From Gibbula magus (Eukaryota > Mollusca > Gastropoda > Trochida > Trochidae): a stretch of 64,000 bases of DNA. Both the position numbers and the translations under genes were made by a program. Shown one piece after another: positions 1 to 64,000 of the stretch. The stretch covers positions 54,750,959 through 54,814,958 of the forward strand of contig OW388302.1 of assembly GCA_936450465.1 (NCBI GenBank). The letters run 5' to 3'. Numbering within the stretch: the first letter of the stretch is position 1; the number at the start of each line of letters is the position of its first letter. The notes beneath the pieces were generated by a model. That model ran no database searches, had not been told where the DNA came from, and saw only the letters and a program-made list of their open reading frames with translations.

Positions 1-2564
1 TCATCGTCCTCCTCCAAAACAATTTATCATGCTTTAATTTGGTGGCCTTATCAATCAGAGCTTTAATTGTAGCTCGTACTTTGATATACGATTCTCTTGA
101 TTACATATGAATTTACGCAGTGATATTTCAATTGGCATTTGGGTTTATTGGGTATATATGCAAGGTTAGTGTCTAGACATGAGTTGTGCCTTATACAAGT
201 TTCTGGACAAATACGGTAGTCTAGAAATATTATCACCCGTTGACATTTAGATTGTGTTAGGATCATTGCAAGAAAATTATATAGTTTATTCTGTCTGTAT
301 TTATGTCTGATTTAACAAATCTTGAAGTTTTTTGTATTTTAGTTCATTCGAAATAATAATCATAATCATATCTTTGTCATAAGGAGAAGCAAGTAATGTA
401 GTTAAATACATAATCGATCCCTCCCAAGTGTCATCAATATCAAATATATCGATACCTTAGATTTTCAAAGGTCTCTCAGCACTGAGATAGCTGTAAAGCA
501 ATGTTACTGTATGGTAGTAATGACTATCTCCATGTGGTTATACATCTTAGCTTCATGAGGTTTTAGGTATTATACTTACGAAAATTATAATGATATTGAT
601 TAACAACCCTTGGCATGAGTTGATCAAATGTGAAAAATGTGAGGGTTTTTTCAATATATGCATGATGGTTCACATCTTTCATTATTTCGACATTGTATTC
701 TTATAAAAAGTAATTTTTGATAAACAGATTTTGAATATTTTTCACCTTTGGAGACTTCAGCGAATGAGAAAATTTGTCAAATTGTTCCACAGTGGAGGAA
801 TTTAAGACAAAGGCGGAATATTGATCCACCTCTTTGAGTAGGCAACTTGACAACTGATTTGTCACGACCCAAAAAATAATTTACGCTATTATCCCCCACT
901 CTGCGAACTGATTACGTCGTTAACCGGCTAAGTGATTCCTTGTGTTTTGTGTTACATAATTGTTTAAAGGAGATTTCATCGGACATCATTGCTATGGCAA
1001 CAGATTGTACCAAGACAAAATACTTAAAAATGAGTAATCATGAAAATTGGAATTCAAGTGTTTCGACTATTTTATGAGAAAATTTATTTTATATAACAAA
1101 AGTTCTTTGTATTGAAAGACCTTTTTTGAATAAGCCTCCATTTCTTAAAAAGAATTAAAAAAAAATATTAGGATGTTTATTTATGTTTATCTAATTTTTG
1201 AAATCTTAAAAGTCTCTGCATTCATCGTAGATATATAAACTAAACTATCGATAAACAAAATGGCAAATCAACCCAACAGAGGTTAAATAAATGAAATCCA
1301 TGAAATGAAATTTGTTATATAAAATTAGACAAATGTAAAAGCAACAAATCATACAAAAAAAACCCCAAATATTCAAATGTTAAGATCATTTCAGTGTTAC
1401 TATACTCCAGCTTTGATTAAATTCAAATTTGTACTCAAAATTCTCTTTAAAACCTTTTCAAGTACACATCAATTTTCCTCCAGCAACAAATTTCTCCTCA
1501 CTTTGTCACATGACTTGAAATCATTAGATCATTTTGAGATTTTCATCGAAAATAAAATTGCCTCAGGAGGTCTCTCCGAATGCATGAATGAAATTTGCAC
1601 TACAACAATGTGGAAGTGAATTTAAAAAAAATACATTTGAACTGGCAACAAGTGCATTCACAATATGCAGACATTTACTGTCAAATTTTCCCAACAATCC
1701 TCCATGGACTACGTATAATCACCCAAATGCAAAATGTACGTGATCGGTATGAACAATATTTTGTCTATTTTTTGCAAATTTCATTCTCCACGCAACTACC
1801 AAATTGTAAGTTTAGAATTCATTTCGTTTTTCAATTTCATTGTTACTAAACTATTAAAAAAAAGTTTCAAAATCATATCCAATTAAATTTGTTAACAATC
1901 TGCATCAGTGTTCATAATTCTAGATGGGGCCAGTTGCAATAGTGGGAAACAAGCCCACATGACTTGTGCGTTTTTTTGTCTAAAACTGTCTATGAATGGC
2001 AGTAAAGACAAAAGAAGTAGTTGGATCTGATCTGTATGAAAATCAATTGCTTGTATACAGGTAATTCATGTCTCATCAACTAAAATATTTTTGTCTTGAC
2101 CCATAATTCAGAAATATTACAGGATAGCCTGTAGTGGCCAACCCTAGAGTGTGGTTGTAATGGATCTTTATATCATATATAACAGGGCGAGACTGAATTT
2201 TCTCCATGTGAGAGGAACGTTCTCACAATTACACTTTCGCAACACATTGAAAATATTAGAGGGGATGTTGTCACGTTTATAATGATATGATGTCACATAT
2301 ACAATAAACACAGTGTTAAAAACTCGCTCAATAGGATATTCAAACAAAATATCCTATGTTGTGCCCAGTATTTTGTAAATATCCATCAATCTCATCTCGT
2401 GAAGTAGAAATAATATATTGATTTTACACTCGTGGTTGCGCCAATCGTGAAAATATGCTTTTCTACTTCACTCGATGAGATACACATGGTATTCCACGAG
2501 AAATATCAAGTATCCTCTATATATTAATAGCCACTCAGAATGGTGTTGGCACTATTAATTTACT
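1..2564. other. Upstream intron or flank, no exon found
   Basis: No coding exon is visible. I looked on the + strand for the missing first half of RRM1 (a TLFVSGLP-like RNP2 followed by a RELYLLF-like helix) and did not find it, so that exon is probably upstream of the window. Short ORFs here (for example 1377-1619) lack domains and fit AT-rich chance frames. A degraded inverted-repeat end with the GCTAAGATAGT-type motif lies near 459-530. Inverted segments around CTCATCTCGTGAAGTAG (2390-2480) resemble the foldback family seen again at 11 kb and 58 kb. Confidence 0.5.
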
Positions 2565-2576
2565 TCAACTATATTG

Positions 2577-2892
2577 GGGGGCGGGATAGCGCAGTGGTTA
2601 GCGCGTTCGGCTTCGGATCAAGAGGTCCGGGGTTCGAATCCCGCCAGGGGCACGGCAACTTTATCTGCAGTAGAGAACTGTTCTACACGCAGTCAGGTTG
2701 GGTGCAATGCTACACTGAATTTCAGTGCAGTACCACCCATGGTTCGCTAGTTCCAGCCGATGCTCGCAGGTTTCACCGCAATGCATAGCCACATGGCGTT
2801 GCGGGCTTTCTCCCTGCCATAATACTAGCAGCCGCGATATAAGTGAAATACTCTTGAAAGCGGCGTTAAACCCCAACTCACCTCACCTCACC
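2577..2892 (+). mobile_element. tRNA-derived SINE, full length with target-site duplication
   Basis: The head (about 2577-2652) is tRNA-like: a box A region around TAGCGCAGTGGTTAGCGCG and a box B match GGTTCGAATCC, which together form an RNA polymerase III internal promoter. A non-tRNA body follows, and the 3' end is a simple CTCACCTCACC repeat instead of poly(A). The element is flanked by a perfect 12-bp direct repeat, TCAACTATATTG, at 2565-2576 and 2893-2904, so this is a complete insertion. The CCA-free, repeat-tailed structure rules out a functional tRNA gene. The sequence just right of it (2905-2985) continues the CACGTGATC...CCAATCAG family, so the SINE landed inside an older repeat. 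A truncated sibling is at 10497-10631. Confidence 0.9.
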
Positions 2893-2904
2893 TCAACTAT
2901 ATTG

Positions 2905-2985
2905 TCTGTTGACGGTCACGTGATCACCTTTTGACCAATCAGATCGCTGGAAAAACACGCTCACATAATAATATGAAATATTGAA
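2905..2985 (+). repeat. CACGTGATC / CCAATCAG repeat end, copy 1
   Basis: This segment aligns with 58336-58410. Both carry TGACGG or CGACGG, then TCACGTGATC, a TTTTGACCAATCAG-type CCAAT box, then GCTCACATAATA. It is the right end of a foldback repeat interrupted by the SINE on its left. Confidence 0.65.
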
Positions 2986-3480
2986 CAAACGATTGCCATG
3001 AGTATCACATCCTTAAAACAATAGACGTTGAAAACTCTGTTTTTTTAATGTAAACACCTCTGAGGTATTAGTCACATCTGTACATCATACCAAAATATCC
3101 TAATTCAGTGGAAACACCATAGTGTGCTGAATTATAGAACACAAACAGGTCATGAGAAACATGTTAGCGCCAAGATACTTCTCCTGAGAGATAGAAGTGA
3201 GAGATTGAAGTGTGAACAATGGCATGTGATTCAAACTCTGGAAACTAACAGGGAGTCTGGTCTCCCCTACCTCCACACCTGATTCCCAGACTTCACGACA
3301 CCTGTAGATGTGTTACATCTCACATCTTGCAGAATCCACACTCAATCTAACACGTCTTCCCAGCTGTTTCCAAGTTTGGTCTGAAACATACACACAGAAT
3401 TTAGTCCATCTCCAAATACTACCACCATCATCCTGTATAAGGGCAATGATGCTTACAGCCAGAATCAAATAGGAATTGTC
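2986..3480. other. Nothing recognised
   Basis: AT-rich sequence with no supported exon, RNA gene or repeat boundary. Confidence 0.4.
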
Positions 3481-3599
3481 TCTCTTCTTGACTGAATTTT
3501 GAAGATCAACAATCTAACACCTCCCCAAACTTCTGTACAAGTTTGATGATGCATAAAGTCAAAAGCATCTTGTAACAAGCCAAAAAGTGAGCGTGGATC

Positions 3600-3897
3600 A
3601 CTAATACCCCTGACTCCTAGTGGTGAAGAAGAGATGTGCCTAATTTGAAATGGATGAGATAAATAGTTTTTCTGTAATCGATCGGACATTCTAGCTCCGA
3701 ATATGACCAAGTTAAAAAATAACAAAAAAATTTAAATTCACCAATTCGGTTTAAATTTCGCACTGCACCTCTCCCAGTGGTGAAGAAGACATGTGCCAAA
3801 TTTGAAAAGGATGAGATGAATAGTTTTTCTGTAATCGATCGGACAGACGGAATTGTTGGTATTACTAGATACCCCCAACAGTTGGACGGGGGTATGA
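3600..3897. repeat. Two-unit tandem repeat with CCCCC/GGGGG hairpin cap
   Basis: A unit of about 73 bases (CTAGTGGTGAAGAAG to AATCGATCGGACA) occurs at 3615-3688 and again at 3774-3846, a period of about 158. The second copy runs into GACGG and ends in a small hairpin, ACCCCCAACAGTTGGACGGGGGT (23 nt, about 3870-3892). The same layout, a tandem core next to a C5/G5 hairpin, recurs near 48.67 kb. Confidence 0.6.
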
Positions 3898-4375
3898 TAA
3901 TCTTTCAAATTCTCAGAATGTAAAACATCCGCTATCTAACGCATCCCGAAATCCTATTGCACGTCCTGAATGAATGTGATGAACAACCTCAGAACTTTTA
4001 AGATTTTACTGTCTACAATCTGAAATGGCCAATCTGAGATATGTTCATTCATATCTTCTATGAATTGCAATACACAAAATAATTTATAATTATATCTTTT
4101 ATCTCAAATACTTGTTTCATGCAGATGTACTGTTTATGTGGGATGATGTAAATGAAAGACAATTTTGCAGCTTTTTATTTGATCTTACTGCAAGACAATC
4201 TTAAACACCCACATTCCAATAATATTTTCACCCATTCTTTTTTAATGTCATGATGCTCCAACTGTAACAGAATTTTGTCTGATCTTACAACTCAACTTGT
4301 TCTAAAACCTCCAACTCTCAAGGCATCCCTATTTTACCGCGCCCTCTTTGGGTGTGGTGACGCGGAACGTTAATG

Positions 4376-4900
4376 TTGTCTCCTAATATCTTCTCTTTCA
4401 ATGTTTGCACTTTGAAACGTTCAGTCTTGAAATTCTTCTCTGTCCATGTTCGCGCTTCAAGTCATCTGCCGGAGCGTCTTTTTCCAAGCGATTGATTTTC
4501 CTCATGCAAATATGCCCAATGGGACAGCCACATGGACTGTTGAGGCCATCGGCTGGTAGAGCTCTGTGGAATATATTGATCTCGTTCAGCCAAGAACACC
4601 TTGAGGGATCATTCCCCCCAATGGGAGAGAGTAACGGAATCTTGTGTATTTTTCATCATGTGAAACACAGCATCAAATTATTCCTTCTCCAGTTTGCATT
4701 TTATTAACTTGAAAGACCTTGCCAAAATCTTAATTCCAAGCAAACACATTTGAATGACCTGACAAACCAAGTGAAGATCTCCCCTCCCATGTAAACATAT
4801 TTTAATGACTTGAAACACCTCGCATAAATCATCCCCCTGCGTGTGTATATCTAATTGACATGAAACATCTCCAAAACTTCTTGCCAATGCTTGTTTGACA
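4376..4900. repeat. Degenerate short tandem repeat
   Basis: Loose units of roughly 63-80 bases share a pattern of 'catttnaatgacntgaaacacct' with C-rich spacers (clearest at 4690-4880). Divergence is high, so the edges are approximate. The 100-codon ORF over this stretch has no recognisable domain and I do not call it a gene. Confidence 0.4.
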
Positions 4901-5399
4901 CTAAGATGTCCGTTTGTTCAAATGATTTAAATCTTTTGGGCGAAATATTTTGAATTGGATTGACTAGAGTGGCAGATTTGTGTTTGCGAATCTTCAAAAC
5001 ATGTTATGATCATGTTTTCAGATAATTTAAAGTAAACAATGGATTGCTAATTGTCATTGCAAGCAGATTGATTGCTTTGAGAGGGGATTACTTTTTCTTT
5101 CAAATTTTTAAAATATAGATTGAAATTTTTAGCCAAAATGACTAAAGCATGCATAATGGATTTTGATGCAATTTGCAAAATTGAAATTATTTTTGATAAC
5201 CCTAATATCTCAATTTCAGTTCTCATTCCGATTGATTTAACAGATTTCTTCAGTACAGCTGTTTTTGAATACTGCAAAGTTGAACATTTTTTGTTTCCAG
5301 GTTACCTTTGTGGTCATTTTGTTACAAATGTGCAGAGAGGATGATACCTAAAAACAAATTGGGATATCGCATATTAAATTTGAACACTGTCATTTTCAG

Positions 5400-5453
5400 G
5401 GATTTGAAAATGGTTTGTTAAAAGTAATGGGAAAACCTGGGAAAAATAACTGC
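5400..5453 (+). CDS. RBPMS/cpo/mec-8: Alternative exon A of RRM1 (GFENG version)
   Basis: The acceptor is cattttcag and the donor is gtaagta. The exon is 54 nt, phase 0 at both ends, encoding GFENGLLKVMGKPGKNNC. It aligns without gaps to exon B 411 nt downstream (10 of 18 residues identical: G, E, LLKV, K, G, K, N), and the two occupy the same place in RRM1: strand beta2 and the beta2-beta3 loop just before RNP1. The identical length, phase and position are the signature of exon duplication and mutually exclusive use. Including both would keep the frame, so exclusivity, if real, must come from splicing control and not from frame loss. The canonical family residues (GYEG, TNKNG) are replaced here, so this is the derived version. 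No transcript evidence is available to me. Confidence 0.82.
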
Positions 5454-8400
5454 GTAAGTACAAAGTCAACAGGCACAACTTTCACAGGCATTAATTCATG
5501 CGATCCGTCACAAACAGGATCACCGTGCGATCACTGCGCGATCACCTTGCAACAAGGGAGACTACCCTGAACAATCACTCTGACACAATCGCTTGGACAC
5601 TCCACACCACAAAAATTACTCATAGAAAATGTTATTGACTTTTAGACTTTTACTGAAACTAGCGTTTCAGGTCAAGGGTCAAAATTAGTTTAGTTTGATC
5701 TAGACAAGGGGTCACATTGCATCACCACAAGCATGTAGCTGCCTAATTTTTATTGCATATGACACAACTAAAAATCACCTGACATGCTCAAAAAGCCGTA
5801 ACACAGTCAGACGTCATAGACGGACTAGGTTCTGAGCATCACTTGCACTATTTTGTATTTTCAGGGATATGAAGGTTCACTACTCAAGGTCACCAACAAA
5901 AATGGCAAAAACACATCAGTAAGTATTCACTGTCACAGTTGTCTCCCTTTCATTTCTGGCCAATTTCAAATTTCATCCTTCATGTGATGGCCATTTCATA
6001 AATTGTCAGACTTTAGCAGCTATTTTGGAATTTCTAACTTTAGTTAGCAGCCATTTATTCAGAAACTGTCTAATAATGTCAGAAGGTATCTTTTTCATAA
6101 AAATTAAGATTTGTGAGGGAGCCAGCTGTTGAAAAAGACTCTTCTCAAAGTATACATGATATTGTAAGCTCTGGAAAATGTGACTTAAAATATTTTTATT
6201 TGACTTTAGCTCTAAACATTCCCACATTGCTGCATTCTGTGGTGTGGTAACAGATGTTTTTGTATCAAATTTTAAAACAAATATTTTGGTGAAGACAACA
6301 AAATAATTTATGTTTAGAAACTTTACAATTTCTTCAGAGCTTATAATTGCAATTGAATTGTGCATGGTGTTGGGTATGGCATGTCACTGCAGGGAATGCT
6401 CAAAGCATGGAAACTTGTTTTCAATTTTCAGAATTTAACAAAATTTCCATCTTTCAGGTCTTATTAGTTTTCATGTTTCAAACTTTTTGAATTCTCCAGA
6501 CAAATGCCAGTTTTTAAATGTCAGTGCCATTATATTTGTGTCAAATGGTGTTAAAATTATTTGGCATAACATATTGTTGTTGTGAAACATGTTTGTAGTT
6601 GTTTTCTTATTGTTTCTGTTGATAAATGTTTGTAAATGGTTCAAACATGAATCTCTCTTGATGTACACTTTAAACTCTATTAAATTATATAAAAGAGTAA
6701 ATGGTTAATTAAACAAACACATCATAATTCAACAAACTATGCTATCACAATTTCATGTTGAGTTTTGTGTTGTTCTGGTGATTATCTACCTTCCCTCGGC
6801 AAGGCATAACTTGAACCACTCTCCATCACTGGCTTATGTAAGCCTTGTCACATTTATTAAATGTCTCTGTGCTAGTGAATCAGAGTCCATCATGCAGTGC
6901 TCCGATATGTTAGCACAGGAAAGTTATGGAAATGCTGCAAGTTTGAATTAGCCGGCGATGGAGACTGGCGTGAGTTATTCCTTGAAGAGAGAAGTTGGCG
7001 ATTACCTAATTAAAACTTCTTGAATGTTCTGTACAGCTTGGTGGTGTTTAGTCTTTGTTTTGTTTATGTTGCTTTTTGTGCGTAATCCGCTGCTAAAAAT
7101 GTTGAAATATCGTGTGACTTCTGTGATATGTATATTTGTCATTTTAAATTTCTCTCTGCTTGTTGCTTTTTTCTTAGTTTGATAGTTATGTCATCAATCT
7201 GTTTTTCTTATAATACTTCAATTTTAGCTTATCATTATTATGTTTTTGTGTTTGTTTTGTAGTGAAGATACAGTTATGCAAATAAGAAGTACTCCCTCTT
7301 ACAAGAAAGTTTTGTGTATCGAGAATTCTCTAGTGTGTTTCTAGAAAGAAACCACTGACTACCCAAAACATTTACCAGTGTACATCTGTAACTTTCTTGA
7401 TACTTTCTTTATTTGTCAACTGTATATAATATTCCAGTGTTATTTGGAGAAAAATAATGTGAATTTCTAAGTTTAAATTCTGTTGTTTCCAGCCGGTCGG
7501 ATTTGTCACGTTTATTTCCCGTGTAGCAGCTGAATCGGCAAAACAGGATCTTCAGGTAATAATGAAAATGATAATAATTGCAATAATAAATTCCACTTGC
7601 TGTGTGGGCTGTGCGGGGAGTACCTGACTTGTGTTGTCTTTCTAGTAAAGTCTTATGATCAAATTATTTCCAGCTCACATCGTGAAAATTTATCTAACAA
7701 TGTATAGCACACATCAGAAGGAGATTATTTGAGATTGGTAACAGTTATCAACTACATCCTTTTTCACTATGCCTACAGCCAAATGAATAAAACATTTGAA
7801 ATCAATCAATCAATTGTTTATATATATCTCACTGAAGTATACCAAGTCTATTTGTTATGCCCTATTATTAAACCTTGCATGACTTGTACTTGCAGGGTGT
7901 CCGATTTGACCCTGACCTTCCACAGACACTGAGGTTAGAGTTTGCAAAGAGCAACACGAAGGTGACGAAACCCAAGCAGCAATCACCTCAACCTGCTGCT
8001 ACCCATCCCACCATCATACACCCGCTCACAGGGCGTAAGTATGCATGTCCTCACTCCACCCACACTGACACACCCTGGTCCATACTGTGGGTCAAAGCTC
8101 TATAGAAATCTATAATATATATATCAACATTCTGGCCTGTATGAAACGTCTTGCTCAAGGACAGTAATTATAAGCAAGTGCGAGTTTACCGTAAACAGGT
8201 CACATTCATATCAATTATCCAAAAATGGGATGAAATAATTAAAAAATGATTAAACATGATTAATATTTAGAATATATGAATTATCATGCATGTTTTGTGA
8301 CATATTGAAAATATGTCCAGTCAGATGTTGTTTACCCTGACCAGATGTATCTGGAAACCCGGCTATCCTCACAGTAGTATTACAAAACTTCTCAATGCAT

Positions 8401-11400
8401 TGTTTTGCAAATGATAATTTTCTTAATCGCACAACTTGCTTTCTGCTGTAACCAAGTCGTGTGTATAAACAAGATCTGACTGTATTGAGTATTTATCAAA
8501 GGATACATAATATTGAATGAAATTAATCAAATTATTTGTTGATTAACCTTTAGGCGAGGAAAGAATATTTAGTTGGTTTACGGATTCTCCTACAGTGATT
8601 TTGATCAAATTTGGAAAAAAATTATTGTCATAATCCCTCCCAAATAAAAATGTTGCCAATTATTTCCTCCCCATAACCGATGAACTAAAAATATAATTGA
8701 AAATTGATAATATTCTGTGCCTGTTTTTCTTACCGGTACCTGAATATTTTTCATTTACACTAAACCAAGTTGCTCCCTCTCCTCCCCTCCTGCCGTCAGA
8801 GTTGGGCCCAAAAATATCCTTAAACCAAGTCATTCATTATTTCTTCTTGTAAAAAATCATTATAAATGATATAAATTTTATTTTACCATCTATTATAAGG
8901 TGTTTGATGATATCTTAACATTAATTTATATTAATATATCAATATATCAGTCAGCAGTAATGACACAACCTGTAGAAAATATTTCATAATTTACCAGTGT
9001 TTGAAATAAGCTTCAAACAGTCTGATGGTGTGCTTATTTCAAACAGTCTGATGGTGTAATTTGGTGAACTCTGCTGGCTGGTAGGCAAGACAAAGATTAA
9101 GGACTCAATATTTAAGTATTTAATAGTTCATATTCTGGGGCCATTGCACAAAACAACCTTATTTAACGCTAAGGTTAAATATAGTAGCTAGTAACATTGA
9201 GTTTTGTGTAATGGCATTTAAATCAATAGAATACTTAAATACTGAATTTTGGGTTCTTTTTTGTTGATTTTATATTGTAAATTGAAGATTCAATGTAGAT
9301 ATGTCCATATAACATGTTTATTTCTCTGATACATATTTATACATTTTAATATAACTTTATGCACTGTGAATGGTACCAAGGTATTGTAATCTGTACAACT
9401 GCACCTATGAGTAAATTTTAACAATTTAACAAACGCTTTTGCACGAATGTGCTTTACATGTCCGCACCTCTCCTGCATTTCTTGGTGACTGAGAAATAAC
9501 CCTCCTTCTGCAAAACAAAACCATCACAAACCAGTTTTTTCAAAACCCTTGTCTTAATAAACCCTTTATCCTACCAAGAGTCAGGTCAATCCCTGTTCCA
9601 AACTTTTAGTGCTGAATTTTTTTCTAGAATTATTCCAAAAGAATGGAAGAACAAGTCTTCTAAGTAGAGTAGTGGATTTTTCTTCCTGCAACTGCAAAAT
9701 ATGAAATTATTTCAGAAATGCAAGACTTGACATTATTCCTGTTACCACAAAATCTAAAAATGCTACCCTTTATCCCTGATCTGAATTTTTTCCTGATTGT
9801 ACACAATTTTGTGAGCTTCTTCTAATATGAGATCTGAAATTACAAATTACTGAAAATACCCTGTTAATAGATAATAGGGATTGGTTTGTGGCCCCAGTAA
9901 GCTGGAAACTTGCTGAATCAACAGATATTGGGTTAACAAAGTCCTTATATTTTACCTATTTGTACTTCCAAGGTGTGATGGCTGCTTTCAACAAATTTAA
10001 AATCTCTATATCTAACAATAATTATAAATTCATGTTGAATGCTTGAAGAAATTAATTCTTATCTTTTTATTATCTTAAAAATAAAATTGTCAGCTATGAT
10101 ATGATATAAAATGGGAAATGGTATAGATTTAAAATACACGTATATACATTGTTAACAGCTTTGCAAAACACTTCGCACAAATTGATTAATATTCAAACTA
10201 TGTACTTAACATAATCAAAATAATTTTGGATGAAATCTTGAACTAAATCTCTGGAAAGTGTTTTAATTGAAGTATAAGAAGTTCCATAATAAGACCATCC
10301 TGAGAATTCATTTTGAAAAAGATTATTCAGAACTGAAATTTATCTCATGTTCAGGACAGCTTGCACCCCTCTCGCTGGTGTTCAGTCAATATGCACATCC
10401 AATAGATGTATCAAGTTCATAATTAATTCCAATATCATAAAGAGAAATCATAGAAGAAAAATTAATAATTATATGAACATTTTCTTACCAAGCAGAGGGG
10501 GGCAGGATAGTGCAGTGGTTAGCGTGTTAGGCTTCGGATCAAGAGGTCCATGCAGTAATACTAGCAGCTGTGATATAAGTGAAATAATCTTGAAAGCAGT
10601 GTTAAACCATAACTCACCTCACCTCAACTCAATCGGGCAAAGATATGACGGGTATTAAAGTTTTCGTAATGGTCATGGGAATTGTGCTTTTTGATTGGTT
10701 GACGGAACGACTTTACGCCAATACATGAATTGCTAAGCTGTATTATTTTAATTAAATCACATAGATGAAAAATTTCGAGCATACCTATTTCAAGTCACAC
10801 GTCAGTAAAACATATAAAATATAAAATCATGTTCTAACTATCAAAGATAGTGAATTTGTGTCTTCTTTTTCGATTTTTTTCGCATTAAAATGATCTTGGG
10901 TAAGAAAAATAATAACCACCTCGGTGATCGAATTATCTGTCCCTCCTGAATTATTATGCCAAACTCCTCGCTAAAGCTCGGAGTTTATCACAATAATTAA
11001 CTCAGGACAAATAATTCGTTATTCCTTGCAACTCATTGATTATACTTATAATATACTTTTTCAAAACTCAATTGTCAGACTAACTTCGGTAAAGTTTTTC
11101 ATAATACATTCGTAATTATTTTTCTCGGGCCAATAAACACAGGTATTGAACGAATTCACCAGTCGATTATTTTTTTATGTATGTAACACAGAAACGAGGA
11201 GAATACTAAAATACAGTTAGGACTGTGGTCAAATGATGTCATGATAACAATAGCTTGACATCATGCAACAATTGTTTGACATCACTCAAGTCAATACTGC
11301 TTTTGGTCAGACTTGGGTCCCCTCTCGACCAATCAGATTGCTGGAAAAATATGCTGCAAGTCAACAGTACCATAGCCAAAAATTAACCCAAATCTAAAAC

Positions 11401-14400
11401 CAATTCCATAGCTAGAACTATAATCCAAAATCCTTGAACCCAAAACCAAACTAAAGGTGAAGCAAAAAACACAATATATACCCGTAACAGAATTCCTAAT
11501 CTCCAAAACCTAAACCTAAGTTTTAACCAGAATTACCGAAGTGAAGCATAACCAGACGCTAAAGCATACATGCAGCAGCAGATCTCACCTTGGAGTGTGT
11601 GTCTTTTTTCCCTTCACTTACAGAAGAGCTAAGTCTAACCCTTAGACTCTGAAAAAAATAATGTTTATATCTGAAAACAAATATTGAAAAAAATATTGAA
11701 AAGGAGCCTTTTTACTGAAAATTCCATTTCCTACAGTCTCCTTTTTAATATTTAATAAAATGGTGATATTTTCAGAATAAATACTTTTGTCAGAGTCCTG
11801 AGTGTAAGACTAAGAAGAGCTAGGTGCTGCCTTTATCCCTGGTGGCCTAGCTCTACTGTGTGTGATGGTAAAATCCTGGAAACCAAGGTGAAGCAAAATC
11901 AAAATCTATACTCGTAACAGAATTCCTAATCTCCAAAACCTAAGTTTTAACCAGAACTACCAAAGAGAAACATAATCGGACGATGACGCTAAAGCATACA
12001 TACATACATACATACATACATACATGCAGCAGCAGCAGCAGCAAATCTCACGTGTGAGTCAGTGTGTCTTTTTTCCCTTCACTTACAGAAGAGCTAGGCG
12101 CGGCCTTTATCCCCACCGCGGGCCCCGAAGGCTGGGCCCCTCACCCCCTCGCTCCATACCCCGATCTGGCACCAACCGCAGCAGCGACTCTCCACCATCA
12201 CACTGCACTAATTCAACACCCAGCCTTGGCACAGGTACCGGTCCGGGTCAGTCTTTCTTACTTAGATCCTTCTCCTTATTGCACAGTGCAACATTGTAAT
12301 CATGCCTTTCTTTCTTTGTTGAATACACACAATTATATACAGGATGTGTGGCAGCCAACATGACTGACGTTTGCTCTACTGTTGACCGACAGAGTTTGTG
12401 TTCTTGCATGGTGCAACGTTGTAATCATGTCTTTGTTTTACAGAGTTACAGGATGAAAACTGTCATTTAGATGGTTGACGGACAATAAGGGCGGACGTAG
12501 GCTCTATTGTTGACAGACAGAATTTCAATGGGTTAATGCTCAAAATGTATGCAGGATTTGCATTTGTAACACAGTATTACAGGAAGAAAACTCATCATTG
12601 ACAAGACTATTTTCTGGTGCATGGTTTGATATTCGACAGTTGAACATTGTGTTACAGTTACTGCAGGGTGAAACATGTTTATCATGTTGACCAGATTTCT
12701 CAATTGTTGTGACAGACTGCATGACAAACGTACATGCCTTAATTGGTATAGGTGCTGGCTCAGTTCAACTTAGTGTTGTTGTGCTGTACAGCTTGTATAA
12801 ACCTTGTCACATGTGTAGAGGTTTTCAGATTTCTCTTTCCTTCACAAGAATAAGAAGTTTATATCCCATCGACTGTGGATGGACAGATTTATATAATGGA
12901 CACAGATTGATGATGCTGCATTTCTGAATGCACAATGCATGGCGAGCTGTTGGCAATTAGCTTTTAATACTGACAATTGGTAACATAAGTTATGTACGGC
13001 CAAAAGCTCTGATGTGCTAATGACTATACGATCAGAATTATTGGAGACTGTATGACTGAAAGTATCATCCACCGTTCCATTACTGCTGAAATATGGAAAT
13101 AATTTGATTGACTGCAGCAAAATACACCCCTCATTTTATGTGACGGAACCTGTCATCACCCGTTTTGTGTGACTGAACCTTGTCATCACCCGTTTTGTGT
13201 GACTCAATGTCACCAACATTTCAAATGACTGAAACAAACTTTGTTTTGTGTGACTGAATAAATCACCTGCATTTTGAGTGACGGAAACTATCACCCAAGT
13301 TTTGTGTGACTGAAAATCTCACCAGTATTTTAAATATCTGAAATTATCACAACATTTTTTGTGACAGAAAACATCACAAAACTTTTATGTGACTGAAATA
13401 ATCACCAGTGTTTTGTGTGACTGCTGAATATATCACCAGTGTGTTTGCCTACACATTACACATAACATGAGTACACAATGAATGAATTTATATGCACAAT
13501 AGAAATGATTTATTCAAAACAGTGTTTCACTTTTGTTATAATATGCTTTTTATAATTTGTTTTGCATTTTAAAGATTATTAATTCCCCCCCCCCTCTTTT
13601 TCGTCCTTTTGCTGTGTTAATATTTTCAATTTTGACTGATTGATTTTATTGATATATTTTCATTACGAAATGCCAAGTTGCTAAGTTGTTTTAAAATGAG
13701 CTGATTATTGTAGCAAGCGTGGAGATTCAGTTTAATTGATTGAAAAGCTGTGCTTTTCTTACAATTCACTTATTAGATAATTAGACATGATATACCAGGG
13801 AAAATACCATGTCTTGAAATACATGTTTCAGGGCCAATTTCTACAACTACCTGAAAGGTATACTTTAGCACCACTCAAATCAAGAAACTTAGCTTAAGTT
13901 CAACTTAAGTTCACCTTTTCTTGAAGTCCTAATTCTGATTTATGCTTAGGCTACACCTCCAAGCATGGCCAAAGTTCCACTTTGAGTCCACTTAAACTAA
14001 GTACACTCTGAATGTCCTCCGCAATCTAAGAACACGTTGAGTTTTCACTTACTAAAGTACACTTAGACCCTTCTTCCATTAAACACTTAGAGATTCTAAC
14101 TGAACACATTTTGCTAGCATGAGTCAAACTTTTTTACACAAAAACTGCAAAACATGTACACTGGCCTGATTAATAATTCTTGTAGAGAATGAAAACAATC
14201 TAAACAAACCCACAGTTTCTAGCAGACCACTGTTTGAACACTTAATTTCTAACTGATTAGGACCTCGCTGTCTCTCAAAGAATGGATACAATGTTTATGA
14301 TGAAAGAATTACATTCAAAGTATTGTAAGAACAATTAACTTATTTAACTTATTTGAAAATTAAATATGAATTGGTACCAGTTTAATTTTTAAATAATCAT

Positions 14401-17400
14401 TGTTATGAAACTAAATTCTGTAAAATTATAAAAGTCTATATATAAATTCAATATAATTTGACATGTAGTTCAAACTTCTTTAAATTCTATTTGTCTATTA
14501 GTTTATATGTGTATTATAAGATGTATATTTATGTATTAGGACCCTTATGGTGTGACTGTGTATATAATATCAACATGTGTCTACAATGGAATAATGTGAA
14601 TAGAAAATAATGTGTGTTCAGTATGGTAATATGATCACAAAATTAATGTGTGCATGTGATAATGCGTACACAATATAATGTTTGTACAACAGGATAATGC
14701 TCATGTACATATGAGATATAAATGTCTTCACGATTGGAAAATGTGATGGAATACTGAGTTTATGATTTATACACAATATACAGAATGTTGTTTTGATGAG
14801 ATAATATCTATACAGTCAATGGGTTAATAACTTTGTGATATATTAATGTTAGCGTAAATGTGTATTTATTTGGAAATTTAAAAATATTTTCTCTAGCAAA
14901 AAGTCAAAAACAATTGTCACATCAAAATGAAGTGCTAAAGGCCATATTTCTTGTAAAAATAGATGTTACTGTATGGTGAGAATAAAGTAATGATCTCTTA
15001 AGTTTGCAATGGAACTATAACATGTATTCCTGGACCCATATTTTTGAAGCTCTCTTAACGCTAAGATAGTCGTAATTGCCATACATTAACACTGACTTAC
15101 GACTATCTTAGCACTAAGACAGCTTCGAAAATCTAGGCCCTGATATCTAAGAATCTTTCTTCGTTTCGTTTCTTTCGTTTCTTTCCATTTTGTTTCAGCC
15201 TGCTTTCTTTTAATGAAATTAAATTTCCATTTGTTTTAATTTTCATTTGTGTTTTATTAATAAAAAGTTAAAGTTGTATTCCATTTTGAGGTTGCTCGTT
15301 TCTGTTGCTTTTGTTTATTTTGTTGTTGTTAGCAATTTCCTGCCTTCTGTATATTCACGTTACTAAGGGCACCAAGTGGTACACTGACACTGTTGCAGTC
15401 ACAAGTCAGCTAGATACCTTGTACTGAACTGCTCACACAGGTTCTAACATCATGTTTCGCACTGTGCAATAAAGAAGGAATATCGCAGCCCTGATAAAGA
15501 TAACATTTTAAAAATTTCACTTTTCACTCAAAGTTCAAAATTGAGTCAATTGTTTTTTTTCGATTTCTTTTTTTATAACAAAACAATGAACAAAAATGAC
15601 ATTTGTTTAAAACTTCAAATGAAATATGAAACTAAAAAAAATCTATCCAAAATAGATAATTGACGGTTCTTATCAGGGTCTGCAAGAAATGTTTGTATGC
15701 ATAACTAATTGTTTTTCTTCAAATGTTTTTATCATCATGACGCACTGTTGAAACTTAAGGTTTGTTTGCCCTTTTCAAAGCTGGAGGACTGTCGACAATC
15801 TAGCATGAAGGGCCTGACACTTGTTTCAAGTTGAACAGAGCACAATATTCATTAAAGGTGTAAACACGAAATTTGCCTGAAAATTCATTTTCAAATTGCC
15901 AATAACATATTTTGTTTGCTTTTAAAATAAATGTTAAGCTGACAAAATTAAACTTAGAAAAATAAACAAAAATGAAAAAGAAAAAAAAAATTGGGGGGGG
16001 GGAGAGAGATTTCACACATTTTATTGAAATCTGCAAAAGGTTGTGTGAAAATTGTTATTTTTGACATTTTGAATTTGAATTCTGATTACACCTTTAATGA
16101 GAAAACAGCTTGCACGATTAACTTTAAATTTGACTGCAGCATCAGCCGCAGTAGCAGCAGCCTTGTTACAAGTGAAGAAGTTCAATCACATTTACAATTT
16201 ATCTCAGATACAGAAAGGTCAAGCTCACTACCCTTCAGCCACCTCCCCTGGTTCAGTCTGGCACTACCAGGTGGGTTAATTGATTCACACTCAAATCTAT
16301 CTTCCATCATCCACAACACACACATACACACACACACACACACACACTCACACACATTAAAATCATTATCCAAAACACATCAGCATATGTGGGGAGTTAA
16401 CACTCAAATCTTAATCCAGAATAACAGAATATGTGGGTAAATACTCAAATCTTCAAAAGGACCACAAGAATAGGTAGGTTACGTAACACTCAAATTGACT
16501 TCAAAATCGATCTCAAAGGCATATCTTTTTTGGATGGGGTGGGGTAATAGTTGTGGAGTGGACTAGTATGTAGACCAAGTTGGTTGACAGTAAAATCTTC
16601 AATACAAAAAACAACTCAAAGACAATCCAACACACTTTTTGTGGGTTGTGTTGACGGTTTGGGTGTGATGGGAAGGATTTTTTTGGTCATTTTCTGCAGA
16701 ACAATTCTTGTAAACAGTTTAGTCTCTTCTGTCTTGAAGAGACATTATATTGTGTTCTTATATTCTTATTGTGTTGACATTAATACTTTGAGGATGGGTA
16801 GGTTTGGTTTGGGTTCTAAATAGTTATCAGCAACTGTTGATTTCAAAGATATCTTAACCTTGAAGTGGCTCGTATGAAGATGGTCAACTGTAATACTTTT
16901 GGGAGCAAGAGGTTTGTTTGGGTTATCATTGATAGTCTTCTTTCATCTGGCACCAGCAGGCAGCTGCAAAGACTTACACAAAGAAGGTGGGTGAAAGTAG
17001 AGGGTGTCAGTTGATTTCAAAGACAATCTTTGAAATCGCAAGATTTTGGTCTGGAAGAAAGGGGTGATTGTATCTGATTTGGACAAGGAATTGATAAGGC
17101 CAAGCCAATTGCACATACAACCTTTAGCCTAAGGTGATATACCAATGTTGGAACAATGGGCCAAGGGTCAAGGGTTTTGTTCAAAAAGACTGAGAAAGAT
17201 AGGATGAGGTCTCTGCAAATCAGAAAGAAGGGTTTTCTTGACTCAAATGCTTTTTGAGGTGGATGCTGATTGGAGGAGAAAACATGTCTGCATTGGAATG
17301 GGTTGGATCTCCTCATGTAACAGGCAAAACCAGCAATACAGGTTCTTGATGAACTTCAAAGTTTCTGAAGTGTTGTAAATTATAATAATCAATTATACAT

Positions 17401-20400
17401 GTAGAGTGTTAAAGTTTTTCAATAAATTGCTACATGGCATGGGAATACATTAAACACACACCACTTGCATACTAGTTTACAATACATTGAAGACACGTAT
17501 ACAGGAAATGGGTTTTTTGTTTAAGAAATTCATTTATTGCTTGAATTTTGTGCTCTGTCTCTTTGAAATGATTGTTTTTGGTAAATGTCATCCTTCTGTA
17601 TACCTTCTTGCATGACTTATGCTTGTCATTTCCCTTAGAAACAGTTTGACAAGAAAATAAAAAAGTAAAATAGATTTTGATAATTCATTGGGTTTTTGCA
17701 TAAATGTCATACCATTGTGTCCTACTGTTTCCTGTCATATTGTGATGCATTATCCTTTGTTTTGCAGGTAACTTTATTCCTCCACTGCTGTCCATCAATC
17801 TCTCTCTCTCTCTCTCATTCACTGGTCCACTCATTCTTCCTGCAGCTTTTCACTCTTCACCACCTCTGATGCTCTTCATATTTTTCATCAAGTTTTATTA
17901 AGTTTTCATTGAGAACTAACTCCTTGTAGATTTTAGTGAATTTTCTTTTCACTTAAAAAAAAATCACCGTTCTGTTATTGAGCAAGAGTTCTTACAGAAA
18001 TATCTTCATTAAGAGAGATATTTTTTATTTTTCATATTGGAAAAGTTAGCTTGACAAGGGCAGAATTTAGGTTAAATTGATTTTCGATAATCTTGAAAGA
18101 GAAAGTTTAAATTGGTCGTTGAGGATAACATTTTTCCAAAAGCAATAATTCTTAAGACTCTTACCATAAACATTTTTTCAAATATTCTCAATAAATTTTT
18201 CCAATAACTTAAAATTTCAACAGTTTTTCTGCTTCTAAAGAATGTTAACACTGAAATGAAAGTTAACTCATTCCCAAACAAGTGATGGAAATCTCAATAT
18301 ATTCGAAAATGTTTCGTCCCTAGATTCCTTGCTTCAAAATGCTATCACTAAATTAATAGAAACTGAACCATAACAGCTTATGATATTTCAAAATATCAAT
18401 ATTTCCAACTCTAACTGATTTCTGTGGATGTTCTAAGCGTCAACCAAAAGCTTTTTCCAAACTGATAATATTTTAAAATCCCAATATTTTCACAGCATTC
18501 GACTTTCCTACAGGTTCAAAATCGTCAATAGGAAACTGAATAAGCAAGCAATTCACAAAGTTTGAGTCAATAAAACGAGAAGTCCAGTTGATTACGCGAC
18601 CCTTTCAACGCCTTTGTACAAAGACTTGTATCCAGGCATCACTGCACACGGCTAATGTAACTTTCTGGAAAACTGTTTATCTTAATTCAAGGACCCTAGG
18701 GCAGAATTCCACTTTGTTACTGCTATAATACACCACCTATCAGTAAGCCATTTTCACAAATTGTCCGAGGCTCCCTCCAAAACTGTTTTCAATCTTCGCT
18801 CGGCCAACCTCCATTTGTCTTGTCAGTTGGCACAATGCCGCTAACGTAATTGTATTCGCTGCTGTCCGAACTGAGCTGCCTATCAATTTGTACTGCTCTT
18901 CAAAATGGCTGAGCATCTCATGTAGCAAACTGTCCTAAGGCTGAGAGAAATGTGACATTATACTATAGGTTGTCTTCTCTACTTGTAGGCTTTGTATCAA
19001 AATACAATAAGGCAGTTGTATTTCTCCTATGACTTGGAGAAATATGCCATTATACTGCAGTATGTAGCTTCTCTTCTCTACTTGTAGGCTTTATATTATA
19101 AAGCTACAATAAGCGGGTTGTATTTCTCCTATGACTTGGAGAAATATGCCATTATACTGCAGTATGTAGCTTCTCTTCTCTACTTGTAGGCTTTATATTA
19201 TAAAGCTACAATAAGCGGGTTATATTTCTCCTATGGCTCAGAATAGAGACATTATAATAAGGTACAATAAGACAGTTGTTTTTCTCGCTTGGAGAATTGT
19301 GACATTATACTATACAGTAGAACACAGATATAACAAACTCCAAGGACCAAAGAACTCAGTTCGCTATACTTATAAAAAAAATGTTTCGCTATATTTGTGT
19401 TCTACTGTAGCTAGTCTTCCCTACTTTTAGGCTTTATATTAAGGAACAATAAGAGGGTTGTTTTTCTACTTTGGTTCTTGATTAAGCCATTGTTTTCGTT
19501 GATTGGTAATGAATCAATAGATAATAGGATTCATTGATGAACAATGACCATGTCGTCTGTTGCCAGGTTTGATATTAAGGTATTGTAAGTTGTATTTCTC
19601 CTATAACGTTTGGTTGTGCCACTGTTTTCATTGATTGTTAATTGTGAATTAACGGATTGAGTAATGGTTTTGAGTTTCTAGGTTAGAATCCTATGAATGT
19701 AGACTTTCTTCCGGCAAATACTAGAGACGGCATCAGTATTGAAGTCTCATTCACCTCATCCGACCATAAGTCGTGGTTATCAAAATGTTTTCAAATTAAT
19801 TATTTCATTCTTGGACCTAACACATTAATTAATGAAGTGATAATTATTGCCTTCTTTGATCAAAATCTGGGATTCAGATCGTAACCAAAATATCACATTT
19901 CTGATCCATCATTATCCATCTTGCCATCTTAAAATGATTTATTTGTGCCTTCTATTAATCAATTGACTTTATTCTGTCACTTTATCCAACATTTCATATG
20001 CCAGGCTTGGCATCAGAAATGCTTTCAGAGTGTGCGTGATGGCGTCTTAATTGATCTTGAGCTGATAACTAGTTGTAGTTGATAGTTGATTAGTAGTGCA
20101 TCACTTCTATTCACTCCATCCACCAAATGTCACATTTTGGTATATGAGCCATTTTGAAATGCTTTCAGTGTAACTGATGATTAGGTAAAATTGTTAATTA
20201 TTTAAAGATAGATGAGTGGCTGGTTTACAAACAGGCTTGATGTCACGTTCGTTATATATCAAACATATATCAAAGTTTTGATAAGGTACAAACTATTTTT
20301 ATACAACCACAATTAGGAGACTTAATATTTTAGATCTGTTCACATCCTTCTGAATCTTTATTTAGTCCTCCTCAACCTCCATGCCTATCTCTGCATCATC

Positions 20401-23400
20401 TCTGGCATCCATTTCTACATTCATATACACATCTTCAATGTCCACATTTGCATCCAAAATCACATCCACATCCACTTCAACTATCATATCCTCTTCCAAA
20501 TCCAAATCAATATTCACATCCACATCCTCTCCCACATTTCATGTCCTTCATATCTACATCCAGCTCACTTCAACCAAGGACCTTATTTTCTCCTCCACTT
20601 TCACCCTCTTTGAATCTCTTACCCACCATAACTCAATCGAATTTCCAACAACATGCTGTAGTGCTCTTTCTCATGGCCCTTCTTCTGACTATCTACACTG
20701 TCATTCTTTCATTGGTCTTTGGTTAATTACAGTTATGGATCATTGTCTCTCATGTTCTCCCCATCCTAAGAGACTTCTTCTTTTGCAGGCCATCATCATA
20801 TTCCATTTCAGCAAAACTTCAGTTTCTCTTCCTTCACAAACCTCCCTCTTTCATCCCCGCTCTAACCCGGTTTATCTCTTGCAGGCGGGTATGCTTACAG
20901 ACCAGCTGAACTCAGTGTTCCCCCAGATGCAACCAGCCACCCTCATCGCACCGCCAGCCACGGTCACCATGCCCCACCCTTCAATGGCGGCTACCCCTAT
21001 ACTAGCTAGTCCCGTGTCGCAGGTGAATACAACGTCCACCTCTACACACCAGAATGCTCCGTGTTCTACGTTGTTTGTAGCTAATTTGGGACAGTTTAGC
21101 TCTGAACAAGAGCTGAAAGACTTGTTTAACAGGTGAGAGCCCTGAGTGGTAGGCAGCGCGGAAGAACCAGTTAAGTCAGTGGGGGTTTAATTAAGAGTAT
21201 GAGTGAAGTTTTGGTAACCTTTAGTGTGGATAAAGTTGGGTGAGTAAAGTTAAATTAAAGTTCAGTGTAGATATGAGATATGAGTGAGGTTTGGAAGTTA
21301 ACTGAGTAAAGTAACTGTGGATTAAGTACTGGTTAATCCAACTGTGAGTCGAGTCAGTTTAAAAACAAAATAAATGTTAAAACTAAAAATATAGGTTTGA
21401 GTGTAAATTTGTTCAGTTCAGGAGAGATGGGACCCAGAAATTGAATTCACTTACGGTAACATTTTGCGACAACAATGTATAGTTGTAAATAAGTCTCTAA
21501 ATATGTGCATTATGTTTTTAGGAGTATAGGCTTATCAGTAGGCTAACGGAAATCACTTAAATGTACCGTAACGCATTTTTAACGGTCATTTTACAATATG
21601 CCGCATGATGTACCGTCACCTATATTCACGGTTAATATATTACTCTGTGTATCATTCTAATTACATACATATCTCAAGCTAGTGATGAAATTAAATTGCC
21701 CTGTATGATTAACTGATATTTGTTCTTTTGATATGCACTCTTAGACTGATTGTGTAATAAATAACAATTACACGATAGGCCGTCAAAACTACACTTGAAA
21801 TCATCAAAACTGCCATGATGTCAGGTTTTTACGTTTATGTAGGTAATTTAAAAAATGACGTTAAAGTGATGAAAAACATTCGGTGACCCCTTATTATTAT
21901 TTCTGAAAACGATTGTTCAGTTAACTGCGCACATCATATTAAAGTTTTAGCAAAATCTAAAATATGTGTGTTAGTGACAAATCCTGTTGAACATCCGAAA
22001 CACGATGATAAAAATGCCGTTTTTAATTAAAAAGGGGAAAGTTAATGATGCTGGAAAGAGAAATAAAATTAAATTAATGTGATTGAAATGTATCTGAAAG
22101 GATATGGAGATTATTCGCTGAAAGCGAGCACTTAATTTAAATACGCCAAATCAGTAAAAAATGACGTAATTTGCCGACGGGTGTATTATTATTAATGCCA
22201 ATACCGCTTTAAATCGTTCGGTGACCCCCAAATTTTCTTACACTTTTGGATAAAAGACGTAACGAACTTGCTATTTTGAAAAAATAAATGAAATCTAAAA
22301 TATTTGATTTCATTGTCCCATCTCTCCTTAAGTGTAGATGAAGAAAAATGCTATATGAAGAGTAAGTTCAGTATGAAAGAAGTAAAAATGTTTGGACTAG
22401 TAAGTGCATAATTAGTGAATGTCTGGATAAATTGAGTTAAGTATGGGTTAAGGGTTGAATTACAGATTGTTAATTCAGTATGAATGGAGTTAAGTAAGAC
22501 ACAATCAATGCAGTACAAGGCACACCAGATATGATAAATGAGCAAGTAGTATTCAATCTAACCAGTCAAGCTTGTATATCATAAAACATTTCAGACCCGC
22601 CAAAAAAGTAAGCCCAAAGTAGAAATTGACATACCAGGGCTGTCATTTATCCCATATTCTCGTCAAGTGGGTTCCAAATTGGTATGGGTATAAGTTATGT
22701 GCACGAGATAGCTGCAATAAGATTAGCTAGGTAGATGGGTAGGTTTGAGGGAAGCATGATACAGTCCAGTCCATCACTCTCCGCTATGCATCGACACCTT
22801 CTTCTGCTGGGCGTGGTCACTTCAAGTCAACACGTATTACCCCAATGGTTCAAGCAATCTCAAACTAGCTTTTTGATAACAAGAATTTTAAACAATGATT
22901 TTCTAAGCCATTTTTTCAACATCTTTTTATAAGCTGCTCTGAACTAAGACAATGGTTATGGTCAAGCCTTACACTAAAATGATAAACTCATTGTTGATCT
23001 TAGTGCTAAGATATCAAGGAATCTAGATAATACTGTCATTATGACGTCACGTCAATCTGCAGCATGTGATGTTATTACACTAAGCACTAAGTGTAATAAC
23101 ACGATGGATTTATTAAACTGCGATATCTTCAACGAGTGAGTAATAATGAGATGTTTTACACTCTAACCTAACAATATATTTATAAACTTTGATACCGTAA
23201 ATGGAAAATTTGAGAAAACCAAATTTGCAAAAACAACGTATTACAGTGCCGTCAGTGTCGCCTAGTAAATGACGTCATATTTTATGCCATTTTGATTGTT
23301 CAATTGCTAGTATGTTCTACCTCGAGGGACATTAATATTTTCAAAATATAGTTTATACAAATGACATCTCAAAGTTTTTATATATAAAAGGGAGTAATTA

Positions 23401-26400
23401 ATTAAGCCCATCTCATATAAGAAACTTTGAGATATTATGTTATTTTAATAAACTATATTTTGAAAGTAGTTCACATTCAGTAGCAATTGAACATTCAAAG
23501 TTACGTAAAATATGATGTCATTTGCTAAGCGATGCTCTAACTAACGTCCTAAATCACGAGCATGTTTAATAGTCTCATAATGCACGCTGTCGGTCCCATT
23601 GACCGCCTGTATTTTATTGCCGTGGGTATCTTATATTTGTCCATAAACGTATGTTCAAGATTTGGATATTTAAATATAATTGCTATTTGGAGGTTTATAG
23701 GTAACTTATTATGTTCCATCATGTTCCTAATCCATGTAAATCCATGAAAAAAATATGATTGATTGCTTAGTGAGGCTAAACATAATTCACTGTAACTATT
23801 ATTGCAATTTCTGGTAAATATTGTAAGAAGTAATGATTTTAGGTAAATACTTCAAAGGTAGATATCATCCATAATTCAGGTAATATATTATTGCTAATTT
23901 GTGGCAAATAGTTAAAATATTGTGAACATACATTGTTTCGGGAGTATGTATATGCTTACTCCTTCATCAGATCAGAAAATAGTAAACATATACATGTACT
24001 CTGAATTAAGAATTTGTTATCCAGAAAAACTTGCTTTTCTTAGAAGTATCCCGGCCACTTGTACTGGCACTTCTAAGAATTGGTAAAATTTGTGTCAAAA
24101 GGTAGTTTGAGATGTATATATAGTAAGTAAAATGAGGTGCAGCAGCACAGTTGAAGCTTGAAGTCACCACATCTAGCTTGTGAGATTGTTCTAGTGTTGT
24201 CTTCATTGGTGTCTGTGCAGTTATCACACATCATATTCCTCCTCCTCATAAATCTTTTTGTATAAAAACACTTTTATTATTTGAACATGATTTTAAAATC
24301 TACCTTGTGTTTTATCATGAACCATGTGATACCATGTGGCACTCGTCCGATTGTCAATTTGCCACCATACTTTTCATTTATTTACAAAAATCTCTAATTT
24401 CTCTCCCCATTGCTCAAATTTTACACCATTTCTCCATCAAAATTTCAGATTTGTTTTCTTTGTTCTGTGGGATACCTTCCGGTTTAAATTCAAATTGTTT
24501 TTTTTGGTGGTGTAATTTTGAGCATGTATATTTAATGCACATTTATATATATATGGCTGTGGATGTAACCAAATTGCACAACATGACATCTCTCGTTAAA
24601 TGTCTGATTAAATTTTTAAATTTGATTTTCAGACCTTTGAAGTATTGAGTTGTTCTCAAGAGTAATTTTAAATTGATGATATCTGCTAACAATAGTAAAG
24701 TAAGATGACCTATCTATCCATCCATCTATCTATCTGTGCTAGTGCTGGAGTGAAGGAAGGGAGGTAACTCATACATACATTATTTTGCTTTTCTTCTGTT
24801 TCAGTTTTGCAGGATTTAGCCGACTACGTATGCATAATAAGGGCGGATCTCCCGTAGCTTTTGTAGAATATCAGGTGTGTCTTTATTTCACCTCTCACCC
24901 TTGACCCGTGACCCTTGACCTCCCTCCCTAGTCCTCTTTGTTTGACTGATGACCTACCTACCTCAGTGTGCATGATCTGCTGCATGAATGTATGTATGTA
25001 TGTCCACAATGAGCCATCCTTGTGTATTTCCTTGCAAAGCAACTTATTGCTTGGTTGGGATGTAACGAAAGATCTAACTATCGACTATATTTTGATAGTT
25101 GAGTAAATGCAGTTCTTTACTTGAATTTAAAAGTCAAATTCGCACACAAATGCGGCTTTTAGATTTGAAAAATGCTGGACCACTCCGAACAGATCACTGA
25201 GAGCTTGAAACTTGAAACCTAAGTTGTTCTGTCATTGAAAACTAAGCAGTTTGGAAGAAGTCATTTCAAAGTAAAGAGTCTACTAAAGACATTGTTTATT
25301 CTGGAATTGGTTTGATTGTGTCTATACAGATAAATAATCACATTATCTATCACAATAGTAGGTCACAATAGGTTATTGCTATTGCAATAGTTAGTCACAG
25401 ACTATCGCTATCGCAATAGTGCATTGTGGGTCAATAGTCACACCTATTGTTTTGAGATTACAAAATAGCATTTACATTAGCATAGCATGATTCAAATTGA
25501 CCCTGTTCCAAAGAATAAAATCTATAAAATAGTGCATTTACCCGGATACTAACTGGTACTCTAGACTCCTTGCCCCAAGGTCTGATGACTCTCCATATGC
25601 CAGTTCAGTGTAGATAAAACCCAGACTTAGCTGGCCTATCAGATCAAAGTTTCTTAACGATTACCATTTTGAACGCATTTAGAAACATTTGTTAACACGT
25701 TCGTAATTTTACATGATCCTGTAGATGCATTTTGTAAGTTAAAAAGTCTTTGGGCTAGTATTTCAAGAAATGAACTGGTCCGAAATGGCTAGTGCTTAGG
25801 AAAAGTTAAGTTCAAACCCTGCTAACTGTACTTGTGTCATAACAAGCAAGTATATGGACAGTCATCTGACAGTTTGGAGAGAGTTTTGACCCGAGTGATA
25901 AAAGTTTGTATCCCGGTAAATCCATGTATTTGTGACTTTTTCCTCAGAATACAACACAATTAATAATGTTAATAATAAAATCAGAAGAGTCCCCTTCATT
26001 CATTATTATATAAAATATTATTGAATATTTATTACAACATAGGATGGTAGAGTAAAGAATTTGAATTATACACACAAAATTTATCACTTGTCACAAGGAT
26101 GGGCTCGTGGAAATAAATTGTCCTGTACTTGCACTGGGGCACATTCCAGAGTTTTGATTGATCAACTCCATCAAACTTGTTTGCATGATTGCAAACATGA
26201 TTTGATGAAATATTAGTTTGATACTGGGGCCCAAGATTTGTAAAGCTCATCTGTGGTTTGTCAAAAGTACCAGGTATTGATAATCATATTGACTTGTGAC
26301 TGGCTTAGTGCTAAGAGAGCGTTGTTAAATTCAATGAACCTGCAAATTTGTCAAAGAATGTTCCTTTCAGTTGAAAGATTGTCAAAGTGACGTGACCTAG

Positions 26401-27421
26401 AATGGTATTGGCTTTCGACAAACTCTAGTGTTAAGAGAGATTTGATAAACTTGATGAACCTGCAGACTTTGTATGAGGCGTTAAAGAATGTTCCTTTTTG
26501 AGGATAGATTGTCAAAGTGACCTAGATTGATGTTGTTTTTCTACTATCTTAGCGCTAAGAGACCTTTGAAAGTCTATGCCCTGTTGAATATGTACAAACA
26601 ATAGTGTTTTCTGTTCAAAGAGAGGTAACCCTCCAATCAAGGAAAGATAACTCTGATTGTCTTTATAGCAATAACTCCTCTATGAAGGGTGAGCAAGGGG
26701 TGAGGGTTCTATGTGAGGCAACTTTATATGAATAAGGTGCATATTTCATAGGGACAAAAAGTTTATCAAACAAAATGTCATAAGCAAAGGCATTCAGTTA
26801 TTCTATTTCAAATGTAAAAAAGGGAGACAATTCCTGTTAATGTAGATTACTATTCAGAAAAACATAAATCTAATGAAAGTCATGAAACGAAAAGAAAACC
26901 ACATTTTATTCAGAGTGGAGTTTTAAAACAGGGCATTGATTAAAAGGGGAAACAATTTGGTCTGGGATGCATTATTGGAACACTGTATTTCAGTGAGAAG
27001 GGTATGTAAACAAGTGGTGTAAGTACCGAAAAGAAAAGAAAGCTTCTAAACAAGGAGACGATTCTCCTGTAGGGAGATTACCATAGCTCTTAGTAGCAGA
27101 GATAACTGTACACAAGCCAGATAGCTCTTCTGTGGAGAGAAAACACTTTAAAGGGGAAGTAACTGATGCTCAACTTTATTTTGCAGGATGTTGCTCAGGC
27201 CGCAATGGCAATGAATCGCCTCCAAGGTTTTGTTTTGCTCTCTTCGGATCGAGGGGGGCTCCGTATTGAATATGCAAAGAACAAAATGGGTGAAGTGGTG
27301 AGTGGAGTTTAGTCCTTCATCAGACAAGTAAGGAAATTTATGTTATTTTTGCTCAGTCAGGGCCTTCAATGCTTTCATCACCAGCCCTGCACCAGCATGA
27401 TCAAGCTTCAGGTAGACACTG

Positions 27422-27452
<31 letters not shown>

Positions 27453-30400
27453 CCTGCTTTAGGGCCACGTTCACACCGCAAAGAGCCCTTCACATGTCTA
27501 TGCATGAATGTCTGTTTAATTGATTAGTAATGAGAACAAATAATTCATTGTTTTTATTTTGATACATTTTCCTGACTATATTGCCATTAAGATATTTAAG
27601 TTACCTTTGGAAAATATTATCCTGATCATTTACATTGTGAAAGTAAGATTTTCTTAAGATTTGAATCATTAAATGATTATGCTTGTAAGTTTTTGGCTCC
27701 TTGAATGAAAACATTTACATATCTAAAAGAAGCATGATTGGATAATTGTTCTTCAAAGGATGAAATCACAGCACAATAGTTCTAGATTCCTGCCAGCTTT
27801 AGTCTAGTAGCAGAGTACAGTGATAATTTAAACTTTATTTATATTTATCGTATACATCAATGATTATTATTGTACACAAACGTTCAAAGATAAAGTCCCT
27901 CAAATACAGACGTAACTGCAAAGGTTCAATATTTTTAAGAATGCAGTTTGGAAATTATGTATTTCCCAAAGAAAGCATAAAGAAAGACTCTAATCTATCA
28001 AATGGGGGTAACTGATGACCTATTCATGGGCAGGATGCATTTGAATTTATTTTATTTTATTTTTCTCAAGGGTTTGGAACTGTGAAGCTTCCAGAGTAAG
28101 AACAATTCTGTTTTCTGGAGGGCTTGTCGTTATTTCTGCTAACCAGACTTTTCCAATTTGAATTTTACTAAACTGTCATGGATCTGAAGTGAATTTACAC
28201 AAGGAGTTTGACCCTTTATCTTTGACTTCTCTGTTTTGGATTTGGTGTCTAACATATTTTTTGTGAGAACGTCGCTTCACTTCATTTCCCCTATCACGAT
28301 TTCAAATTATTTGGTTGGAGAAATGCTCACTGATATTAGTAACTAAGTTTTTCGGAAATGTCAATCATAACGAGATTATTTTTTAAATTATTATAATTCA
28401 TTCAAAGTCAAAAGATAAAAGAAATTGTGAAACGAAAAATTACCTTTCAGTGGGCTTGCTTTCCGACCAAATATGTCTCCACTTGCTTGTCACTCACAAT
28501 GTTGCTAGGGTCATGTAGCTGAAATGAAAGTAAAAGTTATGTCAACACTAAATATTTGTTCATAGAAAAGAGTTGGGAGTCCATGAATAGCTAGCATAAT
28601 GGCAGAACAGTTAGACTATAGACTGTGTAGACTTTTGTACTTAGCAAAACAAAGATTAATCATATAGTCTAGCAGTCTTTATCATCTTAACTTTTTTAGC
28701 TCATCAGGCCTTAAAGGCCTGATGAGCTTATGGCATGGGATGGCGTCCGTCCGTCCGTAAACTTTTCACTTTTTCGACTTCTTCTCCAGAACCAATGACT
28801 CCAGAGAACTGAAATTTTATGTACAGACTCCTTGACTGAAGGGGATTCTAAATTTTGTGACCCGGTGACCCCAAATAAGGGCAGTCATAACCTTAAAAGC
28901 TATTTTCATTTTTTTCTCCAGTATCAAAAGCTGTAGAAAGCTCTATGTGCAGACTCTTTGGCCAATTGGGATTCTAAATTGTAGATTTGGTGACCTTGTG
29001 ACCCTAAATATGGATCACAGGGGTCACCGCCTAAAAAACCTGTAAAAATAGCTGTGAACATAATGAGATTTTATATGCACTTCATTCAGTATACAGTCAG
29101 GCCTCGATAATCCGAACGCTTCCGTTTTTCATCAAAAACGTTCGGATAGTGAAATGTTCGGATTACTGAGTACTGAGGACTACTCAAGAGATTAGTTTGG
29201 TTACATCTTCCTACTGGAAACTGCGAGATTCGGATTATCGGTCGCCGGATTATCGCGGCTTGACTGTAGTACTTCATTCAGCTTCAGAGTAATACTATGT
29301 TGTGGACATGTTTGACGCAATCAATGTGAAATTAGAACTGTTGAATAGCCTGTGAACTGAATATTGTGACAGGCTGCATAGGAAAATATAATTGACTGGC
29401 TGTGAGTCCAGGGTCTGCATGTTGTGTAATTGCAGGTGTTAAATTGACCTCAGCAATGACCTAGGCAGAGCAGCTAATACACAGGTTTCAGGTTACTTCA
29501 AACATCTCTGCTGTGTTACTGATTTAGTCTTACACTCAGATGCTCAAGAGAATTTATTGAAAAAGAACATGTATGAGAAACAGGATATTTAGAAACCACT
29601 CAGGGCTCATTTTCATTATGTAGTAAATGTTGATAATTCCAGAAGAAAATACGAAGTAAAACAATAAAATGCAACGGTCTACATTATTATCCCCCGCCAC
29701 AACGAAGTTGGCGGCTGATATAGAAATGAGCTCCGTCTGTCTGTGCGACCGGGCTTTTCCATTCCGGCCTCAAACTTCAAAACTATTCCATATATTTTGC
29801 TGAAACTTTGTACAGGTATCAACCAAGTAGTCTAGATGTGCCTTTTGCTATATACAAATTTGAGATTTTTTGGGATTTTTTTTTTACGAATGCAAACAAT
29901 CTGGACTTAGAACCAAGAAGAGGGAAAACTATATTCCGGCCTCAAACTTCAAAACTATTCCATATATTTTGCTGAAACTTTGTACACAGGTATCAACCAA
30001 GTAGTCTAGATGTGCCTTTTCCTTTGCCGTTTCCTTGGAAATGCATCTAAGAATTTTGTGGTTTCCGAAACATAACTCAAGGCAATAAGACCAAGCTCAT
30101 GAAACTTGATAGAACAATATGGTTGGTCACTGTGCCTTTTCAAGTTTTAAACTTGTTTTTGGCTGTTTCAATGGAAAAACGTCTTAAAATTGTGTTTCCA
30201 GACCCTTAACTCCAAAGATGTATGATCAAGGTCAATGAATCTTGGCATGGGCAAAAACATTTATTTCTAGGACACACTGGAAATCGTAAAACTGAGTTCA
30301 ATCAGACTATCAACGTGTTCAGGTTAGAACTATCACTTATGAGTTATGAGTTATAAAAAAATTCAAGAAAGTAAATGCATTATATATTCAAAATGCATAA

Positions 30401-31880
30401 ATATATTCAAAATTCCTACATGGTGGGGGATATGGCCGACTCTGTCTGCTTGTTTATAATGAATGTGGATTAATGTGTAACCAATTTTTATAATAACTTT
30501 TAAATTTGATGACTGCAATGACTTATTATGTGATGTCTTAATCTTTTCCTTAGAGATAATTAATAACATAATTCCTGATGAGCTTCAGAGCCCATGGCTC
30601 TATTTTTATTCAGACCCTTTTGAAATAAATAGTAAGTAATATAATGAAAAATAAAACTCAGTTATAAAAAATAAATTACCTACAGTTATTGATTGATAAT
30701 GTAGTTACTGTATCAGACTTTAATGTTTGTATTCAATTGTCATACTGGAAAATCGTTGATGTATATTTACTATTTTGTTAAAATTATTTTAAAGGGTTTT
30801 TATGGTTAAACAAGTGTCCTGTTCCCCATGTAGCAGTATGTCTTTGTGAGTTCAGTTAATTCAATTTGATGACGATCTCAAGATAGTTCAAGTGCTGTGT
30901 TATCTCCAATATCTCGACCTTACATCTAGGAAAATAACCTTTGGGGTCCAGTTGGCCTTTGATGAACCTTGATTGGCCAATGAAAATCCTTCCCAAAGAG
31001 CATGCCATGCTTCATTGAGAAGACTGAGATTTTATGGCTGATCAACTCGTTCAACAATGGCCACTTTTTTTATACAGATCATTGTTTCATTGATGGGTTT
31101 CATTCAGACACTATTTTCCCTTGATGTATTGTAGACTCAAAGCAGGGTTAAATTATGTGTGCACAATGTCACGGAGCTCTCTTTGTTAGTCAAGCTAATG
31201 GTTGTAGTCATGTGACTTTTTGGTGACATTTTAGATAAACTTTTATAAGTCAGTGATCTCGAACTTTTTAAACTGTATGTATTAAAGGGGCAGTAGCATG
31301 TTTTTTTCTTTCAACTTTATATTTTCAGATTTCCCATTTATTATTATAGTTTATGTCATTTATATTTACTTTAGAGGGTTAAACATCTTATTACACAAAC
31401 CAATTATCCATATGGTAATAACGGTGTTGCGTATTAAGCCAAAATTGCATGGCAGCCATTTTATTGTGAACACATTTTATTTCGAAAGACAAAAAACTAT
31501 CCCCATGGCTTTACAGAACCATGTACAATCATCTGTAACTTGACTTTCCGAAGAGAGAAAGTTGTTTTACTATTGGTGACATTATTTTCAAATATATTTC
31601 ATCAACTTATGTCAGTGAAAAATCGTGCTACTGCCCCTTTAATAACATTACATGTTTGTATAAATAGTTTTAACTGGACTGGGTATAAGAATGTTCAAGG
31701 CTTCATAGGTAATCTGGATAATGAAAGTGAAGCTATGCTTGCGGAAAGTTAGTGTGTTCAGAGAGAAAAAATCATTTTTGAGATCTCAGCACATTATTTC
31801 AAATTCTGCTTTTCTGTCTTTTTCAGGGCAAAAAGGATGACATCCTGCAGTCCCCAGTTTCCATGGCAACTGCGTTTTGA
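5400..31880 (+). CDS. RBPMS/cpo/mec-8: Couch potato / MEC-8 / RBPMS family RNA-binding protein (spliced, 5' end outside window)
   Basis: The spliced product (about 315 residues in this window) has the second half of RRM1, a Pro/Ala-rich linker, a full RRM2 and a 17-residue tail. Proteins of this family are RRM-type regulators of splicing and mRNA fate that recognise CAC or GCAC motifs. RRM1 is recognised by GYEGSLLKV, the RNP1-containing PVGFVTF, and FDPDLPQTLRLEFAKSNTK, all very close to couch potato. RRM2 is shown by TLFVANL (RNP2), SPVAFVEYQ (RNP1) and RLQGF...GLRIEYAKNKM. Vertebrate RBPMS has one RRM, whereas MEC-8 has two, so the architecture is MEC-8-like. Junction phases are 0,0,1,0,0,2,0,0 and every intron is GT-AG. 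The exon with the start codon and RNP2 of RRM1 is missing from the window. Individual exons are listed below. Confidence 0.92.
5454..5864 (+). promoter_or_regulatory. CAC-rich intron between alternative exons (candidate splicing control)
   Basis: By hand count this 411-nt intron has about 20 CAC trinucleotides, including a run of three GATCAC blocks at about 5518-5546, CACACCAC near 5604, CACCAC near 5722, and GCAC at 5473 and 5846, the last just upstream of exon B's acceptor. RBPMS, Couch potato and MEC-8 bind paired CAC/GCAC motifs (established for the family). I infer possible autoregulation of the exon choice. Enrichment has not been tested statistically. Confidence 0.4.
5865..5918 (+). 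CDS. RBPMS/cpo/mec-8: Alternative exon B of RRM1 (canonical GYEG version)
   Basis: The acceptor is ttgtattttcag and the donor is gtaagtatt. The exon is 54 nt, phase 0 to 0, encoding GYEGSLLKVTNKNGKNTS. It matches the family consensus closely (vertebrate RBPMS GYEGSLIKLTSK at the same exon position), so it is the ancestral form. It supplies RRM1 strand beta2 and the loop leading into RNP1 (VGFVTF) in the next exon. The partner alternative is exon A at 5400-5453. Confidence 0.92.
5919..7492. other. Intron
   Basis: AT-rich intron between exon B and the RNP1 exon. No third copy of the alternative exon was found here, and no recognisable repeat. Confidence 0.6.
7493..7555 (+). CDS. RBPMS/cpo/mec-8: RRM1 RNP1 exon
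   Basis: The acceptor is gttgtttccag and the donor is gtaata. It is 63 nt, phase 0 to 0, encoding 21 residues: PVGFVTFISRVAAESAKQDLQ. VGFVTF is the RNP1 strand (beta3) with its RNA-stacking aromatics, and RVAAESAKQDLQ is helix alpha2. Exon boundaries match the RBPMS exon that starts with PVGFVSF, supporting orthology. The donor lacks the usual G at +5 (gtaata), so it is moderately weak. Confidence 0.93.
7896..8034 (+). CDS. RBPMS/cpo/mec-8: RRM1 beta4 and start of linker
   Basis: The acceptor is gtacttgcag and the donor is gtaagt. It is 139 nt, phase 0 in and phase 1 out. It begins GVRFDPDLPQTLRLEFAKSN, which closes RRM1 (beta4 is TLRLEFAK), then a Lys-rich TKVTKPKQQSPQP stretch and HPTIIHPLTG. 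The family's conserved FDP..PQT.RLEFAKSNTK block is intact. The single carried base C joins AA of the 12089 exon to form Gln; the same join is possible to the decoy acceptor at 11623. Confidence 0.94.
8035..10496. other. Intron, first part
   Basis: AT-rich intron. The only repeat I can bound is the small inverted-repeat element near 9137-9220. The rest, including 9280-10496, holds no supported gene. Confidence 0.5.
9137..9220. mobile_element. Small inverted-repeat MITE
   Basis: GCCATTGCACAAAACAAC on the left is matched, inverted, by the segment around TTTTGTGTAATGGC on the right. The interior includes AACGCTAAGGTTAA. Boundaries are approximate. Confidence 0.5.
10497..10631 (+). mobile_element. 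Internally deleted SINE copy
   Basis: This is the same family and orientation as the element at 2577-2892. The head matches GGATAGTGCAGTGGTTAGCG and TCGGATCAAGAGGTCC, then jumps directly to AATACTAGCAGC near the 3' end and finishes in CTCACCTCACCTCA. About 170 bases, including box B, are missing, so it cannot drive its own transcription. Confidence 0.85.
10929..11018. repeat. 90-nt imperfect hairpin
   Basis: CGAATTATCTGTCC at the left pairs with GGACAAATAATTCG at the right. The centre is AACTCCTCGCTAAAGCTCGG AGTT, a GC-rich apical hairpin. It lies inside the foldback family that continues to 11360. Confidence 0.6.
11128..11360 (+). repeat. CCAATCAG foldback repeat, copy 2
   Basis: It aligns along its length with 58098-58410: AACACAGGTATTGA, ACCAGTC, TTATGTAT, TCATGCAACAAT, TCACTCAAGTCAATA, TTTTGGTC, then TCTCGACCAATCAGAT and CTGGAAA. 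In this copy the CRE-like TGACGTCA positions have mutated to TGACATCA or TGATGTCA. Confidence 0.7.
11443..11841 (+). pseudogene. Decayed tandem duplicate of intron end and exon start (decoy exon)
   Basis: This unit duplicates 11879-12116: the same GGTGAAGCAAAA, CGTAACAGAATTCCTAATC, TTTTAACCAGAA, CATGCAGCAGCAG and polypyrimidine tract. The last 30-odd bases, tcttttttcccttcacttacag and then AAGAGCTA, are identical to the genuine 3' splice site 465 bp downstream. In the phase carried from the 8034 donor it would read QELSLTLRL and stop at 11650-11652. An inverted-repeat element at 11633-11810 splits the copied exon, which resumes as AAGAGCTAGGTGCTGCC. It could be an inert relic, a decoy acceptor or a poison exon that truncates the protein after RRM1. 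Confidence 0.75.
11633..11810. mobile_element. 178-bp foldback MITE inside the duplicated exon
   Basis: The left end GTCTAACCCTTAGACTCTGA matches the inverted right end GTCTTACACTCAGGACTCTGA with one gap. Internal arms around AAAAGGAGCC and CTCCTTTTTAATATT also pair. The flanks are TAA on both sides (11630-11632, 11811-11813), which suits a PIF/Harbinger-type target site. A longer AAGAGCTA repeat also flanks it, so the exact duplication is ambiguous. Confidence 0.75.
12001..12047 (+). repeat. (CATA)n then (CAG)n microsatellites
   Basis: Tandem CATA (about seven units) is followed by five CAG units, 40-85 bases upstream of the 12089 exon. In the duplicated unit at 11560-11580 both tracts are short, so the expansion happened after duplication. 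Confidence 0.9.
12089..12234 (+). CDS. RBPMS/cpo/mec-8: Linker exon (Pro/Ala-rich)
   Basis: The acceptor is cttcacttacag. The phase-1 join makes Gln, then 48 codons starting ELGAAFIPTAGPEGWAPHPL and ending HTALIQHPALAQ. The GPE.W..HPLA pattern corresponds to the post-RRM segment of couch potato. The exon is markedly GC-rich against an AT-rich background. The donor CAG|gtaccg lacks the consensus at +4 to +6, and the frame stays open through VPVRVSLSYL to a TGA at 12361-12363, so a retained-intron isoform ending in about 42 extra residues is possible. Confidence 0.88.
12235..13120. other. Intron
   Basis: The first 129 bases are an open continuation of the exon frame (see the finding). The remainder has no supported feature. 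Confidence 0.5.
13130..13440 (+). repeat. Degenerate minisatellite, TTTTGTGTGACTGAA units
   Basis: About nine diverged units of roughly 33-36 bases each carry TTTTGTGTGACTGAA followed by ATCACC. Clear examples are at 13163, 13191, 13246 and 13300. CAC occurs in most units, so it is another CAC-rich stretch inside an intron of a CAC-binding protein's gene. Confidence 0.75.
13441..15030. other. Intron, nothing recognised
   Basis: AT-rich. The 13850-14110 stretch is rich in TTAAG/CTTAAG words but I could not bound a repeat. Confidence 0.45.
15031..15143. mobile_element. Foldback MITE, CGCTAAGATAGTCGTAA family
   Basis: The left arm (about 44 bases) ends in CGCTAAGATAGTCGTAA. The right arm begins TTACGACTATCTTAGCACT and ends in AAAATCTAGGCCC, so nearly the whole element is a hairpin. 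Related ends occur near 26553, 33663-34129 and, degraded, near 459. Confidence 0.8.
16208..16270 (+). CDS. RBPMS/cpo/mec-8: Probable linker exon
   Basis: Read in phase 0, the exon encodes IQKGQAHYPSATSPGSVWHY followed by Q. It runs from acceptor catttacaatttatctcag to donor gtgggt (63 nt, phase 0 to 0), fitting between the 12089 and 20885 exons. The composition (Ser, Pro, aromatic) suits the family's linker or tail. Several AGs lie upstream (16136 to 16207) but those in usable phase with a pyrimidine tract are few; an in-frame extension upstream (ASAAVAAALLQVKKFNHIYN) is also open. It could be a cassette exon. I have not confirmed conservation. Confidence 0.6.
16318..16353 (+). repeat. (CA)n microsatellite
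   Basis: A CACACA tract lies 48 bases after the donor of the 16208 exon. CA repeats are dense CAC sites. Confidence 0.95.
16960..16986 (+). CDS. Possible 27-nt microexon
   Basis: It is bounded by ctggcaccagcag and gtgggtgaaag, phase 0 to 0, encoding AAAKTYTKK. It would fit in frame between the 16208 and 20885 exons. The pyrimidine tract is modest and the call rests only on splice-site and phase fit, so treat it as a hypothesis. Confidence 0.22.
17000..18950. other. Intron, nothing recognised
   Basis: AT-rich with a (TC)n tract near 17798-17816. Short ORFs on both strands show no domain. Confidence 0.5.
18955..19475 (+). repeat. Tandem repeat of about 100 bp, five units
   Basis: Units begin GAGAAATRTG and run through CTACTTGTAGGC and ACAATAAG to TATTTCTCCTATG. 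Units 2 and 3 (19037-19138 and 19139-19238) are nearly identical, unit 4 is shortened and unit 5 carries a nested MITE. A decayed further unit may lie at 19565-19640. Confidence 0.85.
19315..19407. mobile_element. 93-bp TA-flanked MITE nested in the tandem repeat
   Basis: Ends are CAGTAGAACACAGATATA and, inverted, CAGTAGAACACAAATATA (17 of 18). TA lies on both sides (19313-19314, 19408-19409), fitting a Tc1/mariner/pogo-type insertion. Unit 1 of the host tandem repeat (around 18968) preserves the empty site. Confidence 0.85.
19480..20884. other. Intron
   Basis: The region 20360-20880 is open in the exon frame for a long way (TCCACATCC-type degenerate repeats giving Ser/Thr/His-rich translation), but this is pyrimidine-rich intron leading to the acceptor, not coding sequence. 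Confidence 0.55.
20885..21132 (+). CDS. RBPMS/cpo/mec-8: Linker and RRM2 RNP2 exon
   Basis: The acceptor is ggtttatctcttgcag and the donor is AACAG|gtgaga. It is 248 nt, phase 0 in and phase 2 out (82 codons plus AG). It starts AGMLTDQLNSVFPQMQP, continues through a Pro/Thr/Ala/Ser-rich linker, and reaches RRM2 at residue 62: TLFVANL is RNP2 (beta1) and SSEQELKDLFN is helix alpha1. The coding part is GC-richer than both flanks. Single-RRM vertebrate RBPMS lacks this region; two-RRM MEC-8 has it. Confidence 0.94.
21133..23239. other. Intron
   Basis: Short sequences rich in 'gagtaaag...gtgtagat' words follow the donor (21180-21420) and reappear inverted near 22330-22520, suggesting an element about 1.2 kb long whose ends I could not fix (CCCATCTCTCC at 22317 pairs with GGAGAGATGGGA at 21421). 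Confidence 0.4.
23255..23548. mobile_element. Foldback element
   Basis: The left arm, AAATGACGTCATATTTTATG, TTGTTCAATTGCTAG, TTTTCAAAATATAGTTTAT and ATCTCAAAGTTT, returns inverted on the right as AAACTTTGAGAT, ATAAACTATATTTTGAAA, TAGCAATTGAACA and AAAATATGATGTCATTTG. The arms are over 100 bases with a short AT-rich loop. Confidence 0.8.
23560..24804. other. Intron
   Basis: No repeat or exon identified before the acceptor ttcttctgtttcag. Confidence 0.5.
24805..24874 (+). CDS. RBPMS/cpo/mec-8: RRM2 RNP1 exon
   Basis: The acceptor is cttctgtttcag and the donor is gtgtgt. It is 70 nt, phase 2 in and phase 0 out. The junction codon AG|T is Ser, then FAGFSRLRMHNKGGSPVAFV and EYQ. GFSRLRM is beta2 and SPVAFVEY is RNP1 (beta3). 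A second AG 11 nt into the exon (ttttgcag|GA) would create an immediate stop, which fixes the acceptor at 24804. Confidence 0.95.
24875..27186. other. Intron
   Basis: It contains several decayed inverted-repeat ends of the TTAGYGCTAAGAGA family (26300, 26430 and 26555) and a CAATAG-rich stretch (25350-25450). No other exon was seen. Confidence 0.5.
27187..27297 (+). CDS. RBPMS/cpo/mec-8: RRM2 C-terminal exon
   Basis: The acceptor is ttattttgcag and the donor is gtgagt. It is 111 nt, phase 0 to 0, 37 residues: DVAQAAMAMNRLQGFVLLSS is helix alpha2 and the following loop, and GGLRIEYAKNKM is beta4. It closes RRM2 with the same IEYAK signature as RRM1's LEFAK. Exon layout across RRM2 parallels RRM1. 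Confidence 0.95.
27421..27452. repeat. (TA)n microsatellite
   Basis: A TATATA tract lies about 125 bases after the 27297 donor. Confidence 0.9.
27453..28698. other. Intron
   Basis: Nothing recognised. Confidence 0.5.
28699..29060. mobile_element. Hairpin-capped repeat, GCTCATCAGGCC end
   Basis: It opens with a perfect palindrome, AGCTCATCAGGCCTT / AAGGCCTGATGAGCT (28700-28730), then GGCGTCCGTCCGTCC, TTTTTCGACTTCTTCTCC, and two diverged units with CAGACTC and GATTCTAAATT. The same order, reversed, ends the array at 48.43-48.58 kb. Confidence 0.75.
29094..29266. mobile_element. 173-bp pogo/Tigger-like MITE
   Basis: The left end CAGTCAGGCCTCGATAATCC and the inverted right end CAGTCAAGCCGCGATAATCC are 18 of 20 identical. 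TA target duplications lie at 29092-29093 and 29267-29268. The CAGT...CTCGATAATCCG terminus is typical of pogo-group elements. There is no transposase. Confidence 0.85.
29691..30607. mobile_element. Hairpin-capped repeat with tandem core
   Basis: The left end is CCCCCGCCACAACGAAGTTG followed by CCGTCTGTCTG. Two core units (CCGGCCTCAAACTTC to AGATGTGCCTTTT) lie near 29763-29850 and 29937-30020. The right end is CCTGATGAGCTTCAGAGCCC then ATGGCTCTATTTTT, the reverse of the ends at 40.73 and 63.92 kb. Both ends could belong to one element or to two abutting ones. Confidence 0.6.
30608..31281. other. Intron, nothing recognised
   Basis: AT-rich sequence without a supported feature. Confidence 0.5.
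31282..31642 (+). mobile_element. TTAAAGGGGCAGTAGCA element, copy 1 (empty site)
   Basis: Perfect 17-base terminal inverted repeats TTAAAGGGGCAGTAGCA bound 361 bp. It aligns in reverse orientation with 50286-51094. At the position where that copy carries a nested hAT-like MITE, this copy reads straight through TGTAATAAGATGTTT on its reverse strand. TTAA ends could be a TTAA target or part of the terminus. Confidence 0.9.
31827..31880 (+). CDS. RBPMS/cpo/mec-8: Terminal coding exon
   Basis: The acceptor is tttctgtctttttcag. It encodes GKKDDILQSPVSMATAF and then TGA at 31878-31880. Phase 0 from the 27297 exon continues the basic MGEV|GKKDD stretch after RRM2 beta4. A short tail after RRM2 is usual for two-RRM members of this family. 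Confidence 0.88.
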   Translation, partial: GKKDDILQSPVSMATAF

Positions 31881-33662
31881 AGCATTTTAGTTACCACGGT
31901 AACTGGTAGATTGTAAACATTTTTGTGATATCAAACAATCATACCCATAACCAATCATGGTTTTTTTCTAAACTATATCAAAAATTTTGACATATGATTG
32001 TATTTTTTCCTGTGTTCTGATGCAAAAGACGAACGTACGATATTTTAGAGTAGAGCGATGGACGGGGTTTGAAATCCAGCTATTGTTTATTGGTTCTTTT
32101 GTAAGTTATCATCAAGTTGTATTTCCATATGTGTTGTATGTGTTTGTTGGTATTTCATGCTAAATGTAGAAAGGTTTTCTAGGCATATATTAGTGTAGCC
32201 TTCGCACTACCCAGAGCTCGTGGTCATGTAGGTGAAATCTAAAACAATTCAAATACTACTGGAAAGTCAAATTCAGAAAATCTCCATTTTGCCTTTTGCT
32301 TGTTACAAGTACTCACAAGTTTTTTCGTATTTTCGTAAAAATTACATTTCTTTTGCTTTAGTAGGGCTTTCATAAATTCTCTTGTCTAAGTTAAGAAAGG
32401 AAAGACTTGTGTAACCTTTTGGACTCAAATACTCAAAAACTGCCACATGTACTTCAATACATAGAAATTTATTGAGTATACCTTTTATTTCTCCCCCATT
32501 TGAAATAATGTCATATGGCTGTCTTGCAGATGGAATTGTTGAAACATCGAATTGTTGAATGAGTTTCATTTCTTCATTTAATTCATAAATCTTTTTGCAA
32601 GTATCTTAAAGATGAAAATAGTGCCTGTGCTTGCAATACAAGACTCCTGATTGGTTGTGATTCCTAACCAATGAAATTGTAGCATGCCCCTGTTAGCCCA
32701 TGCCTTTGGGCGGAACCTTTAAATGTTGAACGGTTCCGTCAATATCGGTTGTGAGACACGTTGCCTTCATTATAGAAGCCTTAAGTCTAACATTTTGAAT
32801 CAACCATGGTTAAAACAAGCAGCATTTTGCTGAAATCACAACAATTTACATTTGATATGTTTAAAACAAGCAGCCTTCAAACAGTCCAATGAAATGCCTC
32901 TTAATCTGAAAATTCTTCTGAATCAAATTTGTGTTAATAATTTTCAAAACAAGCTAAGATGACTTTTATTGAAAGTGAGGGAATTAAGATGACTTTTAAA
33001 TTCTTAAAGCTGAATTAACAAGGCACAAATTTTGTTTGAAATGTAACCCATGACCTTCACAAAAACTACCTTCCTGGATTTTTTTAAACATAAGTTACAG
33101 TTGACTCCCATTACCGTATATATTGCTCAAATAAAAATAAAAAGGATTCTTTAGAGGTTATGTTTAACACATAAAACTCAATCTTGATACCCAACACATT
33201 TGAGGAAATACGGAATATACCAGGAATAATTGGAATCCCAGCCAGCTTGAGCTGATGGGACTTGCGGAGACAGGCAGTTTGAAATGAAACAAGAGTTACC
33301 TCCCTTCATGACCAGTAGGTATCTGGGTAGAGCCGAGATAGTCAAGAGCCATCGACTGTGTACTTTAACCAGCTAGCATGGTTTGCCCTTGCCATGCACA
33401 TCTCTTCTGGAAACGGCAGGTCAAGGGTTAATGATTTAAAAACTGCAGGCATGGTTAAACCCTTGGTCAGCAGCACAAACCAAATTTTCAAAGTTAAGTG
33501 TTGAAACTTTGATAAACTTGGTACAATCTTGCAGCCGATCAAGGATTACCAGCCTCAGCTGACGAATTTGACAGGCATGGTTAACCCTTCACTTGTGAGT
33601 CTTAGATTATCAAAGCTCTTAATGCTGACCTTGTCCTATAAGAGCTTTTGTACCCTTCGCCC
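31881..33662 (+). other. Start of 3' UTR or flank
   Basis: Downstream of the stop there is no further exon. Transcripts of this family often have long 3' UTRs, but the extent cannot be read from sequence alone. Confidence 0.45.
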
Positions 33663-34129
33663 AGGGTCTGGATTTTTAAGCTCTCTTAGCGCCAAGATAG
33701 TCATGAGCCAATGTTACGGAATGGTATTTATTACTCGCCCGTTGAAGATAACACTGTTTAATAAATCTACAATATTATTACATATTGTGTTATAACATCG
33801 CGTGCTGCCGATTGATGTGACATCATAATTGCATAAATATGACGTCACAATATTAGAGTTGTGGTCGCAATGGTCTGTGTCCCATTTATCGACAAGTTCG
33901 TGGAATTAAGTGACATTTAAATCAGTGAGTAATAAATAAAATACTAAACTTGGTTCTGTTAATAACATATTTATGAAACTTGTGAGATGGTATTTGTATT
34001 TAACTCGCTTTCGCTTGTTAAATACAAACCACTCACGAGTTTCCTTAATATGTTATTAAACTGGACGTCGTTTAGTATTCTCTAACTACGACATGCTCAG
34101 CACTAAGCAAGCTTTGAAAATCCAGAGCC
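33663..34129. mobile_element. Foldback element, CTCTTAGCGCCAAGATAG family
   Basis: The outer ends GGTCTGGATTTTTAAGCTC and, inverted, GCTCTGGATTTTCAAAGCT match. An inner inverted repeat (33941-34083) has TTAATAACATA arms and a GC-richer apex at TTTAACTCGCTTTCGCTTG. It has the same terminal motif as the MITE at 15031. Confidence 0.7.
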
Positions 34130-35356
34130 TTGTTTCTTCCAAGAATATGAGGCGCAGGTTAAGGGTTACTGGCGGTTAGTTCCACATGATAGCGTCTCTC
34201 CGTCCAAGTACCTGTGTACATATCTTAAGGATGTTCTATAAACAACGCGGCGACATCGAGCAACCCTATCTGCCACTGCTATATTCTGATGTGCCCTGTC
34301 TTTCCTCAAAGAAAGTTTTTCCATTCATCAATTTCAACGACATTTTGCCAAGAGGCTGTTTGACAAATGTCCTCACCACTGGGTGACGCAAACGCCCTTT
34401 TATCACCAAGAGGTGTCTGCTTGCTCACCTGAGATATACCGTGGTTTCTGTCGTTTGTCTGTCGACGTGCCTACGTAATGGACCTGAATGTGAACAGCAC
34501 TAGACCATGTGGCTTTTCCTCATCCGACTTTTTGTATCATGACCTTGACCTTAATCTTTTGAATGCCTGTGAGTTCAAACTGCCCTCTAACCTATGACCT
34601 TACGGGGACCGAACACTCAGGGCAGATATTGTCGTATGCTTGTTTCAGATGTTGATGCATATATGTGTGAGATAGATACTACATTGTTGATATTATATTC
34701 AACTCGAGCATGACTTGTTACATAAACATGCAGTTTTGTACAAATGACGTTGTTTCTCCCTTATATGTGATCAGTGTTGCTAAATCTGTCTTTTTAGAGG
34801 TACAGCCTACAGACAGAGAGTAGAGACAAAACTATATAAATATCCTGTGATTGTTATCTCTCTGTATTGTATTTCGTTATTTAATTGTTTCGTCATTCCG
34901 TAATGAGAGTGTGTGTTTCCAATCCCTGATACAAATCAAAATGAATTCAGATAATGTTGACTACCTTTATATCCACAGTCTAATTCCATGTGTGTTCGCT
35001 CTGTTTTATTTTCAATGTCACTCTCTGAGTTTTGGACATTTAATTTTCTCTTCTGCCGTGGTTGCATTTTTTCAAACAAAAAAATCCTCATAAATTGGGC
35101 TTTCTTTTCTCTGTACACTTTATTAACATGTGTGGTGCTGGGTTAGCAGTGTTTATGAAAGAGAAATATTGAAAATATTACTTCATTGTTATTAATTTAT
35201 TGCAATATTTTGTTACTAACTTTATTATCAAGTACGAGGGAGAAGATGAAATTGTTCTTTTCAGTTCTGAAAAAATCCATGAAAAAAATTAGAGGCCTAC
35301 TTTGATTTGTGTTTTTATACATGCAGTGTTTAAAAAAACATGTTTGAAAGAATTAC

Positions 35357-35362
35357 AATAAA
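35357..35362 (+). terminator. Candidate polyadenylation signal (proximal)
   Basis: AATAAA about 3.5 kb after the stop codon, in AT-rich sequence. Weak evidence because such hexamers are frequent here. Confidence 0.25.
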
Positions 35363-35449
35363 CTTATATATCTATATCAGAGATATAACGTACTTAAAAA
35401 AAAAAAATTATCTTGAATTATTGTAAGATTTTTTGATATTAGTATTCCA

Positions 35450-35600
35450 AATGTAATCTTGAAATTTTTTAGGTTTTGATAATCATTCAAGATCATAATT
35501 AGGTTTTGATAATCATTCAAGATCTTAATTAGATAATCTTGCAAATTTAGGTTTTGATAAATAATCATTCAAGATCTTAATTAGATAATCTTGCAAATTT
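35450..35600 (+). repeat. Short tandem repeat, GATAATCATTCAAGATC units
   Basis: Three imperfect units of about 35-55 bases, AGGTTTTGATAATCATTC then AAGATC and AATTAG, with a TTGCAAATTTAGG spacer in the later ones. Confidence 0.8.
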
Positions 35601-35639
35601 AGGTTTTTCAAAGCTGTCACAATTTCAGTCTTCTCCATG

Positions 35640-36215
35640 TATTTATTTGACTAACTCCCGGATTGTGCAGGGTATGGACAGTGTAATAACCCATTTTAAA
35701 CATGTGAAATCTTGCAAGAAATATTGTTCCCTTGCAAGAGAAAATATCATTCCCTGCAAGATGAAGTGCATTGCTTGTGAATGGGTCGCTCTTTGCAAAT
35801 TAAATCCTGCAACAGAAACAGTCATTCCTTGCAAGATGAAGATATCACTTGTTATTTAAACAACATCTTTGTATGAGAATTTTCTTCTTGCAAGAAAAAT
35901 GATCATGTAAAACAAATAGATTATCATGCAGTGTGGACAGGTTATTAGACAACAGTTTACTACTGTAAAGGGAGTTGTTAAAACAAAGAAATGTACATAA
36001 TTTTGCAACAGAATGTAAAACCTTGAAGTTGTCCTTGAAAGCAGATGCAAGGACTCATTCACATTTTCAATTGCATCTTGCAAGGAATATATCTAATATT
36101 CCATATGGGACAAATTGTTATATTCCATTGTGCTAAGCAAGAGGATGCCATCTTGCAAGGGGAAAATTTAATATTCCACATGGGACAAATTGTTATATTC
36201 CATGGTGCACAGTTT
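35640..36215 (+). repeat. TTGCAAG-rich degenerate repeat
   Basis: About a dozen TTGCAAG or TGCAAG words occur in under 600 bases, and a block with ATGGGACAAATTGTTATATT is tandemly repeated (36102-36135 and 36178-36210). The segment lies in the 3' flank of the RNA-binding protein gene. The 152-codon ORF over it (36045-36503) has no domain and is repeat-driven. Confidence 0.65.
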
Positions 36216-38150
36216 CTAAAGGGATCAACCAATAATATAGCTCCTCATATTTATTTCATTGTAAATTTGACTAAAAGTCTCCATACAAATAAGTTATGTG
36301 AGAGTGAACGGCCTTGTCTCATACCATGTTTTTCTCAATACCTTTCTTGTTCATTTACCAGCATCGCTATATATATCCCTTCTAAAGTATTGTTGATTTT
36401 CTTTATAGAATGTTTATCCTGTTGGAACTATACCTATTTATATTTAGCTGTGTACAAACGTAGGGGTAGACTTATACCTATAGCTGATCCCAATGTCCTG
36501 TGACCAATCATGAATTGGAAAGATAGTTCATCGGAGGAGAAATTGTACCCTTACTGAACATGCAAGCCTGCTATACCCTTCACAATTGACAAATTCAAAA
36601 CATTTTGTGAATAAAAGGTGTTGAAAATTTTACAACCTTCTCAAAGACTAAATATTACCTTAGTGCCGGGAGGTGGGGGCGATATTTGACTCGCATATTA
36701 AAGGCTTGCCTGTTTAGCAGGAGAAGTGTGTTATGCCTCACTCACAGGGGACGGACTTGTGAACTTGTATTCCTCGTTTTTAAGATGTGATCTAGCCGAT
36801 GACTCTGACCTCAGACCTATGGATGTAATTAGGATTCTGTTGTTTAGTTAGTCCTGTTTTGTGTTCGATTATTTGTATATTTGCATGTTGATGTTGAAGT
36901 AAAATCTATTTGAGGGTTTCAACCACCAACGAGTGTACAGATAAACATTCCAGCCAATCAGAGTTGGTCATACAAAAGTAGGTATGGGCATAGTGTTGAA
37001 CATCAACTTCACCCCTATCCTGCCGACAATGAACAATTTCAATTGACCACTTCACAGTCTGAATTTTCTTTGATTCTAAAAGTTTGACCATTATATTGAC
37101 CTTACCGTTGAGGTTTGAAAGATGTATTTTTTAACAAAATAGTGATAAACCATTGAAAGTCATTTCTTGTTGGAAGATGCATATTATTCATAACTAAAAA
37201 CAAGGCAGGATAAGGGTAAACGCGTGTAAATTAAAAACAATTGTATCAATTCAAACCAGATCAGGCTCTCAAGTGATTTATACTTTTTTTCTTTTTATGA
37301 ATTCAAACTCTACCAAATATTATGAAAATGTATATGAAATTCTCCAAATTTAAACATGCAACATAGACAGTCTGTGTAGAGTGAAGTTACTGTAGTCTTG
37401 TAGTGTCTCCTTCAGCTGTACAGTATAAATCACTTGTGACCTATCTCAGGTACCTCTCTGCTTTTCATGTCTAGGTCTATCTTCCCATTTTGATCAGCTC
37501 TCTTGTTTATTGAAAATGTTTGCATGACAATTATTTCATAAATAATCAAAATAAAGCATGAATGTGCAGGGAATTTTGGGAGAAGGCATGGATGACCTTG
37601 ACCCTTGACATGTCAGTCTTTGACCTTTGAGACAATTTTCAACATAAATATATTCTTGATCTCTGATTTATTTTTGAAATTGAGATGTGTGACCAAGTTG
37701 GGCATGTTCAATTAACAATGAAACAAGAAAGTAGTACCGTCAACCAATCGTCGTGTCATTCTCTGGCTACTGACCAATCAGCGTTGAGAATCACTAAAAA
37801 GCACATGTGCAAATATCACAAAAATAATCACCTGTGTATCCTAACTCGTATGGGGTAATATATTTAAGTCATTCACCTTGTTCAATTTTCTCCATCATAA
37901 GCTGTTGGCCAGTATGAGACAATCAAAGGCTCTTTTCAAATCAAAATATTTCTATCTATTCCTTGTCAAGTTTGCTAAAAATACTGAAAGGCATGTAAAT
38001 AAAACATGAAACAACATAAATATGATTAGCCTATGTAAAGTGTAAACACATTAAAATATCTGAAAATTGTGGATAATCACTGATTCACCGACATGCCAAG
38101 TGGAATGGAGCTTCTTCACCAAATGTTCTGATGTGTGATTTCGTTGTTTT
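36216..38150. other. Flank, nothing recognised
   Basis: AT-rich, with CCAATCG and CCAATCAG words near 37743-37785. No supported gene. Confidence 0.45.
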
Positions 38151-38159
38151 CTATGGACT

Positions 38160-38265
38160 GTCATGTGACCGTCTTTTGACCAATCAGAACCTTCGATCAT
38201 ATAATAATCACTGTCATGTGACCGTCTTTTGACCAATCAGAACCTTGGATCATATAATAATCACT
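38160..38265 (+). repeat. 53-bp direct repeat with CCAAT box, two units
   Basis: GTCATGTGACCGTC, TTTTGACCAATCAGAACC and ATCATATAATAATCACT occur at 38160-38212 and again at 38213-38265 with one or two differences. Each unit resembles the CACGTGATC/CCAATCAG module seen at 2.9, 11.3 and 58.3 kb. Confidence 0.85.
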
Positions 38266-39632
38266 GACATGCCAAGTGTGGATAGTCTTCTTTGTGGTCT
38301 CCCAGATGTTTCTCTGAAAATTTAGTCCTTAGCACCGAGATTCTTAGTAGAATGGTTGTCTAGATACTATAAACTGACCGACTCCTGTAGAATGGGGGGT
38401 TGTAAAGGGTAAAGATGTCCAAATCAGTTCTCTTCAATCTTAAGCAATATTCAAACTCATCTATTCTTCAGGTCACATTTTTTTCAGGAAAATTAGAAAT
38501 TGTATCTTTGTCTTACTTGAACTCCAAGAGAAAGAAAATAGTGGTTCATTTTGAGGTAAACTTTATTTCACTCTTTTTCATCATGACCTTATTTTGTAAT
38601 CAAAATATCTGCATAAAATGTGCATGATTATTTTGTGTTCCCGTTTGAAAATGAATGTTTGTTACCTAGCTTTGCGTCCATGATGCAAGAAAATGGATGT
38701 TAGATCAAAGTTGTCATTTTTTCTGATCAAATTGTATTTTTCCATGTAAAACTTTATTGTTGGTGAAATCCACGCATTTCATATGGAAATGAAGAACCGG
38801 TTGTGATTAAAACAGTACCTCTAATCTCGTAGTTACTTCATGCATGTCAAGTTTGCGTTTTCCCAAGTGAAATTTGAATTTTGGACAAATTTTACGACTT
38901 TAATCAAATAAGGAGATGATTAAAATCAAATTTCATCCTCGATAGAGATCTTTTCGTTGCGCTTTTACTAGGGGCATTAGGTTATCAGTGCTGCCCCTGT
39001 CTGTATTCATACGGTTCTGTTGTGCAATTGATGGTATTTTTGCTCAAGTCTCAACTTTGTTCAACATTGTGTGACTGTCCTGCGGTTTTCACTCGGCATA
39101 ATATTGTTTTCTTTTCCCTGTTGTACATAAGATAAAAAATCCAGGGGAAAATCCCACCTTGTATGGATGCCAGTATTTATTTATTTGTTTTCTCCATGCT
39201 GTTTAGTTAGGCTAGCTCCTCGCTACTTGATGCTTGTATATTTAATTAATTTATCAGTGTTACTGTATGTGCAATTTGTTAATTTGAACACACCAGTTGT
39301 TTCTTTCATCTTCTTTTGTCTTTTCACAATTTTACATAGATTTGCACAGACGAACAAATTTGACCAACGAATGAATTCGAATCAAAGGCTCAACAAGGAA
39401 ATCCGATAAGAGGGGTACAAGAGTTTTCCAACTTGTTGAATATGAAATCCATTTTTACGAAGAGCCCGAGATAAGATTTCTAGCAATCGAGCGCTGTGAT
39501 GTGAATGTATAGTTGTTAACCCGCAATCCATTGGCGCGCGGGACAGTCACATAATGTTTGGTAGAATTTGGTTTTTAAGATTAGCTAGTTCGGTGGACTA
39601 TTTTTATCCTGAAGTTATCGTTCTATACATTG

Positions 39633-39638
39633 AATAAA
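39633..39638 (+). terminator. Candidate distal polyadenylation signal
   Basis: AATAAA is followed within about 20-40 bases by a GT-rich run (CTGCTGTGAACTTTGTTGTC), the expected layout of a cleavage site. The first repeat-dense DNA begins about 150 bases later, so this is a plausible end of the transcription unit. Confidence 0.4.
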
Positions 39639-39794
39639 AGTGAATTCCTGAAAACTGCTGTGAACTTTGTTGTCATTTTTATCACATACGTACACATACA
39701 CGTCTTATAATACCACTTGGCTTGTGCAGTCGACTCTTCTCCAACAGTTTTTGAAAGACATTTTCAACAATGAATAATAATGAAATTTTAAAAC

Positions 39795-40765
39795 AAACAA
39801 GAAAAAAGTGAGCATGGCTCACATACCCCGCCATCCGCTATCCGTCCATTGAGAATTATAGATGTGAAGGGTTTAAAAAACAGCTTCAAGCATCATAATA
39901 TTGTCCAAAATAATTTAAGGAACTGGCTTTGTTATTACAAAATTTCATTCACCCAGATGTAATAATTTTCAGTAACTTATTTTTTTCCCATTAGAGCATC
40001 ACACCAGTAATTTGTATACCAAGTTCAATTACAGATTCAAGGGCTTCATATCTCCGTAAAAAATAATATTTCGGAACTGGACTGTGAACTCGACGAAGAG
40101 TATCATCTGGACTATCTACATGTAAAATTTCATTCACCTAGATGTAATTATTGCTGAGAAAACTTGTCCCAATTGGAGCATCACAGCTCTTTTGGTACAA
40201 AGTTCAATTTCGGATTCAAGGGCCATAACTCTGTAAAAAAATAATATTTCCGAACTGGTTTTCGAAATCGATGAAGAGTATCATCTGGACTACCTCCATA
40301 TTGAATTTCATTCACCTAGATGTAATAGTTTCCGAGAAAACTTGTCCCCATTGGAGCATCACAGTTCTTTTGGTACTAAGTAAAATTTCGGATTCAAGGG
40401 CCATAACTCCGTAAAAAATAATATTTCAGAACTGGTTTTCGAACTCGATGAAGAGTATCATCTGGACTACCTTCATATTAAATTTCATTCACCTAGATGT
40501 AATAGTTTCCGAGAATAAATGTCCTCATTGGAGCATCACAGTTCTTTTGGTACAAAGTTCAATTTTGGATTCAACGGCCATAACTCTGTAAAAAATAATA
40601 TTTCGGAACTGGTTTTCGTACTCACAAACAAAATTTCATTCACCTAGGTTGAACAGTATCCGAGAAAACTTGTCCCCATTGAACACAATAAAACTAAGTC
40701 CAAAAAGTGAAAACAACAAAAAATAGAGCCATGGGCTCTGTAGCTCATCGGGATTTCATTGATTT
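39795..40765 (+). mobile_element. Hairpin-capped repeat with four-unit tandem core
   Basis: It begins GTGAGCATGGCTCACATACC (a small hairpin) with CCGCTATCCGTCC. The core is four units of about 177-186 bp plus a partial (AATTTCATTCACC at about 39941, 40127, 40304, 40481 and 40632), each carrying GGCCATAACTC-like and CCGTAAAAAATAATATTTC words. It ends AAAATAGAGCCATGGGCTCT then GTAGCTCATCGGG, the cap also seen at 30.57 and 63.92 kb. Confidence 0.8.
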
Positions 40766-41594
40766 ATTATCTAAGGTTAAAGGAGGACTATGCGGGATAA
40801 TGAGCCCGCTGATGGCGAACGTGTTGCGTGCTGGTGACATGGTCACGTGACTCGGACTGGGCGCAGACCCAGCGATGTGGTCATGTTTTTGACAGGGGAT
40901 TCCCCCTTTTCACAGGCGATCGTTGATTGGCTGTTTCATTCTCGTTCTTGTTTTGGACCCCGCCATCGCTAACTACAACGATTTCATGGTCCATGACCAG
41001 GTTCGAGACAACACAGCCTACAGACAGCAATCCCACAGACGATTTAATTGTGTTGCAGAGGTTTGGACGTCTTGGACAGACGTATTTTACTGGAAATCCG
41101 GGATCGATTCCTTGATCCCCAAGGGCACTACACTGGGTTTATCGGACTTTAGATGTGTAGATGTTTGGGGGGAAAACGATTACAATAAAAAAAAAATGCT
41201 AACATGTATTACTATTAATTCATTTGGTATTCTTCATAAAGCAAAACTATTTTCGTAAGGAATGACAGATATTTAATTTAAGAAACCATTGTAGTAAAAT
41301 ATATGTAAAAGATGTATTTTAACTCATAAAACATGTTAAACAAGTTTTGTAGGTAACAACTTCAATATTGTAAAAAAAAAAACCAGCATTGTTCATGTCA
41401 CTCAGTCTCTATGAATGTACATCATACATACTGGACAAAACAGTGGCATTTTGAAATTATTCCATAGTGATATATTTATTGATAGTGATGTTTTAATCCT
41501 GAAATATATAAACCCCAACTTGGACATATAAATATACTCTGTCAATGTCAATAAATATACAAATTTGTTTTGACATAGATTATCCCGGGAACGG

Positions 41595-41690
41595 GACAAA
41601 ACGGCGATAAACCAAAACGTCGAAAGGCGAAAACGGCGAATATTTGACGAAAACGTCGATGAAATGCCTGGCGAAAACGTCGATAAATTT
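41595..41690. repeat. CpG-rich GAAAACGTCGAT array
   Basis: Five imperfect copies of (G)AAAACGNCGAN occur in under 100 bases (AAAACGGCGATAAA, AAAACGTCGAAAGG, GAAAACGGCGAATA, then GAAAACGTCGAT twice). CpG density stands out sharply from the AT-rich surroundings. Confidence 0.8.
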
Positions 41691-41699
41691 TATATAGAG

Positions 41700-43380
41700 C
41701 AATAAAGTATAAAAGTATTATTTAGTTTGTTTTTATTTACGTTTTAATCCTTACATGTGATTAATGTGATTATTACAGTATGGTATTACCGTGTATTGAA
41801 GTCGCCGACAGTGTTGTGATTAAAACAACATTGTTCGCTTGGATGTTTTCACAAGACTTCATTGATAAGTGGATAAACTCAAACTCCTCCTACAGATTAG
41901 ATGTCACTCACCACCATGCCTTTCCCTTGTACGGTGTGTAAGAAGACAAATTAAAATTCTTTATTTCTCAAAATCGCCACCAACGGTGGTACATGAGCTT
42001 TACAATTCAAAGAAAATTTATACAAAAATTCCAAGATGGACAGAAGGAACATATAAACAATATTTATATATATATTTAATGTTGAATAATGTTTTATAAA
42101 TGTATTGCTAAACAGTCATTGAATTGTTAATACTGTTCACATAAACCTTCTTATAACAAATTAAATGTACAATATATTGACATGCAAGTCGTGTGTCATT
42201 TATCTAGTCAGTAGTGTATACAACGTGCAGCGAAACTTTGCAATCGACAAATTGTCTAGCCAGACTGGAGACAATTGCAATGCGATTTGGCAATAGAAAG
42301 CTTACATATAATGCTTTGAAGTTTCATCCCCAGGGTTCTACTTGAATCTATGTACAAATAACAGTGTTCAATACACATTGTCTGTTATGTCAGCAGCATT
42401 TCCTGTATATTAGCGGTTGTCGTCTCCACTGACACTACCAAATACCACAATTATGTAACGTCGCAGATTGTGATCACATCATTACACGGAGTCAGATACC
42501 TTTCAATTAGCATTCAATTAGCATTGCTATGTCCCTGTAATGAAGTCTTTTGGTGATATTTTCATTTCTACCACATTTTAAATATTTGATTTTTTATAAG
42601 TTACGCATAGGGCAAACTGAAAGAAGTCACCAGCTGTAGAAGTCGCCCGAACTTCGGAGACTTTTCACTTCCAGCTGACGCTATAATATCTGCAATAAAT
42701 GCAAACTGTTTGTTTCCAAATGTTCCTTTTTAATATGTTTTATTTGTATTTTATTTTTATGAATTATTGATAGTTTGATATATTTTTGTTTTATCAAAAC
42801 TAGCAATTGCGTGAGGTTCAATTAACGGTTTCATGAAATAATTTGGACACTATTACATTTTCTTTGTAACCACTTGTGAAGTTTTAAATGGCCGCGGAAA
42901 AAATATGGAAATATGTAGAAATATTACATTATCACATATGACAACAACATTAAGTTAATTAATTATCAGTTTAGCGCTCACATCGTTTATGCAGCAGCAT
43001 ACCTGCGAAAATGATTGCGACATCATTTATTCTAACAAAGTTTGCGGCAGTTGCTGAAATTAAATAGGAAAGCATGCTCTCAATAAATTACAAATTACTT
43101 CAAGCAGTTTAACTAGGGATAATGTATTGTTCCTGGACTATTATCCATGTGTTTAAGGATATAAAGAATCAGTTTGGTGAATAGTTTAAACCACTGACGC
43201 ATGCCAGAACATTTGGGTTGTAGGGTCCGAAGGAAGGTCAATCTTGTCCGAACTGATATACGCAACTTTAACCGTTTTTATTTTCGGTTAATCTTAAGCA
43301 ATTCTGAAATATCTATGTAAAATCGAGTAAAATTCTTGATTTAAACAGTATTTATTTCCAGATGGTACACGGAAAGGGGG
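41700..43380. other. Nothing recognised
   Basis: AT-rich DNA inside the 25-nt TIR interval. No transposase frame was found. Confidence 0.45.
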
Positions 43381-43619
43381 ATTGATAAACAGGGTTACCC
43401 CTATATTAATATCTCTCCCCGTGACGTTGACAGGATTTATATACATTATAACATGAAACGTACATTACAACAAAAATAATAATTTCACATACAAAAACTG
43501 AATATGTAAATTCAACAATTACCACAACCTATATACATGGACAATCAACAATTGAAAATAAGAAATGTATGCTATTGCATGCTAACAAATATAACATTTG
43601 GTTAAACTTCACGTGCTTT

Positions 43620-46600
43620 CTAAATTTTGAAACGTTTACTAAGGTCAATAAATGTGCAAACAGAATCCACAATTTTTAAGTTAATCTCATCAGATAAGTC
43701 ATTGTTACCATAAAGAACGGTTTTCAAATTAAAGCCATTAACATAATAATAGCTGTTTGATCTAATATCTGAATAGTTTTGGCAGACGAAAAGATAGTGC
43801 ATAACATCCTCATAAAGGTAGTTACATAGGCAAGTAGCAGAGTCTTCTATAAACCTGTCAAATTTGTGACCTTTAAGGTCACTGCAGCCTAATCTTAAGC
43901 GACAAAGTGTTACTTGATTTTGTCTGTTACCATAGTCTTTAAATATTTTATGAACGTTACAATCACCTTTAAATATATTCTTTTTGAAGATAGCATAGGA
44001 TTCACAATTTTTTAGATACATATCGAGATCATTCCACTCAGCAATGGCCGATGGTAAGAAGGAACGTTTATATAATTCAGTATAACATACAGGAATTTGT
44101 AAATTATGAGATGTGCGAGTATTGCGGTTCGAAATGTCGGACATTGCTTGTGGAACTAATGACGATAAATATTCTGGTGTCAACTGAAATTTCATTTTGT
44201 AAAATAGACACAGTTTGTGACATTTTCGCCTAAAGGCTAATGATGTAAACCCTGTTTCTTTATATAATTTTTGGTGGCTGGTACCTCTGACTGCACCACA
44301 AATTGTCCTAATTGCATCCAAATGTAGATTTTCAAGTAACAATTCATGATATTTTGTACAGTTATCAAATATATGATCACAATAGTCAAAGAGAGGAAGG
44401 ATGTAAGAATTATAAAGTACATGCAAAGTATGTCGATTCAAACGGTATTTGTAGCTCCGCAGACAGTTTATCATCGGGCTTACCTTTGAGATTATATTTT
44501 CTATGTGAGAATGCCAGTTACCGTTTGATTGGAAAGTCAGTCCTAAATGTTTATGAGTACTAAGATCATTTATAAGTTTACCTTTCATGTCAAGATTCGG
44601 TACTTTCGTGGGTACCCGTTTTCTGGAGAATGTTATGCTCTCGGTCTTTTCAGCATTAAAGTTGACTTTCCATTCATCGGCCCATTCAGAAATTCTGAGT
44701 AAATCATTATTTATAAGACATGATGTTTCAATTGGATCCCCAATAATTACGTACAGGGAGGTATCATCGGCAAAGAGTCTTATATTGCATTTTATTTCAT
44801 CCACTATATCATTGATAAAAACAAGAAATAACAAAGGACCCAAAACAGAACCCTGAGGTACACCTGCTAAGATCGATTTGGTGTCCGACTGGCGTCCGTT
44901 TATGACTGTGTACTGATTTCTGTCAGATAGATAACTTTCAAACCATTTTAACAACTTGCCCCCAATACCATATTTTTTCAACTTGTATAAAACCCCCTTA
45001 TGCCAAACTCTGTCAAAAGCCTTGCTTATGTCACAGAATACTGCTTTTATTTCTTTTCCTTCATCTAAGGCTTTGCCTATAAAGTTATATAAATGTGTCA
45101 ACTGGTATACTGTGGAGTCTCCCGGTGTGAAACCAGACTGTAATGGAGTAATAATTCCATAGCTTAAAAAGTAATTATGTACATGTTTGTGAACACATTT
45201 TTCAAAAACCTTAGACAGACAACTTGTTAAAGAAATAGGTCTGTAGTTAGAGCACAGAAGTTTACTCTCCTTTTTATGGAGTGGAATGACAGATGCGATT
45301 TTCCAAATGTCTGGAAAAACAGACTGGGATAGGGATAGATTAAATATATAACACAGAGGTTTAGATAGGTAACTTGAAAGGATTTTTAGGATTCGGTTAC
45401 TAATTTTATCAGGACCGATTGATTTAGTTGAATCCAGGGATTTTAAAATATCTTCAATTTCTTTTTCCGATACATGTAGTTGTTGAATGATAATTTCGCG
45501 ATTCATTGTATTGTCATTAATAGATTCGTCGTGGTTTGGAATCTTTGTATTGTTAACAAAGTAATTATTTAGGATATTGGCCTTGGCGTGATCGTCATCG
45601 TAGATAGCTCCTTCGTGTTCTAAACATGGAAATGATTTTGATTTGGAAGATCTTTTTAAATAATCTTTAACTATTTTCCACCACGTTTTATTGCCATGTT
45701 CAGAGTTCAAACTATTATCAAGTTTTGCATTATACTCTTTTTTGCATTTTCTTATTTCTGAAATTATAAAGTTACGTTTTTGTCTAAATATTTCCCAAAG
45801 GGCAGGAGAATTATTTTTTTTTGCTTTTTTATGAACTCGGTTTCGTTGCCTAAGTAGTCTACGGATGTATCCGTTCATCCAAGGTTCGTCACGTGGACGA
45901 ATTCTAACCAACTTATTAGGTACAAACGAATCCGTAAGTTGAATAACAGCATCGATTGTGTTTTGAGTACTTTCATTGACATCATCAGTTAACCCTGCAT
46001 TCCAGTCAAATATAGATGCTTCTCGAGTCAAGCCATTTAAATCTATACTATTATAGTCATATACTCTTCTTAAATAACTCGGTTCAGGTGTTTTTTTATA
46101 TCTCAGTTTAACAAAAACAGGACAATGATCACTACAGAAGTTGGCTAGTGTCCCAAAAGATGATGTTAGATTTGGACAAGAAATCAGAATAAGATCGATG
46201 AGTGTCTTTGAGGTAGGTGTTATACGCGTTGGTTCATTGATTATCTGTTTCAAACCGTAAAGTCTTTCTATATTTGTAATGTTGTTGTCAGTAACGTTGT
46301 ACATATTAACATTGAAGTCACCCAGGACAATTAGAGCTGATTTACTATCACTTGCTAAAGCTATTGATTCGTCAATTAATTCCCAATATCTAACTGTATA
46401 GTTAGCTCTATAAAAAGTACCTATTGTGAAGTTTTTATTTCTACAATTTATATCTATCCATACAGCTTCAAGTCCAGGCAATTCAAGTTCAGACCTACGT
46501 TTAACATGCAAGTTCTCCTTAACATATACTGCCACGCCCCCTCCCCTAGTTGGCCGATCCCTACGTAAAGGCATTTGGAAGCCGGGTATAAATATATCTT

Positions 46601-46913
46601 CATTTTTTATACCAGGATGAAGCCAAGTTTCAGAGATGCTAATTACATCGAACTCTTTTAGTTCCGCATAAACTAAGTCTACTTTATCAACTAAACTACA
46701 TACATTAACATGAACAAAGGATATATCACGGTTGTCAGGACCAGGATTGGGATGTACATCGCCACAACATAACATTATTAGAAGAGTTATACGTAGGCCA
46801 GTAATTCCAAGATAATAGAAGGAGATAATTAAAAAGCACGAGTTGATATCTAATTTATGCTTAGGGTTGTTATATCTGATTATACAGAAGGTCCCAATCC
46901 TCTGTCTGTACAT
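43620..46913 (-). CDS. Intact non-LTR retrotransposon ORF: APE endonuclease plus reverse transcriptase
   Basis: 1097 codons with no internal stop, ATG at 46911-46913 and TAG at 43620-43622. Residues about 22-50 are hydrophobic and lead into GDVHPNPGP (51-59), a 2A-like motif. An APE-type endonuclease follows: N70 (HVNVCSL), E95 (SETWL), GDFN at 198-201, and SDH at 261-263. The reverse transcriptase spans about 490-770: NYRPISLTS (556-564), DISKAFD (628-634), GVPQGSVLGPLL (684-695) and FADD (714-717). A C-terminal C-x-C...H...C cluster (1028, 1030, 1039, 1044) is the knuckle common in such elements. There is no RNase H and no separate ORF1. It is a Jockey/CR1/I-type LINE; I cannot fix the clade. 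The complete catalytic set and open frame imply recent insertion. Confidence 0.95.
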   Translation of the reverse strand: MYRQRIGTFCIIRYNNPKHKLDINSCFLIISFYYLGITGLRITLLIMLCCGDVHPNPGPDNRDISFVHVNVCSLVDKVDLVYAELKEFDVISISETWLHPGIKNEDIFIPGFQMPLRRDRPTRGGGVAVYVKENLHVKRRSELELPGLEAVWIDINCRNKNFTIGTFYRANYTVRYWELIDESIALASDSKSALIVLGDFNVNMYNVTDNNITNIERLYGLKQIINEPTRITPTSKTLIDLILISCPNLTSSFGTLANFCSDHCPVFVKLRYKKTPEPSYLRRVYDYNSIDLNGLTREASIFDWNAGLTDDVNESTQNTIDAVIQLTDSFVPNKLVRIRPRDEPWMNGYIRRLLRQRNRVHKKAKKNNSPALWEIFRQKRNFIISEIRKCKKEYNAKLDNSLNSEHGNKTWWKIVKDYLKRSSKSKSFPCLEHEGAIYDDDHAKANILNNYFVNNTKIPNHDESINDNTMNREIIIQQLHVSEKEIEDILKSLDSTKSIGPDKISNRILKILSSYLSKPLCYIFNLSLSQSVFPDIWKIASVIPLHKKESKLLCSNYRPISLTSCLSKVFEKCVHKHVHNYFLSYGIITPLQSGFTPGDSTVYQLTHLYNFIGKALDEGKEIKAVFCDISKAFDRVWHKGVLYKLKKYGIGGKLLKWFESYLSDRNQYTVINGRQSDTKSILAGVPQGSVLGPLLFLVFINDIVDEIKCNIRLFADDTSLYVIIGDPIETSCLINNDLLRISEWADEWKVNFNAEKTESITFSRKRVPTKVPNLDMKGKLINDLSTHKHLGLTFQSNGNWHSHIENIISKVSPMINCLRSYKYRLNRHTLHVLYNSYILPLFDYCDHIFDNCTKYHELLLENLHLDAIRTICGAVRGTSHQKLYKETGFTSLAFRRKCHKLCLFYKMKFQLTPEYLSSLVPQAMSDISNRNTRTSHNLQIPVCYTELYKRSFLPSAIAEWNDLDMYLKNCESYAIFKKNIFKGDCNVHKIFKDYGNRQNQVTLCRLRLGCSDLKGHKFDRFIEDSATCLCNYLYEDVMHYLFVCQNYSDIRSNSYYYVNGFNLKTVLYGNNDLSDEINLKIVDSVCTFIDLSKRFKI
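46737..46763 (-). other. 2A-like motif GDVHPNPGP
   Basis: The invariant NPGP preceded by DV fits the 2A consensus D(V/I)ExNPGP except that E is His. 2A-like sequences are known in APE-type LINEs of echinoderms and molluscs, where they cause ribosome skipping or act with a signal-like leader. The E to H change may weaken or remove skipping. Confidence 0.65.
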
Positions 46914-47509
46914 CGCTATGTAAAATTCTTTCTATCCAATATTTTGATTTGCTGAAATTGACATTTTAAAGATTATTATTTATTATACAGTCTTTCATAA
47001 TATTTGAATCGGATCAGTGTCCAAGCTTCGGTCAGTTTGCGCTACTCTAACCTTTTATGTCTGAAACCTTTTATGGGTGAAATAGGTTTAATGTAGTTAA
47101 ATATCAGATAAGCGAACCAATTTGATATAATTCTTTTATTTTGCGATACACATATGAGTTTGATATCAATAATAGAAAAGGGAAATGGTCTGCATTGTAA
47201 TAAATATAAACTCATATCAGTATATCACTATGGTTCATTAGGGGCTAATTATTATTATTATGAACACAACGCAAAAAGGTAAATAACGCTATTATTACGA
47301 GCTCGAATTATAGACACTCCGTTTCACCGTTGAGTAAAGCGAGAGAGGGGTCAGACGCGAGAAGATTAGGAGCGCGTAGGATTGCGCAGACAAAACTACG
47401 CTGAGTAGAGAGAACGCTAATTGAGATTTCCGGCTCGGGACGCTGTGGTGGTAATTACTCGTGGATCGTTTTAATTATCCCGCACAGACCTCCTTTAAAT
47501 ATCTGAGTT

Positions 47510-48590
47510 ATCTCAAATACATTGTTAACAAGCAAAAAATAGGTTTTTAGATCATGACCCCTTATCACGAGATCTACAATTTGGAATCCCCATGGGCCAA
47601 GGAGTCTGCACATAAAATTTCAGCTCTCTAGACCTTTTGGAACTGGAGAAGAAGATGTAAATAGGTTTTGAAGGATGTGACCCCATTTGGGGTCTTGGGG
47701 TCACGAAATCTTTAATTTAGAATCCCCATGGGCCAAGGAGTCTGCACATAAAATTTCAGCTCTCTAGACCTTTTGGAACTGGAGAAGGTGATGAAAATAG
47801 GTTTTTAAGGATGTGACCCCTGTGACCCCATTTGGGGTCATGGGGTCATGAAATCTACAATTTAGAATCCCATGGGCCAAGGAGTCTGCACATACAATTT
47901 CAGCACATAAAATTTCAGCTCTCTAGACCTTTTGGAAGTGGAGAAGAAGATGAAAATAGGTTTTTAAGGATGTGACCCCTGTGACCCAATTTGGGGTTAC
48001 GGGGTCACGAAATCTACAATTTAGAATCCCCATGGGCCAAGGAGTCTGCACACAACTTTTCAGCTCTCTAGACCTTTTGGAACTGGAGAAAAAGATGAAA
48101 ATAGGTTTTTAAGGCTGTGACCCCTGTGACCCCATTTGGGGTCATGAGGTCACGAAATCTACAATTTAGAATCCCTATCGGCCAAGGAGTCTGCACATAA
48201 AATGTCAGCTCTCTAGACCTTTTGGAACTGGAGTAGAAGATGAAAATAGGTTTTTAAGGATGTGACCCCTGTGACCCCATTTGGGGTTACGGGGTCACGA
48301 AATCTACAATTTAGAATTCCCATGGGCCAAGGAGTCTGCACACAACTTTTCAGCTCTCTAGACCTTTTGGAACTGGAGAAGAAGATGAAAATAGGTTTTT
48401 AAGGCTGTGACCCCTGTGACCCCAAATTTCAGTTTTCTGGAGTCATTGGTTCTTGAGAAGAAGTCGAAACAGCGAAAAGTTTACGAATGGACGGATGGAC
48501 GGGCAGACAGATGGCCGGACGCCGGACACCATGCCATGCCATAAGCCCATCGGGCCTTTCAGGCCTGATGAGCTAAAAAATTAAATCTCA
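47510..48590 (+). mobile_element. Six-unit 145-bp tandem array ending in GGCCTGATGAGCT cap
   Basis: Units with GAATCCCCATGGGCCAAGGA start at about 47584, 47720, 47865, 48024, 48169 and 48314 (periods 136-159, mostly 145). Each contains the palindrome GACCCCATTTGGGGTC with GTGACCCCTGTGACC. The array ends GTCGAAACAGCGAAAAG, GGACGGATGGACGG and a hairpin cap, GGGCCTTTCAGGCCTGATGA then GCT. It is the reverse-orientation relative of 28699-29060. Confidence 0.9.
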
Positions 48591-48669
48591 GAAAATTGAA
48601 AATTATCTGCGCGTGATCGGAAGAACATGGTTAACAACTGTACAAAGTTTGGACGGAATGACCGCTATA

Positions 48670-48702
48670 TACCCCCGCTTACTTCGTAGCGGGGGTATAA
48701 TA
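48670..48702. repeat. C5/G5 hairpin cap
   Basis: TATACCCCCGCTTACTTCGT AGCGGGGGTATA forms a hairpin just beyond the 145-bp array. The same type of cap is at 3.87, 29.69 and 60.92 kb. Confidence 0.75.
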
Positions 48703-48709
48703 AATGTAG

Positions 48710-49560
48710 AATGTAGAGTCAAACATGTACCGATGTGGATTATCATTCAAAAGTAATTTCAAATTTGACTGTCCAAATAACAATGGCAATGAGTCAAAAA
48801 TTGAATGCCTTATGAGCTCCGGAACCAATGATTGAATCTATTTATTTTTCTATTCTGTTCTGCAACTCAACCCTCTAGTATCTCCATCACAAAGCATTGG
48901 CCAGGTCTGATCTCAGCCCTCAGATGGGTCATAATACTGCATTAGTGATGCAATGAAAAGCCAGAATGGCCTTTGCCCTTGGAAGACTCAAGGGTCTGTA
49001 GGCAAAGGCCCCTCTCTGCTAGAACGCCCGAGGATGAGGATCTATTTATTATGCCTTGGTCCAGGAATAGATAGATTCTACAAGTTCTGGTCATCTTGTC
49101 ATTTACTGTTTGTTATTTGAATTGTTTACTGTATACAATATCATTGATGTAACCGTCTCATGTCTGAAATGCAACAAAATAAAAATTATTAAAAAAAAAT
49201 TTATTATGCCCTCTCGATAGGATTTGTATGGCCCTGCTCCCTTTCTCAGGGATGTTCTCCCGGGGGGGAAAAAAGACTAAGAGTGTTAAATGGCTTTTTT
49301 ATGGGCATATAAAAAGAGTAATTCTGGACAATGGGAGAAAAGATAGAAGTCATAAACAATGAAACTTTGTTGATTCAATGCTGCTTTGAAAAGTGTTTCA
49401 CTTACAATACCCTTGTCAGATAAAACAAGGGAAAAGTTTTTATCCTTGCACAATTTTCATCATAGTAAATTGCTTGACACTTGATGTACTTCAACAGAAT
49501 ATGTTCAATACCTATTGAATTCAGGTACAATCATATATAATAGCTGGCTGCATTTAAGCT
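48710..49560. other. Nothing recognised
   Basis: No supported gene. ATAAAAATTATTAAAAAAAA at 49180-49199 could be the poly(A)-like end of a decayed retroelement. Confidence 0.4.
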
Positions 49561-49679
49561 ACAACATATCAACGAGACTACCCCTAGTGAGTTAACAAAA
49601 TGGATAAAACTGAAAGTGGAGAGATGATCAAGTTTTTAGTCCTGGTCAGACTGCAAAACTGGCTAAAGAACGATTGACT

Positions 49680-49830
49680 GCCATTTAAGGGTACACTTCC
49701 TGCAACTTGGGAGGCGTTGCTATCAGACTTGTCCTTGTGCTTGGTCTTCTTTCTTCGGAGTGAACCGGACGTTGAGTCAACCTCAGACGATGAGGAAGCC
49801 TTTTCTTCACACTGCTTCAACACTTCCTAC
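49680..49830 (-). other. Possible coding fragment, Ser/Lys-rich
   Basis: The minus strand reads KQCEEKASSSSEVDSTSGSL then RRKKTKHKDKSDSNASQ in an open frame with GC-richer composition than its surroundings, resembling a charged low-complexity exon. The frame stays open to 49584. The acceptor (gttgcag or gagtag near 49830-49840) is unconvincing and no donor or neighbouring exon was found. It could be an exon of an unseen minus-strand gene or a retro-pseudogene scrap. Confidence 0.25.
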
Positions 49831-50039
49831 TCAACTGCAACCATCAAAGGTGCATCCATTGTGTTTCATAAAATTTTGTTAGGCTTTAATACATTCCAAC
49901 ACACCACATGTGCTGTTTGCAGTACTAACTAGATCAGCGTTTGCTGGACACCGCAAAAGCAGAGCATCTCCGAAACTTAGGGTCTCGCCTTTCCCTGTTC
50001 CACCTTCTCGTCAGAATCAATAAAAAGGGGAATTTTTTT

Positions 50040-50285
50040 AAACAATTTTTTTTTCATTATTCGAATTATTACTAACAAGTTGAATCATCACTGGGGTCAC
50101 TTTTCACAAGTTTGTTCTTAAAACATATTTCTGATTTCAAAATTGGATCAAAGGGTTAAACAATATCTCATGACCTTGACCTGTGACCTTCAAGGTCACA
50201 CCATCAATGATCACTTTTCATTGTGTATAACAATCAGGTAATCAAGCGTTCATAGTTAAAATAAGGCATATTCACAAAAGCATGC
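50040..50285 (+). repeat. TGACCTTGACCT repeat, copy 1
   Basis: CATGACCTTGACCTGTGACC, CACTTTTCATTGTGTATAAC and TTAAAATAAGGCAT align with 52255-52560. It is interrupted on its right by the element at 50286-51094 and resumes at 51095 as TGTGACCTCGCTGTGACCTT. Confidence 0.75.
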
Positions 50286-51094
50286 TTAAAGGGGCAGTAG
50301 CACATTTATTCGCTGAAATAAGTCGATGAAATATGTTTGAAAAATAATGTCTCCAATAGTAAAACACCCTTCTCTCTTTGGAAAATCAAGTTTAAAGATG
50401 AGTGTACATGGTTCCGCAAAGCCATGGGAATCGTTTTTGTCATTCGAAATAATAAAATGTGTTCACAATAAAATGGCCGCCATGCAATTTTTGCTTTATA
50501 CGCAACACCGTTATTACCACTACGAATAATTGGCTTTTGTAATAAGTAGGAACGTCACGATACCCGATGCATCGGTGCATCGCCGTGGTTCAGTTCACGA
50601 TACGATACACGATACAGTAAAATAAATCATGATCCTAATTTTAGTGTATATCGATAATTTTTTTAGTGTTTCTTGATCCAATAAAAAAATCAAACTTTCC
50701 ATCATTATTTATTTCAGAAATTCAGTTCTTGAAATTGATAGAGTTCAGACTTTTTGTTCATGTTCAAGTTTGAAAACTATTAAAATATGAGGTTCATGAT
50801 CAAGTTAGCTTGTATTTGTTTTTAACTGTTGTTCACTATCTTGTTAGAAATGTTGTATTGAGATCCTGAGATGGTATCTCTCCGCAAGAATGTTCATTTT
50901 TTGTTGCATTTACTGTATCGTGATATGTATCGAATCGTGACCTCAGTATCGTGATACGTATCATATCGTGAGGTACCTGTATCGGGACATCCCTAGTAAT
51001 AAGATGTTTTACCCCCTAAAGTAAATATGTATGACATGATAAACGGGAAATTTGAACAAATAAAATTCCAAAAAACGTGCTACTGCCCCTTTAA
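50286..51094 (-). mobile_element. TTAAAGGGGCAGTAGCA element, copy 2 (occupied)
   Basis: The same 17-base ends as 31282-31642, with one base changed beyond them, in reverse orientation. Without the nested insertion and its duplicated target it would be 352 bp, matching copy 1's 361. Confidence 0.9.
50547..50995. mobile_element. hAT-like MITE, 449 bp, nested
   Basis: Ends TAGGAACGTCACGATAC and, inverted, TAGGGATGTCCCGATAC match at 13-14 of 17. A perfect 8-bp duplication GTAATAAG lies at 50539-50546 and 50996-51003, the hAT hallmark. Subterminal regions are full of CACGATAC/GTATCGTG words. There is no transposase. Confidence 0.92.
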
Positions 51095-51299
51095 GTTGTG
51101 ACCTCGCTGTGACCTTGACCTTCGACAGATTTTAGCGCAAACCTTTTCAAATCTTGGTCTTTCTCCATAGTTGATATATACCAAACTAGAAATATGTACA
51201 TGTGATGCACTGTGATGTCCGCCGCTCCAACTTTCAATCCAACCTAGTCATATTACCCTTATTTTTCACTTATGCTAAGCACTAAGTTCAATACTGCAT

Positions 51300-51700
51300 T
51301 AATAACGAGAAATAAAAAATTCAGAATAGCCAAAGTAGCAAAAGGCACCACTCCACCACTAGGTCTAACCACATACCAAGTTTCGTAAAGAAATACTAGA
51401 TAGATTTTGAAATAGAGGCCGGAAAAGGTCCCTACCCCAAATTTGCACTAAGTTCAAATTGTTTCCATGTAAACCAGAAAAAATAAAAAATTCAGAATAA
51501 CCAAAATAGCAAAAGGCACCACTCCAGTCCACCACTAGGTCTAACCACATACCAAGTTTCTTGAAAAAATATTGAACGTTTTTTTAGATATGGCCCGGGA
51601 AAAGAAAGCATTTTGGAATAACGGAATGACGGAATGACGGAATAACGGAATGACGGACGGAGGCGAAAACATTATGTCTCCCGAAATTTGTTAAGAGCCT
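51300..51700. repeat. Two-unit repeat with GGAATGACGGAATAACGG tail
   Basis: A block with AAAAAATTCAGAATARCCAAA, GCAAAAGGCACCACTCCA and CCACTAGGTCTAACCACAT occurs at 51316-51382 and 51480-51560. It ends in GGAATGACGGA repeats (51617-51663), the variant of the TCCGTCC tract found in other hairpin-capped elements. Confidence 0.75.
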
Positions 51701-51779
51701 GATAGCACGAACATATGTGCTCTGAGAGCGCAAGAACCCCCGGAGTCAAATGTTAAAACCTCAGTATGTGACATTGGAA

Positions 51780-52230
51780 ACATAACATTTTCAAATGCTG
51801 ATGAATTAAAAGTTACTGTTGGTCTGAATTCAGAAAGCTGAGCGCTCTAAGTCAAGGGCCATAACTCTCCCATGCGTATCACTGATGTATAACCAAAGCA
51901 TGTGTTAAGTTTTAGAAAGATTGGTCCAAAAGTGTGGGAGGAGTTGATTTCAGAACACAGGTACCGTCATTCTGAAATTGGAAAGCAGAGCGCTCGAAGT
52001 CAAGGGCCATCACTCTGAAAAAATTAATCTGATTGGTCCAAAAAAAGCACATGCGTATCATCGATATCCAAAGCATGTGTAAAGTTTCAGAAAGATTGGT
52101 AAAAAACTGTGGGAGGAGTTGATTTCAGAACACAAGTACCCTTTTCGGGAAAGATGGACGGACAGACAGACAGGCTGCGCCCGACAATAAGTTTATTATA
52201 ACTCCCTTGGGTTTCACCCGGGGATTAAAA
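51780..52230. repeat. Two-unit GGCCATAACTC repeat with hairpin cap
   Basis: Units around GTCAAGGGCCATAACTC (51853) and GTCAAGGGCCATCACTC (52000), each with AAGCATGTGT and GGGAGGAGTTGATTTCAGAAC. It ends in GGACGGACAGACAGAC and CCCTTGGGTTTCACCCGGGG. Confidence 0.75.
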
Positions 52231-52254
52231 ATGTTTGCAGTTATCGTGTTTACA

Positions 52255-52560
52255 AGGATTTTTGTAGTGATTTCAGAACTCATGACCTTGACCTTTGACC
52301 TTGAATGTGATCATATCAAAATCATTCACCAGGTTTATAAGAAAGAAGTTATGTATATGAGGTTTTAATATCTTCTTGAAAAAAGTTATTTAGTGATTTC
52401 AGAACTGTTCACCCTGACCATATATCGTGACCTTGACCTTTGATCTTCAATGTCACAGTCAATTATCACTTTTCATTGTGTATTACAATCATGTAATAAT
52501 TCAAAGTGTTAATAGTTGAAATAAGCCATGCTGTGACCTTGACCGTTGATGGATTTAAAA
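52255..52560 (+). repeat. TGACCTTGACCTTTGACCT repeat, copies 2 and 3
   Basis: Two diverged units (52281 and 52425) carry TGACCTTGACCTTTGACCTT or TGATCTT. Reversed, these are AGGTCA half-sites with 0-1 base spacing. Confidence 0.75.
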
Positions 52561-53210
52561 TCGAGTAATATCATTTTGCATGTGTAGAAATTGAAACTGC
52601 ACGTCCAATTTACATGCACAGTAGTTTAAGTTATAAAACCTATTAAACATTATCAACTCAAATTTGGCATTTTGTCTATTGTAAATAAGATTTCAAAATT
52701 ACATTTGACTCATTGGCAAGTGTCAATCGCGATGCATTGTCCGGCTTTCGATAAAAAATAAATACTTTTGCCAGGGATTAAGATTGCTCCAGGCCATAGC
52801 GGCCATCGGCCTGTTACATTTTCAAATGACCTACTAACTTCTCTTGACGTAGGACATTGAGGCTGATCAATAATTTTAATGTTATCTCTTCATATAAGCC
52901 TAATGAATCATAAATATTTAATTTCACCTATGAAACACTATCCAACAATAGGAAATCTACTCTGCAACACGTACACAATTATTGATTTTGGATACAACCT
53001 TATTTAACAAAACGGTTAATTTATTACTGAGGTGTGTCCATTTTTTCAGGCCCTAGGTCTGCTTATATAATGGTGGCAATGGAGAAGTGACGTTACTGTA
53101 AAAATACCCAGTCAATATTTTGCCGTTTTCCAAAACCATGCTCAAAATTAATGAATTGGAATATAATAAACATAATCCCAAGATGTTAGATTACAGTCAT
53201 GTTTACATGT

Positions 53211-53431
53211 CAAGTTTTTGTTCACTGTCACGATCATGAAAATTATTTATGCTACACTGAAATAACATGGGACCTTATGGGGAAAACAGCGATTCTTGCA
53301 ACACTTTTGGCACCGTGCTGTACATGTACACGTGCCAAAAGTATTGCAACAATCTCCGTTTTCCCATAGGATCGCATGCTATTTTATTGTAGCATGAATA
53401 ATTTTCATAATTTTGGCAGTGAACAAACTTA
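53211..53431. repeat. 220-bp palindrome in the foldback loop
   Basis: TTCACTG..ATGAAAATTATT, GCTACA, CCTATGGGGAAAAC-type and TTGCAACACTTTTGGCAC on the left are mirrored as GTGCCAAAAGTATTGCAA, GTTTTCCCATAGG, TGTAGC and AATAATTTTCAT. A half copy is at 54226-54315. Confidence 0.85.
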
Positions 53432-53442
53432 GCATATTTGTT

Positions 53443-53947
53443 TTATCATCCAAAACTGGTTCCCACAGTAGATATCGCTTGTGTGAGATCAAGCAATATC
53501 TACAAGCGATATCTACATTGTAGATATCGCTACAATCAAATCGTCATAATCCTATTACATCATGAGTAAATGACATCACAAAGCTTTGGCATCACTTAGA
53601 ACACTGGTGACAAAGCTACATATGATGTCACAATGGTGATGACATAACAATGCTATGATGCCATAATGCTTATGACGTCACAATGCTATGACCTCACTGA
53701 GATCACTGCTGAAGAAGCTAAATGGCAGTTTTGTGTTTCAGATATGTCAGTATTTGGCTAATAATTGTTGTAGAATGATTTTGAATGATAAATAAAATCT
53801 CACCCTCGTGTCTTCTGATATCAAATATATCAACACTCCTTGATTTAATAAAGTGAAAATATCCTCGGCAAGCCTCGGATATTTGTAACTTTAATCAACT
53901 CCTGTTGATATATTTGATATCAGAAGACACTTGGATGAGATTCTCTA
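53443..53947 (+). mobile_element. GTAGATATCGCTTG element, copy 1
   Basis: It aligns in the same orientation with 60499-60917. The left hairpin is GTAGATATCGCTTG...CAAGC.ATATCTAC. The right part is a second hairpin around TATCCTCGGCAAGCCTCGGA with arms ending TTTGATATCAGAAGACACT. The middle has repeated ATGACGTCACAATG words. Confidence 0.85.
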
Positions 53948-54509
53948 TATCTTACATCTTGAGATTATGTTCATAATGTTCAAATTCATTATCTTTGAGA
54001 ATTGTTTCGGAAAACGACAAAGTAATGACTAGGTATTTTTACTGTAACGTTACTTTCCCATTGTCATCATTATGTAAGCAGGCCTAAAGGACAGAAAAAA
54101 TGGACATAGCTCGGTAATCGTTGAACTATTTTGTAAAATAACGTTGTATCCAAAACCATAAATTGTGTACGTGTTGAAGAGTAGATTTTCTGTTTTCATG
54201 TCAAATTTCAGTAAAATATTTTGAAAATTTAAACAATCAAAATTATTTATGCTAGACTGAATTACATGGGATCATATGGGGCAACAGCGATTATTGCAAT
54301 ACTTTTGGCACGTCACCATAGATCAAAGGGGAAATAGGCGGTGGCGAAAATGCTCGGTGCAAACTACCAATTCAACAAGCTAAATTATTTTTACATTATT
54401 CTAGATTAGATGTGACTTGTGAAAAAGCAAACCCGGTGTAAATAAGACCAATAGAACAGAGACGTTTCGCCTACCTTCACGCGTCGTCGACGGTCGAGTG
54501 ACACTGTTA

Positions 54510-55908
54510 GGCCAGACTTTTTTAATTTCTTGGATTACAGATTTTTTTCAGGATTTATCTTGTCGGTCGGCCATTTTAAAAATAAAAATAAAAAAAAGTT
54601 GAAGGCAACTTTTTGAATTTTATTATGTTATATTTAGGCCAGACAGTCATTTGATCGATTGAGAAAAACTAACAAACACGTCTAACAAGCATTAAATAAA
54701 GGCAAACTGCTCTGCTTGTGTAAGAAATGTTGTAAAGATACGTTGATTCCCGTCAACATTTGGCGTTGAAAACAGAAAAATCCAAATTTTTGCATTCACA
54801 CATCCATTCATTATCTTGCAGAAACAACACTTACCGTTTGATCTTTAATAATTGATATTTTCAGTGTCCTGTAGTGAGTGATACATGTGACACATTTTTA
54901 CAATATTATTTACCAAAAAACTATTCCATCAACATCGCATTCAAACAATTTTGTCATCAAAGATATATGTGATTTCGAGCGTGCGTGGCTTCAGTTTATG
55001 TTACAGGTTAGTTTTATACATATCAGTTACAACACCTAGTACTGCAATTCTGATAGACCAATGTAGATCATTGACAAAGCTAATATTCAAGTACAAAATA
55101 AATAGGCATGTTAAAAACGAATACTTAGCAATTAATTTGGCAATGATATTTCACGAGTCGCCACATACAAACACGCTTTGATTTCTCGATTGTATTTTCT
55201 TGACGACAAACGTTATCAATAATATGCTAATATTTACAAACTCCAATATATATAGAGTTAAAGTTATTTCTATTAATGATATAATCATTTATTTATAATT
55301 GTTAAATATCCCTCCAAATATATTTTAAAAAATTATAATGACAATAATTTCAATCAACTAAATACGTTTTGTATAGGTAATATGTTGTATTGGAAACATT
55401 CGGAGCACGTGTTCCTGGTTGTGTTTACGTAAATTATATCGCTATGAAAAACGAAGTCGTTTGATTTTAAAATAACAATGAACAATATTTAGAATGTACA
55501 TATAATTTAGGCCTTTATTTGAAGTTTCAATGAAGTAGGTGCTATTAAAACGAGCGCTACGAAGGTGCGCAGACCACCTGCGTGCTAGATGATGATTGAC
55601 AAGCGCAAAGAGAAAGCGAAAGTTGAAAGGAAAACCAGTTATATTACGATAACATAACTTCAAACACCGAAGTAGGAAGCGCTTTCTATGTTAAACAAGA
55701 ATCATAATTACAAAAACGGTGTGATGAGCTACGTATAGCGAGAAGATTGATAAATATAGCTCGTGATTTAATGGGGTTTTTAATTATAAAGGAAAAATTT
55801 TATTGGGATTTTTAAAAAAAAAGTAAATTTAAATTTTTATTTTTTTTCCAAATCTCCCTGAAATGGGGTCGGCGGATCCGTAATCCAAGAAATAAAAAAA
55901 GTCTGGCC
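54510..55908. mobile_element. PIF/Harbinger-like element, 1.4 kb, non-autonomous
   Basis: Ends GGCCAGACTTTTTTAATTTC and, inverted, GGCCAGACTTTTTTTATTTC continue identical through TTGGATTAC (28 of 29). A 3-bp duplication TTA lies at 54507-54509 and 55909-55911. TTA target and G-rich terminus are the PIF/Harbinger pattern. Internal ORFs are short and lack a DDE or Myb motif. Confidence 0.85.
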
Positions 55909-55911
55909 TTA

Positions 55912-57318
55912 CTGACAGTTGATGCAGACGGTGTGTCTCGCCTCTTTGATACCAGCAACATTCTGCTTCTTACCAACAGGTTGAGTGTTTTACCCAGTGT
56001 TACCGATGCCTTTCATTTAGAAGGCATTTCTCGGATTATAACTGACTAAACTGAGTAGGTCTAAACGATGACAAGCAACTGAAAGACAACGCAGCGTTAG
56101 TTCGGCTACCGTTACTGAACCATATGTGATGACGTCATGTAAAACCGTTAGCTCCAGACAGCGCTTCGTGACGTCACTAATATAGCGTGGAGGTCCTCGA
56201 AGGAAGCGCGCACTGACTTGGAGTTTTTGTGAAGGGAGACGATGCTCAACATTAATTTGTTAGTAAACATGAGCACTTGTTTATGAAAGATTTTTTGTTG
56301 TGTAAGAAGTAGAAATGATTTACTTTTTATGCATGGATGTGAATATTTATTAATCATGTACAGTACATGGTCAAAATCTCATAATCCCATAGACTTAACC
56401 TTTGCAAGATAATTTTCATAAATAGAGAAGAAGTCCTTTTAATTTTTACTTATCGTACACAGGAAGGAAATCAACTCTGTTATACAAACATAATCACTGT
56501 ATGGGAGACGCGTCACTGTTTTAAATATGTGTTAATCTTTTGGTCAATGAATGAAGAGTATTTAACTGAATTCTTATCAAGAGTTGTGAGCTATTTGGAA
56601 AGATATAAAGATTATATATGATAACTTGAAGTCGACATATAAAACCGACAATAACACAATTTCCAAAAGAAATATTTCAGATGAAATATGAGAATATAAA
56701 TAATAGGCTAAGTCTCTTTTCTTTCAAAATAATTCAGATTTTTAAATTAAGGTTCGCGTGCTTAAGTTTGAAAGGACATTTAATGCCAGAAACTAAAATC
56801 ACAGGCGACGGCTTTTAGAGTACCGGCTGCGGCTTTTACCATGATTGAAAGTGATTGTTAGAGTTTTTAACTAATATTTGCAGTCGCGTGGCCCCTGTTA
56901 ATAATGAAAATTTAACTCAAAATGCAATAATTTTTTATATTTCCAGTTGCAGTATCTATATACACATAGTTGGTTTTTTTTAATTATTTCCAGATACGAT
57001 TATGAATTAAATCTTCTGTGGTTACTGTAGCTTTGGATGTATCAAAATATAAACTTTATATTTGTTTGTCTTTGTGAAAAGAGTGGAAATATATTCTTTA
57101 AAAAGAAAATAATAGATATCAAACCATGTTATAATCATATATATTTATTCAGATCAAATAATTACGCGCATTTATATACTTCTAACTTGCCGTATGAGCA
57201 TGAAGAGCCTGAAAACCGTATTTATTCTAAAAGACGCCGGAGGTATGCCCGTTTGAAAGAAATAAATATATTGAAGAACGTTTGTCATCATGGCATTTAC
57301 ATATGTCATTTAGTGGAT

Positions 57319-57320
<2 letters not shown>
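55912..57320. other. Nothing recognised
   Basis: AT-rich. ORFs such as 57037-57405 are broken by the TA microsatellite and show no domain. Confidence 0.45.

Positions 57321-57323
<3 letters not shown>

Positions 57324-57361
<38 letters not shown>
57324..57361. repeat. (TA)n microsatellite
   Basis: An uninterrupted TA tract of about 19 units. Confidence 0.95.
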
Positions 57362-57364
<3 letters not shown>

Positions 57365-58000
57365 AAAACTTTATGATGTATTTGGATTTTTCAGCTTGTC
57401 AATGAAGGAAATTCCTGTTAATAAATATTGCCTTGGAACTCTGTGTTGACATTGAAAGATAGTATATGCGCATGCGCATGCAAGTCTATGTCCAATATGA
57501 GATGCACATACACAGTGAAATCCTTCTGGGGAACATGACTGTTAAAGGGCAAGTTTCGCTTCTCAATATGAGTGGTTTGCGATATTTTGAGAGTGAAATG
57601 AAAACGTCAGAGTTTAGCTCTCTCAACTCTTATAAACGTCTCAATTCAACCATAACGTCTCTCAACCCGGTGTGCTGACATCAATACTGGGCACCATATC
57701 TAAGAACACGGCAACTCTTGATATGCTTTTAATAAACTGTCCGTCGACATGAAGAAACTTAACTATTGAAATATTTGATACAACAAGAGAACTTATTGTG
57801 TTTGAATAGAATTGACCTTTTCTTTTGGTGTTATAAATGGCACATTGGGGAAAGTTTCTGAGACTTCAACACATTTATATAACGTTGAAGTTGGCCCTAT
57901 CTAGTACTGGTTCAACTAACGAACCATGCTCTTCATTTAAACATTCTTCTCTTTCAATTTGCGTTTAGGATTAAATACATAATGTTAATTCCAATATTAT

Positions 58001-58144
58001 ACAATTATAGACTGGTGATGAGGTCAATACCTGTTTTTATGGACCCGAGAAAACAATATTGACCAAGGACGAAGTCCGCGGTCAATATTGTTTTCTCGGG
58101 TCCATAAAAACAGGTATTGACCTCATCACCAGTCCATAATTGTT
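58001..58144. repeat. 144-nt near-perfect palindrome
   Basis: Arms of over 60 nt (ACTGGTGATGAGGTCAATAC, CTGTTTTTATGGACCCGAGA, AAACAATATTGACC) pair with one or two mismatches. The short centre AAGGACGAAGTCCGC is itself a hairpin. The right arm continues into the CCAATCAG repeat. Confidence 0.95.
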
Positions 58145-58410
58145 TTATTATGTATTTGACACAAGAACGAAAAGAAAACAATGAAATACAGTCAAAAATG
58201 TAATTTGGTTTGAACAGCTGGGACTACGGTCAGATGACGTCGTGGTTACAATAGCATGACGTCATGCAACAATCGTTTGACGTCACTCAAGTCAATATTG
58301 CTTTTGGTCGGACTCGGGCTGGAGTCAATATGCTTTTCTGTCGACGGTCACGTGATCGCCTCTCGACCAATCAGATCACTGGAAATATATGCTCACATAA
58401 TAAAAAATAT
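58098..58410 (+). repeat. CCAATCAG foldback repeat, copy 3
   Basis: The least decayed copy: TGACGTCATGCAAC and TTTGACGTCACTCAAG (CRE-like), GTCACGTGATC (E-box) and TCTCGACCAATCAG (CCAAT box) in 130 bases, ending GCTCACATAATA. Copies are at 2905 and 11128, and a related module is at 38160. Confidence 0.8.
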
Positions 58411-58449
58411 TATTTTGACGATATTCAGTGCATGTAAAGGGACATTAGG

Positions 58450-60100
58450 ATAAGACTATATATAGCGTAAATCTGATTAAAAGCCGTATAGCCTATCGTT
58501 TAAAAACAGGAGCATGGTTAAAAAAACAGTCGCGTCATTCCTAGATTTTTTCAAAGATGAATCTTTTCAATTGTTTATGTTAAAAGGTTGAAAATATTTG
58601 TCAAAATCACATTAACTATTGAAATTATATCAAAATGGAATATTTTTGTTGATAAATGGCACAATGATGGACAATAAATCACTTTTTCGGGTATAAATTC
58701 ACTTAACATCCAAATAAATTGAACTTATAGATACCTTTTGTAAGCAATCCAGCCTATAATTAGTTAATGAAAATTAGTTTTGCAAAGGTTAATTAACATG
58801 AACGTCTATGGGAATTTCAGTTTTGATGACTGACTTTTGACCAGGTACTGTATATTACTTTTATTAGTATTGTTGAATTCCATCGTAACACAGTGATAAT
58901 AGGATTAGTGATTTCATTTGCACATTGTTATTGTTTATTTTGTATTCTGTCTGTTATGTCACATATTTTCGAGTTATATACAGTAAGTTAAAATCTCCCT
59001 GCCACATCAAGGTATTGTAATCTTTCTTACGGATTAAAACGCCGTAATGGTAGGCCTATATCTTACATGCATGGTGCAGTAAATTAACCTTTTTTGTGAT
59101 TCTGTAGCTATATATAATGCCATATATGATTCCTGTTATATTCCTATAGCCATTAATTTTGGTTTCAAACACATATAAAGTGAGAATACGCGCCCTTTAA
59201 ACGCTGTCCTATAAGGTTCGTTGAAAAAGAAACGAGATGCATCATTTGACAATAGGCCTATCTACAATGAGCTACTTTCCCGTTTAATATCTACTATTCT
59301 GGTGAAAGAGTTTAATTGCTGGTAAACGGTTCAGGGACAGGCTGTGTGCTTGAAACAATTCACATTGGTGTAGTATGGTTATGATTTCAAGCCGATTCCC
59401 ACTGTTCTGATCATGATAATGCGACAGGGGTTATGGTGCGGTGTTATGTATATCAACAGGTGTAAGTCCTATGGCAAAAACAAATATTTTCATAAAAAGG
59501 GGCAGATTGAAATAAAGTGTGTCTCGTCTTGTACTTGATCTGTACAGTTGTTTAGCAGGGACAGGATGGTAGCAGTACCGGCACGTTTCAATCTCTAGTT
59601 TAATGTAACCGCATCTTGGAGAACCAATTGAACACTGGGTGTAATGTGTACGCGAGGACGTTCGTTGTTACTGATTCGTCACGTGACTTTTAATGCGAGG
59701 AGCGGGACATACGACCACGAAAAGTGGTAAATTTTAGCTCATTATGCATATTGTTTGAATACTTATGAACTTATAAATAGCGACTACTTCATGAGTAAAT
59801 ATCTATACTCCCTCTTGTGAAACCAAATAGAAGATAAACCTAACCATTTTTTTTGCAAACATACATTTTAGTATCGAACTCTTTGTGTAGCCTACAAGTC
59901 TTTCTTAAAAATTTTCAAAGTTCAGATGTCGACTGGACATTGTCTTTCCGTCGTGGTTTGTATGGAGAAAATTAAGATGTACTAATATATAATACAATAT
60001 CTCAAAAGGAAGATTGATATAGATATTTGCGTATTTATATAACGGTTAACATAATGTACGTCTAGTGAAAACACTGCAGATATATATTATTACATTACTG
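58450..60100. other. Nothing recognised
   Basis: No supported exon, RNA gene or bounded repeat. Confidence 0.45.
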
Positions 60101-60218
60101 TGCCTCCTTTCACAAAGCAACCTTTACTAAGGTTAACCTTATCTCCCATTCTTTAACATTGCGCTAAGGTAACCTTAGTGACTTACGATCACCTTAGTGC
60201 TTTGTGAAAGGAGGCCCA
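60101..60218 (+). mobile_element. 118-bp foldback MITE, CTCCTTTCACAAAGCA family, copy 1
   Basis: GCCTCCTTTCACAAAGCAAC and, inverted, GGCCTCCTTTCACAAAGCAC form the ends. The inner arms (ACTAAGGTTAACC / GGTAACCTTAGT) also pair. Confidence 0.9.
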
Positions 60219-60498
60219 GGTAGATATACCCGGTCCATACCAATACCATACCAATGCATCAATTAATTTGTCTTTTGAACAGAGGGCCAAGGGAACAATT
60301 TTCCTTGTGGCGAGGAGCACCTGTTCGTTCTTTCTGTTTGTTTGTCTGTGGTTTGTTTGGTTTTGATGGTTGGAGACTTCGATTTGTTAGGATGAACTGA
60401 TCAATCTTTGATCCAATTGGTACACGGTACCTAAATTCAGCGAAACGGTAACATGCGGCTTTGAAGTAATCCGAAATCCCAGCAACTGATATTTATAT

Positions 60499-60917
60499 TT
60501 ATCATCCAAAACTGGCTCCCACAGTAGATATCGCTTGTGTGAGATCAAGCGATATCTACATTGAAGATATCGCTACAATCAAATCATCATAATCCTATTA
60601 CATCATTAGTTAATGACATCACAAAGCTTTGAGAACATTGTTATGACGTCACAATGCTATGACCTCACCGAGATCATTGCTGAAGAAGCAAAATGGCAGT
60701 TTTGTGTTTCAGCTATGTCATTCTTCGGCTAATAATTGTCGAAGAATGATTTTGAATGATAAATAAAATCTCACCCTCTTCTCTTCTGAAATCAAATATA
60801 TCAACACTCGTTGATTGAAGTAAAAATTTCCTCGGCAAGCCTCGGATATTTGTAACTTTATTCAACTCGTGTTGTTATATTTGATATCAGAAGACACTTA
60901 GGTGAGATTCTCTATTT
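60499..60917 (+). mobile_element. GTAGATATCGCTTG element, copy 2
   Basis: Same family as 53443-53947 but about 85 bp shorter, mainly from fewer ATGACGTCACAATG units and one less ATATCTAC segment. The terminal hairpin GTAGATATCGCTTG/CAAGCGATATCTAC is perfect here. Confidence 0.88.
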
Positions 60918-61440
60918 ATCTTCCGCCACAACGAAGTTATCGGGGGATGTAGAAATCACCTTTGTCCGTCCATCCGTCTTGCTTTCGTTTCCAGACTAGA
61001 ACTAAAAAACTATGAGGCCTAGCATAGTGAAACTTGGTATGTGGAACAGACATCATGTGTAGATGTGCCTTTTGGTGTTTTCAACTTCTTTGGAATTTTA
61101 TTTTTAGCCGTTTCCATGGTAACATTCTTTAAAATTTTATCTCCGGACCAGAACCAAAAAACTGTAAGGCCTAGCTCAATGAAACTTGGTATGTGGAACA
61201 TTCATGTGTAGATGTGCCTTTTAGGGTTCTCCCTTTTTCTTTTTTTTATTAGTATTATATTATATATTATAGATTTTTTTTTATATCAGCCGTTTCCATG
61301 GAAACATAACTTAACATATTGTTTCCTGACCAGAACTCAGAAACTGTAAGAAATACCTCAATTAAACTTAGTGTGTGGAACAATCATCATGTGCAGATTT
61401 TTATGTTTTGGGGTTTTTCACCTTTTTCAGATTTCTATCG
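60918..61440 (+). mobile_element. Hairpin-capped repeat with three-unit core
   Basis: It starts TTCCGCCACAACGAAGTTAT CGGGGG, then CTTTGTCCGTCCATCCGTC. Three core units carry GAAACTTGGTATGTGGAACA or a variant (61029, 61180, 61353) and AGATGTGCCTTTT. Confidence 0.75.
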
Positions 61441-61521
61441 TTAGCCTTTTACAATTTCACTTCAAGAACAGATTTTTAAAAGTGTTAGACAGAGATTAAT
61501 ACATCATTAATGACATCTTCC

Positions 61522-62564
61522 CACAGAGGTTACTCCCTTCAGATTTCCGATCCTAACCTCTGTTGATTTATGCTTGACATCGGGGTAGAAAGAGGGTGTC
61601 CTGATTGGTTGCAATTGAATCTAGTTGTGCAATAAGCGACGCCGTTGTAAAAGTGACATTTGCCAATGACACGTCATAATGATAATATAAACGTAAGACA
61701 AACGTTTTCTCGTTTAATGTGTTTTCCTCGAAATATGCTATTTAATATTGTGAAAACTATACTAAACATAAACATGCTTATAGATAAAGAAGACCAAATC
61801 AGAGACAAATACCAAAAATAGTTCATTTGTGTTATTTACATCAGAGATATTCGAAGGACATGTGCTAATGAGCAAGACCCTTTAAGTTGCATCCATGATT
61901 GTGTTCATAAAATTGTAGTCCTATTTGGCTTTCATACGTACCAACACACCATATGTGCTGTTTAGTGTTTACAGTACAAATAAATTCACTCCGCTTACAT
62001 ATTCATTCCCAACCGCCAAATATATCATAATTACTAGTTTCCAATTGAAATCGAGTAAACATCATTATGCATGTGTAGAAACCGAAACTGCACGACCCAT
62101 TTACATGCACAGTAATTATATGACCTATTAAACATATCAACACAAATTTGTCTTTTTGCCTGTTTTAAATAAGTTTCGAAAATTACGTTTGACTGATTGA
62201 CGCGCGCCACAAGCGGTGCATTGTCCAGTTTTTTTTATCAGAAATTGATACTTATACCTTTATATCACCTGTTTACTGAGTCGACTATCATCAAAACTGC
62301 AATTTTCGGCAAAAGTCATTACTTCTTGATAAAATAACACAATTTATAACGTTTGGCATATGTGACCTCAAACAACACAATGCCTTGATCTTTGAAGTCA
62401 CTCGGTCAAAATGGTAGCTGAAAGATGAGTTTTCATTGGTTAAGAACCAGGGATACAGTATGATACTCCGCTTCCCACCGCTAGGGGATATTGTTTCTGC
62501 TCTTGATTTCAAGCGAAGAAGAACCGAGGTTAGGAACGGAAATCTGAAGGAAGTAACCTCTGTG
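61522..62564. mobile_element. 1,043-bp TIR element
   Basis: The left end CACAGAGGTTACTCCCTTCA then GATTTCCGATCCTAACCTC matches the inverted right end CACAGAGGTTACTTCCTTCA then GATTTCCGTTCCTAACCTC (37 of 39). I see no clear target duplication and no transposase. Its middle (61890-62240) is homologous to two separated segments at 49846-49930 and 52555-52770. Confidence 0.85.
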
Positions 62565-62865
62565 CGAAAAGATCTGAACTAATGAGTGATTTAGAATTTA
62601 TTAAACAATAAAGTTCCATAATCATTGTTCGCTATTTTTGAAACTTTCCCACTTGGCAGGGGAAATAGTATAGTCTGTCTGCTTGTTCTTGTTCTGGTAA
62701 GTCTATCCTTAAAAGTGAACCTAACGTTCGGATTGATTTGATATATAAAGAGACAGTAAATACCACTACTTCTTAACCAATAGGAAATCCCCATTATTCG
62801 ACAGGCCACAATAATAGCACAACGCGTTAGCACTGGGTATATTCGTGAGATGAATCAAGCTAACA

Positions 62866-63095
62866 CTGGAGGAGAAATCAGGAATAGGGCTGTGAGTCTA
62901 CTGGAGGAGAAATCAGGAACAGGGCTGTGAGTCTACTGGAGGAGAAATCAGGAACAGGGCTGTGAGTCTACTGGAGGAGAAATCAGGAACAGGGCTGTGA
63001 GTCTACTGGAGGAGAAATCAGGAACAGGGCTGTGAGTCTACTTGAGGAGAAATCAGGAATAGGGCTGTGAGTCTACTGGAGGAGAAATCAGGAAT
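62866..63095 (+). repeat. 35-bp minisatellite, six units plus partial
   Basis: Unit CTGGAGGAGAAATCAGGAAC then AGGGCTGTGAGTCTA, starting exactly every 35 bases at 62866, 62901, 62936, 62971, 63006, 63041 and 63076. Units differ at one or two sites, so it is recent. Confidence 0.97.
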
Positions 63096-63140
63096 ATTTC
63101 CAGCCTATAAGTGCTATGCATCTCACAGGATACAGAACCA

Positions 63141-63258
63141 GGGCCTCCATTCACAAAGCACTAAGGTGATCGTAAGTCACTAAGGTTACCTCAGTGCATT
63201 GTTAAAGAATGGGAGTTAAGGTTATCTTTAGTAAAGGTTGCTTTGTGAAAGGAGGCCC
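63141..63258 (-). mobile_element. 118-bp foldback MITE, copy 2 (opposite orientation)
   Basis: Same length and ends as 60101-60218, inverted relative to it. ACAGAACC on the left and AGAACTG on the right hint at a target duplication. Confidence 0.9.
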
Positions 63259-63479
63259 AGAACTGTCCCCCCTTGTATGAGGGATCCGCGATAAGTATAG
63301 AAGCGAGACAGGTTCTGCAGATAAAGATATTATTCTAAAAGTATCAGCTTCTTATGTCACCTGGTTTCACAGGAGATGTCGTGTAAACTTGTCAGGGATA
63401 AAGACTTTGAACCCTGAGGTGCAAAAGCCTCCCTGCATCAATTTGAGCTATAGAGGTGTGGCACTTCTTGAGGAGTAGT

Positions 63480-63572
63480 CGACAATGTCAAATCTAGATG
63501 GAAGACAGATGGACGCCAGACAATGACCCATGCTATAATCCCTTCTGGTCTTTCAGGTCCGATGAGCTAAAA
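63480..63572 (+). mobile_element. Hairpin-capped repeat end, GATGAGCT type
   Basis: GACAGATGGACGCCAGACAA, then CTTCTGGTCTTTCAGGTCC and GATGAGCTAAAAT. A diverged version of the cap at 48.55 kb. Confidence 0.65.
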
Positions 63573-63913
63573 TGACTGACTTCTAGATCTAATGAAGTGA
63601 CAATAGTTTTATTGATTTCATATAGTATGCTCAGTACAAGTAAGATAACGCTTATTAATTGGAGATTTGTGTAATTTATGACATATTTTAAGAATGATAC
63701 GAAATGATATCTTTTGTAAATATACAAAATTTTAACATTAAATAAATACGTTAACCCTTAAAAATATATTTCAGTTGATTGACAAGTTTTGAGTAAATGA
63801 CAAAACATCACATTTATTCATTATGGAAAACCCACATATTTCTCTCCTTGTTCTCAGAGATATTTTATGTGCAACTTAAGAACCACAGGTTCACCAAAGA
63901 CTTGCACAATTAA

Positions 63914-63947
63914 AAAATAGAGCCATGTGCTCTGTAGCTCATCAGGG
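63914..63947 (+). mobile_element. Hairpin-capped repeat end, GAGCCATG..GCTC type
   Basis: AAAATAGAGCCATGTGCTCT then GTAGCTCATCAGGG, matching 40727-40752 and, reversed, 30573-30607. Confidence 0.75.
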
Positions 63948-64000
63948 TTTATATAGGTTGATGATGAAGACTGAAATAGATTGTTCTCAATATAATGCAC

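Follow-up and report, generated by a model that had tools for sequence, protein, structure and literature searches.

The window analysed here, a stretch of 64,000 nucleotides at positions 54,750,959-54,814,958 of contig OW388302.1 in the 1.47-Gb assembly of the gastropod Gibbula magus, contains most of a gene of the MEC-8/couch potato/RBPMS family on its plus strand (Table 1). When ten exons are joined with exon A in the slot described below, an open reading of 345 residues with two RRMs extends to the stop. The 80 kb of contig that were scanned yielded no first exons 5' of RRM1, and an own-genome search at an E value of 0.001 returned no second locus for exons B, C and D, at a sensitivity at which only C and D of the own locus matched and B alone was too short. 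Two further features concern the linker: exon E carries two candidate donors, after 12234 or after 12246, the latter adding VPVR (cf. Haliotis isoforms), and the 63-nt cassette exon has a counterpart in the abalone isoform P0001 that is missing from the abalone isoform P0018.

Table 1. Features of the gene in window coordinates (0 = the base preceding the window)
Feature	Position	Strand	Remarks
Upstream RRM1 exon, 26 residues	-608 to -531 (L003:8892-8969)	+	ends in AAG followed by gtaaaa, phase 0
Exon A, alternative RRM1 beta2 and beta2-beta3 loop, GFENGLLKVMGKPGKNNC	5400..5453	+	54 nt
Intron A-B, candidate self-binding region	5454..5864	+	411 nt; 20 CAC, 14 CACN1-12CAC pairs
Exon B acceptor region	5832..5864	+	two CAC (5840, 5846), 17-25 nt 5' of the exon
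Exon B, family-consensus form of RRM1 beta2 and beta2-beta3 loop, GYEGSLLKVTNKNGKNTS	5865..5918	+	54 nt
Common exon C, RRM1 beta3 (RNP1) and next helix, PVGFVTFISRVAAESAKQDLQ	7493..7555	+	starts PVGFVTF
Common exon D, end of RRM1 including the CAC-reading C-terminal loop (EFAKSNTKV)	7896..8034	+	
Linker exon E	12089..12246	+	40/46 aligned residues as in H. rufescens
Cassette exon, IQKGQAHYPSATSPGSVWHYQ	16208..16270	+	63 nt; CA microsatellite 3' of the exon
Exon F, linker and start of RRM2	20885..21132	+	
Exon G, middle of RRM2	24805..24874	+	
Exon H, end of RRM2	27187..27297	+	
A terminal coding exon, GKKDDILQSPVSMATAF and stop	31827..31880	+	

The gene contains the tandem pair of exons A and B, both of which are directly preceded by TTTTCAG and directly followed by GTAAGT. 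Their phase, 0-0, follows from the phases of both neighbouring exons; since the upstream exon ends in phase 0 and the downstream exon starts with PVGFVTF, RRM1 can be completed by A or by B. An earlier note on this DNA had described two 54-nt exons with these phases, acceptors and donors that share one RRM1 slot and exchange beta2 together with the beta2-beta3 loop, and all of this is confirmed, the shared slot by both neighbouring exons. Both versions have exact counterparts in abalone proteins: exon A equals isoform X4 of H. rufescens at 18/18 residues, with the identity running on through the next 42 residues, and exon B equals an isoform of Haliotis asinina, likewise at 18/18 residues.

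Residue numbers used here are those of human RBPMS, counted on what we take to be its sequence. The RRM1 dimer motif D-x-K-x-R-E-L-Y-L-L-F, as defined in PMC4150794, is present in the upstream exon, and the residues through which RBPMS contacts CAC (Phe27, Leu54, Lys56, Phe65, Glu97, Lys100, Asn102, Thr103, and Lys104; PMC4783296) are found in the exons within TLFV, LLK (in A and B alike), GFVTF, and LEFAKSNTKV. The likeness to MEC-8, couch potato, and RBPMS thus lies in the RRM sequence, the dimer motif, and the CAC-contact residues, with two RRMs as in MEC-8; human RBPMS differs by a beta2-beta3 loop that is five residues shorter than the mollusc loop. Both the family assignment of the earlier note and its view of B as the family-consensus form are supported. 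Several mollusc orthologues are labelled 'U1 small nuclear ribonucleoprotein A-like' in databases, which is a misleading name.

Three further observations were made along the way. In the proteins P0205, P0207, and P0208, which come from short contigs, GYEG...PVGFVTF...QDLQ apparently belongs to one exon with a seeming read-through intron 5' of it, so that the B-C intron would be absent there. On the minus strand, a 1103-residue open frame at 43620-46931 with the Pfam domains Exo_endo_phos and RVT_1 (endonuclease and reverse transcriptase) resembles a non-LTR retrotransposon and lies about 12 kb beyond the terminal exon found. Finally, positions 2559-2750 hold a GGIAQWLARSASDQEVRGSNPARG-like frame, presumably of the kind typical of translated tRNA-derived short repeats.

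Age and use of exon A

Exons A and B are identical at 29/54 nucleotides and 10/18 residues, with different codons at six of the ten shared residues. In simulations of neutral drift that took present-day B as the starting point and introduced the same 25 nucleotide differences, 4.4 ± 1.4 residues were retained (P = 0.0004 for at least ten); with present-day A as the start, ten residues were reached in 0/20,000 runs. A stop arose in about 70% of the runs. When open stretches preceded by AG were scored on both strands of the 17.6 kb around the locus, A reached 62 and B 61 as compared to 14 for the next best, so that two copies are present there; a third copy was not found within these 17.6 kb.

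The distribution of the two versions was followed in 208 different proteins, namely the best 120 of 603 protein matches and those from further searches, all of them representatives of 90% identity clusters. Residue 58 was Met or Thr in all of these and nothing else; assignment to A or B was made on this residue itself, so that Met58 and Thr58 are the definition of the two types. On this basis, 21 of the listed proteins contain A alone, 6 contain A and B, and 181 contain B alone. Among the matches listed, A occurs in 18 named mollusc species and the annelid Owenia, the molluscs being gastropods and bivalves (Haliotis rufescens, Babylonia, three Mytilus, four oysters, Mya, Dreissena, Mercenaria, Ruditapes, Pecten, Argopecten, and Potamilus) as well as the cephalopods Octopus and Argonauta. 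Six species are represented in the list by A-only plus B-only entries, namely Mya arenaria, Saccostrea echinata, S. cucullata, Mytilus edulis, M. galloprovincialis, and Owenia. Of the A-only proteins, three (P0016, P0064, P0121) are encoded on contigs of 1377-1500 bp, which are too short for introns of the size seen at this locus and hence presumably represent cDNA. For Biomphalaria, Physella, Patella, Gigantopelta, Mizuhopecten, Solemya, and the chiton Liolophura, the matches listed contain B only, which does not imply a loss of A as the 90% clustering may hide it. A query with the annelid A-type sequence matched itself and P0121 alone. The latter protein (317 aa, 1377-bp contig) combines an A-type RRM1 with a divergent RRM2, and its loop, MGKQVIPHNC, resembles that of Babylonia exon A.

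When 12 core residues were compared, 11 chosen A segments agreed across species at 8-12 positions (mean 9.7) as compared to 6-8 for A versus B within one species (six species). Although the two ranges meet at 8, this agreement between species and the shared MGK signature suggest, as far as sequence can tell, that the duplication predates the mollusc classes. The A-type exon of Owenia, whose loop differs, may be of independent origin.

Taken together, A is very probably a real and old alternative exon, judged by the recurrence of its type in other gastropods, in bivalves and octopuses, as well as in an annelid worm. That A is instead a dead or barely used duplicate is extremely improbable: use of A in Gibbula magus is predicted from DNA, which would leave room for such a reading, but its splice sites are intact, its residues have been conserved amid many silent changes, and it has been kept across mollusc classes and in Owenia without stops in related molluscs, where the earlier note had proposed to look for stops and frameshifts. 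We therefore reject a dead duplicate on the combined grounds of cross-species conservation and the neutral simulation. Whether A replaces B or is added to it is a separate matter. A and B occur together in 6/27 of the A-containing proteins listed (6/208 overall), all of them gene models of annotated genomes (Ostrea, Magallana, two Mytilus, Babylonia, and Argonauta), and the reading frame is preserved with 0, 54, or 108 nt inserted. In a predicted model of the Babylonia A+B protein, computed from an 18-sequence alignment, beta2 is lost and pLDDT falls to 35-49 at residues 71-100; moreover, Pfam RRM_1 recognised one RRM only in 3/6 A+B proteins, compared with two RRMs in 7/7 A-only or B-only proteins tested. 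An A+B protein, if made, is therefore likely to be a form with an impaired RRM1, as far as these models and profile matches indicate. All of this would suit a cassette exon that adds A to B and produces a long insertion into RRM1, perhaps as an RRM1-off form, yet 21/27 of the A-containing entries listed carry A alone, including all three on transcript-sized contigs, and gene predictors may chain exons that are never joined in one mRNA. Addition in place of exchange appears distinctly unlikely.

The earlier note had called the exons mutually exclusive. Single use is borne out by the 21 A-only and 181 B-only entries listed from related species; strict exclusivity is not, given the six A+B gene models. 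As for possible enforcement, nonsense-mediated decay is excluded, as the length of 54 nt keeps the frame, and RNA structure is unsupported at this locus (fold z of -0.05 over 5380-5960); a complementary pair of 17 nt (82%) is present at 5554-5570 and 5933-5949.

Probable exchange of an RRM1 surface and possible control of the choice

Our preferred reading of the locus is that one MEC-8/CPO/RBPMS gene makes alternative forms of RRM1, with either of two intact, homologous 54-nt exons supplying beta2 and the beta2-beta3 loop to one slot, which on the sequences at hand we regard as probable. The solved structures of MEC-8 and RBPMS serve here as proxies for the B form. In the crystal of RBPMS with RNA, the contacts made by beta2 are Leu54 and Lys56 (PMC4783296), and both are retained in 27/27 A segments among the matches listed. 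The claim of the earlier note that A changes RNA-facing positions is not supported as it was worded, given the constancy of these two residues. What distinguishes A from B is the exchange of Thr58 for Met and of residue 59 for Gly, together with a loop of variable length, so that the A type bears the signature Met58-Gly59-Lys60. The changed residues lie near the nucleotide 5' of CAC, and strand alternation would place Thr58 on the RNA-contact face. The loop contact of Gln61 has no safe alignment, since five additional residues are present in the mollusc loop. Both forms would accordingly still read CAC, and A may shift the grip on the nucleotide 5' of it, or the overall affinity, via Met58 and the loop. 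The dimer surface of the family lies outside the exchanged exon (PMC4783296, PMC4150794), and we infer from this that A and B chains can pair.

The RBPMS position rule provides a starting point for the control of the choice: exons are repressed by CACN1-12CAC pairs inside them or up to 80 nt upstream, and activated by pairs downstream (PMC6613909). The CAC count of exon A is zero inside, one in the 80 nt upstream, and four or 12 in the 80 or 200 nt downstream, respectively; that of exon B is three inside, three in the 80 nt upstream, and two in the 80 nt downstream. By this rule, such a layout would on balance let the gene product favour A and block B. The CAC density of the A-B intron is matched at one other place in 153.5 kb of contig (both strands), the CA microsatellite that follows this gene's cassette exon within 90 nt (16208-16356 for exon and microsatellite together) and has the highest CAC density of the window; the A-B intron itself has no CA run longer than 4 nt. 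Compared with dinucleotide shuffles, its 20 CAC stand against 16.4 ± 2.5 (p = 0.10), nor is there any enrichment of GCAC, the motif given for MEC-8 (2 versus 3.1 expected). TCAC reached p = 0.004 as one of five patterns tried in this intron. Three stretches qualify as hotspots of CACN1-12CAC pairs, namely 5441-5911, 7671-8331 around common exon D, and 15931-16741, and the second reaches the level of the A-B intron in pairs per 411 nt. Searched as a possible repeat, the A-B intron had no other match at an E value of 0.1 in about 153 kb; in the window alone, matches had E values of 0.074 and 0.90.

The richness of the A-B intron in CAC, the motif of this family, downstream of A and upstream of B suggests self-regulation, an idea that was formed after the sequence had been seen. 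Speculatively, the choice may be set by CAC-binding proteins at the A-B intron, possibly including the gene's own product, with A favoured and B blocked. Taken further, the product would bind the CAC cluster between A and B in its own pre-mRNA, promote A, block B, and thereby alter which 5' flank its own RRM1 prefers, with CAC reading retained, which would amount to a two-state loop as old as the molluscs or older; in this complete form, we hold the proposal to be improbable. That the CAC richness reflects base composition or drift and has no regulatory meaning is somewhat probable, considering the shuffle results for CAC and GCAC, the microsatellite nature of the other hotspot, the equal density of pairs around common exon D, and the origin of the intron evidence from one species. 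Against this, a density of 20 CAC per 411 nt is reached at just two loci when both strands of 153.5 kb are counted, here without any longer CA run, and TCAC has its low p value as one of five patterns. A different doubt concerns what A does to the protein. Exon A might weaken RNA binding with preference unchanged, its chains dimerising with B chains and damping them. The position of the dimer surface outside the exon (PMC4783296, PMC4150794) and the changes at residue 58 and in the loop beside the RNA path would permit this, and RBPMS mutants in RNA binding or dimerisation lose splicing activity (PMC6613909). However, a pure off-switch would need neither Leu54 nor Lys56, both of which are kept in every A segment listed, and we consider damping rather unlikely.

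Related systems and implications

As far as found, the gene and the exchanged element are new and the type of device is already known. One close likeness is to exons Ab and 3 of vertebrate U2AF1 (U2AF35a/b), which are likewise tandem duplicates of equal length (67 nt), swap part of the RRM-type domain of a splicing factor, and are partly regulated by the product of their own gene (PMC5224494). They belong to another gene and phylum and affect another portion of the domain, namely RNP2 and a helix of a protein-binding UHM; in addition, inclusion of both or neither U2AF1 exon leads to stop codons and decay (PMC5224494), whereas the 54-nt pair of the snail keeps the frame. Exons 6a and 6e of coq-2, which occur in helminths, annelids, and molluscs, form an alternative pair of equal length that likewise remodels a protein core, in this case of an enzyme instead of an RNA-binding protein, and such pairs can arise independently in these phyla (PMC7434440). 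With regard to control, CAC clusters upstream of exclusive exons in Tpm1 and Actn1 let an RBPMS-family protein repress these exons (PMC6613909); there, RBPMS acts on other genes, whereas the putative sites described here sit in an RBPMS-family gene itself.

The structural work on the family cited here treats RRM1 as a single surface with a fixed reading of CAC (PMC4783296, PMC4150794). An exon that swaps beta2 or another part of an RRM in the MEC-8/CPO/RBPMS family was not found described in the literature searched, which is weak evidence, as most subscription papers lay outside the search. Exon A is already present in public gene models, some of them misnamed U1 small nuclear ribonucleoprotein A-like. 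The two forms can be told apart by few residues, Met58-Gly59 versus Thr58, and the occurrence of the exon pair in three classes of molluscs as well as an annelid implies that selection has kept two versions of the RRM1 surface.
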